Positions 1 to 64,000 of a DNA stretch of 64,000 bases are shown here, piece by piece. Both the position numbers and the translations under genes were made by a program. The first letter of the stretch is position 1. Every line of letters starts with the position of its first letter. The DNA is from Turnera subulata. Taxonomy: Eukaryota > Streptophyta > Magnoliopsida > Malpighiales > Passifloraceae. The stretch is from the NCBI GenBank assembly GCA_028386065.3, contig JAKUCV010001068.1:656138-720137 (forward strand), read 5' to 3'. Under the pieces are notes generated by a model. The model was not told the origin of the DNA. It made no database searches and saw only the letters and a list, made by a program, of their open reading frames with translations.

Positions 1-1447
1 GAGAAAGGCAACAGCAACACAGGAGTGAACCCACAACAAGCTGTGAAACCCGAACACCATCACCCCTCATTCAATCCAACAGCGCAACAACAATAGAGCA
101 TCAACTATGGATTAAAACAAGAATGGTTGCCGGAATGGCTTACCGGAGAATATAAATCCCTTATGTCCGGAACAGCCCACAACAACAGTCAAGGAATCGG
201 AGATTGGGTCTTGACTTGAATAATCCAACCCGAGCCAAACACCCACTGCAGGAAATCATCCCCTCATGCCGCCAACACCAACAGCAAAACCCGGAATCAA
301 ACAGTCCAGAAAAGAAACAGTTAAAGTGGTCGGAACCACTTACCGGAAGGAGATGAGTCGCACCGTCCAGGCCTCAAACGGCCCGACTCTGTTGAGCAGT
401 ACAAACCCGAATCCAACCAACACCGCGTCGACAGACCCACGCCGGTGAACTAAAATCCGGCCACCATGAACTCGACCTCCACTGGCCAAACAACAGAAAC
501 ACTCATCCACCGCACTTGCATCCGCCATAGACCACCACCACCACGAGGCCACTCTCCTCGACATCAAACCCAAAACCCAATTAGAAACCAAGCTAGATTC
601 AACACTCCAGGAAGGAGAAGGTCGTCATGGAACTTACCCAGCAAAGTAGACAACAGCAATGGTGGCTCCTCGACGCGTTCGTGCATGAGTCGGGTCGCTC
701 TCGTCCTGCACCGGCCTCCCAAGCCCTTGTCTCCGATTGCAACCACGAGCCGCAGCCCTGACCTTCGGTGACGGTGGCGGCCCCTCGGTTGTTTGTGAAA
801 AGGACAACCCGAAGAGGACAAGGCGGCGACGATTTTGAGTGAGGAAGAAGAGGTGTTCGCCGACGAGAGAGGGAGAAGAGGTAGTGTGGGTGTTCCGGCG
901 AGAGGAAGAGGCAGGGGAGGTGATTTGGTACCCAATCGAAAGGAGATTAAGAGGGATAAGAAGGACTTGGAAAGAAACAAGGGTGAGGTGGTGGGGAACA
1001 ATGCCGTTGACGGAATGATTGGAGGTAGAATGTGGGAGACAAAGCCGTTGGGGGTGACGGCTGGGTGGAGAAGAGAACGGCAGGAAGAGAAAAGAAAAGT
1101 GGAGGAGAAAAGAGAAAAGAAAAAGAAAAAGAAGAAGGAAAGGAAGGGGAGGCAGCCTGGCTTGACCTAGCCGGCCGAACGACCTGTCGTTTGGCCAGGC
1201 TCGGTCAACGTCAGGTTGACCCCTCTATAAGTTTTTTTTTTTAAAGAAAACCAAAACGACGTAGTTTAAACCGAAACTACGAAAAACGTCATGTTTCGTC
1301 CCGAAACGCGTTTTAGGCCCTACCAAACTCAAACGCAACGTTTTACCACTCATAAATAATGAGTTCAACGGAAAATAATTTAATTTTTTGTTTCCAAAAA
1401 CCGAGATCCGAATTTTGTAAATCTAAAACGGAAACCGGGGCGTTACA
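1..1447 (-). mobile_element. LTR fragment nested in the left LTR of element A
   Basis: Read on the minus strand, this block starts at 1447 with TGTAACGCCCCGG, the TGTAAC start shared by the long LTRs of this window. It interrupts the LTR of element A: matching sequence resumes at 1448, equivalent to about 6805 in the sister LTR. Its other end is outside the window. It holds a GA-rich tract (836-1150, CT-rich in the sense direction) and a variant of the AAACGACGTCGTTT palindrome at 1253-1267. I see no supported gene; the short open frames are Pro/Arg/Lys-rich low-complexity frames. Confidence 0.6.
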
Positions 1448-2256
1448 TTCTGTTTGCTGAAGAATATACTGTTCAAGCCGGAAGATACCCGAGACACCGG
1501 AACTCGCCGGATTCCGGCCAGGGCAGGAAAGAGGAGGAAGGGTGGCGGTGCTGTGGTGGTTAGGTGTGGAGGAGGAAAAGATATAGGGAAGGGAAGGGGA
1601 AGGAGATAAGTTAAAGAAAAGAAAGAAAAGAAGATGGTGGAGGGGGCCGGTTGGTAGAGAGATCGGGAGAGAAAAGAAGGAAAGGAGGAGAAAAGAAAGG
1701 AGATAATTATGCCTTGCCAACACACGAAACGACGTCGTTTTGGACGTTTAGTAAGCTGCTCAGTCAACGCTCACAAGCCCTTAGTCAAAACGCAGTCTTT
1801 GTTGTGTTTTATGTTTTGGCTCAGCCAAAACTACGTCGTATCGGTCGAAACAACGCTAAATCTTGTGTTTAACATTTTAACTTAATCCTTGTAAAACATA
1901 GGCATAATTAACAATTACTCTTTTATAAATTCAAAATAAATCTCCAAAGAATAATTTATTAAATGTCATAGAAGTAAAAGATGAAATTTCTCTTTAAATT
2001 ATAATTAGTATATTGTTGTAACAGAAATATGCCGGCATATTAATAATAATAGTATTATTATTAATGTTGATTAGTAAAATAGTGATAATAATGGTAAAGG
2101 TAATAATAATTTTATAAATTGTAAGAATAATAAAAATACTAATGAAAATTGACTCGGATTGATAAAATTCTCGATTAACTGCGATAAAATTTTATTTACC
2201 TATGTAAAAGTTAAAACAACACGGTAAAATTGCAAAAAATTTACCCGGGTCGTTAC
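1448..2256 (-). repeat. 3' LTR of element A, partial
   Basis: It matches 6806-8335 of the sister LTR and ends at the conserved CCCGGGTCGTTACA. Relative to the sister it lacks about 0.65 kb at 1520 (sister about 6897-7545), with the short shared word gggcagga at the junction, and a smaller block near 1702. It contains the 14-bp palindrome AAACGACGTCGTTT at 1727-1740. Confidence 0.8.
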
Positions 2257-2294
2257 AGTCTACCCCCCTTAAAAGAATTTCGTCCCCGAAATTC
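2257..2294 (-). other. Polypurine tract and conserved inverted repeat before the 3' LTR (element A)
   Basis: On the minus strand the 3' LTR is preceded by the purine-rich AAGGGGGGTAGAC and, just before it, by the inverted repeat GAATTTCGGGGACGAAATTC (2275-2294). The same block precedes the 3' LTRs of elements B and C, which fixes the orientation of all three. Confidence 0.75.
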
Positions 2295-2398
2295 AATCGT
2301 CACAGCTTACGTCAGCAATCTTCTCGAGTACTCCACATCCTGTCTACTGCACCCAACATGAAATCTCGTATACACCCTTATGCATCTTCTCGTCCTCT

Positions 2399-2404
2399 TA
2401 TAAA
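2399..2404 (+). promoter_or_regulatory. TATA box of antisense ORF A (element A)
   Basis: TATAAA lies 43 bases upstream of the ORF A ATG, followed by the conserved AACC. Elements B and C have the same box 42 bases upstream of their ORF A ATG. The conserved spacing supports a real antisense promoter, though the implied leader would be very short. Confidence 0.6.
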
Positions 2405-2441
2405 AACCAAACCTCAAAATATGGCAAACTTACTCTCTACC

Positions 2442-2840
2442 ATGGACTCACCAATAAGAACTCGAACTACCTCTGACTCAGAGGAGTTAAGTTATACTGG
2501 TGGTGTTAATCCCTTTACGGACTCCGATGAAGAATAGCCGAAGAAACGCTTCAAGACGAACATCATCGGTCTCAAGGAACATATGGCCGTCTCCAGGAGA
2601 AGGCGAAAGAAACCTGCCGGCAAGGAGGAGCCTTCCGGTCGCAAGGATGCTGATGATAGGAAGGGCAAGGCAACTGCTCCCAACAAAACATCACTGCAGA
2701 AACTGAAGCTTCTAACAGCTTCACTGAAGGAGATCAACACGGCGGTGATGCAGATCGAACAGGCGTGTATGGGACTCTCCTCCCAGATCGAGAAGATACA
2801 AAAATTTGTAAAAGATTTAGAGAAGCAAGTAACTCCATAG
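2442..2840 (+). pseudogene. Antisense ORF A, element A copy (nonsense mutation)
   Basis: A 133-codon frame starting MDSPIRTRTTSDSEE and ending QVTP, homologous to the intact 125-aa ORF A of element B. A TAG at 2535-2537 (codon 32) interrupts it just before the basic PKKRFK stretch. It has an acidic serine-rich N-terminus, a Lys/Arg-rich centre (codons about 33-70) that looks like a nuclear localisation signal, and a C-terminal Leu/Ile heptad-like stretch that could form a coiled coil. I do not recognise the family. It is antisense to the element, with its own TATA box upstream. Confidence 0.6.
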
Positions 2841-3334
2841 AGTACTCCTTCTCTATTGTAATATGTTATCAAAAATAAATAAAGTGGTTGTTTTTATTTA
2901 AACAAAACCTTTTATTAACAATCCAAAAACGTATATAGCGAAAATGAAATGTTTTAAGGCAACATAAAAACCAACAGAAAAGAAATACACCAAACCCTTT
3001 TGTTAATAATCCAAAAACATAAGTAGCGGTAAAATTTCTTTGAAGAAAAGAAATCAACAAAAAGGAAATAGAACCAAACCTGTTATTAGTAACCCAAAAA
3101 CACAGAAGGTAGTAAGAGCAAATATTTCATGTAATGATAAAAACCAGCAAGGAAGAAATAAAATCAATCATAAAGAAGTCAAATAAAACTCGCTTTCCTT
3201 ATCCAGCGCTCTAGACCGGTCACATAGGTCCTCGATTCTGAGCATCGCAACTTGCTGTTGCTATCGGAGATGTCGGTTCTCTACGTGAAAACATCGTTCG
3301 TTATCTCGCGAGACGAGGATGATGTCACAAACAT

Positions 3335-3601
3335 GTGTTGATCCACTGGAAGAATCGGCAACCACTCGTCCATAAACTCTACAAGAGCGAAAACGTATTT
3401 CCGGGATTCGTATCTCTCCGTGATGTCCAAACAGGAGCAACCTTGTCGATCATGCATCGTACTCGAGGTACCGTCCCATCAATCTGGCCACGTTGGCCTC
3501 TGATGGATGTGATAAAAGGTGTAGAAAATATAGAAAAAGCCATAAAAAGAAAAGCCAAGATAGCCAGGGTGAAAGAAGATTGTGAGATGGAAAAGAGCTG
3601 A
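3335..3601 (+). CDS. Antisense ORF B, element A copy (88 codons, no ATG)
   Basis: A frame between ORF A and ORF C whose second half is conserved in elements B and C and stops at the equivalent TGA in all three. It ends in a strongly basic, helix-like segment (IKRKAKIARVKEDCEMEKS). There is no ATG at the conserved start; it opens at GTG, so it may be a downstream exon or a decayed gene rather than a complete gene. It contains a CATCGTACTCGAGGT block preserved in all copies. Function unknown. It has no recognisable promoter of its own. Confidence 0.3.
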   Translation: MLIHWKNRQPLVHKLYKSENVFPGFVSLRDVQTGATLSIMHRTRGTVPSIWPRWPLMDVIKGVENIEKAIKRKAKIARVKEDCEMEKS

Positions 3602-3811
3602 AAAACACTTGCGTTTGTAGCCCAAAACACACAAAGTGATGAAGAAATAAATGAGGCAACGGAAAAATTTTCAAAAAGCAACACCTTAAAGAACGAAAAC
3701 GGTTTGGAGCTTTGTGAAAAAGAAATCTGCTTTACCGATCACCGAAAAATCTTTTAGACTCTTCCAGGGATAGGTGGGGTCTAAACTTTGAAAAACAGTT
3801 AATCATATCTC

Positions 3812-3817
3812 TATAAA
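3812..3817 (+). promoter_or_regulatory. TATA box of antisense ORF C (element A)
   Basis: TATAAA inside TCTATAAAAGGC lies 105 bases upstream of the ORF C ATG. Elements B and C carry TATAAAAGACGG at 120 and 116 bases upstream. This second conserved TATA box suggests that ORF C is transcribed separately from ORF A. Confidence 0.6.
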
Positions 3818-3916
3818 AGGCAAAGTAGTAGAAAGCAAATAATCAAAAAGCATTTTAAAAGAGAGATTTGTAAAACATGTTCAGAGATAAAAACACACAA
3901 AACACGTCGAGACAAA

Positions 3917-4602
3917 ATGCATGCTCCATCATCTGTCTTTTTTGTTGAGGGTGCCTCCTTAGGAAGGAGGAATCGGCTGGCCTACAGCCTGATAAACGAG
4001 CGTCCCTAGGAACTACCAAACGAGCTCGGCAGGATGCCTCGTCTGGTCTTCGTCAACGAACTCTACTCGTCGAGGTTCTTTGTCACTCCTATGGAAGAGA
4101 CGTTCTTCCTAGAGGACCAAAGCACCCTAAGAACTTCCTTCTACGGCTCGGCCAATTCCGTCATGTTTTTTTTATTTCTGAAAGACTTCAGGAATTCAAC
4201 CTAGAGCCCACTTGTCAATTCCTGGACCAAGACACCTACTACCAGCTTTCAATGACTGCCCAGAGCATGCCCCGAGTAACTTGGTTACCACCAACTTGGC
4301 CAAAGGCCCATCTACTGATGTGGAACTATAGAGGAATCGCTAGGCGTTCCCAGGAGTTTTCGCGTACCTTGAGAGATCTGAAGAACCAGTACAAGCCCAA
4401 CATGGTTCTGCTCACGGAGACCCAGTGGCAGCCTGAAGACGATCACAGTGTTATCCCACTTCGTTTTCCTCCGGCAAACCAGTTAGAACTTCCTGGTCAG
4501 AACAACACGGGCGGTATGTGGTTTTCGTGGAACGATAGCATCAGAGTCAACATTACCAATGACTCTAATAGCTTCAGGGTCAACGTTGTACCAAGAAGAT
4601 AA
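3917..4602 (+). pseudogene. Antisense ORF C, element A copy (nonsense and frameshift)
   Basis: This copy aligns over its whole length with the intact 227-aa ORF C of element B. It carries a TAG at codon 31 (4007-4009) and a 2-base expansion in a T run near 4165, which accounts for its length of 686 rather than 684 bases. The C-terminal part is open from 4252 to the stop at 4602 and keeps the endonuclease-like motifs WNYRG and LLTETQ. Compared with the element B copy, I count 26 synonymous against 14 amino-acid-changing codons in the first 83. The biochemical role is unknown. Confidence 0.65.
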
Positions 4603-4823
4603 ATAATAATAATAATGTAATAATAATATTAGTAATAATAATAATATTTATGTTTCTGCATGTTTATGGCATCAATTACCTCTTATGTGAATGTTCTGTG
4701 GCAAGCTGGCATCCCTCTACTGGATCCATCATGTATTAACTAAATGATATAAATGCAAAATGATAAAAATATGGAGCAAGATATGCACAACAAATAAGCA
4801 AAACAGTCACCCAAGGACCTACC
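4603..4823. other. Non-coding spacer between ORF C and the primer-binding site (element A)
   Basis: It holds a (TAA)n-rich stretch at about 4603-4650, then sequence shared with elements B and C (ATGGATCCA-type block near 4718-4735). No gene is seen. Confidence 0.6.
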
Positions 4824-4842
4824 GCCCGCTCCGCTACCAAAA
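4824..4842 (-). other. Primer-binding-like site of element A
   Basis: On the minus strand, TTTTGGTAGCGGAGCGGGC directly follows the LTR end GTTTCA. It resembles the plant initiator-Met tRNA binding site (TGGTATCAGAGC) with two changes. The same site is present in elements B and C and, as TGGTAGCGGAGCC, in the Copia element at 56182. Confidence 0.7.
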
Positions 4843-7800
4843 TGAAACACCCTGACCTCCATTTACCCAACTAATAGTAATTACTGAACAACAGTGCCGT
4901 CACGTGGCACAAACTGTGTGAATACAAACGAAGCCCGACCCAATGATAATATCAATCACCCGACCTCGGATACCTCAACAACAATAGCACAGCGGAAGCG
5001 TTTAAATACTCAAGACACCATATGCAAAACCTGATGCAATCTAATAGATTTGAGTCCTGCCCGAGGATAAACCGCAGCTTGCCTTGTATGTTCTTGTACT
5101 CAGCACAAAACAAACTACGTGACCGAGTCACGCAGGCGAGGGGTGAGTCCGAAGTGCTCAACGGGTAAAATCCATAAGTAAAGACAAATACACAGGCAAT
5201 CAATAATAACCAAGTCACAGATAATCACTTCACTAACGGTAACAGACAGAAGGTACTCTATGTTATCCTAGACACACTAGTCCAATTTTATTAACAGGGC
5301 CCCTATCACAAATTAAATGGTGGCCGTCGCCAGGTAGTCAAGCTAGCTAGCCCGTGGACCCTGCCCTGGCACCTCCACGTAATAATTGGCACAGACAAGG
5401 AGCAGACCCCAAGCACACTCTCCCCCAGCACCATAAAATAAAAGACTACCATCTGGCTGTTCCAACATTTAACTGTGACTTACTAGACGTCTAAGTATTT
5501 CCATTTTATTATCTTCTTTTCCCTAGACTTGTTACTATGTCATTATTAACCGACTATTATCTCATTATCCCGAGCAGGCTCACGGCCTCTCCGCTCGTCT
5601 GGATAATAACTTAACCAAACTGTCATCACATAATAGTACCCCCGGTACTCAACTCACACAATTCTCACAGTCAACAACAACAACAATAATCTTACTATTA
5701 CCAACAATTCCAACATCATCAATAACATCAACAATCAATCACAGACGCAGAAGTAATATCGTACCAGCAAATATCACATATAGTAAACAAACAACAACTT
5801 GATATCACGGGCGGTATATAAATATTTACTTATCCTCACCTGGTATGTCTCTGAAACTGGCACATAATCCATATGGCTTTGTCTGTCCCTATATCATGTC
5901 AATACTTACAATCACCTTATAAAGCACACCGAAGAATGCAATGCATGAGATTAATTTATTATTCGGCTTATCCACAATTAACATCGTTATCGTCGTTCCA
6001 AAACCGTCTCCATTAAACAATGCTTTTACGGCTGTAAAATAATTATAACCCCGTAAAGTACTTGTAGATAGCATTTTATAAAATAATTATTCCCAATAAA
6101 ATAATAATTATGTATACGACAATTATAGTAATTAAAATAGTGCGACGACGAATTTTCATAATAGGCGTATAATTAACATATCCGAAAATAAAATCGTTAA
6201 ATGGAAAACATTTCCTTCTGTGAGAAATTAACATAGTGGATACGTTGCAAATACAATATTCGTAAATACATATGTACGTTTATAACCGATATTTATAAAT
6301 AGAGTAAGGGTAATAATAATACCATAGTTCTTTAAATAATATGGCGGATATTTAACAATTAATAGAATAAAACTCGTACGTAATATAATAAGATTAGTTT
6401 AGCTTATAATGACTTAAGCTATACGTTAACAATATACACCTAGAACATAGTAATATTTATAATGTTAAATAAAAGACCATCATACGACATAGTAAATTAT
6501 CCAAGTATATTATGGTCATAAAATAAATTTTTGCAGGTTTTATATATTAGATTTAATAGATACGTAATTGAATCCAAAATTGACATCTTTTTTAATTAAA
6601 TCACTAACCACTTAATTATATAATACGTTCACATATTTTACTTAGTCGGTTTCGTTATTAGGTCCGTCAAAGCATACGTGTCACAGGAACATGGGCCTCT
6701 ACACGTTCGGCCCGTTTTCGAGTCCGTTGTGCAAACCGAGCCCAAACCCGAGCTCATGGTGTAAACGAGTCCAAGGATTTACCGAAGCAACCCGTCCATC
6801 GAGTTCCGTTTGCTGAAGAATATACTGTTCATGCCGGAAGATACCCGAGACACCGAAACTCGTCGGATTCCGGCCAGGGGTACTGTTCACAGCAGAAAAA
6901 CACCCCAGAAATCCAACACACCGTCCATCAACAACGCATCAATCACCCGTGAGCAGCAACCCGCTGCCCATTCAGCCTCATCGGCAACAACATCACTGAA
7001 GTCCACCACCGTCAACACACCATCAACGTCGTACCACCCCACATCCACCTCGGCAACACCCAAACACAGTCCCACAAACAACGAATTGAACCAAATTAGC
7101 CACGAACCTTAGCTAATCAAAACAAAATAAAACAAAGAGAGGAGAGAGGGAGGCGCGACCATGACTCACCCAACCTTGGTGTCGTCTTGGTGGAGGAGGG
7201 AAGAAGGGGAAGGAAAGAGAAGAAGGAACGATGGTGACGACAGCTTTGAGTTGCAGCGGCGGCGGCGAGTGACGGATCGGAGGCGGGTCGGTAGAAATCA
7301 AGGAGAGGAAGAGGGTGCGGCGGTGGCGGCGGCTTGAGCAGCAGATCGGAGCCGATGCAATCGGGCTCCCATCCTCCAGGCGCGTCTTTGCCAATTGGAG
7401 TGTCCATCCTCTCGATTCGCTGCTCTTGACGGCGACGAGGTATGCTTCTCTCGGTGGTGTTGAGCACGACTGTGGCGGCACTCGCGAGCAGTGGCAAGGG
7501 CAGCGATGGGGGAAGCAAGGGAGGTTGAGGCGGAGACGAAGAAGGGCAGGAATAAGGAGGAAGGGTGGCGGTGCTGTGGTGGTTCGGTGTGGAGGAGGAG
7601 AAGATATAGGGAAGGGAAGGGGAAGGAGATAAGTTAAAGAAAAGAAAGAAAAGAAGATGGTGGAGGGGGCCGGTTGGTAGAGAAATCGGGAGAGAAAAGA
7701 AGGAAAGGAGGAGAAAAGAAAGGAAAAAGAAAAGAGAAAAAAAGGAAAAAGAAGATGCTTAGCAACGGTGTTGTCGGGCAATAATTATGCCTTGCCAACA

Positions 7801-8335
7801 CACGAAACGACGTCGTTTTGGACGTTTAGTAAGCTGCGCAGTCAACGCTCACAAGCCCTTAGTCAAAACGCAGTCTTTGTTGTGTTTTATGTTTTGGCTC
7901 AGCCAAAACTACGTCGTATCGGTCGAAACAACGCTAAATCTTGTGTTTAACATTTTAACTTAATCCTTGTAAAACATAGACATAATTAACAATTACTCTT
8001 TTATAAATTCAAAATAAATCTCCAAAGATTAATTTATTAAATTTCATAGAAGTAAAAAATGAAATTTCTCTTTAAATTATAATTAGTATATTGTCGTAAC
8101 AAAAAAATTCCGGCATATTAATAATAATAGTATTATTATTAATGTTGATTAGTAAAATAATGATAATAATGGTAAAAGTAATAATAATTTCATAAATTAT
8201 AAGAATAATAAAAATACTAATGAAAATTGACTCGGACTGATAAAATTCTCGATTAACCGCGATAAAATTTTATTTACCTATGTAAAAGTTAAAACAACAC
8301 GGTAAAATTGCAAAAAATTTACCCGGGTCGTTACA
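4843..8335 (-). repeat. 5' LTR of element A (3.5 kb)
   Basis: The sense strand runs from TGTAACGACCCGGG (8335) to GTTTCA (4843). About 517 bases in, it carries the AAACGACGTCGTTT palindrome (7805-7818), followed by a CT-rich GC-rich region, a donor-like GGTGAGT (sense strand, about 7165), a small exon-like block ending in AG|GTGAGGAT (about 5837) and a hairpin CTGCGTGAC-TCG-GTCACGTAG (5115-5135). This architecture recurs in all the long LTRs here. The middle (5700-6700) is AT-rich and featureless. Confidence 0.8.
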
Positions 8336-9350
8336 TTAATATTCTAGCCAATTAAACACATAAGGTTATTTAATTTTGGTCAACTTACCCCATCAGATAA
8401 AAATTGGACTGTTGAGACACCACACATCATGTGCCTTTTTATTTCTTTCCTACTATGCTCTATTTCGTTTCATTCGGTACGATACATAGTGTCATATCAT
8501 TTGTGCAAGCTATTTTGTTATTCAATCAACTATTCAATTTTGATATAATAAGGTAAATTAACCAAAAATAACAAATTTAAATGTTTAATTCACCAAAAAC
8601 AAATACGGTGGGGTTTGGAGGATATGTTAATGTTTAAGCTTTTTAAACCTTAATTTCACTTTGGATGGAGGATATGAAAATTTGGAGATTCCAAACTCCA
8701 TACCAAATTTTACGCGATGCATGCCAAAATCCTAAATGCTAACCTTTTTTCCGGAAACATATTGGTAATTATATTACTAAAACATATTGGTAATTATATT
8801 ACTAAAACATACATAACAAACAAATACACATACTATTTATCCAAGGTGTGCCTAATATGATTGTTTCATAGTTATCTCTGAACTCAAAACTCACTAAAAA
8901 CAAGTTATTTTGTTTATCTATTATAACTTGGAACGAATAATTATATTTTAATCCCTTGAAGTTTAGTTCCAAAATCACTCACTATTAAACTCTTATTTTT
9001 GACAATTCACTACCTCAACTTTAGTTTAAACACAAACCACCACCTGAACTTTAGTCATGGTTTTAACTAAAACAGAATGTTATTTGTCAAGCATTTGTCT
9101 AAGTATAGACATATAGAATAATTTTAACTAAAGCTTTGCATGTTCTCAAAACTTGCTCATCTTTATTTTTTGAAAATTGCATACCTTAGTTTTATACACA
9201 AAATTTCATCGTTTCATGGATTTGACTTAAGTTCGCATTGAAGACATTTCCTAATGCCCAAATGTGTTTTCTTAAACGTATCTGTCCTAAGACACTACCT
9301 GAGAAGAACAATTGCTTACACTTTCTATGGTGTTTTGAGAAACTAAGGCC
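8336..9350. other. AT-rich intergenic sequence
   Basis: No gene or recognisable element. A 25-base unit (aacatattggtaattatatt...) is duplicated in tandem at about 8757-8808. Confidence 0.6.
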
Positions 9351-9485
9351 ATCTTCATAGCACGGAGCAAAGAAGTTCGTTTAAGTGAGGATCGGGCCAA
9401 TTCTAGAAGAAGACCTGGGTTAGTCTTAGGGATCCCCATTTAGAAGAACTACGAGAGCTTTGAACCCAATGATAGGGGGTACGTA
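9351..9485 (+). mobile_element. Tat/Ogre-like LTR remnant, left part
   Basis: The block with GATCGGGCCAAT, GGGATCCCCATTTAG and GAACTACGAGAG resembles the LTR text of plant Tat-lineage (Ogre-type) elements. It continues across element B: the acgta before 9486 is duplicated at 19407, and the sequence resumes there. The assignment comes from recalled family style and was not confirmed by a search. Confidence 0.4.
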
Positions 9486-12400
9486 TGTATCAACCCGGGT
9501 AAAATTTTTTATTTTTACCGGGACTGTAAAAGTCTTTTTACCGTGATTTACTGTTGAATTAATCTTGGGTAATTAATTCAAGGTAAATCGAGCGTCGTTT
9601 TTCGAAACCGAGAGTTTTCCCGCGCTCGTTATTTTTCCATGGATTTTTCGCGCCTAAGTTGGTATTTTTCGGGTCCCGGGATTCTCGGAAAAATCACACC
9701 GGAAAATAACAAAGGGGGTATTTCAGTTATTTTCTGGTCCGGTCGGGACACGACTGCGTGATTGAGTCACGCAGCCGCCCCTTCCCTGTTATACCTGTGA
9801 GCCGCTTGAGTGCCCCGTGACCCTGCCTGTCCCTTTCTTTTTTTTTTCCTGCCTCTTCTGCTTCCTTACACACGATCACCTTCACTTTCATCTCCTGTAA
9901 CCCAACTCTGTCCATTTTCTTCCTCTGAAAAATAGCAGTGTAACCGAAGCCTGAAAGAAAAGAAAAAGAAAGGAAAAAAAAATAAACACCCACACACTCA
10001 TCAGCCAAAACTGTGTCGTTTTGGCAAGAAACCATCCAGACCCCACCTTCTTCTTCCTTTCTCCTCCACTGCCACCAACCCGACGACCCGCCACCAGCAC
10101 CACCACTGCAACGCCGCCACCATCTACGCCACCTCCCAACCACCATCGCCAGCCGACGACCCGACCTCTTGTACGCCGCCCTCTCCTCTCTCCTTCCTCC
10201 CTCGCACCGGCCGCGATCCATCATCACCTACACCGACACCATGACCACCACACACCACTTGCGTCGTAGCCACCTCATCGTGCCATCCCCTTCCTCTCCC
10301 TTCATCCTACCTCGCCGTAACTCGACACCACCTGCCTCCTCCTTGCTCGTCACTGCAAGACGACACCACCGTCGCCGCGCCGCTCCTAGCTTACGGACCA
10401 AGACGTGAGCTCGCCTTCTGCCGAGGACTGCACCTCGACGCCGCCACGTTGCCACCCTGCCCTTGCACCGCCAGACCAGCCGTCCGTGCTCGTGCTTCTC
10501 GTTGCCGGTGTGCCGTCCGCGTCGCCTGCAAGGTATGCCAGGTTGAAGAAGGTCCTTTGGGCTGGGTCGAACCCATGGGATTGTCAACAGGCCCGAATGC
10601 TTGGCCCAAGTCTGGGATATGGGTCTCCATTTCCTGGGCTTGAGCTTTGGCTTGGACCTGATTGGAAGGGGCCTGGGCTAGTTATTTGGGCTTGCTGCTA
10701 TGTAAGGCCTAGGCTGGTACTGTATGGCCCAATCCGGTATTAATAAAAAAAATAATAGATATACCTATATAATTATAAAACATATTTCCTGGGAAAAATA
10801 TATGTATAGTTTTATAAATTATATAATTTTTGGAAATAGGCAGAATAATTAATTTGACCTGAGATAATTATTCATTGGTTATATCTAGAAAATAATTACT
10901 TAGACGTGTTATTTTGGGAAACTAAGGTAATTATGTTATGGTTGTTTTAATAATAATATGGTAAGTATGAGTTACAGTATTTTGGAAAACAATATATATA
11001 AATATATGAAGTATATGAATATATTTTACTGGAAAAAAATAAAATGATGTCACTAACATTATTTTGAGAAAATGTAATTATAAAATGAATTTCCTTTGAA
11101 AAATTATTATAGGGTTAAATAATTTTAGAAAAGGGGTATACATACTATGAAATGTTTTGGAAATAAATATGGTATCGTATATTCTGAGAAATATTTCACT
11201 AAGTATATATGATAATATCTTTTTGGAAAAAAAATAATAATATAAAAAAATAATAATAATATTTGGTAATTATAATTCGGCAAGTAAAATAATCTTATGG
11301 AGATGATAACGTATAACCGAGGGGGGGTTTAATTTACAATTTGTGGCATCATAGTATACCGATTATGTGCATTTATGTGAGCATATTGTCTTGTTGTATA
11401 GGTTTGATATCGAGCAGTTTCCTGTGGAACCGGCTTTGGACCGATTGATGTTTTCGGAATTGAGTAATCGGCTAAGGTGAGGATGGATAACCCTTGATAT
11501 ATGCCTGTAATACCATGTGTACTTTGTTGTTTGAATGAACTGCTGAGAGGGTCATTGTTGGTTATTTAACTGTTATGGTTATTGATGCTGTCGTTGATGG
11601 ACTGTGTTATTGGTCGAGTGAATATTGTGACGAACCGTTAATTGTGAATAATTGGTGTTATATGTGTTGTTGTTGGATATTTGATAATATGGAATTGCTT
11701 TGGTTATTTGGCTGCTATGCTCATTGTTGTTGTTTCTATGATGTTGATTTGCTTGATTGAACCGCTGTGTTGACTGTTATTGGTTTATTGGATATTGTGT
11801 TGTGATTGACGTTGATCTGACAATTGTGAATGATTGGTGTTAAGATATGTTGACGGTTTAGTCTGTGGGATAACCTTTGGTAATAGTAAGTTGAACAACT
11901 TGTGAAATTGAATATTGGAATTGTGATGATATATATTATTGTTGAATATTCGATGATACAGATTTGTTGATGTAGTTTCTGTGTTTGATTCTTGATATTG
12001 CTCTGCTTGATTGAACTGCTAAGTTGACTGTTAATGGTTTCTTAGATACTGTGTTGCGATTGATGTTGGGTTGTGAATGATTGATGCTATGAAACTATGG
12101 ATGGATTGGTCTATCGTATAATTTGAGTTAATAGGAAGTTGGATAATTGTTTGACTGATTTGGATACTGTGACTGATGTCGATAGACTGTGTTGTGACTA
12201 GTTTGTCAAAATAAACTATGACATGGATAATTGGGAAAAAGAAAATGGAAATTGGAAGTTGATTTGAGATTTGGTTTTTTTTTTTTTTGGATGATGATGA
12301 CATAATTATCACGTGGTAAGTAGAGGTATGACCGGATGGTTTGTGACTGTTTTGTGGTGGCCATGATTTGGGTTACTTGTGATGGGCATGTTGATGCCGG

Positions 12401-13278
12401 TTTGATTGGGATGTTGATCCCGGATTTTTGATTGGGATGTTGATCCCTGAGATTGTGATTGGGATGTTGATCCCTGAGATTGTGATTGGGATGTTGATCC
12501 TTGAGGTTGTGATTGGGATGTTGATCCCTGAGATTGATATTGGGATGTTGATCCCTGAGATTGTGATTGGGATGTTGATCCCTGAGAATGTGATTGGAAT
12601 GTTGATCCCTGTGATTGATATTGGGATGTTGATCCCTGAGATTTGATATTGGGATGTTGATCCCGGGTTCTTTTTTATCAGGCACCATAAACAGGTTGAT
12701 AGCCTGGTACGACCTTAGCTTATCCGTGACGGAATCGGAAAGATAAAAATTGGAAAATGGATTTTTTATTTAGTCTTAATAGTCCTTGGTACGTTTGGGT
12801 CAAGTCTTTGAGTTTGGTCTGTCTTGTACGGTATTATCTTTGGTATGATTGTGACTATTGTCTGTATTTCTTCTTTGAAGTATTATAGTTGCCTGCATAT
12901 CTCTGTTTATCCTTCGTCGGTGAGCACTTCGGACTCACCCCTCACCTGCGGGCTTTCATCCCGTAGGATGAGTTATTTGTTGTACAGGATTGGTACATTC
13001 CAGACAGGCTGCGGCGTTATCCTTTGGACAGGACTTGGATCCATAGTTTGCATCTATGTCGCATACAGTGTTTGTGTGAGTTATTAAGTCTTCCGCTGTG
13101 CATGTTTTTACTATTATTGGGCCATTGGGCCGATTATGATGATTATTGTTGTTTTTATTTTGGGCTGTTGAGCCCGTGTTCCTGTTGTATACACTGTATG
13201 CTGGGCTTGTTTTGATTGGGTCGTCACAGTTCCGGTACGTGTTTACTGTGTACGGTAAATACGGGACGAGGCGTTTCA
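9486..13278 (+). repeat. 5' LTR of element B (3.8 kb)
   Basis: Starts TGTATCAACCCGGG and ends GGCGTTTCA. In order: a promoter-like region with hairpin CTGCGTGA-TTGAG-TCACGCAG (about 9760-9781) and AAAACTGTGTCGTTTT (10007-10022); a GC-rich exon-like region ending at CAAG|GTATG (donor 10533); an AT-rich intron-like stretch; acceptor TATAG|G and a 75-base exon (11402-11476) ending AG|GTGAGG; a hairpin array (12385-12664); a double hairpin (12919-12966); and acceptor TACAG|G (exon from 12988). The open frames inside are low-complexity and are not called as genes. Confidence 0.88.
12385..12664 (+). repeat. Hairpin minisatellite in the 5' LTR of element B
   Basis: Ten units of about 27 bases, each holding GGGAT-GTTG-ATCCC, preceded by GGCAT-GTTG-ATGCC (12385-12398). 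Because the unit is nine codons long it leaves a spurious repetitive frame on the minus strand. Spacers are repeats, not unique, so this is not a CRISPR array. Confidence 0.85.
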
Positions 13279-13298
13279 TTTTGGTAGCGGAGCGGACG
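13279..13298 (+). other. Primer-binding-like site of element B
   Basis: TTTTGGTAGCGGAGCGGACG follows the LTR end, one base shifted from the usual TGG start. It resembles the initiator-Met tRNA site with two differences in the TGGTATCAGAGC core. Confidence 0.7.
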
Positions 13299-13549
13299 TT
13301 AGGTCTTGTTGGGCAGTCCTTGTGTGTTTGTTGTTTTTGTTTGCATAGTTCGCTCCATTTGTTTATTATTTAATATTATTTTAGTTAGTGCATTATGGAT
13401 CCAGTCAAGGGACACCAGCTGTCGCGGAACATACACATAAGAGGTAAATGATGCCATAAATAAGCGAAAATATAAATATTATTAATATTGCAAATATTGA
13501 TATTACAAACGGAAACATTACATTGATATTTTATAAAAGAAAAATACAT

Positions 13550-14233
13550 TTATCGGCTTGGAACGACATTGACCCTGAAGCTGTTTGGGTCGTTGTTGAT
13601 GTTGACTTGGATGCTATCGCTCCACGAGAACCACATGCCGCCTCTGCTGTCCTGACCAGGAAGCTCGAACCGGTTTGCTTGAGGGAACCGGAGTGGGATG
13701 AGACCGTGATCGTCTTGAGGTTGCCACTGGGTCTCCGTCAGAAGAACCATGTTTGGTTTGTATTGGTTCTTCAAGTCCCTCAGGGTACGCGAGAACTCCT
13801 GAGAACGCCTTGCGACTCCTCTGCAGTTCCACACCAGTAGTCGGGCCTTGGGCCAAGTTACGGGCAGACGAGTGACTCTGGGCATGCTCTGGGCCGTCAT
13901 CGAGTGCTGATAGTAGGTACCTTGCTCCAGGAAGTGGCAAGTGGACTCCAGGTTGAACTCCTGAAGCCTTTCGGAGATGAAGAACATGATGGAGTTGGCC
14001 GAGCCGTAGTAGGAGGTCCTCAGAGTGTCGCGGTCCTCTAGGAAGAACACCTCTTCCATTGGAGTGACGAAGAACCGCGATGAGTAGAGCTCGTCGACGA
14101 AGACCAGTCGGGGCATCCTACCGAGCTCGTTCGGTAGCTCTTCAGCATGCTCGTTGACCATGCTGTAGGCCAGTCGGTTCCTTCTGCCTAGGTTGGCACC
14201 TTCGACGAAGAAAACGGCAGATGGAGCAGGCAT
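13550..14233 (-). CDS. Antisense ORF C: 227-aa protein with a half LINE-endonuclease-like domain
   Basis: An intact 684-base frame, antisense to element B. Residues 1-110 start MPAPSAVFFVEGANLGRRN and belong to no family I recognise. Residues from about 125 resemble the N-terminus of LINE AP-endonucleases: LLVWNCRG, then a spacer and NMVLLTETQ, then GGMWFSWSDSIQV. The chain ends at VNVVPSR, before the GDFN and SDH motifs that complete the active site, so nuclease activity is not expected. ATG 14233 is chosen because it is shared by all three copies and lies 120 bases downstream of a TATA box. The same length (684) is kept in element C. The role is unknown; a domesticated accessory protein of the retroelement is an inference. 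Confidence 0.7.
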   Translation of the reverse strand: MPAPSAVFFVEGANLGRRNRLAYSMVNEHAEELPNELGRMPRLVFVDELYSSRFFVTPMEEVFFLEDRDTLRTSYYGSANSIMFFISERLQEFNLESTCHFLEQGTYYQHSMTAQSMPRVTRLPVTWPKARLLVWNCRGVARRSQEFSRTLRDLKNQYKPNMVLLTETQWQPQDDHGLIPLRFPQANRFELPGQDSRGGMWFSWSDSIQVNINNDPNSFRVNVVPSR

Positions 14234-14347
14234 CGTGTTTGGACGAGTGGGTATTTTGTTTTTGAGCGTTGTGGTTTTGTTTTTTTTTCTGAGCGTTTTG
14301 TTAGCTTTTAAAATGCTTTTGATAATTTACACCTCACCGCTCCGTCT

Positions 14348-14353
14348 TTTATA
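14348..14353 (-). promoter_or_regulatory. TATA box of antisense ORF C (element B)
   Basis: Reads TATAAA on the minus strand within GTATAAAAGACGGAGCGG, 120 bases upstream of the ATG. The TATAAAAGACGGAGCGG block is identical in element C (49543-49548). Confidence 0.65.
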
Positions 14354-14474
14354 CAGTTATGGGGAGCGTGATTATTGTTTTTGATTTTCAAGATTTGCTT
14401 TTCGAAAATTTGCCGTTGCGTCATTTATTGCTTTGTTACTTTATACGTTTTTCTGGCTGCAATGCCAGAGTTTT

Positions 14475-14759
14475 TCAGCCTTTTTCCATCTCTTGCTTTT
14501 CTTTGGCTCTGGCTACCTTGTCTGTTCTTTTCATGGTTTTACTATATTTTCTTGCATCATTTATCACATGCATTTGCGATCGTTGAGGCTAGACGGATGG
14601 GACCATACCTTGAGTAGAGTGCATGTGCGACAAGTTTACAGCTGTTCGGACACCGTGGAGAGATACGAGACTTGACAGACGTTTTTGGCCCATGCGGAAA
14701 TTGTGAACAAGTGGGTAACGTCTCTTTCGAGGGACACAGGACGCTCTCGTGATCGTCAC
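14475..14759 (-). pseudogene. Antisense ORF B, element B copy (in-frame stop)
   Basis: Homologous to the open frame at 49670-49954 in element C, with the same start region (ITRASCVPRKRRYPLVH) and the same basic C-terminus ending at TGA. A TAG replaces the CAG of element C near 14600. It begins at GTG or ACG codons with no ATG, so its status as an independent gene is uncertain. Confidence 0.35.
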
Positions 14760-15048
14760 CGTTAGCTCCGTATGTCACGTTTCTCGGGATCGAGGATGCT
14801 TAGGACCGATTTGGGCGTTGATCATGAAACATGTTATGTTTTAATTCCTTTTGTTTTGATTTTGTTAAACGAGTTTTATTTTTGATTTCTTTATGTTTGA
14901 TTTTATATTTTTATTGTTAAGTTTTATTTTGCCTTAAGATGTTTTAATTTTCCGTTTAACATAAGTTTTCGTAACATAAGAATTTTTGATTTAAAAAGAA
15001 ACTTATTTTATTTATTTCATAATAGTTTTACAACGGAGAAGAAGTACT

Positions 15049-15426
15049 CTATTGAGTTACATGCTTCTCTAAGTCTTTTACAAGTTTTTGTACGTTCTTC
15101 ATGTGAGGGAAGAGCTCCGCACATGCCAGTTCGATCTGTGCCACCGCCGAGCTGATCTTCTTCAGTGAGACGTTCACCTGCGTCAGTGTCTGCTGCGGAG
15201 TGCTGCTCCCAGCTACCGCCTTGCCCTTTCGATCCTCAGCCTTCTTGCCGGCACGCTTCTTCTGTCGTTTTGGGGAGACGACCATGTGTTCCTTCAGGCC
15301 GACGATGTTCGTCTTGAAGCGCTTCTTCGGAGGTTCTTCATCGGAGCTTGTTGGGAAAGCAGTGCCGCCGATGTAGCTGTTGTTCTCGGAATCTGAGGTA
15401 GTCCTTGATCTCAGTGGAGAGTCCAT
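15049..15426 (-). CDS. Antisense ORF A: 125-aa basic, coiled-coil-like protein
   Basis: An intact frame, antisense to element B. Residues 1-30 are Ser/Thr/Asp-rich (MDSPLRSRTTSDSENN). The stretch PPKKRFKTN at about 34-42 and the cluster KRQKKRAGKKAEDRKGK at about 54-70 look like nuclear localisation signals. Residues about 80-125 form a Leu/Ile/Val heptad-like helix ending KLVKDLEKHVTQ. A size of 125 aa is shared with element C, and the element A copy has 132. The ATG is shared by all copies and lies 42 bases from a TATA box. I know no family. A nucleic-acid-binding or Gag-like small nuclear protein is possible but unproven. Confidence 0.6.
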   Translation of the reverse strand: MDSPLRSRTTSDSENNSYIGGTAFPTSSDEEPPKKRFKTNIVGLKEHMVVSPKRQKKRAGKKAEDRKGKAVAGSSTPQQTLTQVNVSLKKISSAVAQIELACAELFPHMKNVQKLVKDLEKHVTQ

Positions 15427-15462
15427 GACTGTGTGTAAGTACGCCAGTCATGAGGTTTGGTT

Positions 15463-15468
15463 TTTATA
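15463..15468 (-). promoter_or_regulatory. TATA box of antisense ORF A (element B)
   Basis: CTCTATAAAAACC on the minus strand, 42 bases upstream of the ATG, as in element C. It lies just inside the 3' end of the element, about 145 bases from the 3' LTR. Confidence 0.65.
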
Positions 15469-15573
15469 GAGGACGAGATGTCGCTTAAGGGTATAAGCGG
15501 TATCTCGGGTTGAGGTTGGACACGTGGCAGAGTGTGCCAGAGGCTTATCGTGGTAGGACCCACGGATAAGACC

Positions 15574-15611
15574 GAATTTCGGGGACGAAATTCTTTTTAA
15601 GGTGGGTAGAC
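15574..15611 (+). other. Inverted repeat and polypurine tract before the 3' LTR (element B)
   Basis: GAATTTCGGGGACGAAATTC (15574-15593), then TTTTTAAGGTGGGTAGAC, then the LTR start TGTAAC at 15612. This block is characteristic of many plant Ty3 elements (recalled, not searched). Confidence 0.75.
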
Positions 15612-18600
15612 TGTAACAGCCAGGGTAAAATTTGTTATTTTTACCGGGACTGTAAAAGTCTTTTTACCGTGATTTACTGTTGAATTAATCTTGGGTAATT
15701 AATTCAAGGTAAATCGAGCATCGTTTTTCGAAACCGAGAGTTTTCCCGCGCTCGTGATTTTTTCGTGGATTTTTCGCGCCTAAGTTGGTATTTTTCGGGT
15801 CCCGGGATTCTCGGAAAAATCACACCGGAAAATAACAAAGGGGATATTTCAGTTATTTTCTGGTCCGGTCGGGACACGACTGCGTGATTGAGTCACGCAG
15901 CCGCCCCTTCCCTGTTATACCTGTGAGCCGCTTGAGTGCCCCGTGACCCTGCCTGTCCCTTTCTTTTTTTTTTTCCTGCCTCTTCTGCTTCCTTACACAC
16001 GATCACCTTCACTTTCATCTCCTGTAACCCAACTCTGTCCATTTTCTTCCTCTGAAAAATAGCAGTGTAATCGAAGCCTGAAAGAAAAGAAAAAGAAAGG
16101 AAAAAAATAAACACCCACACACTCATCAGCCAAAGCTGTGTCGTTTTGGCAAGAAACCATCCACACCCCAACTTCTTCTTCCTTTCTCCTCCACTGCCAC
16201 CAACCCGACGACCCGCCACCAGCACCACCACTGCAACGCCGTCACCATCTACGCCACCTCCCCACCACCATCGCCAGCCGACGACCCGACCTCCTGTACG
16301 CCGTCCTCTCCTCTCTCCTTCCTCCCTCGCACCGGCCGCGAGCCATCATCACCTACACCGACACCATGACCACCACACACCACTTGCGCCGTAGCCACCT
16401 CATCGCGCCATCCCCTTCCTCTCCCTTCATCCTACCTCGCCGTAACTCGACACCACCTGCCTCCTCCTTGCTCGTCACTGCAAGACGACACCACCGTCGC
16501 CGCGCCGCTCCTAGCTTACGGACCAAGACGTGAGCTCGCCTTCTGCCGACGACTGCACCTCGACGCCGCAACATTGCCACCCTGCCTTGCACCGCCAGAC
16601 CAGCCGTCTGTGCTCGTGCTTCTCGTTGCCGGTGTGCCGTCCGCGTCGCCTGCAAGGTATGCCAGGTTGAAGAAGGTCCTTTGGGCTGGGTCGAACCCAT
16701 GGGATTGTCAACAGGCCCGAATGCTTGGCCCAAGTCTGGGATATGGGTCTCCATTTCCTGGGCTTGAGCTTTGGCTTGGACCTGATTGGATGGGGCCTAG
16801 GCTAGTTATTTGGGCTTGCTGCTATGTAAGGCCTGGGCTGGTACTGTATCGCCCAATCCGGTATTAATAAAAAAAATAATAGATATACCTATATAATTAT
16901 AAAACATATTTCCTGGGAAAAATATATATATAGTTTTATAAATTATATAATTTTTGGAAATAGGCAGAATAATTAATTTGACCTGAGATAATTATTCATT
17001 GGTTATATCTAGAAAATAATTACTTAGACGTGTTATTTTGGGAAACTAAGGTAATTATGTTATGGTTGTTTTAATAATAATATGGTAAGTATGAGTTATA
17101 GTATTTTGGAAATATATATATATATATATATATATGAAGTATATGAATATATTTTAGTGGGAAAAAATAAAATGATGTCACTAACATTATTTTGAGAAAA
17201 TGTAATTATAAAATGAATTTCCTTTGAAAAATTATTATAGGGGTAAATATTTTTAGAAAAGGGGTATACATACTATGAAATGTTTTAGAAATAAATATGG
17301 TATCGTATATTCTGAGAAATGTTTCACTAAGTATATATGATAATATCTTTTTGGAAAAAAAATTATAATATAAAAAAATAATAATAATATTTGGTAATTA
17401 TAATTCAGCAAGTAAAATAATCTTATGGAGATGATAACGTATAACCGAGAGGGGGGTTTAATTTACAATTTATGGCTTCATAGTATACCGATTATGTGCA
17501 TTTATGTGAGCATATTGTCTTGTTGCATAGGTTTGATATCGAGCAGTTTCCTATGGAACCGGCTTTGGACCGATTGATGTTTTCGAAATTGAGTAATCGG
17601 CTAAGGTGACGATGGATAACCCTTGATATGTGCCTGTAATACCTTGTGTGTTTTGTTGTTTGAATGAACTGCTGAGAGGGTCATTGTTGGTTATTTAACT
17701 GTTATGGTTATTGATGCTGTCGTTGATGGACTGTGTTATTGGTCAAGTGAATATTGTGATGAACTGTTAATTATGAATAGTTGGTGTTATATGTATTGTT
17801 GTTGGATATTTGATAATATGGAATTGCTTTGGTTATTTGGCTGCTATGGTCATTGTTGTTGTTGCTATGATGTTGATTTGCTTGATTGTACCGCTGTGTT
17901 GACTGTTATTGGTTTATTGGATATTGTGTTGTGATTGACGTTGATCTGACAATTGTGAATGAATGGTGTTAAGATATGTTGACGGTTTAGTCTGTGGGAT
18001 AACCTTTGGTAATAGTAAGTTGAACAACTTGTGAAATTGAATATTGGAATTGTGATGATATATATTATTGTTGAATATTTGATGATACAGATTTGTTGAT
18101 GTAGTTTCTGTGTGTGATTCTTGATATTGCTCTGCTTGATTGAACTGCTAAGTTGACTGTTATTGGTTTCTTAGATACTGTGTTGCGATTGATGTTGGGT
18201 TGTGAATGATTGATGCTATGAAACTATGGATGGATTGGTCTGTCGTATAATTTGAGTTAATAGGAAGTTGGATAATTGTTTGACTGATTTGGATACTGTG
18301 ACTGATGTCGATAGACTGTGTTGTGACTAGTTTGTCAGAATAAACTGTGACATGGATAATTGGGAAAAAGAAAATGGAAATTGGAAGTTGATTTGAGATT
18401 TGGTTTTTTTTTTTTTGGATGATGATGACATAATTATCACGTGGTAAGTAGAGGTACGACCGGATGGTTTGAGACTGTTTTGTGGTGGTCATGATCTGGG
18501 TTACTTGTGATGGACATGTTGATGCCGGTTTGATTGGGATGTTGATCCCGGATTTTTGATTGGGATGTTGATCCCTGAGATTGTGATTGGGATGTTGATC

Positions 18601-19406
18601 CCTGAGATTGATATTGGGATGTTGATCCCTGAGATTGTGATTGGGATGTTGATCCCTGAGATTGTGATTGGGATGTTGATCCCTGAGATTGATATTGGGA
18701 TGTTGATCCCTGAGATTGTGATTGGGATGTTGATCCCTGAGATTGATATTGGGATGTTGATCCCTGAGATTTGATATTGGGATGTTGATCCCGGGTTCTT
18801 TTTGATCTGGTACCATAAACAGGTTGATAGCCTGGTACGACCTTAGCTTATCCGTGACGGGACCGGAAAGATAAAAATTGGAAAATGGATTTTTGATTTA
18901 GTCTTAATAGTCCTTGGTACGTTTGGGTCGAGTCTTTGAGTTTGGTCTGTCTTGTACGGTATTGTCTTTGGTATGATTGTGACTATTGTCTGTATTTCTT
19001 CTTTGAAGTATTATAGTTGCCTGCATATCTCTGTTTATCCTTCGTCGGTGAGCACTTCGGACTCACCCCTCACCTGCGGGCTTTCATCCCGTAGGATGAG
19101 TTATTTGTTGTACAGGATTGGTGCATTCCAGACAGGCTGCGGCGTTATCCCTTGGACAGGACTTGGATCCATATTTTGCGTCTATGTCGCATACAGTGTT
19201 TGTGTGAGTTATTAAGTCTTCCGCTGTGCATGTTTTTACTATTATTGGGCCATTGGGCCAGTTATGATGATTATTGTTGTTTTTATTTTGGGCTGTTGAG
19301 CCTGTGTTCCTGTTGTATACACTGTATGCTGGGCTTGTTTTGATTGGGTCGTCACAGTTCCGGTACGTGTTTACTGTCTACGGTAAATACGGGACGGGGC
19401 GTTTCA
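15612..19406 (+). repeat. 3' LTR of element B (3.8 kb)
   Basis: Nearly identical to 9486-13278. Notable differences: the start is TGTAACAGCC rather than TGTATCAACC; a (TA)n run at about 17111-17135 is expanded; and the hairpin array has the same number of units but another order of variants. Confidence 0.88.
18536..18792 (+). repeat. Hairpin minisatellite in the 3' LTR of element B
   Basis: Ten units of about 27 bases with the invariant core GGGAT-GTTG-ATCCC. The sister array in the 5' LTR has mutated units (ATCCTT, GGAAT, AGAATG) that are absent here. Confidence 0.85.
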
Positions 19407-20150
19407 ACGTAAGCATCTCAAGTGGATGAGGTGCAAGCTCAAATATGTGAATATTTTGTGTTTTGTTTTGTATTTGTATTTGTTTGTTTATTTGTTAACA
19501 TGAGATATATGATCCAACTATGAACTTTACACATTTGATTGGCATCCAATATTACCGGTATTGTCTTAGTGAAGACAATAGTCCGCGATAAACGAATCCC
19601 CGAACCCTCCTCTTGGTTTCGAGATCTGTGCTTTATCCGGAGTCAACAACGGGTTTTTCTCAAGTTTTCCCTTAATAAATTTGGGTGGCGACTCCTTGTC
19701 AAGAGGACAATCAAGAGAGAACCAAGAACAGTGTGTGCCAAGTATTTCCGTGAGTTTGTCCGGTTTGTGATATTGTCTTTGAACGAACTTAGCCAAAGTT
19801 TGAATACAGTGCATGCATATTCTGTCAAGGTTGCTGGGTTTTAAGAGAGATCGCTTGTGACTCCTCCAGTTACTTCTGGGAATATGCATGGAATGATGGT
19901 TCTTTGGGAAGCGGTTAATTTGTCTTTCCCAGGAATCATCGAATTGGTTCCCTCCACTTCAGTTAAGCTAGTTCATATGAAATATCACGAATCGCAAGCC
20001 ATCATTCTTAAGTCGAGGTCACGAGGCGATATCCCTGCCAACCAGGCCGAGGTCGCGGTGCTCACAACCACATCAACATGTCAACTCCTTGGTTGCAAAG
20101 TATTGCCAAAAGTAGAAAGTTTGGACCACCTTCATTAGGTTAAGTGGGAG
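19407..20150 (+). mobile_element. Tat/Ogre-like LTR remnant, right part
   Basis: Continues the remnant split by element B. It includes TTTGGGTGGCGACTCC at about 19681, a phrase typical of the end of Tat/Ogre-type LTRs. No coding domain is visible; the short frames across it are not supported. Confidence 0.45.
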
Positions 20151-20593
20151 TTAAGAGAGAAAGGCTTCTACACTTTTTCTAAGTCTTTTCTCTTACTTAT
20201 TCTCCAATCTTGGCCATTGGGAATGAATTTTTAATACTTGGGAGGACCACATGCAAGTTGCAGAAAAGTGTGATAGTGACAACTCGTATTCATGTGGTTG
20301 CTTCAAAAACCATCCATCCTCCATAAGTGTATGATTTTTCTGGAAACCATACTTCCTCCTGTGTATTAATCAACACAAAGTACATTCAAAGCATTCTTTC
20401 AAGTAGTTTGTTAATCATCAAAATTAATCTTAAATCATTACTAAAAATGGTTAGTTCTCCAATTGTGCTTAAGAGGATGATTAGCCCATGTTTAGGCCAA
20501 CAACATCATCATAGCAACAAATCCCAAATTTTGTTGTTCTTTTCTAGCATTGTTTTGTCCTCATTTCCTAAGGACTTAACAACGAGGGATATC
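20151..20593. other. Unassigned spacer
   Basis: I see no gene or repeat boundary here. Confidence 0.5.
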
Positions 20594-21960
20594 TGTGAAC
20601 CCCCAAATTTGAACCACTCATATTCTATTAATTTAGACTTTTAATGTGTTTTAAACCCAAGATTAATTCGATGATTTAATTCTGGGCTATTTTATTAATT
20701 TGGACTTTGTTTATGTTTCGACCCAATTTTATTTAGATGATTTAATCTTAGGCCAAAATGTGTTTAGAGTTTAGGTTAATAAAATATGGATTCTCTAGGA
20801 ATAATTAGCCCATAAAACACTTTACTTGCAACTTAATTTTAGCTATGATTAAATTCACCTTTTTTATGGAAAGTATTTTTATGGTAAAAAGTGTATGGAA
20901 ATTGAGTTATTAGGGTTATTAATGATACATGGAAAGTTTGGGAGGAGTAATAATTGAGAAAAGGGTACTTTCTGGTCTAGTAAGGTGTTAATTACGTGAA
21001 AATCAAGCCAGATCAGAATTAATGAGAATTGAGGCTAAAAAAGGAAAGAAAAGCTACTATAGAAGGTGCCCGGTGGCCATCGCTAGCGACCAAGTAGGGA
21101 TGACTGCCGGCACCTGGCGGTCATGTAGCTTGATCCAAGATTTTCTCTAAATTTTTAGCATTAATATGATTCCAGCAGATTTTGTCCAGTTTTTTAGCAA
21201 GAATCTCGTCCATTATGAGGTCCATGACCTTTGTACCCCCAGAACACTATAAATAGAGCCCCCCTATTCACATCTAAGAGGTCACAAATTCTCTTTACAC
21301 ACCCCCTATAAGCTTCAGTGCTTGGAGAAACTCTACTTCTCCAAAACTAGAAACACTTTTAGAGGCAGAAACTCTGGAGAAATTCTGTGGTGAATAGTAT
21401 TAAGGAGTCAGCAAGGGTAGATCAAGAGGAGATTAAAGATAAAGCTTAGAAGTGGCAAGAGAGTGGGTGGAGAAGACAACCCAAATCATGGAGCTAGATG
21501 AGGGCTACAAAAGGTAACACTAAATACCTTTTGATTTGTGTTTGGTTGTTCATTATTGATGATATGATGCTATTGATGATGATGTAATTGTTGAATGATG
21601 TCATGTAAGAATTACGTAAGCTTTGAAGGTCGCCGGGTGGTTTCTAGTGGTGGAAACTCAAAGTCAATTATGTTTTATTTTTCTTTTTGTTTCAAATTTA
21701 TTTTATTATTTTGTTTATGTGATTTGCTTCCACAATTGCACACTTACACAAGGCGTACAATTTTATTCAATTATCGTACAAAGTTTCGCCCCAATACGGA
21801 TGGATGTCTAACACCTTCCGATCTGTGACGAACTACAGAATCCAACAATCTCTGATTCGCTAAAGATCAGTCCCTTATTTTTTTGCGTAAGAAAGAGGAT
21901 GCTGCAAATGGCTTTTCCCCGGATTTTTCCAAGGAGTAAAATCAGGGTGGCGACACCATT
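20594..21960 (+). mobile_element. Probable solo LTR or LTR remnant, Tat-like
   Basis: Starts TGTGAACCCCC and has a good TATA box, TATAAATA, at 21248-21255 followed by a CT-rich leader. It ends in text (GGATGTCTAACACCTTCC, CAGGGTGGCGACACC at about 21945) like that closing Tat/Ogre LTRs. Exact ends and target duplications were not found, so the boundaries are approximate. Confidence 0.4.
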
Positions 21961-22009
21961 GATTGTTAGATTGTTGGTTAAGAAGAAGGTGTAAGGTATT
22001 CAGTTGAGG

Positions 22010-22897
22010 AGGCCAAAGGGATTGATTTGGCCCCGGTCCTCACAAGTGGGTTGAAACCCGAATTGTACATGGAGCAAAATATTATGAAGGCCAGAGATGT
22101 GGTTAATCTCAGGTTCATTGGATGATTGGCAACGGCCAGCAGGTGCACATTTGGGGGGATAAGTGGCTACCAAATGATAACCATCCCACTGTACAATCTC
22201 CAATCACGATGCTGAACCTGGATGCAAAAGTCTCAGAGTTAATTGATGTTGAGACTGGCGATTGGAAGTATTCAGTTATTGATGCCATCTTCTCAACAGA
22301 GGAGGCTTCACTTATTAAGAGCATCCCACTTAGCGCCCATGTCATTCATGATGTACCCTATTAGTTTTACCATCCCTTTGGTCCGTATTCAGTTAAATCG
22401 GGATACACTTTGAGCTTAATTAAGCATGCTCCAAACTTCTCGACTGTCGACAGACCCTTTTCATACCAGAATGTAACAAACAATGGTGGCAATACTTATG
22501 AAAACTCCATATCCCTTCTAAGAATCGTCCTTTTGCATGGAGGGTCAGCACTAACATTGTCCCAGTTAAGCTGAATATGGTGTTGAGGATTGGAAATACT
22601 AACCCATCGTGCCTACGGTGTCTCAACGTCCACGAATCTATTTTGCACTTCATTCGAGGCTGTTAGTGGATTTGGGAGGTCTGGCACCATAGTTCCGTCC
22701 CTGGATCAATCACGGACTCAAATGTGACTTCTGCTGCTTTGTGGTTAGGGGAGTTCTACCGACTCATGAGGGCATTGTCCATGAGAAGGTGCTTGTCATT
22801 GCATGGTCTGTATGGAAAGACCACAATTTTCTTGTCTTTTAGAATTCCTGCATCGATTCGTTTCAAATCACCCCCATAACGATGTTATTTCTCCAAC
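22010..22897 (+). pseudogene. LINE remnant, zf-RVT region after the reverse transcriptase
   Basis: The frame at 22122-22364 has IGNGQQVHIWGDKWLP, a hallmark of the segment after the reverse transcriptase in plant L1-like LINEs. It continues through stops and shifts with RPFAWRVSTNIVPVKLN and LRCLNVHESILHFIRGC, the zinc-binding zf-RVT region. The element is 5' truncated and interrupted at 22897 by an LTR element. Its continuation lies at 28006-28116 and 29942-30165. Confidence 0.75.
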
Positions 22898-22902
22898 AAT
22901 AC

Positions 22903-23679
22903 TATTTATACCAACCAAAATCGTGGGCCTATATTAGAATGGGTCGCCTGTTGTGGGCTCACTGGTTGCTAGTTGCTAGTTGATGTGGGCTCACCCGTTT
23001 CTAGTTGCTACAGGCTTACTGGATGGTTGCCAGTTGCTGCGGGCTTAGAGACGGTTGTCAGTTCCCAGTTGTTGTAATTAGATGAGAGCAACTGCTAATT
23101 GTTGTGATTAAATGAGAGCAACTGCTAATTGTTGTGATTCAATGAGAGCAACTGCTAGTTGTTGTGAGGGACGAGAACGATTGCCGGATGAAGATTTGAA
23201 GTGGATGCCGATGATTGGAATATGGTGGATACCTTATTCGGATGATTCTGGATTTAAGTTTGACAGTTTATTGGATTTTAAAATTAAACAAGGTTATCTT
23301 CATTTTGTCTATCTGTTGCACTTTGGATATCGCCTATATAAGGCAGTTGATAGGGCTTGTATCGATATCCAATGATCAATCAAAAACACATTATCTTTTT
23401 ACTAGTTTTCTCTATTGCTCACTAGCGTAGAATTACTATGTCTTCCTTAGTATAACATAGCTTAGAAAATCAAAATACCAAAATCCGGTATAGGGCGCGT
23501 GACATCCGTCCGTTCGGCCCCACAACGGTCAGATTTGATGGTCGGTTTGGCCTTTCAACGGTCGGATCGGCAAGTCAGCATCAAAACCCGGTCCAAGACG
23601 TACAACACCATCCGTTCGGCCTATCAACAGGTCGGATCCGGTAAAATCATTGGTCGCTTGCTCTTCAATGTAGCAAATA
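22903..23679 (+). repeat. 5' LTR of the element at 22903-28000
   Basis: About 0.78 kb, matching 27206-28000. It contains short internal repeats (GAGAGCAACTGCTA-type units at 23083-23160) and a TATA-like CCTATATAAGG at about 23333. Confidence 0.7.
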
Positions 23680-23769
23680 GTTTTTGCAGGGTTCGAAGCT
23701 GTTCAATTTAGAGCACAACTGTAGTTTTTGGTAAGCCTGGTGGCACTCACGTTCCATTGAGCATTCATC

Positions 23770-24130
23770 ATGCCAGAAACCAGAGAAGAATTGGAACTTC
23801 GACATGCTATAATAGAGATTATGGCCGAAAGACTGGCATTGGGGCTTCCTCTCTGAGAAGATTTTGACCACCACGATTCTCCCACAAGTGAAGAAGATGA
23901 ACACCACCGCCATGGTCTCCCAAGCATGTCAGAACAAGGGTGCAAGGCCAAGACCAATATTGTTCAGGCAGCAACCATTCAGGCCGGTCTAGCCATGATC
24001 ATCCTGGTGAGGATGATGATCAACCATGCTTTGATGAGTATCCCGAGGAGGATCAACTGATGGATGATCAATATATTAATCTTGGCCATCCAGAGTCTAG
24101 TGGTGACCAGGAAAAAACTGCCCTCTAGGG
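23770..24130 (+). pseudogene. Possible gag remnant
   Basis: A frame from ATG 23770 begins MPETREELELRHAIIEIMAE, is charged and helix-like, and hits a stop after 28 codons. After that it continues with an acidic/histidine-rich stretch. Its position after the 5' LTR fits the start of gag, but no family motif is visible. Confidence 0.3.
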
Positions 24131-24538
24131 GGCCAGCATGGATCCAGGCTTTCGTAAAGAAGAATCGTCATCTTTGACTTTGGCAAGGTGAAGGCCATGA
24201 TCTACAAAGCATTGTTAGTTGCCGGAGCCATCAGGTCATTCCCAGTAAGAAGAACCAACGAACATTACCTGGTGGCCAAGACTAGAAGGCCATCACCGAA
24301 TCTGACCGTTATAGGAATGGTTTTTTTATTGTCAGGCCATTCCAGTGGCCAAAATAGAAAAAAAACCATGCCTAATGGTCATAATCTGCAGGTTCTTGGG
24401 ACTGGCTGCACAAAGAAGGGACCGATCAACACACCCAAGCCGCAGATCGAGGTTGCAGGTTCTGATGCAAAGATGAAGAAGAGGGCAGTAGGGATCAACT
24501 ACGAGGTAACACGGTGTTCTGAGTGGAGGAGGGTGGAT

Positions 24539-24852
24539 GTGAAGGCCCTCTCCTTGAGGGACCCACCAAACTCAGGTATTGTTACATCACTCCCTCCGCC
24601 CGATTAAATCCTTTACCATGCTGTAGCACTAGGGATTTGAACTCGGGACGTGATGCTTTTTATCCCCCTCAAGGAGAGCACCTTCACCAATTCAGCTGAA
24701 TTGGTGAAGGTGCTCTCCTTGAGGGGGATAAAAAGCATCACGTCCCGAGTTCGAATCCCTAGTGCTACAGCATGGTAAAGGATTTAATCGGGCGGAGGGA
24801 GTGATGTAACAATACCTGAGTTTGGTGGGTCCCTCGAGGAGAGGGCCTTCAC
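24539..24852. repeat. 314-bp near-perfect palindrome (fold-back)
   Basis: Two 157-base arms meet without a spacer at CAG|CTG (24695/24696). I find only two mismatches; at both the left arm has TG where the right arm has CG. The right arm contains GAGTTCGAATCCC, which matches a Pol III B box. It could be an inverted pair of SINE-like units or a fold-back transposon. A transcript would form a long hairpin. Confidence 0.85.
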
Positions 24853-27205
24853 AGTGGATCCTAGGGTGCAGTTATGATCTGAGTTGATCACTAGTAGGCC
24901 TACATCCAGGATGATCAGGCCCTCAGCACCTAAGGATCATAGGTGGCATGGGAAGCAACCACGAGGAACACCAATTTCTCCATTTGCGCACCTGAAGGAT
25001 TTGGAGGCTTGATTTAGGAAATTTGGTCTTACAAGGACCTAGAAGAGGCGCATGTAGTGCCTGAGGCAAGAACTAGGTGTAAGCTACCAGACCTCTTTAA
25101 AGAGAACAGGGAGACCACGAGCCAAGGTGAGGCCAAAGAATGAAGTCTCAAGGAGACCGATGGCAGACAGACTTGGTGATCGATCTCGCGCACCGGTCAA
25201 GAAGAGACTATCAAGGCCTGGGAGATTAGTAACCAATACCCGGGGTCATCCAAGATTCGGATCACAGAGGGAGATGAAATGCCAACTCAAGAGACTAGGC
25301 TGCTACAGTCAAGGCTACCAACCAAAGTGTGGGTCCCTAAACGAAGATCGCCCATAAACCTGGTGAAACTTTTGGAGGAATATGGTGCCTTCCTTGAAGC
25401 AAACGAAGGAGGTATGTAGATGCTGTAGGCCATACAGTTTGGCTCCCTACCAGTGAAGGCTCCAATTACTAAGAATTTTATGCTGCCTATCTTCTTCAGT
25501 TCGAAGCCAGTGATTAATCTTGTGAAGCATGTCTAAGGACCAGATCTTTTAAAGGTGAAGTTGCATCAACGGATGAAGAACAATCTCTATCTTTTTCCAG
25601 TTGCCAGAAGACCTTCTCCATGCGAATACGAGTTAGCATTACAAGGTGAAGGTCAAATACCCTCTCATCCACTTAACAGTCACAAGCTTTTTATTCTATT
25701 ATTGGTGTGGATGGTTTGGGTGGCTTGGAGTAGAGTTGTTCTTTGGTAATCACGGTGTCTAATTAGGCCACTTGTTTCTTGATGGCCATTGTGGCATTTT
25801 TGAATTTGGCCAAAGAAGTTTATATTGGGTTTGAGAGGATGCAGACCACTCTTGCTAATCTGACTTTGGATTGCCTACTGAGTGGAGGATGGAGACCACT
25901 CTCAGCAATTCGATTTTTTGCGTATGATCATTGGTGTTGGTGGTCAGTCTCTGCTGGTTCAATCTTTGAGTTGCCATTGACTATTGGAGTTTGGAGATCT
26001 CCCCTCAATGGTTCAATCTTTGAGCTTTATGTTGGAGTTTTAAGATTGCTATTAAAGGATAATCTTGATTCTTGTCAGGTTGTTCTTGACTCCAGTAATT
26101 GTTGGGTTGCGGCAAACTTGTGGTTGTCCAAGTTGTTTTTACGAGTCCTTGATGTTGGCAAGACGTGTTTCTTGTGGCATCCGGGTTTCTTGGTATCAAC
26201 GAAGTTGTAACTCTTTTTGCTTCAGTTTGGTTGCTGACGAGTTGTTATAGGTCGATTGAGGTTGGCTAGTTTCAAACCCTGGTTGCTGCGGTGGGTCGGT
26301 TTTTCGCAAGTAGTGGCGGCCCGATTTGGTTGTTGTGAAGAATAGGCTTTTGAAAGCCGATTCATTACTGATTGCATATCGGTTGGGTTGTTGTGCGACA
26401 GTCGTTGAAATTGTTCTATTGTTTGGCTTAGCTTTTCCAGTTTCAATAGCCGATTTCAGCTGTTATGTCCAGGTTGTGTTCATACCGATTTATGGTCGGT
26501 GGAGTAATTGTTCAAAAATAATGCAAGGGACATGTTTTTTAGGCTACACAAAGAGATGCAAAATAAAATAGTGGGAGGTTGGTAAGGCTTGCTACAGCAG
26601 GCTTGCTAAGATCTCTATCAGCAGCCAGCTAGATTGTTTTGATTGCTCGGATGATATAGAGCAAGTGACGACTAACTTGACTGTTGTGGTTGATCGGTTG
26701 CTTTGAGTAGAGGCCAGTTGTTGCTATGAGTTGATTGTTGTGAGCTTGGTTGTTTTGACGATTATTGTTCTTGGCCTCGTGGTCTCACAGAGGGTTGGTT
26801 TCGGGTTTCTCTTCGTTAGTAGTGGTTTCACATTCAATTCTTGCTTCAGTATCGAATTGAAGATCATCTGGGTTCCAGGCGAGTCAATTTTCAACAATTG
26901 CTGTGAGGATTTAGCGATTGCTAGGAGTTAGAGTTTTAGTTTTTTTCGGTTTAATGTTCACGGTTGCTATGACAATTATGAGTGGTCGGTTGAGGAGGTA
27001 AGTGACGACGAGTCGGTTGCTGCATATAGTGATAGATCGCTGAAAATTAGGTGCGGTATTCAATCCAGCAGGGTGTTTTGGAAATTGGTGATTGGTTGAT
27101 TCGACATTGTAACCTTTCTCGGCTTGGACGATTTTGGTGATTGGAGGGATCAAAACACTCCTTTAATTTGTCGTTGCCCTCAATTAAAGGACTGAAGGGG
27201 GCAAC
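24853..27205. other. Non-coding interior of the LTR element
   Basis: There is no supported gene. The region has scattered short frames, GTTGTTG-rich text from 25900 on, and the purine tract just before 27206. Confidence 0.5.
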
Positions 27206-28000
27206 TGTTTATACCAACCAAAATTGTGGGTCTATATTAGAATGGGTCGACTATTGTGGGCTCACTGGTTGCTAGCTGTTGTGGGCTCACCGGTTGCTAG
27301 TTGTTGTGGGCTCATTCGTTGCTAGTTGTTGCAGGCTTATTGGACAGTTGCCAGTTGCTGCGGGTGCTAGTTGTTGTAGGCTTACTGGACGGTTGCCAGT
27401 TGTTGCGTGCTTAAGGACGGTTGTCAGTTCCTAGTTGTTGTGATTAGATGAGAGCAACTGCTAATTGTTGTGATTAAATGAGAGCAACTACTAGTTGTTG
27501 CGAGGGATGAGAACAATTTCCGAATGAAGATTTGAAGTGGATGCCGACGATTGGAATATGGTAGATATCTTATTCGGATGATTCTTGATTTAAGTTTGAC
27601 AGTTTGTTGGATTTTAAAATTAAACAAGGTTATCTGTTGCACTTTGAATATCGCCTATATAAGGCAGTTGAAAGGGCTTGTATCGATATCTAATGATCAA
27701 TCAAAAACACATTATCTTTTTACTAGTTTACTCTATCGCTCACTAGTATAGAATTACTAAGTCTTCCTTAATATAACATAGCTTAGAAAATCAAAACACA
27801 AAAACCCGATACAAGGCGCGTGACATCCGTCTGTTTGGCCCTACAACGGTCGGATTCGGTGGTCGGTTTAGCCTTTCAACGGTCGGATCGGCAAGTCAAC
27901 ATCAAAACCCGGTCCAGGACGTGCGACACCGTTCGTCCGTCCTATCAACAGGTCGGATCCGGTAAAATCGTTGGTCGCTCGTTATTCAATGTAGAGAAGA
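27206..28000 (+). repeat. 3' LTR of the element at 22903-28000
   Basis: Starts TGTTTATACC after GGACTGAAGGGGGCAAC. It matches the 5' LTR with scattered substitutions and small indels, consistent with an older insertion than element B. Confidence 0.7.
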
Positions 28001-28005
28001 AATAC

Positions 28006-28116
28006 AAAGCTTCCAACTCCGGCCCAACACCAACAGCCAATACAACCAACACCTTCTTGTTGTGTTATTGATGATATTGAGTTCCTCTCTGAATCTTTTG
28101 ATTTTATTTAGTTCTA
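28006..28116 (+). pseudogene. LINE remnant, continuation
   Basis: Continues the LINE of 22010-22897 after the LTR insertion and reads in frame as SFQLRPNTNSQYNQH. It is interrupted at 28117 by a PIF/Harbinger-type element. Confidence 0.5.
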
Positions 28117-28119
28117 TTA

Positions 28120-29938
28120 GGGTGTGTTTTGTTTCATGGGACTGGGACGAGCGCCTTGGGACTGTGTCCCAAAGGGTGGATGTTTGGATTGCGTGACTCA
28201 CTGTTCACGTGGGACGCGCATCCTTTTTATTTGGGACAAAATGAATTTTTTCCGTCCCAAAGAAAATGTGTGGACAGATTCTCGTCCCAAGGACAACACT
28301 GTTCTCATTCCGAAATTGTCCCAGTCAAAATTTCAAAATGCCAAAAAAACCAAAAAATATAAAAACATAAAAAAAATACACAAATCGCTCATTTCTATCT
28401 CTTCTCCCCGACTTCTGGTTCTCTTCTTTTCTCCTCTTCCTCTCTTTTTTTTTCTTTCTGCATCTCACTCTCCTCTCCTCTTCTCCATTTTTTTCTTCGA
28501 CATCTATAGATCTGCTTGTGGTGGTGGCACAACACCAAAGAAAGAGGAGAGAAAGCTGAGGGAGGAGGAAAGGAGGAAGAGAGGAGAAGGCGGGGGAGGA
28601 GGAAAGGAGGAAGAGAGGAGAAGGCGGGGGAGGAAGAGGCGGATGGGAAGAAGAGGCGGGGGCAAGGAGGAGGAGGCGAATGGGAAGTGTTGTGGCTATG
28701 GGTGGATGATTTTCGACAGGCCTTGTTGTTAGTAGTATTGAGTTTTTGCAGGTACGGTTATGGGTGGATTGGGATTTTCTGATTGGGGTTTTGTACAATT
28801 GACTTTTAATTTGCCCAATTGATTGGGATTTTGTTTAGTTGAATTTAAATTTTGGATTTTGAGGGGTTGATAAGGGGGAGAAGAGGGGGGAGGAGGAGGA
28901 CGGTGGTGGGTGCACGCAGGGGAAGAAAAGAGGAAAGAGAATGAGGAGTTGGAGGAGAAGACGAGAGAAGGGGAGAAGAATTAAAAAAAAAAATCAAAGC
29001 TGGGTAGGAAGGAAAAAAATTATAAACATATATAACTAAAATCTAAAAAAATTATTTTATTGTTTTATTATTCTATTATCTTATTCTATTATCTTTATTT
29101 TTATATTTTTAGACATTTTAGCAATTTAAAAAATATATCATCCAGATTGAATATAAAATCAAAAAATTATTTGTAATGGATACTATGATGATTCTAAATA
29201 TTTTTAAATTTGCTATTTTATTATTTGAATTTTTTGTTATTATTATTGTTATTATCTTATTCGTTTCTTTTTATTTTTTTATTTTTAGACATTTTAGCAA
29301 TTTAAAAGATATCTCATCCAAATTTTCTATGGAAAATAAATAAAAAAATTATGTGTAATGGATATTATGATAATACTAAATATTTTAAATTTTTTTATTA
29401 GTATAAATATGTCAAAATTAATTTTGGAATGAAAAATTTATGTTATTTTAATATTTGTATGGATGTATTTTTAATAAAAAAAATATATATACTAAAATGT
29501 GAATTTCTGTATGATTAATTTGCAATCAACCATTTAAGCTATTCTATTTTCACAATGTCAAAATGTCATACACAATAATAAAAAAATTTCTTTCTGTAAT
29601 TGATTACTTTTTAAATGGTAATGTAAATTTTTTTTTCTAGTTACAAAAATGTTCCATTGCAATTGGTTTTATATCGTGAAATTATAAAATTAATTCTGAA
29701 AATTGTCAACGTTGCATACCTGATAACTTCTTACAGCATCAAGGGCAATATTAACGTTACAACATTTAGTCCCGAGCTCTATACAACAAACCAAACATAA
29801 TTCAGTACAACAGTCTCATCGATTGTCCACCAAACCAAACGCTACATTGGACAGCACAATTGTCCAGTCCAGTCTAGTTTAGTCCCGTTCCGTCCAGTCC
29901 CGTCCCGTCCCGTCTCGTCCAGTGAACCAAACGCACCC
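28120..29938. mobile_element. Non-autonomous PIF/Harbinger-type element (1.8 kb)
   Basis: Terminal inverted repeats GGGTGTGTTTTGTTTCA and (reverse of the right end) GGGTGCGTTTGGTTCA are flanked by the 3-base duplication TTA (28117-28119, 29939-29941), as expected for PIF/Harbinger elements. No transposase frame. The interior holds a GA-rich tract (28535-28690), AT-rich text and a tandem duplication of about 180 bases (29094-29215 against 29272-29395, each with ATTTTTAGACATTTTAGCAA). Confidence 0.75.
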
Positions 29939-29941
29939 TTA

Positions 29942-30165
29942 TGTTCCTAAGGTTTGTAATAAGGCATGAGCTATGTCATCTAGCTTTTCAATTTGGTCTG
30001 GGAAGAACAAACTTTCCTATTAGTGTCATGAACATCACTAGGAAAAAGCAAGAAAGGAAAGACACCAAAAGAAAATAGACTAAAGACGAGAAGTAAAGGT
30101 AAACTGATTTTATTGTAAATCATTTAGATTAATCAATAAAAGAAGTTGTTTTCAAAAAAAAGAAG
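29942..30165 (+). pseudogene. LINE 3' end with A-rich tail
   Basis: This is the sequence after the TTA duplication. It continues the LINE and ends with AATAAAAGAAGTTG and an A-rich tail near 30150, the usual LINE 3' end. Confidence 0.5.
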
Positions 30166-30794
30166 AAAACAAGAAAACGAAGATTGCAACAGGAAAGTCA
30201 ACAGCAGCAATAAAGGTCTAACGCAACGCCAAAGGCTGACTGACAAGAAAGCATAGACCACCTCCACCAGCAAACTCTATCTCTTTCTTTTAATACCGAG
30301 GTACCCTTTGAGGAGGATCCCCAGAATTGCCATATGCATGCTGTTTCCTTTGTTTAAATTTATAGTATCTATCATCTGTATGTCAACTCTAATTATAATA
30401 ATAAAAAGTATTGGAAGTCAGCTGCATGCTTTCGCAGCAGTTGTACTACTGAAGGATAGGGGACTGCTTTTGTCACACTTTTTTTTTTCTTTGAAAAAAA
30501 AAAATTGCACCCTCAGATTTGTATGATCGATGAATGAATTCAATTCATGCTCAACCTCCAATTCCAATATATTTAGTAAAAAGGGGGAAAAAATGGTAAA
30601 TCCTTTGAATAAAATTTTATTGACGACAAGTCAGAAACCTGGTAGCTGGTGCATTCTTTACTTTTAATCACAATCGTCATCAACACCATATCTGGAATTC
30701 GGATCGCAGATCTTGTACGCATTTATTGCTTAGAAACCTTGACACGTTCAAGCTTGGAGGAGCAAAGGAAAAAGGGTTAGTGTAAGAGAACAGG
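30166..30794 (+). promoter_or_regulatory. Upstream region of the IREG gene
   Basis: Unique sequence between the LINE tail and the IREG start. No convincing TATA box is seen. Two CATGC words (30337-30341, 30424-30428) match the core recognised by the rice iron-deficiency factor IDEF1; a five-base word is weak evidence. The leader probably starts around 30700. Confidence 0.35.
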
Positions 30795-33700
30795 ATGGAC
30801 GGAGACCCACTTCTTAACCAACCACATCTAGAACAGGTTGAGCACCCATCTCCATCTCCATCTGAAGACTCTATTCTCCCTGCATCTCTCATCAGGAATC
30901 TCTATATCGGTCACTTCCTGGCAAGATGGGACGCAAGGTCATCTCCTCCATCTCTAGCTCTTCAATTCTTTCAATGACCACCAGTAGATGCTCTTTCTTG
31001 TTCTTCTCTGATGTGATGAATCCTCTAATTTATGGTTTATCAATTCCCTCGATGATTTCCTAACATTTATCCAAGTAATTATTAGTCAGTCCACAATTCA
31101 ATAACTCAAATGGTCTCACTTCACTGGATTCCGATTAAATGTAACAAATGTATCTGTTTTTATACTTTTAAAAAAAAAAATTAATAATAATAATAATTAT
31201 GCAACACCATATATATACACCAGTCAGTGATCTTATAATATTAGGTTTCCTTCTGATTTCTGAAAGTTTTGTTGTGTGCAGAATGTGGGAATTTTCTGTG
31301 GGTTTGTACATGATCAGTTTCTGGCCGGAATCCTTGATCCTTCCTGCTATCTACGGTGCGGTTGAATCTGCCTCTACTGCATTATTTGGTTCCATCATCG
31401 GACAATGGGTGGAAAGGTTGACATATGCTCAGGTGGGTTAATTCCAGCTCGATAATATTTTGCACAAAGAAACGACATCAAGATTTAAAAACCAAAAACT
31501 GGAAAACTTCGATCGCATTTCATACTAATTTAAAAACTTAAATTCAAATGCAATCAGCTAGTCATAAGTCATAACCAATTGCTTCATCAATGCTTTGACA
31601 GTTGCAGTGAAAAGCTTTTGTTGATTCTAACCAAACACTCCCCACATGGCATGGCCATGATGATGATGCTCTAAAGCTAAGCCCAAGGTGCTATTCTTGG
31701 TAAACCATTTTATGAAATGCCTCAGGGGCATATTTCAGCTTAATTTAATCTACACAAGGCAACATAGAAACACAATCCATAAGAACTAAGTAATGAATAA
31801 TTTAAGCTGTTGTGTTTTATGTATGCATCTAATTTATATAGGTTCAACACTGATACCGTATCTCCTACACAAAAAAAGTAAAGCACTCTTAGTATTAGAT
31901 AGAAAGTACAAGATCACACTTTCTGCCGTGTGAAAATTTTCCTGCAGGCTCTTCGATTATGGCTGGTGGCCCAGAATCTCTCCTTTGTAACTGCTGGAAT
32001 CTCAGTAATTGCATTACTGGTTTTTTCAACACTAAAGTCCACAAACCTCGCAGCATTCCTGTCGCTTTTGGTATTGACCAACATCTCTGGAGCTGTTGGT
32101 GTGCTCTCAACCCTTGCTGGTACAATTCTGATAGAAAGAGAATGGTAAACTATTTTCGTCTAGTGTGACATCTGAGTCTCAATTTCAAGAGCTGAAAACC
32201 TATTTTACTGGGATTTTGTGTTCAAACTGCAGGGTGGTAGTGATATCTCAAGGCCGTCCTCCAGGAGTACTAACAAGTATAAATTCAACAATCAGAAGAA
32301 TTGACTTAACCTGCAAACTTCTTGCTCCAGTTGTTAGTGGTTTCATAATCAGCTTTGTGTCGATTAAGGCCTCTGCATTGGCTTTAGCCCTCTGGAATTC
32401 AGTAGCAGTATGGGTAGAATATTGGCTTTTCATGACCGTATATAAAGGGTTTCCAGCTTTAGCTGAAAGTAGCCAAAGGAAGCTTTCAAGACTTTCACCA
32501 GGTGGCATGGAAGACAACATCTCCAGTTCTGCAGAACCAACGAATATGCCATCTCAGAGCGAAGAAATCTCGGGGAATGAACCAAATCGGAGGAAGAACT
32601 CAGCTGAACGGGTTTCAACTGCTCCTTTTCTTGGTGCTTGGATTGTTTATCTACGGCAACATGTTTTGCTCCCTGGAGTAGCTTTAGCTTTACTATATTT
32701 CACAGTCCTCAGGTGTGATGGTCTCCTCTGATCTATAAATTCTATGATTCATAACTAAGTTACCATTGCTTGAGGCTCCTACTGTAAAAGACCTTCCATA
32801 AAGCCAAAACCAGATACACCAGCAGTACTTGCTAAACTTTTTTTTTTTTTCTGTTTTGGCTTCTTCCTCCTTTATGGATGCTGATTAATTGGCTCTAACC
32901 ATTACATGTTTCTATCAGTTTTGGAACCTTGATGACAGCTACCTTAGAATGGCAAGGTATGCCAGCTTTTGTAATTGGAATAGCGCGAGGAATAAGTGCT
33001 ATGGTTGGAATAGGTGCCACATTTGTGTACCCAGTTCTGCAATCTCGTATTTCAACTCTCAGAACAGGACTCTGGTCAATCTGGTGTCAGGTATTTACTT
33101 CGGTCTGATAAGGGATCTTCCGTCTCCTTCATCTACTACACTTGTGGTAAAGATTCAATCAGCCCATTTGAGATAGAAAATTTGCCACTGGTGAGTATTA
33201 CTATTACTTCCTAACTAATCTGCAGCTTTCTTGCTCTATGCCTTTCATGCAGTGGACCTTCCTCTTGGTATGTGTGGCTTCAATATGGGTGCAAAATCGT
33301 CTAGTATCAGCATACATGCTCACTTTTGGGGTGGCAACATCCCGGCTTGGATTGTGGATGTTTGACTTATCTGTAATCCAGCAAATGCAGGTGAGAGATC
33401 AACAGAATTCTATTAAAATTATTGATTTCCCCGGTGGCCATTGTTCTCTGACATAGTAAACATATTACATTAACTTCCCAGCTGATAAGAAACATTAGTG
33501 TCTCAAAGTCCAAATTTTCCTTGGGCTCGCAGGATGATGTGTGTGAAGCTGATCGTTGTATTGTTGGGGGAGTTCAGAATTCTCTTCAATCCACTATGGA
33601 CTTGTTGGGTTATGTGATGGGTATAATTATCTCTAAACCTCAGGTAATCATCTTTCAAGTATGCCTTACCTTGTGTAACATTAATGTTGTCCTGTATTTG

Positions 33701-33979
33701 AAGTTTTGAGCAACTTCAGTTCCTGCAACTTCTCATGCTTTACAATTAACTCGCATTCTTCCTTTCATTTTTCTGCAGGAATTTTGGGGGTTGATTTTAC
33801 TTTCTTTCATGGCAGTAACAATGGCTGCATTGCTCTACAGCATTCATGTATATTTAGTTAGGAAGCACCTGTTTCACTTTGAAAAGCTGTTCAAATCGAT
33901 GAAATGGATGACAAGATCGCCGACGCTTGAAAATACATTTGTTCCACCAAACGGTTTAAGCCAACAACTGCTCAGTTAA
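30795..33979 (+). CDS. IREG: IREG/ferroportin iron exporter (SLC40 family), 8 exons
   Basis: A membrane exporter of Fe2+ and related metals. Exons by my reading: 30795-30937, 31282-31432, 31948-32144, 32233-32712, 32919-33090, 33253-33390, 33533-33643, 33779-33979. All introns are GT-AG and all phases join, giving 530 aa; plant IREG proteins are usually a little over 500 aa. Conserved blocks: [18 protein letters not shown] (40-59), [13 protein letters not shown] (about 149-161), [10 protein letters not shown] (179-188, D188 aligned with the metal-site Asp181 of human ferroportin), [10 protein letters not shown] (326-335), [18 protein letters not shown] (about 410-427) and GGVQNSLQS (439-447). 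There are about 11 hydrophobic segments and a hydrophilic loop at about 235-300. Odd: residue 46 is Asp where related proteins have Gly (WGAR). I cannot decide between the plasma-membrane (IREG1/FPN1) and vacuolar (IREG2) type. It is the only intact host gene here. Confidence 0.93.
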
Positions 33980-34499
33980 TTAAAACCGACAGTATTCAGG
34001 AATTATCAGTTTTATTGTACAATGTTTTTCTGTCCCATTTTGTTAGTGCTATTGTACAATGTTTTTCTGTCTGTCCCGTTTTGTTAGTGTTATTGTAAGA
34101 TATTGTGATTCTAGTTGATGCAGTGAAAGACAATAGTATATAGCTAAAACTGTTTTTAGCTGCTATGAAGTATGAACCCACCACTGGAGGAGGGAGAGGA
34201 TTTTCCGAATCATGAAAAGTCAATTGGTTATGTTAAAGTATGATTCTAACTTTTTGTTTTGCACCGTTTTCTTTGTTCCTCTTTTTGCTCTTTGAAAAAA
34301 AGCTTGCATTTTCACCTCAAAATAAATAAAAAAAAGGCTTGCATTTGGAAAATTTTAATGCCCACATAAAGATATGTTCTAAAATATGAGAGGAGGCAAA
34401 TTCATTGTGCAATACACCAGGACATACTTGTCAACAATGAGATGATTAGAGGATTGCTATATAGCTACTTGTGTTAATAATTAGCATTAGTTGGTTAAG
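33980..34499 (+). other. 3' region of the IREG gene
   Basis: Follows the stop codon. A unit with TGTACAATGTTTTTCTGTC is duplicated in tandem (about 34015-34093). AATAAATAAA at about 34320 could serve as a polyadenylation signal. No gene is seen. Confidence 0.45.
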
Positions 34500-34592
34500 T
34501 GAATGATGTTACTATCGACTACCAAACTCCTATCATTGCCTAACCGGATGGTGATGTTGGTTGCCACGCCCACTAAGGACTGACGATTTGCC
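34500..34592 (+). repeat. Direct repeat D, left copy
   Basis: 93 bases repeated in the same orientation at 53956-54048 with five differences. It borders the left copy of inverted repeat R. A 22-base part, CCTAACCGGATGGT plus ATGTTGG, recurs just after it. Confidence 0.75.
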
Positions 34593-34607
34593 TAACCGGA
34601 TGGTCAT

Positions 34608-34858
34608 GTTGGCCCCATATTTAGTGGTTTGGCCAATTATATACTCTGATAATTTTTTGGCCGGGCATGTATCCCGACTTTGTATGGGCAGACCAAACGT
34701 GATCTTCCGGTCAGGTAGCTGCTGACGTGGAGGGCTGCCCGGATTTGAGATCTGGGAGGTGCTCCAAAACGACGTTGTTTTTAGAGGCTTGGATGGACAC
34801 GTCAGATCCATGCTACCAATCCGGATTCTTCACCCAACCGACCCACCAGCAACTGAAA
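34608..34858 (+). repeat. Inverted repeat R, left copy
   Basis: It matches the reverse complement of 53645-53945 (GTGGTTTGGCCAATTATATA, GTGATCTTCCGGTCAGGTA, ATTCTTCACCCAACCGA). The pair may be long terminal inverted repeats of a Mutator-like element, but no transposase is visible. It contains a degenerate AAAACGACGTTGTTTTT. Confidence 0.55.
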
Positions 34859-34873
34859 AGCATATACAATTTC

Positions 34874-34875
<2 letters not shown>

Positions 34876-34913
<38 letters not shown>

Positions 34914-34914
34914 G
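34876..34914. repeat. (TAA)n microsatellite
   Basis: About 12 TAA/ATA triplets without interruption, next to repeat R. Confidence 0.9.
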
Positions 34915-35217
34915 AGTAAGAACGAATCTGAACCTTCAAAACACAAAAATTTAAAAATAAATATTTATTTTTAAGTGATTAGTAGAATTAAATTTTAAAA
35001 AATTAAAACAAAGAATATCATAATGATGACATAAGAATCTCATTTAGATTTAATTTTATGTTATAAATTAATTCTAAACTTATTTAAAAACGAAAAATAA
35101 ACACAATTTTTAAAAAAAGAATAAGTTGTCTTGCACCAGAATGTACACAAAAAAGAAAAAGTTAAACGATTTAATTTTGTGTTATAAATGAATTCTCAAT
35201 TTTTTTTAAAGAACTAG

Positions 35218-36014
35218 TCTTTTCTACACGTGTGATGCACGTGGCATAGTATTATATTTTTTAAATCACGTGGTATAGTATAGTATTGTTAATGATATTT
35301 TTAAATTTTTTGATATTATAAATTATATAATTTAAATTGTAAAATTATATTATTAATGAAAGAGATTATTAAATTATAGTATTATTTCTTATTGTTATTC
35401 CTTTTCGTGGTATGAATTCCTATGATAATACTTTTTACTGTTATTATTCTTTTTCGTAGTTTTTGTTGACTACTCTACTCGACCCTTCTCTCCATAATTC
35501 CTATTGATAATAAATTATGAAAAACATCTGTCATGAGCTCTTGTGATTATTCTTTTTGGCAAATGTTATTTTTATTCATGATTTCCGTTGACTTTTCAGC
35601 AATACTTCTTCATCTTTTTGGTAGTTATTGAGAAAATATAAATAGATGCATTACTTAGGAGTAATTTATGTAGCAAAATAGGAATTTATAAATAGATTAT
35701 TGTTAATTATATTTTTAATCCATTAATATTCTAAATTAAATAAATTATATTATTAAATTATATTATTAATAAAGAAGATTATTGAATTATATTATTATTT
35801 TTTATTATTATTCCTTTTCGTGGTCATTTATCTTTTTGGTAGTTTACATTAACTATTTGACTGTATTTTAATTTTTCTCTTCATAATTCTTGTTGATACT
35901 AAACTACAAACACATAGTCATGAATTTCTATGATAATTTTTTTATGTTATTATTCTTTTTTTGTAGTCATTGTTCTTGTTCGTAACTTTCTGGTTGACTA
36001 CTCGACTCTTCTTC
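35218..36014 (-). repeat. AT-rich subterminal repeats of the Helitron
   Basis: Two degenerate units of about 400 bases (from about 35290 and about 35700) share CCTTTTCGTGGT and GATAATAAATTATGA-like words. A third unit is split by S1 and continues at 40971-41150. No gene. Confidence 0.6.
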
Positions 36015-39000
36015 TGTAACGACCCGGGTAAAATTTCTAATAATTTTACTGTTTTATTTTAACTTTTACGGTGGTGAATAAAATTTTATCGCGGTTAACC
36101 AAGAATTTTACCAAAACGAGACAATTTTTACTACCTTTACTACTATTTCTATTACTCTCAAAATTATAGTTATTATCATTATTATTGTTAAATTCTAATC
36201 AAACAACAATTATAATGTTAATATATTATTTTGCTATGATAATTATGTTGCAATAATTTACTAGTTATAATTCAGAAAGAGAATTTTATCTTCCATTTCC
36301 ATGATATTTAATAAATTAAACTTTGGTTATTTATTTTGAAATTCTATAAAAGAATAATTGTTGGATTATGTTTATATGTTACAAAGGTTAAGTTAGTGTC
36401 AAAACACAAGGTTTAGTGCAGTTTCGATCGATACGACGTAGTTTTGGCGAAGCCAAAACATAAAACACAAGAGATGCTGCGTTTTGACCAAGGGTTTGTG
36501 GGCTGTTGACTGGTGCTTGCAGACGTCCAAAACGACGTCGTTTTGGTGTCGGCAAGGCACCAATAATTTGCCCGACAACCCGTTGTGTGTGGAGCCCTAT
36601 TTCTTCATCTTTTTTTCTTCCTTTTTCTCATATCTTCTTCCTCATTTTTCCAGCCGCCGGCCCCTCCCCATCTTTTCCCTCTTTCCATCTTTTCTCCTTG
36701 TCTTCTTCTTCCCTCTCCTTTACTCGACTCCTTCACACCGGCCCCATCCTTTCTTCTCTGTTCTTCCTTGTTCCTTCTCCTTTATTTTCTCTTCCCCACA
36801 CATCTCTCTCTTTCAATCATCTCCCTCCACGATTATTTTCTCTGCTCCAATTCATTTCCTCTGCCATCTTCCCCTCCTACAACTTCCACCTCACCTTCCC
36901 CCTCCTCCGACCGCCACACGCAGCACCACCAAGTCCCCTTCCTTCCTCTTTTATCCTTCTCCTCCTCTTGTCGCGGCTACAGGACGCCGTTCCTTGGGGA
37001 CCAGCCGACGACCCGACAAGCAGAGTCGCCCGGATCCGCCGCCTGCCTCTTCGCTTTTCCCCTCCCGAGCCGCCACTGCCTCCTCCTCTGCAGCCCTCCA
37101 CCGAGACGCCCTCTCCCTCCACTCTTCGCCGTCACTACCCGGACTCCTCACCGTGCAGAGCAAGAGCCGCCGCCGCTCCTCTTAAGCACCGCCGCCCTCT
37201 CTCAGTCGCTCGTCTTCTCTTCCTCGCCCCTGCAACTCACGCCGCCGCCGCTGTGGGTGCGCCGACGCGCCTCCATCCTTCCTTCCTCCTCCACCAAAAC
37301 GACACCGAGGCTGGGTGAGTCTTGGTTACGCCTCTCCCTCTCTTCTCTTAGTGTAATTTATTCTAATAGCTAAGGTTCGTGTCTGAGTTGGTTCGATTTG
37401 TTGTTTCTGGGTCTGTGTTTGGTCGGTTGCCGTGGTGGATGCGTGTGGGCAGGATGTCGCCGGCGGGACTGTTGTGGTTTTGGGTTTTGGTGTTTGGGGC
37501 GGTAGATGCCGTTGTGTGGTGGAACACCGGTTACTGACGAGTGGCCGTGGGGATGGTGTTTGTGTTGGTGGCCGGATTGGTGCTATGGTGGTGGGATTGG
37601 CCTGATTTGCTGCTGGGAGAACAGTGACAGTGGACGTGGGTGTCTTGATGCTGGCGTGAACAGTGTACGCCGGAATCCGGCGAAGTTTCCGACGTCCCGG
37701 GAATTTTCCGGCGAACCCGGGAACGGACTTTGGGTAAACCCGAGCCTTGTACATCCATATGCATCATAAATCGGGCCTCGAATCATAATAACGGAGTCGA
37801 ACTTTAAAACAATGCTAATAAAAATTGAGTGATTTAATTTAACTAATTTATGATTTTTATTTTATACTTTATTTCATCTTATCATGCTTTTATTTAATTC
37901 ATGCTTTTAAATTATATTATTATTTATTTATTTTCTGCTTTTACGTAATTTTCGATTGGACTACTAAAAAGGGCCATCGTAATTAATTAACCGGTTCTAT
38001 TTAATTTACGTTTCGCCTGGGCTCGCGAAGGGCCCATTGTATTTAATTCCAGTTTTATTAATGCTGATTGTGCTAATTATAATAAAAGGCCATAATATCT
38101 AAATTTAATTAAGCATTTCATTTAGTTAATCTGAAGCTACCTTAATCTTTCCGATGGGCTAAACGAATGTGAAGGTCCACCGAGTTTTGATTTCCGAAAT
38201 AACATAAATTATGTTTAAGTGAGTATTACTATTAGAAATCTTGGGCTAAAATAATAATAGGCTCATACCTTAATTATTTATCAATTTCATCCCTATATAA
38301 ATATTATTACTATCTATACTTTTATCGACTAAATAACAATAGATCTTAATTTATATTCTTGGCTATATATATATGAGCTTATTTTGGGCTAAAATTGATA
38401 TTAGTTCATATCATTCATTTGTACCGATTTTATTCTTATATAAAACCTATACAAAAATTATTTTAAGGCTAAACTATATTTATTAACCATAATTATTTTG
38501 AAATAAGAAATTATTAACGGTTATAAGGATTTTGTCCAACTTCTTAGTAATTTTGAATTATTGTATACCGTTATACTTTATCGAGCTATTGTATTATTAT
38601 TATTCTCTATACTCTATTTACAAATAATGGTGACAAACGTATATGTTACTTATATATCATGTTGAAATTATTTTATACTATAAATACTAGCTATGTTAAC
38701 CTCCTTACCTATGGAGGTATTTCCTAATTAACCGTTTAAATATCGGATAAAAATTATTCATATACTATTTGGACGTATTTAACGTTACCACTATTTTATA
38801 ATCATTGGCTACTAAACAAATACGTATTACTATTTTATCGAGTATAAGTACTTTATGGAATATTGTATACTTAGTAATATGATTTCTTATATATAATTTA
38901 AACAACGTATTTATGTGTATGTATTTTCTTATCTTAAGCGACCTAAAGGCCGAGATATCGGCTTAGGCGCTCGGTTCCGGTTTTGATTTAAATCAAGTAT

Positions 39001-39741
39001 ACTTGATATAACCGCTGGATTTAATTAACTACCACTGGATTGGAAGAATTGTTTGGTAATAAGATAATTATGGAAATAATAAAAAGAACTGATAAGCCGC
39101 CTAATAACTCTTAACCGGCATCATGCATAATCATCCTGTTTGTGCATTATAAGTGATTACTGTTGTTATATTATAGGGATATCAAGGCTTAACCGGATAC
39201 CAACTTCCGAGGAGTATCAGGTGAGGTTGCATATACGTCATTCCACCCGTGATAGCCGGGATGGTTGGTCCTGGAACTACATAGGTTCCATTGCATCTTA
39301 TGGTTATTGTTGTTGATAACTTTGAGATATTTGCTGATATTTGTTGTGAGGATAAATAAGCTTTGATATGTTGCACAGGTTACTGTGTTTGTTTTTCTGT
39401 GATTATTTTGCCTGATTGAACTGCTGAGCCAACTGAGTTTGATTGTGGTATTATTGCCGTAGTTGTTGAGTTGTAGATTGTGGATATACTAGATACTCAC
39501 TGTGGGATATTTGACTGCCGTGAATATTGCTGTTGAGATGCTGAACTGTAATATTGATTCTCTAAATGATGTGTTGTGATTGTTATTGGACTATTGAACA
39601 TGGAAAATTGATAATGGATATTGGAAATAGAAATTGGATAATTGGAAATTGTGTTGACGACTTTAATGTCACTTGGAAAGCAGTGGTACGACTCGATGGG
39701 TAAAGACTATTTTGTGGTGGCCTTGACCTGGGTTCTTGTGG

Positions 39742-39826
39742 AAGCATGTCTATGCTTGGGATGTCTATCCCGTTGATTTATTTGGGATGCCTATCCCTGG
39801 GTTCATATTTTTGGGATGTCGATCCC
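39742..39826 (+). repeat. Hairpin array in S1
   Basis: AAGCAT-GTCT-ATGCTT, then GGGAT-GTCT-ATCCC, GGGAT-GCCT-ATCCC and GGGAT-GTCG-ATCCC. Stems differ by paired changes while the four-base loop stays GYYK-like. Confidence 0.75.
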
Positions 39827-40008
39827 TGGGCTCTCTTGATTTTGGTCTGGCACCCGAAATATGTTGATATCCAGGTCTGACCCCTAGCTTGTCCAGTGAC
39901 AGGGCCCGGAAGATAAAATTGGTAATAGAAGTAATTAAGCATTCTTTTGGCCTTGGCTCAGCTTTGATTGAAATGTGTTTTTGCTTTGTTGGACTGTGAT
40001 GTGTTATG

Positions 40009-40453
40009 NNNNNNNNNNNNNNNNNNNNNNNNNNNNNNNNNNNNNNNNNNNNNNNNNNNNNNNNNNNNNNNNNNNNNNNNNNNNNNNNNNNNNNNNNNNN
40101 NNNNNNNNNNNNNNNNNNNNNNNNNNNNNNNNNNNNNNNNNNNNNNNNNNNNNNNNNNNNNNNNNNNNNNNNNNNNNNNNNNNNNNNNNNNNNNNNNNNN
40201 NNNNNNNNNNNNNNNNNNNNNNNNNNNNNNNNNNNNNNNNNNNNNNNNNNNNNNNNNNNNNNNNNNNNNNNNNNNNNNNNNNNNNNNNNNNNNNNNNNNN
40301 NNNNNNNNNNNNNNNNNNNNNNNNNNNNNNNNNNNNNNNNNNNNNNNNNNNNNNNNNNNNNNNNNNNNNNNNNNNNNNNNNNNNNNNNNNNNNNNNNNNN
40401 NNNNNNNNNNNNNNNNNNNNNNNNNNNNNNNNNNNNNNNNNNNNNNNNNNNNN
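40009..40453. other. Assembly gap (445 N)
   Basis: Unknown bases inside S1, between the hairpin array and the double hairpin. Open frames drawn across it are meaningless. Confidence 0.99.
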
Positions 40454-40970
40454 TGTATGGTACAGTCAGTGTTAGATGGTCAGTGCATTGCATAGTCGAT
40501 GGGGTGGACATTTGCATAGTCCGTATTGTTCTTTGTGACTGTATTTGTTCAGTGTTCTGTTCTCTACTCGTATGCCGTGTTGATGTGCTTTTGACTGTTA
40601 AGTATATGCTATATTGTACATCATGGGTTATGTGTCGGTGAGATTATGGAGAATCTCACCCCTCACCTGCCCCATCGGCAGGCTTCATTGTTCTTTATGC
40701 AGGTATGCGTCATGGCAGGCTGCGGCATCTCCTCCGACAGATCTGGATCCATAGTTTTTCATCGAGTCAATTCATGCTTTTGCTGTGATTCTTAAAAATT
40801 GCTTCCGCTGTGCTATAATTGTTATTACACCCGAGATTGGGTAATTGATATTATCTTTGGGCCGTTGGGCCGGATTATTCTGTTGTATTTATTGTTTGTG
40901 CCACGTGTCGGCACTGTTGTTCAGTAAATACTGTGTATTGGGTAAATTTGGGTCGGGGTGTTTCATCTTC

Positions 40971-41622
40971 TCCATAGTTCTTCTTGATAATAAATTACAA
41001 ACACATATTTCATGAGTTCTTCTGATTATTCTTATTCATGATTATTCTTTTGGGAAAATGCTATTTTTTCATGATTTTTGCAAACTTTTTGGCTATTTTT
41101 TTTTCATAGTTCTATTATTTTCAATAATTATTTTTCTCCATAATTTTTTATTTATTGTTGAGAAAACTTAAGTAAATGCTTGTATATTAATCATTATCTT
41201 TAGAAGGAGACATATATAATGTACACAAAGATTTTTTTCATAATTTAGACAAACCAAAAGAATTAAAGTCCGTTCATAATCTCTTATTTGAAGCTTGTAG
41301 CAATAATATTCTCTACAAGAAATTTTTGATGCTGTGTTCTATGCACTCCTGCATAAAAAAAATAATTAACAAACCAAATATTAGATATAGAATATTAAGA
41401 AAAATTATTAGAATTGATAATAATAGCATGTACCTTGATCTTCTCTTTCAAATATGTCATCAGAGGACGAAAACATAGGTGCATTGTAGTTGTTATCGAT
41501 TGCAATATTTCTAGATCCACCATTCAGACGATCTTATTTATAAATATTTTGATGCCAACCAATTTCGCCTTTTGGAAAAAGTAGAGGGTATTGTAATGCA
41601 TCATAACAACTGTAAAAGTCCA
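40971..41622 (-). other. Helitron interior, AT-rich
   Basis: Continues the subterminal repeat after the tcttc duplication (CCATAGTTCTTCTTGATAAT). No gene until the Rep fragment. Confidence 0.5.
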
Positions 41623-42225
41623 TCACCCTCTTTCTTTGTCCAGAATGAGTATGAACAATAATATCTCTCTCAAATGATACGTTACTTGTATTGCCTTCAA
41701 GGCAGCAACTTGATCCGTTGTAGGTGCATTATATACACGTTGATTAAGAGATAAGCTTGTATTGATATGTATCTTAAACTCGTCAAAGGATGGAAAGTCT
41801 TTTAACGTTTTCAAGAATTGTGCATAAGGATTTTCTTCAAGAATATCCATCAACTTTTTTACTATATTCTCATTGAGTGATCCTTCTTGCATTATTTGCA
41901 TTCTGTTATGCAATTCATTGTCAGTATCGTAAAAGTAAAGTTGTAAAAATTTAGGACTATTTTCAGTTGGCACCAAACCAGGAAGATAATGATAAATTTG
42001 GCCTGGTGCTTTGAATGTATAGACTCCTTGCGTTGATAATGCCAGTTCCTTATCTAATTTAACTCCAACAGATGTAAATGAAAAAATTCTGTTTAAACCC
42101 ACCAAGTTAATGCATGAGAAGAAATAATGAAAGTACCTTTTTGGTTGTATCAATGCCAACAGCAAATTGTTCAATGGAAGCACACAACTGTTCAATATCA
42201 ATTCTCTGGAAAAGTATATATACAT
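41623..42225 (-). pseudogene. Helitron Rep/helicase-like N-terminal fragment
   Basis: The middle of this minus-strand frame (about residues 48-175) resembles the Helitron helicase-like N-terminal domain: FSFTSVGVKLDKELA, QIYHYLPGLVPTENSPKFLQ, LYFYDTDNELHNRM and YNAPTTDQVAAL. The first 40 residues look like non-coding read-through. It lacks the HUH rolling-circle motif and the helicase. It lies in the same orientation as the Helitron ends, supporting one common element. Now decayed. Confidence 0.7.
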
Positions 42226-42611
42226 ACACTCGCCGCAACCGCTTTTTTTTTTTCTTCTCTTTGAATATCAACTCTCAAGCACAACTGATCAATTCTCTTT
42301 CAATATCAATTATCATTTCTAGCCATGTTTTTTTCCTTTGTTATGCAACCACTTTTTTTCCTTCAGGCCGCCATGTTTTTTTTTCCTTCAATAATTTGTT
42401 AATCTTCAATAATAATAATAAATAAGTATATTTACACAAACTTCGAATGGAGCTTGAAATGTTAGGAAGAACATCATCTTCACTCATTGATGCAATTCTG
42501 TGGATTTTAATAACATAGCCCCAGCCCCCAACCAAGAAAGATGAGAAAAAAAAACTTCTTTTTTGGGGTCTTACATGCTACAAAGTGAGAGTCGAACTCG
42601 AAGTTTGATCA
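42226..42611. repeat. Helitron 5' half with a duplicated poly-T segment
   Basis: CTGGAAAAGTATA...CAGGCCGCCATGTTTTTTTT at about 42206-42385 recurs in the same orientation at about 52286-52370, on the other side of element C. No gene. Confidence 0.55.
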
Positions 42612-44635
42612 ATAGATGTAACAGCCCGGGTAAAATTTTTGATTTTTACCGAGACTGTAAAAGTCTTTTTACCGTGATTTACCGAATGAATTAATCTTGG
42701 GTAATTAATTCAGGGTAAATCGGGCGTCGTTTTTTCGAAACCAAGGGTTTTCCCGCGCTCGTGATTTTTCCGTGGAATTTTCGGGCCTAAGTCGGTATTT
42801 TTCGGCTTCCGGGATCTTCGGAAAATTACACCGGAAAATAACTAAGGGGGTATCAGTTATTTTCTGGTCCGGTCGGAATACGACTGCGTGATTAGTCACG
42901 CAGCCGCCTTTGCCTGTGCAACCCGTGTCTTCCTGTGAACCTGTGACAATCTTTTTCTTCTCTTTTCCCGTGACTCCAGCCTCCATTGCACCAACTCCAA
43001 CAATTTTTCTGTCTTCTGCAATTTTTCCCTGCACCAACACTGCCCAGCACCCTGCCTTCTTCTTCAAAACCAGAAAAGGAATAAGAAAAAAAATAAAACA
43101 AACAACAACCACACACACACGCGCCGGACCACCACCATCACCAACAATCCACCGCCACCGTGAACACCGAGGCCACCTGCAACCACCTCGCGCGCCTCCA
43201 CCACAATACCACCACCTCGCCGCCTGTCCTCTCCTCCTTCGCACCTTGTCGCCGCGACCCAGCCGACGTCGCTCCTCCCCGAAGCCGTCATCGCCGTCCT
43301 CTTCACGAGCGAAACCACCGCCTACACGCTTTGATCAGCCGCCGCTTCAAGCCGCCTGCAGTCTCCCCGACATCGCCACCTTCCTTGCGTCGCCGCCTGC
43401 ATCGCCGTCCCGTGTCCTGCCTCGTCGCGCCGCCGTCGTCTGCAAGCAGAGGTGAGCAGACCCGTGTGAGGAGGATCCGACCCGGGTAGCGTAGATGTGG
43501 GTTGACCCGCGCCTGGGCTGTGGGTCTGGGCTGTTGTGTCGATGGGCCGGCTGCACGGGCCAAGGCCTGGGCTCCTGTTTAGGGCCTGGGTTTGGTGCTG
43601 TGCTATGCCTGGGCTGACACTATTTGGGCCCAGTCCGAATCAGTTTTCAAAAAAAAAAAGAATAAATGTATAAATATAATTATGGAAATATAAATATATA
43701 TATATTATGGATTATAATTTTTCTTGGAAAATATAAAAAAAAAGGTATATGGGTATATTTTGTAGAAATAAAAGAAGTAACTACTTGATATAATATTTTC
43801 AAGGAATTAAAGTAATTATAACATGATTATGGTAAATGCCTTTAAGGAGATATATTAAGGAAATAAACAGAAAAATATATATATGTATATTTATAATTCG
43901 TATTTATTTTCAAAAAATAAGTCATATAATTATATTCTCTGGAAATGATTTTCCTAAAATAATAATATTTAGTAATTAAATTTTGGCAAGTATAACATTT
44001 TATGGAAATAACTTTGGGATAAATATATATAAGTTATAATTCTTAGGAAAATTATGATGTTTATTATTTTGGAAAAGTATAATTAATTTATGAAAAATAT
44101 TTTGAAAAGAGTTTTAATTAAAGTATGGTACCGAAATTATATTCGGATATACGTACGGTACAATATTTTCGGTAAAAGATGATAATAAAGGATATGAACA
44201 GGAATGGGTTAATTTCGCAGTATTGGCATCATAGTGTACCGATTATGCGCATTTATGTGAGTATATTGTTTTGCCATATAGGTTTGGATATCGGGCAATT
44301 TCCCCGAGGAGCCGGCTTGGGACCGGTCATTGTCTCCGGAGTTGAGTAATCGGCCAAGGTGAGGATGGATTTCCTTCAATATGTGCCTGTATTACTCGGT
44401 TGTTGTGTTTGATGATTGTTGCATTGTTGGTTGATGCATTTGCTGTGGTATGTTTCCGGATGTTTATCCCAGTGTCCTGATTGTTTTTGGGATGTTTATC
44501 CCCGTGTTGAGTTTTGGTTGTTTATCTCGGTGTCATTTGTTTAAACTATAATGGAATAAATAATAAATTGTGATAAGGATGTCGATCCTTGATTTTGGTT
44601 AGGGATGTCTATCCCGGTATTTTGGTTAGGGATGT

Positions 44636-47600
44636 TGTAACAGTCCCGGTAATTTTTATGTTTTTACCGTCACCGTAAAATGTATTTTTACAGTTAATTA
44701 CTATTTAAATCAATCTTGGGTAATTAATCAACGGTAATCTACACATCGGATTTCGAAACCGAGCAGTGTTCCACGCTCGGGATTTTTCTGCGGAATTTTC
44801 GGACCGAAGTTGGCATTTTTCGGGTCCATGAATGTCGAGAAAAGTCAGGTTTAACCTCGAATTATCCGGCCAGAAATTAAGTCAAGGGGGTGTCATTAAT
44901 ATTTTCTGGTCCGGACGGGACACGACTGCATAATGCAGCCGCCTTCTCCTGTGTGCCCGTGAACTGCTCCTGTGTGACTTGTGACCTGCATAATTTATTT
45001 TGCCGTTTTCCTCCCTGCAAACAAAAAAAACACTATAACATCAACCATCCAGCTCACCCTCTTCTGCAAAAAAAATTTCCTCTGCAACTCCCATCTCCAG
45101 TTCAAATCCTCAAACAAAATACACAAACCAGTTCTCTTCATTTCATCAAAACCGGAAAAAAAAAAAAAAGAAAAGAAGAAAAGAGTAAGAAAAGAGAACG
45201 GAAAAGAAAAAAAACAAAAAAAAGAGAAGAAAAGAAGGGAACAGAAAGAAAGAACCGGGGAAGGAAAAAAAAGGGAAAAGAAAAGGAGAAAGGGAAGGGG
45301 CCGCCGGCACCACCACGCCGCCATCACCACTCCCACCCTCTCCTCGCTGCAGCACGCCGGAGGAGTCGACGACAGCAGCTCGCCGTCGCTAGCAGCCCCA
45401 CCGGACGCGAGCTCGAGTCGCCACCTGCAGATCCGCCCTCCACCGCCGCCACCGTTGAGGAGTACGCTCTGACGGGGTCACGTCGCGCCGCCCGCAGCCG
45501 CCACAACACCTCGCCCTCCTCGCCGTCACCTCACGCTCCCGGTGCCGCCTGCCGTGTCGCGCCGTCTGCGCCGCCGTCGCGTATAGGTGAGTAACCCGGT
45601 TGCAACCGGGTATGCGCTGATGGGTGAAGACGACCCGAATAACAGGGTCGCGGGTCGGCCGTTTTATCCGGGTCGCGGGCTGAAATGAATGGGTCGGATG
45701 GGGTTAGGCTGATTAGTTTGGGTTTTGGGGTATGGGCTTGGGTTGTGTTGGGCTTAGAGGTTAGGTTTGGGTTTTGAGTTGGTTAATGGGTTGGGTTGCG
45801 ACTTGGGTTAAGGATGTAGGCTAGTGGGCTGGGGTGTGTGTGGGCTTAGTAATTGAGTTGGGCCAGCACTGTTTAGGCCCAGCCCAGGGAAAATAGGAAG
45901 ATAAATTTCTAAAATAGGTTTAAAAATTCTGGAAAAGGAATAAATTGGAAAAAAAATAATAAAAAGGGATATATTTTAGGTAAGTAGTATTCTGGAAATA
46001 AAATAGATATAATTTGGGAATAATTAGTGCCTTAGGAAAATATAAATATGATAAACAATAGTAGAATAATTAAGTTGAGGAGATGATCATGGAAATTATA
46101 ATAATAGTAATAGTAATTAATAATCTTGGAAAAAAAATACATACTTATAGAAATAAAAATGGAAAGGGTATCATCAAAGAAAATACGTACCGGAATAATA
46201 CCCGGAAGTAAGTGTAGGTATAAGAATAGTATTATTTGGATACCGGGAAGTAAATGGTGAATTATGACGACGATAAAAATAACCCGGGGAAGTAACCGAG
46301 ACGAGTCAGTATATAATTTCCGTAAATACAGTAGAAGCATGATATTGCATACCACTTATATGTGCATATTATTTGCTTGATATAGGAGTTGATAACGAGC
46401 TGGTACCTGAGGAGCCGGACTTGGAGTCTGTTGGACAGTTCCAAACTTGATATCGGCTAAGGTGAGGATGGATAACCTTGGATATGTGCCTGTAGTGCTG
46501 TGTGTGAATTTGTTGTTTGCTTGAACTGTTTATTAGCTGTTATATGATTGCTATGGAAATTGTTGATGTTTACTGTTTGCTATTTATTGTTGTGGACTTT
46601 GCCATGATGTTGCTGAAATGTGCTGCTGGTTTGTGATTTAGAGAGAAGTCTATGAACTGTTAATTGTGAGAATTTAGAAATAAGAAATTGTTGGCTGGTT
46701 GAGTTTGAGAAATAATTTGTGATGATTAAAAGTTGAGTTATGATGATAGAGTTATGGGATTGGAAATTAATTTGAGATGAAGATATAATTGTCACTTGGA
46801 AAGTAGAGGTACGACCCGATGGTTTGAAAATTAATTCTGAGATGCTATGGTTGGTTACTTGTTTTGGTTGACATGATGATGACTGTGGTTGGGGTATACC
46901 AAATACCCAGTGGCTCGGATATGCCGAATATCCGCAGTGGCACAGATATGCCGAATATCTGCTTGGCATGTTGTCTGTGGTTGGGGTATACCGAATACCC
47001 AGTGGTTTGGATATAACAAATATCCGGTTTTGTGGTTGTGGATTCCAGTATGGTAAAAGTGGTGTGATTCTCTTAGACCTAGCATCCGGAGTTAATTAAT
47101 AACCAGGTACGACCCTAGCTTGTCCAGTGACGGGCCCGGAAGATAAAATTGGTATTAAGATAATAATTAAGCATTCTTTTGGTCTTGGTTAGTTGCTTAT
47201 AGTAGTTTACTTGTGTTGTGATTGGTTGTGTTTACTGTTGAGATTGTTGTGCTTATTTCGAAAGTATTACAGTTGAATATATCTCTGTTTATCCTTCGTC
47301 GGTGAGCACTTCGGACTCACCCCTCGCCTGCGGGGTTTCATCCCGTAGGTTTGGTTGATCGTAGTTCAGGTACGATGTCCGTTAGCTGCTGCTTACTTCT
47401 CCACCTGACTCCGGATCCATACCCCGCTGCATCTGCATTCTAGTCTTCCGCTGCTTGTCCTTCTTTTATGATATTGCTGTTGTTGCTGTACTATATCAGA
47501 TGTTGATTAGTTTGGTGTGTAATGGATTGAATAATGGTCTCCGGGATCGGGTGACGAATATCGTATTTGGGAATTGCTTGTATTGTAATATACATTGTAT

Positions 47601-47677
47601 GTACTGTCTGCTACTGTAGTAAGAACAATTCCGGCACGTGTTTACCCTGTACGGTAAATACGGGTCGGGGCGCTTCA
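44636..47677 (+). mobile_element. Solo LTR S2 nested in the 5' LTR of element C
   Basis: 3042 bases from TGTAACAGTCCCGG to GGGGCGCTTCA, flanked by gatgt (44631-44635, 47678-47682). The 3' LTR of element C keeps the empty site (TTAGGGATGTTGATCCC at about 51281), which proves the insertion. It shows the common layout: donor TAG|GTGAGT (45597), acceptor TATAG|G, a 76-base exon (46386-46461), hairpins (46892-47025) and acceptor TTCAG|G (47370). Confidence 0.9.
46892..47025 (+). repeat. Covarying hairpin array in S2
   Basis: Five hairpins with five-base loops: GGGTAT-ACCAA-ATACCC (46892), CGGATAT-GCCGA-ATATCCG (46916), CAGATAT-GCCGA-ATATCTG (46943), GGGTAT-ACCGA-ATACCC (46984), GGATAT-AACAA-ATATCC (47009). 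The stems differ from each other by compensating base changes. Confidence 0.85.
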
Positions 47678-48475
47678 GATGTTGATCCCTGTGATTTGAT
47701 TTTGATGATGGTAATATAATTGTCACATGATAAGTAGTGGTACGACTCGATGGTTTAAGACTGTTTTGTGGTGGCTATGACCTGGGTTACTTGTGATAAG
47801 CATGTCTATGCTTGGGATGTCTATCCCGTGATAATTTTTTGGATGTCTATCCCTGGGTTCGTATTTTTGGGATGTCGATCCTTGGGTTCTCTGGATTTGG
47901 TCTGGCACCCAGAATATGTTGATAACCAGGTCTGACCTCTAGCTTATCCGTGACGGGGCCCGGAAAGATAAAACTGGAAATTGGATTTTATTTCAGTCTT
48001 TTTCGTCTTGGACCAATTTTGGGTGGAGTCTTTTGATTTGTTATATTTTGGCTGTTATGCCTGTGTTTTCGACTTGAGTAATTATAGTGTTGCATATTGA
48101 TTGTCTATCCTTCGTCGGTGAGCACTTCGGACTCACCCCTCACCTGCGGGCTTTCATCCCGTAGGTTGAGTTATTTGTGGTACAGGTTTGGTGCATTCCA
48201 GACAAGCTGCGGCGCTATCCCTTGGACAGGGCTCGGATCTATAGTTTGCATCAGTGTCGCATACAGTGTCTTGTGAGTTATTAAGTCTTCTGTTGTGCAT
48301 TATTTTTACTATTGTTGGGCCATTGGGCTGGATATGATGTTATCATTGTTTTTATTTTGGGCTGTTGAGCCCGAGTTACTGTTATATACATTGTATGCTT
48401 GGCTTGTTTTGGTTGGGTCGACACAGTTCCAGCACGTGTTTTCTGTGTACGGTAAATACGGGTTGGGGCGTTTCA

Positions 48476-48495
48476 TTTTGGTAGCGGAGCGGGCG
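48476..48495 (+). other. Primer-binding-like site of element C
   Basis: TTTTGGTAGCGGAGCGGGCG follows the 5' LTR, as in elements A and B. Confidence 0.7.
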
Positions 48496-48748
48496 TTAGG
48501 TCTTGTTGGGCAGTCCTTATGTGTCTGTTGTTCCTGTTTGCATAGTTCGCTCCAATTGTTTATTATTTTATATCATTTAGTTAGTGCATTATGGATCCAG
48601 TCAAAGGACGCCAGCTGTCGCAGAACACACACATAAGAGGTAATGATGCCATAAATAAGCGGAAATATAAATATTATTAATAACACTAATATTTTCATTA
48701 CAAACATAAATATTACATTGATATTTTTTTAAAAAAATAAAATTACAT

Positions 48749-49432
48749 TCATCGCCTTGGAACGACGTTGACCCTGAAACTAGTGGGGTCATGGTTGATG
48801 TTGAACGTGATGCTGTCGCTCCACGAGAACCACATGCCGCCTGCGTTGTTCTGGCCAGGAAGCTCGAACCGGTTTGCTTGAGGGAGCTGGAGTGGGATGA
48901 GACCGTGATCGTCTTCAGGCTGCCACTAGGTCTCTGTGAGAAGAACCATGTTTGGCTTGTATTGGTTCTTCAGGTCCCTCAGGGTACGCGAGAACTCCTG
49001 GGAGCGCCTAGCGACTCCTCTGCAGTTGCACACCAGTAGTCGTGCCTTTAGCCAAGTTACGGGTAACCGAGTGACTCTGGGCATGCTTTAGGTCGTCATC
49101 GAGAGCTGGTAGTAGGTACCTTGATCCAGGAAGTGGCAAGTGGACTCTAGGTTGAACTCCTGAAGTCTTTCCGAGATGAAGAACATGATGGAGTTGGTCG
49201 AGCCGTAGTAGGAGGTCCTCAGAGTGCCATGGTCCTCCAAGAAGAACGTCTCTTCCATGGGAGTAACGAAGAACCTCGATGAGTAGAGTTCTTCGACAAA
49301 GACCAGACGCGGCATTCTGCCGAGCTCGTTCGGTAGTTCTTCTGGACGCTCGTTGATCATGCTGTAGGCCAGTCGGTTTCTTCTGCCTAGGTTGGCACCT
49401 TCGACGAAGAAGATGGATGAGGGAGCAGGCAT
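48749..49432 (-). pseudogene. Antisense ORF C, element C copy (two nonsense codons)
   Basis: 684 bases, the same length as the intact copy, starting MPAPSSIFFVEGANLGRRN. It stops at TAA (49088-49090) after 114 codons and at TAG (48926-48928). In the other copies both sites are CAG. The endonuclease-like part follows the first stop and keeps RNA-endonuclease-like spacing (ATGGTTCTTCTCACAGAG), though W of WNCRG is Cys. A TATA box lies at 49543-49548. Confidence 0.65.
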
Positions 49433-49542
49433 GTTGTTTCGGACGCGTTGGTGTTTGATTTTCTGAGTATGGTAGTTTCTTTTGCCTTAGCGTTTTGTTG
49501 CTTCAAGATGCTTTTGCTGATTTACACCTCACCGCTCCGTCT

Positions 49543-49548
49543 TTTATA
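49543..49548 (-). promoter_or_regulatory. TATA box of antisense ORF C (element C)
   Basis: TATAAA in AGTATAAAAGACGGAGCGG, 116 bases upstream of the ATG; the flanks are identical to element B. Confidence 0.6.
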
Positions 49549-49669
49549 CTCTTATGGGGAGCGTGATTACTGTTTTCGATTTTCAAGATTTGCTTTTTGA
49601 AATTTTGCCGTTGCTTCATTTATTGCTTCGTTACTTTATACGTTTTTCGGGCTACGATGCCAGTGTTTT

Positions 49670-49954
49670 TCAGCTCTTTTCTAACTCACGATTTTCTTTC
49701 GCCCTGGCTACTTTGTCCTTTCTTTTCATGGCTTTTCTATATTTTCCTGCATCTTTTATCACATGCATTCGTGACCGTTGAGGCTGGACTGATGGGACCA
49801 TACCTCGAGTAGAGCGCATGTACGACAAGTTTACACCTATTCGGACATCATGGAGGGATACAAGACTTGACGGACGTTTTTGGCTCATGCGGAATTTGTG
49901 GACAAGTGGATAACGTCTCTTTCGAGGGACACAGGATGCTCTCGTGATCTTCAC
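49670..49954 (-). CDS. Antisense ORF B, element C copy (open, 94 codons)
   Basis: The only copy open over the full conserved length. It begins at GTG (ITRASCVPRKRRYPLVHKF) and ends in a basic helix (AMKRKDKVARAKENRELEKS). The TGA is shared with the other copies. No ATG at the start, so it may be a second exon. Short, very basic and of unknown function. Confidence 0.35.
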   Translation of the reverse strand: MKITRASCVPRKRRYPLVHKFRMSQKRPSSLVSLHDVRIGVNLSYMRSTRGMVPSVQPQRSRMHVIKDAGKYRKAMKRKDKVARAKENRELEKS

Positions 49955-50278
49955 CGTGCGAGTTAACGGACGTCTTTTTTGTGAGGGAAACCGACGTCAC
50001 CATTAGTTGCACGTGTTACGTTTCTTGGGATCGAGGATGTTTACGTCCGATATGAGCGTCGATCATGAAAATATGTTTTTATCTTAACTTCTTTATGTTT
50101 GGGTTTTGTTAAATGAGTTTTGTTTTTAATTTCTTTATGTTTGATTTTATATTCTTATTATTGATTTTTGTTCTGCTTTGAGATGTTTTTATCTTTCTGT
50201 TAGCATAGAGTTTTTGATTTAAAAAGAAAACTTATTTTATTTAATTCATAATGGTTTACAGTACAGAGAAGAGGTACT

Positions 50279-50656
50279 CTATTGAGTTACATGCTTCTCT
50301 AAGTCTTTTACAAGCTTTTGTACGTTCTTCACGTGAGGGAAGAGTTCCGCGCACGCCTGTTCGATCTACATCACCGCCGAGCTGATCTTCTTCAGTGAGA
50401 CGTTCAGCTGCGTCAGAGTCTGCTGCAGAGTGCTGCTTTCAGCCGTCGCCTTGCCCTTTCGATCTTCAGCCTTCTTGTTGACACGCTTCTTTCGTTGTCT
50501 TGGGGAGACGACTATGTGTTCCTTCAGGCCGATGATGTTGGTTTTGAATCGCTTCTTTGGCGGTTCTTCATCGGAGCTTGTCGGGAAGGCAGTGCCACCG
50601 ATGTAGCTGTTGTTCTTGGAGTCTGAGGTCGTTCGAGATCGGATTGGAGAGTCCAT
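50279..50656 (-). pseudogene. Antisense ORF A, element C copy (one nonsense codon)
   Basis: 378 bases, the same length as the element B copy. It is open for 96 codons (MDSPIRSRTTSDSKNN to KKISSAV), then TAG (50366-50368) replaces the CAG of the other copies, and the coiled-coil tail continues to the shared final stop. The basic PPKKRFKTN and KKRVNKKAEDRKGK stretches are kept. TATA box at 50693-50698. Confidence 0.6.
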
Positions 50657-50692
50657 GGCTGTGTGTGAGTTCGCCAGTCATGAGGTTCGGTT

Positions 50693-50698
50693 TTTATA
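50693..50698 (-). promoter_or_regulatory. TATA box of antisense ORF A (element C)
   Basis: CTCTATAAAAACC, 42 bases upstream of the ATG, same spacing as element B. Confidence 0.6.
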
Positions 50699-50802
50699 GA
50701 GAATGAGATGTCGCTTAAGGGTATAAGCTGTATCTCGGGTTGAGTTTGGACACCTGGCATAGTATGCCGGAAGCTTATCGTGGTAGGACCCACGGATAAG
50801 AC

Positions 50803-50841
50803 GAAATTTCGGGGACGAAATTCTTTTTAAGGTGGGTAGAC
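50803..50841 (+). other. Inverted repeat and polypurine tract (element C)
   Basis: AATTTCGGGGACGAAATT core, then TTTTTAAGGTGGGTAGAC, then TGTAAC of the 3' LTR at 50842. Confidence 0.75.
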
Positions 50842-52079
50842 TGTAACAGCCCAGGTAAAATTTTTGATTTTTACCGGGACTGTAAAAGTCTTTTTACCGT
50901 GATTTACCGAATGAATTAATCTTGGGTAATTAATTCAGGGTAAATCGGGCGTCGTTTTTTCGAAACCGAGGGTTTTCCCACGCTCGTGATTTTTCCGTGG
51001 ATTTTTCGGGCCTAAGTCCGTGGATTTTTTATGATTGTTGCACTGTTGGTTGATGCATTTGCTGTGGTATGTTTCGGGATGTTTATCCCAGTGTCCTGAT
51101 TGTTTTTGGGATGTTTATCCCAGTGTCCTGATTGTTTTTGGGATGTTTATCCCCGTGTTGAGTTTTGGTTGTTTATCTCGGTGTCATTTGTTTAAAGTAT
51201 AATGGAATAAATAATAAATTGTGATAAGGATGTCGATCCTTGATTTTGGTTAGGGATGTCTATCCCGGTATTTTGGTTAGGGATGTTGATCCCTGTGATT
51301 TGATTTTGATGATGGTAATATAATTGTCACGTGATAAGTAGTGGTACGACTCGATGGTTTAAGACTGTTTTATGGTGGCCATGACCTGGGTTACTTGTGA
51401 TAAGCATGTCTATGCTTGGGATGTCTATCCCGTGATTATTTTTGGGATGTCTATCCCTGGGTTCGTATTTTTGGATTGTCGATCCCTGGGTTCTCTGGAT
51501 TTGGTCTGGCACCCGGAATATGTTAATAACCAGGTCTGACCTCTAGCTTATCCGTGATGGGGCCCGGAAAGATAAAACTGGAAATTGGATTTTATTTCAG
51601 TCTTTTTCGTCTTGGACCAATTTTGGGTGGAGTCTTTTGATTTGTTATATTTTGGCTGTTATGCCTGTGTTTTCGACTTGAGTAATTATAGTGTTGCATA
51701 TTGATTGTCTATCCTTTGTTGGTGAGCACTTCGGACTCACCCCTCACCTGCGGGCTTTCATCCCGGAGGTTGAGTTATTTGTGGTACAGGTTTGGTGCAT
51801 TCCAGACAAGCTGCGGCGCTATCCCTTGGACAGGGCTCGGATCCATAGTTTGCATCAGTGTCGCATACAGTGTCTTGTGAGTTATTAAGTCTTCTGTTGT
51901 GCATTATTTTTACTATTGTTGGGCCATTGGGCCGGATATGATGTTATCATTGTTTTTATTTTAGGCTGTTGAGCCCGAGTTATTGTTATATACACTGTAT
52001 GCTGGGCTTGTTTTGGTTGGGTCGACACAGTTCCGGCACGTGTTTACTGTGTACGGTAAATACGGGTCGGGGCGTTTCA
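50842..52079 (+). repeat. 3' LTR of element C with internal deletion
   Basis: It matches both ends of the 5' LTR but jumps at about 51018-51031 from the early LTR (equivalent to about 42797) to text equivalent to about 44413. That removes the GC-rich exon, donor and small exon. It keeps the hairpins (about 51075-51300, 51400-51495) and the S2 empty site. Confidence 0.85.
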
Positions 52080-52488
52080 ATAGATGTATAATATTTTTTT
52101 TATTATTGTGCAGACCAATAATACGAATTGGAAAAGCAGAGCAGTCTTGACCAATTTGTTTGAAGCCAGGTCCATTAACAGATAAAGTTCTTCAAATATA
52201 TAAGATTTTGCTTCCATAACTGATAGAAGCAGTTGAAGATTAATTTAATATTTTTTCCCAGAAGATCAAATTGATCATGATCTACTGGAAAAGTATACAT
52301 ACTTTGTTACGCAACCGTTTTTTTTTCTCTTTGAATAGCTTTTTTTTTCTCAGGCCGCCATGTTTTTTTTTCTTGAATAATAACAATAATAAATAACTAG
52401 GGGTAGTTGGGTCAATTTTAATTAATGAGGGGTAATAGGGTCAATTTGCCGACTTTTCTGAAGTTGGTGCTTTTATATAGTATATAGA

Positions 52489-53640
52489 TAAGCTTCCTTG
52501 CACCATCACCATGTACATACGAAAAAAATTGAATGACGTCGTGCCTATCTTCTTCTTCTCCTTCACTGCGGGCCAAGTAAACGGCGAAACAACAACACCG
52601 CCGCCTTGCTCATCGCACGCCGCCGACCAGTTGAGCTCGACTCCGTCACAAAAAAAAAAAAATCATCATCCACCATCAGTTCCAATCCACCATCCGTGAC
52701 CATGACCATAGATTGAAGCAAAAGTACATAATACCAAACTTCAAACAAATTCGCAAATACAAAACACACAAAAATTGCATCTCCTTCCTCACCTAGAACA
52801 CCGAATTCACATACCCATTGTCTTATAGAAACCTTGCAACTCTTTCCTTCTCCTTCGCTTCAAACAACCACACTCGCTCTACAAAATTCCAGTGTCATCC
52901 ACACACCAAACACAACAACCCATACCCAAAGCAACGGCAACTCAAGACGACCAATTCAATCTGTGGATGTGAAAGAGAGAGAAGAGGGAGAGGCTTGGAG
53001 TAACAAATGAGAGACTCCTATCCTTTCTGCGTCTCGCTTAGTGTACCGCTTTGTGCCGAAGATGATGGCGATGGCATCTGGTCGAAGGGAAGCGGAGATA
53101 GGCTGTTGTTGATGCCTGATTTGCAGGTGAAAAAAGGGATTGAGGGAGTGTTATTTGGGTTCTTCCTTAGTAACTTGCCCTAGGTGAAGTGTATGGTAAG
53201 AGGGCAGCGTTGTGTGGTGGTGGTGGTGGTGGTGGTTGGTGGGTGGTGGTGGTGGTGGTTGGAGGAAAGGTGGAAAGACACAGGAGTAGGGGAGTGGGTT
53301 TTGTCGATAAGAGACGAGAGAGGGGAGAAGAAGATGGGGATGGACAGTAAAAAAAAGATGGGTGGAAAAAAATCATTTTTTATATAAATATTTTTATTGT
53401 TTCTTTTTGAAAAAATATAAAAAGTATTTAATGGTCACATATGGCTAAGTGTCAGTTTTATTTTTTTAATTTTCAAAACGTGTCAATTTTATTTTTTAAT
53501 TTTTCATTCTTTCACAATATGAATTTTTTTTTTTTTGAAAAAGAATATGATGGGAAAAACATATGGAATGGTTGGGAGAAAGAAAAAAAAAGAAAGAAAA
53601 ATGATTAAATAAATAATCAAAACCGGGTCAGTTTTCGTTT
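52489..53640. other. Sequence between the Helitron and inverted repeat R'
   Basis: No supported gene. Includes a (GGT)n-like tract at about 53214-53265 and AT-rich runs. It probably belonged to the interior of the inverted-repeat element together with 34859-35213. Confidence 0.5.
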
Positions 53641-53644
53641 CTGT

Positions 53645-53945
53645 ATCTATCAGGTTTCGGATCGGTTGGGTGAAGAATTCGGGGTTGGTAGCATATGGAG
53701 CTCACACAGACATATGGATCTGATCTGTCCACCCAAGCCTACAAAAACGACGTCGTTTTGGCACAAGACGATGTCGTTTTTTAGCACCTCCCAGAATTCA
53801 AATCCGGGTAGCCTTCCACGTCAGCAGGTACCTGACCGGAAGATCACGTTTGGCTTGTCCATGCAAAGTCCGGGTACATATCCGGTCAAAAAAATATCGG
53901 GGTATATAATTGGCCAAACCACTAAACATGGGGCCCAAAAAACCA
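53645..53945 (-). repeat. Inverted repeat R', right copy
   Basis: Reverse complement of 34608-34858 with substitutions and a short extra segment. It carries a perfect AAAACGACGTCGTTTT at 53744-53759 and a second, altered copy right after it. Confidence 0.55.
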
Positions 53946-53955
53946 AAAAACCCAA

Positions 53956-54048
53956 TGAATGATGTTACTAGCGACTACCAAACTCTTGTCATTGCCTAAA
54001 CGGATGGTGATGTTGGTTGCCACGCCCACTAAGGACTGAAGATTTGCC
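53956..54048 (+). repeat. Direct repeat D, right copy
   Basis: 93 bases, same orientation as 34500-34592, five differences. It lies outside R', mirroring the left side. Confidence 0.75.
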
Positions 54049-54354
54049 AAACAATAATACTGTTGATTAACTTACTACAGTGGTCTGCGTCTGGTCTACT
54101 GATTTCGGGGGTGTGCTAGAGGTGAAAATTGCTGGGGATTAGTGATTTTTAGGGGAATACTGCCAAGCAACAATTTTCTTATAGTGATTAGGATTGGAGG
54201 GTGGAAGAACTGTGTCTGTTTCTGTGGGTCGCCACCTTGGTTGGAATGACGCTGGCAACCAACAATTCGTTACCAACATGGCGATAGGGCTAGTTGAAAA
54301 GTAAGCTTTTGATTGGTGTAAGTCAAGCAACGAAGTTTATGTTTAGTATAATAT

Positions 54355-55115
54355 TTTGAATGGAGTTTTTGTGTGAAACAAGAACTCGACAGGTTACTAA
54401 ACCCGTCGTAATATTTGGGCCCCTATGCTCTTGTAGACTTGTAGTTCTATGCAGTGGATGCGGTGTGTAGTCGGAGTGAGCAGTCAAAACGATGGATATA
54501 TTCTAATATGAACGATAGGCCACTCAGTTATAGTGTATTGTGTCTATGGCAATGTTAATGTGAATTATAGGCAGGCCTTGTGGGAAGAACTGACAGGCTT
54601 GAGATCTTCTTTTACCTCATCATTGTTGGTCAATGGGAACTTCAATGAAATTTTGTGCCAATAGATGACAAGAGTGGTAGGGATTGCTAGCATGGTGCAA
54701 TAGCTCCCGGTCAGTTTATGAGTGGATTGGGTCTTTTGGAGTTTCCATTGGGGGACAGAAAGTTCACTCAGGGTAGGATTGAACGAGAGCTATAGCAGAT
54801 CCAAAATGGAGTATCTGGGGTTCCCTTCCATTTCAGTTACATCTGTCAGTCATAGTAGTTCTGACCGTTGGTATACAAAGAGCAAACCAATTGGGGATTT
54901 AAACCTTTTACGTTTCTCTCATGTTGCTGGTGCCAACATTCAGGTTTTGAAAAGATCATTCATGATATTTGGAATGAAATAGAGTTGAATATGCCCGGAA
55001 AGGAAACGTTGTCTCCTTGAAGAATTTGGACGGCTACGTCAAAAAACTTGCTCACTGGAGCAAATCTTCCTTTGCCAATGTGGATATAATTCAATCACCA
55101 AGATCCAAGAATGGT
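54355..55115 (+). pseudogene. LINE endonuclease fragment
   Basis: In broken frames it reads LVNGNFNEIL (the endonuclease GDFN region, with Asp changed) and, further on, QFMSGLGLLEFPLGDRKFTQGR, as in plant LINE endonucleases. Many stops. Not part of the LINE at 61690. Confidence 0.6.
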
Positions 55116-55308
55116 AACATATTGAGTACAATTGGCAAAAAAAATAGTAGAGCATGATTGAAAAATTTTCTGGTATTAATATTTTGTGTAAGAAAAAAAA
55201 AGTAACTATAGAGATGAATACGACCTTTTATTCCATTATTATTAAGTTAAATGAGCACTAAAACAAAACTAACAAAGGCGTAGCATAACCCAAGAAATGG
55301 TGCAGTTC

Positions 55309-55982
55309 TCATCCACACCAGCAGAATGCATAGTTACATTTGGCAATTCCAAATCCCAAGCATGAATTGGTACTGTTATGCTCGTCGAGATAATAGATAG
55401 AATTCTCTTTGATTGTGCCTTCAGATGCGGAACAAAACATACCGCCACTATTGCTAGTGTGGTTGTGAAGAAAAATAACTTGTGCTCTTATGTCCTCCAC
55501 CCTCACCCATTCCAACCTGCTGCTGCTATTCCATATAGAATCCACGTTCACCTTGTAAATTGCAAAATCAATTCTTGTAGGCCCCTTAGAATGAGTCGGA
55601 CTAATTGCAAAAATTTTAAAACTTCACCTAAAGATTCAATTATATATTCCATCTAGATATTACAGATAAGGGACATTAACTCTGTCGACAGTCGTGTACT
55701 CACTTTCATCCCAACTGTTGATCCCTTCAATATTTCAAGAATGCATAAATAACTGAAACTGTAACCACATATCTTTCCTCCAGTGGCCATTAATGCCTCG
55801 AAATTTTCCAATGTACTTGTATCTTGACAAATTCATCATCACCCAACTTGCAAAACATCATACATCCCTCATCATTGTTAATAAATATTACATGACAGTT
55901 AGAATTAGACGGAGATACTGAAACAAGGCATTCTTTGTAACAGAATCCACAATAGGAGGAAGCTGAATTCTCCACCCCGTTG
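55309..55982 (-). pseudogene. F-box/DUF295-like pseudogene, 3' part
   Basis: Minus-strand fragments read CLVSVSPSNSNCHVIF, GCMMFCKLGDDEFVKIQ and, downstream, RLEWVRVEDIRAQVIFL with SASEGTIKENSIYYLDEH. These match the beta-propeller-like DUF295 domain of plant F-box proteins (KIB1-4/SKIP23 type). Frameshifts and stops separate the pieces. The upstream part lies beyond the Copia insertion, at 60686-60800. Confidence 0.6.
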
Positions 55983-55987
55983 CAACG

Positions 55988-56181
55988 TGTTGGAGATAGT
56001 GATTATACTTGACAGTTAGGATAGCTAGCTATTGTATTTGATAGTAATTACCTACGCTCTGTGTTATCATATGTAAACCTACCTTATCATACAAGTCTTG
56101 TACTCCTGCTATAATTTTAATACTATAGCTATAATAACAGTAAATGTGTGTCATTCTATTCAGTTCTATTGTGTTTTCATA
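55988..56181 (+). repeat. 5' LTR of the Copia element
   Basis: Starts TGTTGGAGATAG, ends TTTTCATA, where the 3' LTR has TTTTCACA. Confidence 0.85.
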
Positions 56182-56206
56182 TGGTAGCGGAGCCACCAAG
56201 CACTAA

Positions 56207-57240
56207 ATGGTAACTGACGATTCCAAAAACGTTGAGAGCTCAAGTTCTGTCAAAACAGGTTCTATAACACGTGATACTTTAGTGTCCAAAATGGCAGCTC
56301 TTGATCCTGCTACCCATCCCCTTTCTCAAGTTGACCATCATATCTCCATCAAGCACACAGAAATGAATTACGTTTTCTGGAGAGCACAGATGGAACCTTT
56401 TCTCATTGGTTTGGGGTAATGAGTTATATACATGATACTCTTCCCTATCCTCTTGAGTTTGTGAAGCCTAATGATGGAAGTGGCCTGTTGCAACCGAATC
56501 CAGACTTTCAACGATGGGTTCAACAAGATTGTCTAATCTTGAGTGGTATACTCTCTTCTGTAACTATGGATGTTTTCTCTATAGTAGTCAACAAGAAAAC
56601 TTCAAGGGCTGCGTGGGAAGCCTTGGAGGAGACTCTTGCTAGTCCCAATAACACTTGTAGCATGGCGATTCACATGGCCTTGCAGCGGCTGGAACAGCGC
56701 CGTGACGAGCCCGTATTGCATTTTCTGCAGAGAGCAAAATGCCTTGCAGATGAAATGACAGCATCGGGTAAGCCATTAACTGTGGAAGATTTTAATGTTT
56801 ATGTTTTCAGAGGATTGAAAGCTGAGTTTAAACCTCTTACTGTCTCATTGCAAACTCGTGTTGAACCTGTTAGTTTCTCTGAATTACAAAGTTTCTCGGT
56901 GAGTCACGAGTTCATCTATGATGATCCCGTGAAAGTTATTAGTCTAGATGATTATGTCCCGGTCACTGCACCTGTTGCGACGTCCTCTCCGTCACCAACA
57001 GCAAATATGGTGGAGCATAACTCTTTTACACCTCAAGGGCGTGGTAATTCTGGTCGATCTGGTAATCGAGGGCGTGGAAATAAGAATTGGGGTTGTGGCC
57101 GAGGGTAGCCAAATCATCGGAGAAATTGGAAAAATCAAAGTTGGGGTTCTCATAATAAAAAATCTTGGTTTCAGATATGTGGACGCATTGGGCATACTTC
57201 TTTGAAGCGTTATCAACGTGTTGGTTTTCCTTTGCCAAGT
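56207..57240 (+). pseudogene. Copia gag (frameshifted)
   Basis: The first frame (56207-56419) ends at TAA in the YVFWRAQMEPFL region, overlapping the next frame (56419-57108), which continues the gag domain (CLILSGILSSV, AWEALEETLAS, LQRAKCLADEMTA). A Gly/Arg-rich stretch and a degenerate zinc knuckle (ICGRIGHTSLKR, two Cys lost) follow. Further stops after 57108. Confidence 0.8.
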
Positions 57241-60200
57241 GCCAACACTGCTACTCCTGCTTCTCAGGCGTCATCTTCCTATGCTCCTTCTAGCTGGTAT
57301 CCGAATACCAACATAAGCCATCATGTCACCCTTGATTGTCATCAGTTTCAGCAATATGATGATTATTAAGGGCTTGATTCTCTACAAGTATAATGGTGCT
57401 TAGTTATCAATAGCACGTATTGGCTCACAATCTCTTTCTACTTCTTCTAGACCTCTGTATTTATTTGATGTTCTTCATGTTCCAACCTTAATCAAATCTC
57501 TTTTGTCTGTCTAAAAATTTACTCAAAATAATAATGTGTATTTTGAGTTTCACCCTCGTTTCTTTTGTGTTAAGGATCAGGATACCAAGACCACAATACT
57601 CATTGGTCCGAGCATTGATGGTCTCTACCAACTTTCTTATGCGTCTTTGAGTCGTCAGGTGGAAGTTTTCTTGCTGTTAAAATGACGCCGTTGGTTTGGC
57701 ACAGGAGGTTAGGGCATCCACACAATAAAGTTCAGCAACAAATTCTCTCTCGGTTTTCTTTACCATTTTTTCAGTCTTCTACTTTGTTGCCCTGTTCTCA
57801 TCGTCCTATGGGGAAGCAGTCTCGTCAGACTTTGAATCTTAGAAATAAAAGGGCAACATGCCCATTGGGTCCCTCTTTAGTTTCAAGCTGTAATGGACAA
57901 TCCTTTTATGTTGTGTTTTTGGATGATTTTAATAAGTTCTTGTGGTTTTATCCTATCAAACATAAATCTGAAGTCTTTTCTTGTTTTCTTACGTTTCAAA
58001 AACGAGTGGAAAATTAATTTTCTCTTACAATTAAGGCAGTGCAATCTGATTGGGGTGGAGAATATAGGAAATTGAATAAATATTTTGTGAACTAGGGAAT
58101 TCAACATCGCGTCATGTGCCCCCATACACAGGAGCAGCAAGGTGCGGTTGAGAGGCAGCACCGCCACATTGTCGAAACCAGTTTAACTTTAATGGCAACA
58201 ACAAATATTCCTAAAAAATTTTGGCATTTTACTTTTGAAGCTTCTGTTTACTTCATTAATCGGTTGCCCACTTCTGTTTTGGAGAATAAGTCTCCTTATC
58301 AGGTTTTGTTCAATTAAATACCGGATTATACTTTCCTTAAGGTTTTTGGCTGCGTTTGTTTTCCTCTTCTACGGCCTTATAATTGCCACAAGATGGATTA
58401 TCGATCCTCCCCTTGTGTGTTTCTTGGATATAGTTCCATGCATTTAGGGTACCGTTGTTACAATATTACCACCTGCCGATTTTATATTGCAAGACATGTT
58501 ACTTTTCATGAAGATGTTTTTCCGTGTCACGACACTAAAATTGTTTCCACCTCAAAATCTCCACAATCTGACACGCCCTGGACTACTGTGCCATTAACAG
58601 TATTTTTCCCATCTTTGCAGCAAGGTCAGACTTCTACTATGACTCCTCTTCCTAGTTCTAGTCGTTCTCCAACAAGTAGTGTCCTGGAGTCACCTAAATT
58701 CCACACACACTCTTCACCCACGACGCCTCTTGACTCCTCAACTTTTTCTTCTCCTACAGCTATTGCACACACTTTTTCTTCTCTCCTATCGCACACGTTG
58801 ATCCTGACTCTTTTCAAAGCCAACCCATATCCTCCTCTACTCCTCCACTATCTCCTATTTCCTCTCCTGCACCACAACCTCCAAGACATCCCATGAAGCT
58901 TCGTGACAATCGTAAACCTCCACAAAAATACTCGCCCTCTACTCATCATGTTGAGGTTGTAACTGATCTTGCTATTGATATTAAGCCTACTAGCTTTACT
59001 GTTGCACATAAGTTTCAGGTTTGGAGACAAGCCATGGCAGAGGAGATGGCAGCTTTACACAAAACTGCGACATGGAAGCTTGTACCCTATGCTCCTAGAA
59101 TGAATCTAGTGGGCTACAAATGGGTTTACCGGATCAAACAAAACCAGACAGAAGTGTTGATCGGTACAAGGCCCGTTTAGTGGCAAAGGGATACAATCAG
59201 CGTGCTGGTGTGGACTATGGTGAAACCTTTAGTCCAATGGTTCGTCCAGTTACTATTCGAATTTTTTTATCCTTGGCTCTCTCTTGGAAGTGGTCTATCA
59301 CACGGCTAGATGTGCACAATGCCTTTCTCAATGGTTTTATACAGGAACGGGTCTATATGGTCCAACCTCCAGGCTTTGTTGATGCCATACGATCCACTCA
59401 TGTCTGTCAGCTTCAAAAGTCATTGTATGGGTTAAAGTAGGCTCCAAGAGCCTTGTATTCACAACTTAGTGACTTCCTCATCCAGCAAGGGTTCAAGGTT
59501 TCTCAATCTGATCCTTCCCTTCTTGTTTACAATAGCTCTGGTAATCATGTTTTTCTTCTCGTATATGTTGATGATATTATCGTTACCAGCAATAATCGCA
59601 TCTTTATGGATCAGTTGTTGCATCCCCTGGGGAAGGTCTTTGTCTTATGTGACCTAGGCTGACCTTCTTATTTTCTTGGGCTTGAAGTTCACAACACCAA
59701 TGATGGCATCATACTGACCCAAGAGAAGTATATTACTGATCTTCTTAAGCGGGCAGGCATGGAAACCTGTAAACTTGTTGCTACTCCTGCTTCCACTACT
59801 GTTGTCTTGTGCACTGGCCATGGTGAACTACTCCCTAATCCAACCCTTTATCGACATCTTGTGGGTTCTTTACAATATTTGGCAATCACAAGACCCAATA
59901 TAGCCTATTCTGTAAGTAAAGTCAGCAGATTTATGCATCAACCGACACAGGATCATCTAGTGGCTATGAAATGGATCTTGAGGTACTTGAAACATAGCAT
60001 TCGGCTTGGTCTCTGTCTGCGCCCTACAACAAGTCATGACCTGCAGGTATACATCGAAGCCGACTGGGCTAGCAACTTGGATGACATACGATCCACTACA
60101 GGTTTCTTTGTTCTTTGTGGAGGCAACTTGATTGCTTGGGCATCTAGGAAACAACGAAAAATGGTTCGTTCCTCTACAGAGGCTGAATACAAAGCCATGA

Positions 60201-60480
60201 CAGATGGAGCAGCCGAACTTATATAGATTAAGGCTCTCTTACGTGAACTTGGTGCTCCAATTGAAAAGCCTGTACTATGGTGTGACAACCTAGGTGCTAC
60301 GTTTCTTAGTCGTAATCCTGTATTGAATGCCCGCACCAAGCATGTGGAGACTGATTACCACTTTGTGAGGGAACAAATTCAACAAGGGCATCTTCAGGTT
60401 TAGTTCATTAAAAGTGCTGATCAAGTGACAGATATTCTAACCAAACCACTTGCAACAACGCGTTTCCAGCAACTTCAAGG
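57241..60480 (+). pseudogene. Copia pol (protease, integrase, RT, RNase H), broken
   Basis: The protease motif at about 57290-57330 reads YPNTNISHHVT, with the catalytic Asp-Thr-Gly changed to Asn-Thr-Asn. Integrase: LVWHRRLGHPH (about 57691), VFLDDFNKF, SDWGGEY and QQGAVERQHRHIV. Reverse transcriptase from about 59020: [35 protein letters not shown] and YVDD (59564-59575). RNase H: EADWAS, SSTEAEYKA. At least six stops or shifts, so no functional polyprotein. Confidence 0.88.
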
Positions 60481-60482
60481 CA

Positions 60483-60680
60483 ATGATTATACTTGACAGT
60501 TAGGATAGCTAGCTACTATATCCGATAGTGATTACCTAGGCTCTATGTTATCATATGTAAACCTATCTTATCATACAAGTCTTGTACTCCTACTGTAACT
60601 CTAATACTACAACTATAATAACAATAACGAGGGTAACACTAAATGTGTGCCATTCTATTCAGTTCTATTGTGTTTTCACA
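60483..60680 (+). repeat. 3' LTR of the Copia element, 5' truncated
   Basis: Lacks about the first 13 bases of the LTR together with the purine tract, and has a short insertion (CGAGGGTAACA) near its end. Confidence 0.8.
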
Positions 60681-60685
60681 CAACG

Positions 60686-60800
60686 TACAGAACAAAATAC
60701 TGGACAATATTTGAGGCAGAGGCTGAGGCACCTTCTTCTTTCACCATAAACATCCATAAGAAGAAGCGCATATGGATTTTTTTCGCATCTCTGTTGGGAC
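60686..60800 (-). pseudogene. F-box/DUF295-like pseudogene, part upstream of the Copia insertion
   Basis: On the minus strand this flank runs into 55982 across the caacg duplication, giving GWRIQLPP, a LPP-type motif of DUF295 proteins, in a frame different from the downstream piece. Approximate start. Confidence 0.4.
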
Positions 60801-61265
60801 GATTCTGGTAGTTGCCGATCCTATTTAACATCGTGTTGTGTTATATACAACCCGTTTACAATCGTGTCGGGTTGACCTACGAGTTACTTATCAAATCTAA
60901 CAAACCTAAAATCAGTTTGAAATTTTTCTATTTTGCACAAGTTGTTGTATTTTTTAAACAAATAGGCATAAAATTAAATTTTCTCATATATTAAATAACA
61001 TTATAAAATGTAGAATCATAATGTAATAATATTTTAAAGCATTTACAAAAATATTTTTGGATAATTTTAGTAACTTTGGCCTTAAATGTTAGATGTGTCT
61101 TATATTGAATTAGAAAAATATCTACATCCTAAATATGATCTGGTCATGAGCAGGTACTTATCGGGTCAACCCGCAACCTAACTTGCTAATTTTTGTATCG
61201 TGTCGGCATGGGCGGAGACCCAGGCACCCCCTAAAATCCAATTTGTTTCATATATGATAATAAAA
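60801..61265. other. AT-rich spacer with a short inverted repeat
   Basis: CGGGTTGACC (60868-60877) and GGGTCAACCCG (61163-61173) face each other, with GTGTCGG words near both; possibly a worn MITE. No gene. Confidence 0.35.
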
Positions 61266-61269
61266 TGAC

Positions 61270-61430
61270 AAACAGTTCCTTGTAGCTTGGTGGTAAGTTG
61301 TCTCTTCTTAGAGTAGAGTAGCGCGGGTTCGAGTCTCACGTTACACATCATGTTGAGTTCGTGCCGATACTCGTTTTGCCAAGTCTACTTCGCACTCTTT
61401 CTCACACACTCAACTCAAAGGTTCATTGTT
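61270..61430 (+). mobile_element. tRNA-derived SINE-like sequence
   Basis: An A-box-like TAGCTTGGTGG (61283-61293) and B-box GGTTCGAGTCT (61326-61336), spaced as in a tRNA head, with no acceptor stem or cloverleaf. A T/C-rich body follows. Ends and duplications were not determined. Confidence 0.5.
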
Positions 61431-61526
61431 TTACATGTATTCAGAGCCTAAACATTTTTTAGGTCTTCTCATCATACCAATCCAGAGAAGTAAACTTGTC
61501 TAATCTATGAATTAAACTAGCATCAT

Positions 61527-61585
61527 CAGAAAGTAAAAAAAATGACATTGAGATCAGAAAGTAAAAAAAAGACATTGAGATCAGT
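61527..61585. repeat. 28-base tandem duplication
   Basis: CAGAAAGTAAAAAAA plus GACATTGAGAT twice in a row. Confidence 0.8.
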
Positions 61586-61843
61586 TATCTTTAGGAGTCA
61601 CTAGTTTCCTACCCGCGCGATTGTGCATGTGTCACATTACTCATTATTTCATTAGAAATATAATGTAATAAAAATAAGTAAAAAGAATAAGTAAACATGG
61701 TACCAACTAGGGGAGTCGAGAGCTTCTCTCTCTAAAGCTTTCTCTCTCTAAAATTTCCTGCGAAATTCAGTTCTTCTAACGGATTTCTCAGTGAAATTTT
61801 GTGGATCTGCTCTTACTCGTCCTCTTTGTTTGCTTTGTTTCCT

Positions 61844-63301
61844 ATGGCAACCACTTTGTATGATGATTCTGGTCTCATCCGAGTGCGATCATCTATTGTA
61901 ATGGATTTGGGGGAATTTCCCTTCCAAAACCTAATTCGGGGAGTGCTCAGCGTCTAAAGAGGAAAGGAATCCAGACTTCGGCGCGAGTTGTATTTATGAC
62001 TGATTCGTCGTCTTCTCTGCCTGCTCCCGCCATTGTTCCCCCTGTTTCTTCGGTGTGTTCTGCACCTCTGGATTCTTCGGTTCTTATGCCTGCGGCGAGT
62101 TTAGTGAAAGAGCTCCCTCCAGTTGCTACGGCTGCAGTACCTTCCTCTTCATCCTCTTGGGCTAAGGTAGCTTCTACTTCTCCTGCTGCTCCATAGCCTC
62201 TTATGTTTGTTGAGCCAATTTTTACTTTTGATCCAAGTGTTCTATCCATTCCCTCTGAGTTGCTTGATATTGGCCATAAGAAATACTCTAAGTGTCTTGT
62301 GGGGCAATTCCTTGGCAATTCCCCTAAAACTGGATTAATACATGCTGTTCTTAACAAACTGTGGGGTCGTCATGGTGAGGTTTCGGTATCCACATATAAG
62401 GATGGTCTGTTCTTGTTCCAACTTTCGAATGATGCTGCTTATGCTCGTGCTTTATACCGTGGACCGTGGCATGTTGGAGGAGTTCCTCCTATACTTTGGC
62501 CCTAGAGCTCTTCTGTGAAGAAGCTGGATCCCTCTACTGCTACTTATCCAGTCTGGGTGCAGCTTAAGAATGTTCCACTAGAGTTGCTTACTGTTGAAGG
62601 TCTTAGCTATCTTGCTAGTGCCTTAGGTACTCCTTTGCATTCTGACCAAGACTGCTCTCGGCTTTTCAAAGGTGATCGAGCCAATGTTTGTATTAATTTT
62701 GACTTCTCCAAGCCACTCCAATCTCAATTGCTTGTTGATATCAGTGGGGATCAAATTGCAATTGATGTCTCTTACTCTTGGAAGCCGCAGTTTTGTGATA
62801 ATTGCCATACCTGGGGTCATCATGCACTTGCATGTTCTATGCAGCAGCGGAAAGCACAATGGGTTCCAAAAGCTAAATCTGATTCTCCTATTTTACCTAC
62901 AGTTCCACCCCCTATTATACCTGCAGTTCCAGCTACCCTGGATTCTGCTCCGTCTGTTGCTGCTCCTACTTGTCCTATGGTTCCTTGTATCGAGACATGT
63001 TCTTCTTCACATTTGAGTTCATTACCTAGTGTTTCAGCACCTTTGCCTGCGTCTACTGTTGAGATTGATTCTGTTGCTGATGCTTCTACACATGATTCAC
63101 CTGCAGTGGCTATTAATGATGCTCCACCTATTCTTTCTTCTAATATTAGTCCTAAAAAGTCTCGGGCTGCAGCTGCTGGGGTTGGTAAGCCTGCTCAACA
63201 GCTTGAAAAGCCAAAGAAGAAGGTGTGGTCGAGGTGCTAAAAACAAACCAATTCCAGTTACTCCTCCGGGAGATCCTGTGCCTCTTGCACAACCTACTTG
63301 A
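61844..63301 (+). pseudogene. LINE ORF1 (DUF4283 and zinc knuckle), broken
   Basis: It starts MATTLYDDSGLIRVRSS. A base is missing in the G run 61909-61913, then stops occur at TAG 62194-62196 and TAG 62503-62505, and there is a second shift near 63220. Between them it encodes a DUF4283-like RNA-binding region (KCLVGQFLGNSPKTG, LPHLW-type KLWGRHGEV, FLFQLSNDA, RALYRGPWHVGG, YPVWVQLKNVPLELL) and a CCHC zinc knuckle CDNCHTWGHHALAC (62794-62835), then a Pro/Ser-rich tail. This is the usual nucleic-acid-binding ORF1 of plant L1 elements. Confidence 0.8.
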
Positions 63302-64000
63302 TGCGGTGCTTCTTATGGAATGTGAGGGGCCTTAATGACCCTTCCAAACAGCAACAGGTACTCAAAACTGTATATAGTAGTTCAGTGGATATAGTGTGTC
63401 TTGTTGAAACTAAAGTTCAATCTCAGCATGTTTCTGATATTAGAAAGTCGTTTCTTCCCCTCTGGAACTTCACACATAAATATCAGCATGCTCGTTTAGG
63501 CCGCATTTGGCTTTTCTGGACAGCTGATGTATCTATTTATGTTCTTGCCTCTTCTTCTCAAGTTTTGCATTGTTCTGTTACCTGCCCTAAAGACCAAATT
63601 AGCTGCTTTGTCTCCTTTATATATGGTTCAAATCACGCTATGGAGCGTCAATCTCTTTTTGCAAGCATCACTAATTTTGCATCTATAGTGGGTACTGCTC
63701 CTTGGTGTTTAATGGGTGATTTCAACATTGTTAGATCTCCTACAGAGTCTAGTTCTTCTACCTCCTATCTTACCGCTGAAATTGCAGCCTTTAATTCTTG
63801 TCTACTTGCCAATAGATTGCTTGATCGCCCTTTTACTGGGCCTCTTTACACCTGGTCAAACCGGCAGTATGACAACCCCACTTTTTGCAAGTTAGACCGC
63901 CTTCTAGTTAATGTTGATTGGTTCTCCTCACTCCCACACAGCTCAGTACACTTTCAACCCCCTGGAATTTCTGACCACTGCTCTATTCTCCTTACTACTA
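63301..64000 (+). CDS. LINE ORF2, endonuclease domain (partial, open to window end)
   Basis: 233 codons open without a stop to the end of the window. AP-endonuclease motifs are all present: N7 in LWNVRG, E36 in LVETK, Y109 in SFIYG, D140 and N142 in GDFNI, W185 in YTWSN, D199 in KLDR, and S224-D225-H226. It nicks target DNA for target-primed reverse transcription. ATG 63301 overlaps the ORF1 stop (TGATG), suggesting reinitiation. The intact endonuclease contrasts with the broken ORF1. Reverse transcriptase would follow outside the window. Confidence 0.85.
   Translation, partial: MRCFLWNVRGLNDPSKQQQVLKTVYSSSVDIVCLVETKVQSQHVSDIRKSFLPLWNFTHKYQHARLGRIWLFWTADVSIYVLASSSQVLHCSVTCPKDQISCFVSFIYGSNHAMERQSLFASITNFASIVGTAPWCLMGDFNIVRSPTESSSSTSYLTAEIAAFNSCLLANRLLDRPFTGPLYTWSNRQYDNPTFCKLDRLLVNVDWFSSLPHSSVHFQPPGISDHCSILLTT

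What the first reader, a model, noticed from the sequence alone, without database searches (positions are those of the whole stretch)
13279..15611. Antisense gene cassette carried by gag-pol-less LTR elements
Elements A, B and C lack gag-pol, but each internal region (2.3-2.6 kb) carries the same frames on the strand opposite to the element: ORF A, ORF B and ORF C in the same order and spacing. Direction of the element is fixed independently by the LTR starts, primer site, purine tract and inverted repeat GAATTTCGGGGACGAAATTC. ORFs A and C are intact in B. Antisense frames are known in some Tat-lineage elements, but this set matches nothing I recognise.
Basis: partly seen in the sequence, partly recalled or inferred. 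Interest (0 to 1): 0.92.

Follow-up and report, generated by a model that had tools for sequence, protein, structure and literature searches.

The report
Jumping DNA with two backward genes
A very abundant plant retrotransposon that has lost the genes for copying itself carries instead two small genes on its opposite strand, and comparing copies suggests that natural selection has preserved both proteins, as if this "parasite's parasite" had genes of its own.

Summary
The core observation holds. Elements A, B and C lack gag-pol and carry ORF A (227 aa in B) and ORF C (125 aa) antisense to the LTRs. In 18 aligned copies the two antisense frames have median dN/dS 0.08 and 0.13; the spacer gives 0.6-0.9 in every frame. 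"ORF B" shows no coding constraint (0.77). Each ORF has an antisense TATA box and downstream AATAAA-type signals: two compact genes.

In the host genome (518.7 Mb) the 3' motif occurs 1,915 times and the PBS junction 1,952 times; 951 motif copies, about half, have the exact ORF C start at the expected spacing. Of 33 copies paired by coordinates, 23 have 2.3-2.6 kb interiors (17 of 23 with that ORF C start), five 4.7 kb and two 0.4 kb (0 of 7); three are intermediate or longer. One 4.7 kb copy, read at its 3' end only, is a chromovirus pol ending at the same motif. I read these as chromovirus satellites with an antisense two-gene cassette in place of gag-pol, not Tat elements. ORF A's C-terminus resembles part of a LINE-type endonuclease domain (weak). 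Function is inferred; expression and other species could not be tested.

The parts
9486..13278 (+). Element B 5' LTR (3793 bp), TG...CA, with 27-bp tandem repeats at about 12399-12664
   Evidence: 97.1% identical to 15612-19406; boundaries and TSD ACGTA
13279..13293 (+). Element B primer-binding-site region TTTTGGTAGCGGAGC; 10 of 12 positions like a tRNA-iMet site (recalled comparison)
   Evidence: present in A, B, C and in 19 of 20 loci, two of them with a small change; LTR end + PBS 20-mer 1,952 times in the genome, control 0/0
13550..14233 (-). ORF A, 227 aa, antisense gene; residues about 131-213 weakly resemble the N-terminal part of an EEP/LINE endonuclease
14348..14353 (-). Antisense TATA box of ORF A (TATAAA in GTATAAAAG), 120 nt before the ATG
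   Evidence: TATAAAAG at this place in 17 of 18 copies, displaced in element A
13478..13483 (-). AATAAT polyadenylation-like signal after ORF A
   Evidence: window coordinates worked out
15049..15426 (-). ORF C, 125 aa, antisense gene: Ser/acidic N-terminus, lysine-rich NLS-like stretches, C-terminal part that looks coiled-coil (by eye)
15463..15468 (-). Antisense TATA box of ORF C (CTCTATAAAAACC), 42 nt before the ATG
   Evidence: TATAAA or TATAAG at this place in 18 of 18 copies; spacing 42-43 nt in the 11 copies with TATAAA
15007..15016 (-). Two overlapping AATAAA signals after ORF C
   Evidence: AATAAA/AATAAT 50-60 nt after the search anchor in 18 of 18 copies; coordinates
14592..14774 (-).
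   Evidence: dN/dS 0.77, no periodicity, no Pfam match
15574..15611 (+). Inverted-repeat motif GAATTTCGGGGACGAAATTC plus purine tract: relic of a chromovirus pol 3' end
   Evidence: 20-mer 1,915 times in the genome, control 0/1; same motif at the pol stop in L047; related signature in L041-L046
15612..19406 (+). Element B 3' LTR
2258..8335 (-). Element A interior and 5' LTR (3' LTR starts at 2257 and runs left); ORF A remnant within 3917-4599(+), ORF C remnant 2442-2834(+)
42617..52079 (+). Element C: 5' LTR split by solo LTR 44636-47677, interior 48476-50841, 3' LTR 50842-52079; ORF A 48752-49432(-) and ORF C 50282-50656(-), both with stops; TSD ATAGA

Best explanation
A satellite retrotransposon. 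SHOWN: a large family with chromovirus-type ends has an interior of leader, antisense ORF A gene, spacer, antisense ORF C gene, then pol-end motif and purine tract. A 4.7 kb class with the same ends exists; the one member read, at its 3' end, has pol there (gag was not read). Both antisense frames show purifying selection between copies. Each has a conserved TATA box and poly(A)-like signals on the antisense strand. INFERRED: gag-pol was replaced by the cassette; the sense transcript from the 5' LTR is copied and integrated in trans by proteins of the chromovirus partner. The antisense genes are expressed from their own promoters; antisense orientation lets them keep a promoter and poly(A) signals without cutting short the genomic RNA. 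Most likely the products act in the nucleus as accessory factors that help copies of this family stay expressed or be favoured by the helper, acting preferentially on their own source copies so that selection can keep them. ORF A's truncated EEP-like part probably binds nucleic acid or protein rather than cutting DNA. The confidence given is for the architecture (helper-dependent element with two selected antisense genes); for the regulatory role alone I would say about 0.35.
For: dN/dS 0.08 and 0.13 in the two antisense frames, with spacer and leader as internal controls; third-position periodicity confined to ORFs A and C; window copies not chosen by any protein search agree for ORF A (B-A 0.09, B-C 0.16, A-C 0.11). 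TATA boxes and poly(A)-like signals. Colinear pairs: by my reading of the two capped lists, wherever a listed ORF C lies within 2 kb of a listed ORF A it is on the same strand and upstream (29 of 29). Size classes and ORF C signature. The one 4.7 kb copy read has integrase zinc-binding, SH3_Tf2-1 and Chromo matches, and its pol stop codon overlaps the shared 3' motif. Lysine-rich ORF C sequence. Other chromovirus pol frames of up to 2,312 aa are open in this genome, so machinery may be available.
Against: No expression data. All activities are inferred; no usable fold was obtained (pLDDT 28.7). Only one 4.7 kb copy was read, for 1.4 kb, and its own frames are broken, so an intact helper with these LTRs was not shown and gag was not seen. 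Helper and satellite LTR starts are only about 80% alike over 86 nt. Loci came from a similarity search for ORF A, which favours conserved ORF A (not ORF C, nor the window copies). Stop counts ignore frameshifts. Purifying selection in a trans-mobilised element needs cis-preference or a few master copies, neither tested. Two of the three window copies are broken in both ORFs, and ORF C is less constrained in pairs with element A (0.43 and 0.35). Six of 23 copies in the 2.3-2.6 kb class lack the exact ORF C start octamer.
Confidence: 0.8

Rival explanations
1. Ordinary large retrotransposon derivatives of an undiscovered autonomous element that carries gag-pol plus antisense ORFs A and C, like Retand; the ORFs are maintained in that parent and passed on by deletion or template switching.
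For: Antisense ORFs beside gag-pol are the known pattern in Retand (PMC11963269; PMC7264820). Chromovirus pol domains are abundant here. Two of the 33 paired copies have an ORF C start and a longer interior (3.5 and 5.8 kb); they were not read.
Against: In the one 4.7 kb copy read, pol runs straight into the 3' motif with no room for a cassette at that end. None of the five 4.7 kb copies has the ORF C start signature. Cassette copies as far apart as A and B (ORF A dS 0.94) both lack gag-pol.
Confidence: 0.12
2. The antisense frames are captured host genes carried as passengers, with no role for the element.
For: Retrotransposons do capture genes (PMC7264820). ORF A has a weakly recognisable EEP-like piece.
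Against: Passenger genes should decay neutrally; dN/dS of 0.08-0.13 across many insertions and the retained promoters and frames argue for use. Every ORF A locus that shows both element ends has it antisense between them (16 of 20 loci; the other four lack an end). A non-element host homologue was not excluded, because only the best 150 of 8,190 candidates are listed.
Confidence: 0.06
3. The useful product is antisense RNA (for instance small RNAs against the helper), and the open frames are incidental.
For: Antisense RNA roles have been proposed for such elements (PMC7264820). Antisense promoter-like boxes are present.
Against: RNA function does not predict codon-position-specific conservation confined to two frames. 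It may still act in addition.
Confidence: 0.05
4. The proteins serve the life cycle structurally rather than by regulation: ORF C as a basic RNA-binding or particle protein and ORF A as its partner, adapting satellite RNA to the helper's particle. (This shares the satellite architecture with the best explanation and differs only in the role.)
For: ORF C is basic and has weak coiled-coil-type Pfam hits. Nonautonomous elements must parasitise active ones to propagate (PMC11963269, passage).
Against: Separate antisense promoters and poly(A) signals are unlike gag expression. No gag similarity in Pfam.
Confidence: 0.2

Closest known systems
Antisense additional ORFs of Retand/Tat elements (Grande gene23, RIRE2, Retand ORF4 with TRP28) and PvRetro13
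   Same: Conserved genes opposite to the LTR direction near the 3' LTR; own promoter and nuclear product in Grande; function unknown (PMC7264820, text parts 1-2; PMC11963269, abstract and passages).
   Different: Those lie between pol and the 3' LTR, and 97% of Retand clusters have TRP28. Here gag-pol is absent, the ends are chromoviral, Pfam finds no TRP28, and there are two genes with separate promoter-like boxes.
Large retrotransposon derivatives and nonautonomous partners such as Dasheng (helper RIRE2)
   Same: Long LTRs and no gag-pol (recalled for the class); a nonautonomous family with a putative autonomous partner (PMC5473765 passages).
   Different: As I recall them these carry no conserved genes of their own; here two protein frames are under purifying selection.
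Chromoviruses (Tekay-type recalled) of the same genome
   Same: Pol-end/purine-tract signature, PBS junction in the size class of the one read, related LTR start.
   Different: No gag, protease, RT, integrase or chromodomain detected in element B's interior.
Plant LINE endonuclease (EEP, PF03372), such as the LINE at window 63241-63999
   Same: ORF A residues 131-212 align with the start of the LINE EEP domain (27% identity, E 3e-4); 15 of 17 aligned ORF A sequences or pieces match PF03372 at E up to 1, best 5.2e-4.
   Different: Only profile positions 2-86 of 225 match, below Pfam's cut-off; hhalign gives a probability of only 13.7%; the C-terminal part with catalytic Asp/His (recalled) is missing, and the N-terminal 130 aa match nothing found.
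Satellite viruses (concept)
   Same: Depend on a helper for replication yet keep genes of their own.
   Different: A conceptual parallel from memory; no sequence relation was tested.

Membership tests
Nonautonomous LTR retrotransposon (LARD-like) | Two LTRs, target-site duplication, PBS and purine tract | tested here: met
   elements B and C; element A's far LTR end was not located
Nonautonomous LTR retrotransposon (LARD-like) | No gag-pol in the interior | tested here: met
   no sense ORF of 100 aa from ATG in B; nine sense frames without a credible Pfam match
Nonautonomous LTR retrotransposon (LARD-like) | Non-coding interior (as recalled for LARDs) | tested here: not met
   two antisense frames at dN/dS 0.08 and 0.13
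Retand/Tat element with antisense ORF | Antisense ORF with TRP28 (PF04195) | tested here: not met
   Pfam scan of ORFs A and C at E up to 10 gives no PF04195
Retand/Tat element with antisense ORF | gag-pol of the non-chromovirus Tat lineage | tested here: not met
   no gag-pol found in B; the one partner read has SH3_Tf2-1 and Chromo
Chromovirus (Tekay-type) by ends | Same PBS junction and pol-end/purine-tract motif as a chromovirus of the genome | tested here: met
   one chromovirus copy, G000:C186, whose 3' end was read; related pol ends in L041-L046
Chromovirus (Tekay-type) by ends | RT/INT phylogeny places it in Tekay | not testable with these tools
EEP endonuclease (PF03372) | Match over the curated cut-off across the domain | tested here: not met
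   17.3 bits against a cut-off of 24.5, profile positions 2-86 of 225
EEP endonuclease (PF03372) | EEP fold | tested here: inconclusive
   model with pLDDT 28.7
Expressed gene | Antisense transcript and protein | not testable with these tools
   no RNA data held

The most novel reading that the evidence does not exclude
A gag-pol-less retrotransposon is a true satellite with a genome of its own: two non-structural proteins, encoded antisense under their own promoters, that act (nearly) in cis to hijack or shield it from helper and host, so that selection at the level of a non-autonomous element keeps genes working, with one protein built on a truncated LINE endonuclease.
Probability: 0.4. Interest if true: 0.85.

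Novelty: new variant of a known kind. Interest (0 to 1): 0.73.

Why it matters
Antisense ORFs of plant retrotransposons have been known for years without a known function, and because they sit beside gag-pol it is hard to say what they add. Here nature seems to have separated them: an abundant element keeps only the antisense genes and keeps them under strong selection. That makes it possible to ask what such genes do for an element that makes no enzymes, and how selection acts on a parasite's parasite. ORF A also bears on the open origin question: it gives weak, below-cut-off sequence evidence that a piece of an antisense ORF came from another transposon (a LINE).

Tried and rejected
Rejected: ORF B as a gene, although its frame is open in 17 of 18 copies. 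Rejected: Tat/Retand affiliation. Rejected: chance open frames. Led nowhere: AlphaFold of ORF A from the window's own pieces (pLDDT 28.7, so no fold search was made); PDB sequence searches (best E 0.1, unconvincing, none for ORF C); NCBIfam (weak EEP for ORF A, E 0.013); viral and prokaryote contig scans (12 and 7 pattern matches, no relative confirmed, as expected for a plant); Rfam and tRNA scans of the window (none). A DNA search with the 3' junction, a DNA search with the leader and a search for LINE endonucleases in the genome were asked but did not complete. Literature: six searches listed no paper on antisense genes in gag-pol-less chromovirus derivatives; I judged this from titles and starts of abstracts, and most subscription papers are not held. 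Seen of papers: PMC11963269 abstract and passages; PMC7264820 text parts 1 and 2 of 3; PMC6317226, PMC5473765 and PMC9289625 passages only.

Limits: loci of the dN/dS test were picked by similarity to ORF A. Of 20 loci, L001 is the window itself and L004, L014, L017 and L019 were dropped from the 18-row alignment because the script did not find both ends. dN/dS medians use pairs with dS above 0.02. Stop counts, the colinear-pair count and the TATA check are my reading of printed tables.
Full report
WHAT WAS CLAIMED AND WHAT IS THERE. The window lies in a 518.7 Mb, 7,125-contig genome. Element B has LTRs 9486-13278 and 15612-19406, 97.1% identical, with TSD ACGTA. Element C has TSD ATAGA; its 5' LTR is split by a solo LTR with its own TSD GATGT. 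Element A lies on the minus strand. In all three the 5' LTR ends ...TTTCA, followed by TTTTGGTAGCGGAGC, and the 3' LTR is preceded by the GAATTTCGGGGACGAAATTC motif (one mismatch in C) and a purine tract. So the direction is well fixed, and ORF A (13550-14233) and ORF C (15049-15426) are antisense. They are open in B, stopped in C and interrupted in A. B's interior holds no sense ORF of 100 aa (ATG start), and nine sense frames have no credible Pfam match (one chance-level hit at E 0.094).

SELECTION. One search scored the best 150 of 8,190 candidates for ORF A; all are 92% identical or more, and 106 of 150 have no stop (my count). Of 20 loci, one (L001) being the window itself, 16 show both interior ends, in each case with ORF A antisense, and ORF C was found in 17 of 20. 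Eighteen copies (window A, B, C and 15 loci) were aligned; identity, computed without element A, shows three-base periodicity over ORF A and ORF C and not elsewhere. Over pairs with dS above 0.02 the median dN/dS is 0.08 for the ORF A frame (IQR 0.07-0.11) and 0.13 for ORF C (0.11-0.18). The other frames over these regions give 0.94-2.5, except the mirror sense frame (0.21 and 0.24), which is expected because its codon positions line up with the coding frame. The spacer gives 0.61-0.87 in the six frames. The ORF B frame gives 0.77 and is open in 17 of 18 copies; the other frames there give 0.62-1.22. Copies were chosen by ORF A similarity, so the ORF A value may be biased downward; they were not chosen by ORF C, and the window copies were not chosen at all (ORF A 0.09, 0.16, 0.11; ORF C 0.43, 0.21, 0.35). 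Six of 18 copies have a stop in ORF A and four of 18 in ORF C, frameshifts not counted.

TWO ANTISENSE GENES. A TATAAA or TATAAG box stands at the same place before ORF C in 18 of 18 copies, and TATAAAAG before ORF A in 17 of 18, displaced in element A. Where TATAAA and the start codon were located, the spacing is 42-43 nt for ORF C (11 copies) and 105-122 nt for ORF A (15 copies). L012 appears to have lost the ORF A start codon. AATAAA/AATAAT follows ORF C 50-60 nt after the search anchor in 18 of 18 copies, and such signals follow ORF A in 17 of 18 (L012 could not be tested). In the rows printed the antisense TATA (TTATA on the sense strand) is, by eye, present in all but one (C177).

GENOME-WIDE COUNTS WITHOUT A PROTEIN CRITERION. 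The 20-nt 3' motif occurs 1,915 times (control 0/1) and the 20-nt LTR-end/PBS junction 1,952 times (control 0/0). The exact ORF C start octamer at 132-160 nt from the motif occurs 951 times (control 0/0), so about half (49.7%) of the motif copies carry it exactly. I paired the 100 listed motif places with the 93 listed PBS places on contigs up to C362: 33 pairs under 7 kb. Twenty-three have interiors of 2,327-2,627 bp (one of them a second pairing of a copy with a doubled motif), 17 of 23 with the ORF C start; five have 4,690-4,766 bp and two 383-397 bp, 0 of 7 with it; three others are 3.5, 5.4 and 5.8 kb (the first and last with it). The other 67 motif places had no PBS partner by this exact test. 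The ORF C protein search scored 150 of 3,877 candidates, 12 with a stop by my count.

THE PARTNER. One 4.7 kb copy was read for 1.4 kb at its 3' end (L047). Its frames match Integrase_H2C2 (1.1e-18), SH3_Tf2-1 (1.7e-24) and Chromo (4.1e-7). The stop codon of the last frame overlaps the first two bases of the GAATTTCGGGGACGAAATTC motif; the 36-38 nt motif/purine-tract stretch is 94.7% identical to B's, and the LTR start is 79.5% identical over 86 nt. This copy's frames are broken and were not altered. Six other chromovirus pol ends (L041-L046, four of them of one kind) have the related signature AAATTCG, none or one base, GGACGAATTT, plus purines before the LTR. I infer that gag-pol was replaced by the cassette and that the helper works in trans; neither was observed, and gag of the 4.7 kb class was not read.

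THE PROTEINS. ORF A residues 134-213 match Exo_endo_phos positions 2-86 of 225 below the cut-off (E 0.0041); 15 of 17 aligned sequences or pieces match, best E 5.2e-4. It aligns with the LINE endonuclease at the end of this window (BLASTP E 3e-4; hhalign E 0.002 with only 13.7% probability). The equivalent N-terminal position, the LVWNCRG and LLTET motifs (recalled as LINE EEP features) and the missing second half suggest a derived, non-catalytic EEP piece. For the first 130 residues nothing convincing was found. ORF C is 125 aa with KKRFK and KRQKKRAGKK stretches and weak coiled-coil-type Pfam hits only (E 0.038-0.2). No useful fold was obtained.

MECHANISM. Best reading: a helper-dependent element with two accessory genes. 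Antisense orientation allows each gene its own promoter and poly(A) signals without truncating genomic RNA (general reasoning, inferred here). Selection on a trans-mobilised element requires that the products favour their own source copies or that few master copies exist; either is testable. Counter-silencing/expression support is my first choice, helper-particle adaptation my second.

COMPARISON. Antisense ORFs are known beside gag-pol in Retand/Tat elements, mostly with TRP28 (PMC11963269, PMC7264820); nonautonomous partners such as Dasheng are known (PMC5473765). Both ideas meet here; I found no description of the combination in six searches of an open-access library. I file it as a new variant of a known kind.

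Mended: the ORF B frame's openness in 17 of 18 copies is now told; "at least half" became "about half"; the partner is said to show pol, not gag-pol; the pol stop overlaps the motif by two bases; PBS counts per locus.

Noticed in passing
window 44636-47677: Solo LTR of a related subfamily with TSD GATGT, inserted into element C's 5' LTR next to a GATGTTGATCCC-type repeat.
   Followed up: partly
window 12399-12664 and 18527-18798: 27-bp tandem repeats inside the LTRs, with somewhat different units in the two LTRs of element B.
   Followed up: no
window 62509-63999: LINE-like frames: a DUF4283 match (E 1.5e-8) followed by an EEP endonuclease frame (PF03372, E 3e-11) running to the window end.
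   Followed up: partly
window 24538-24853: Near-perfect palindrome, two 158-nt arms without a spacer (99% complementary): foldback element or assembly artefact.
   Followed up: no
window 22901-23673 and 27204-27994: Direct repeat pair about 84% alike, 4.3 kb apart, perhaps LTRs of another old element.
   Followed up: no
window 56000-60678: Broken-looking copia element with a Retrotran_gag_2 frame (E 3.7e-11) and short terminal repeats, 84% alike.
   Followed up: no
G000:C212 near 14751-15134 and G000:C291 near 15430-15799: Copies with only about 0.4 kb between PBS and 3' motif: a possible miniature third size class with the same ends.
   Followed up: no
L036:2594-3274 (minus strand): A further ORF A copy, 87% identical to ORF A of B, with no stop, beside the targeted copy.
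   Followed up: partly
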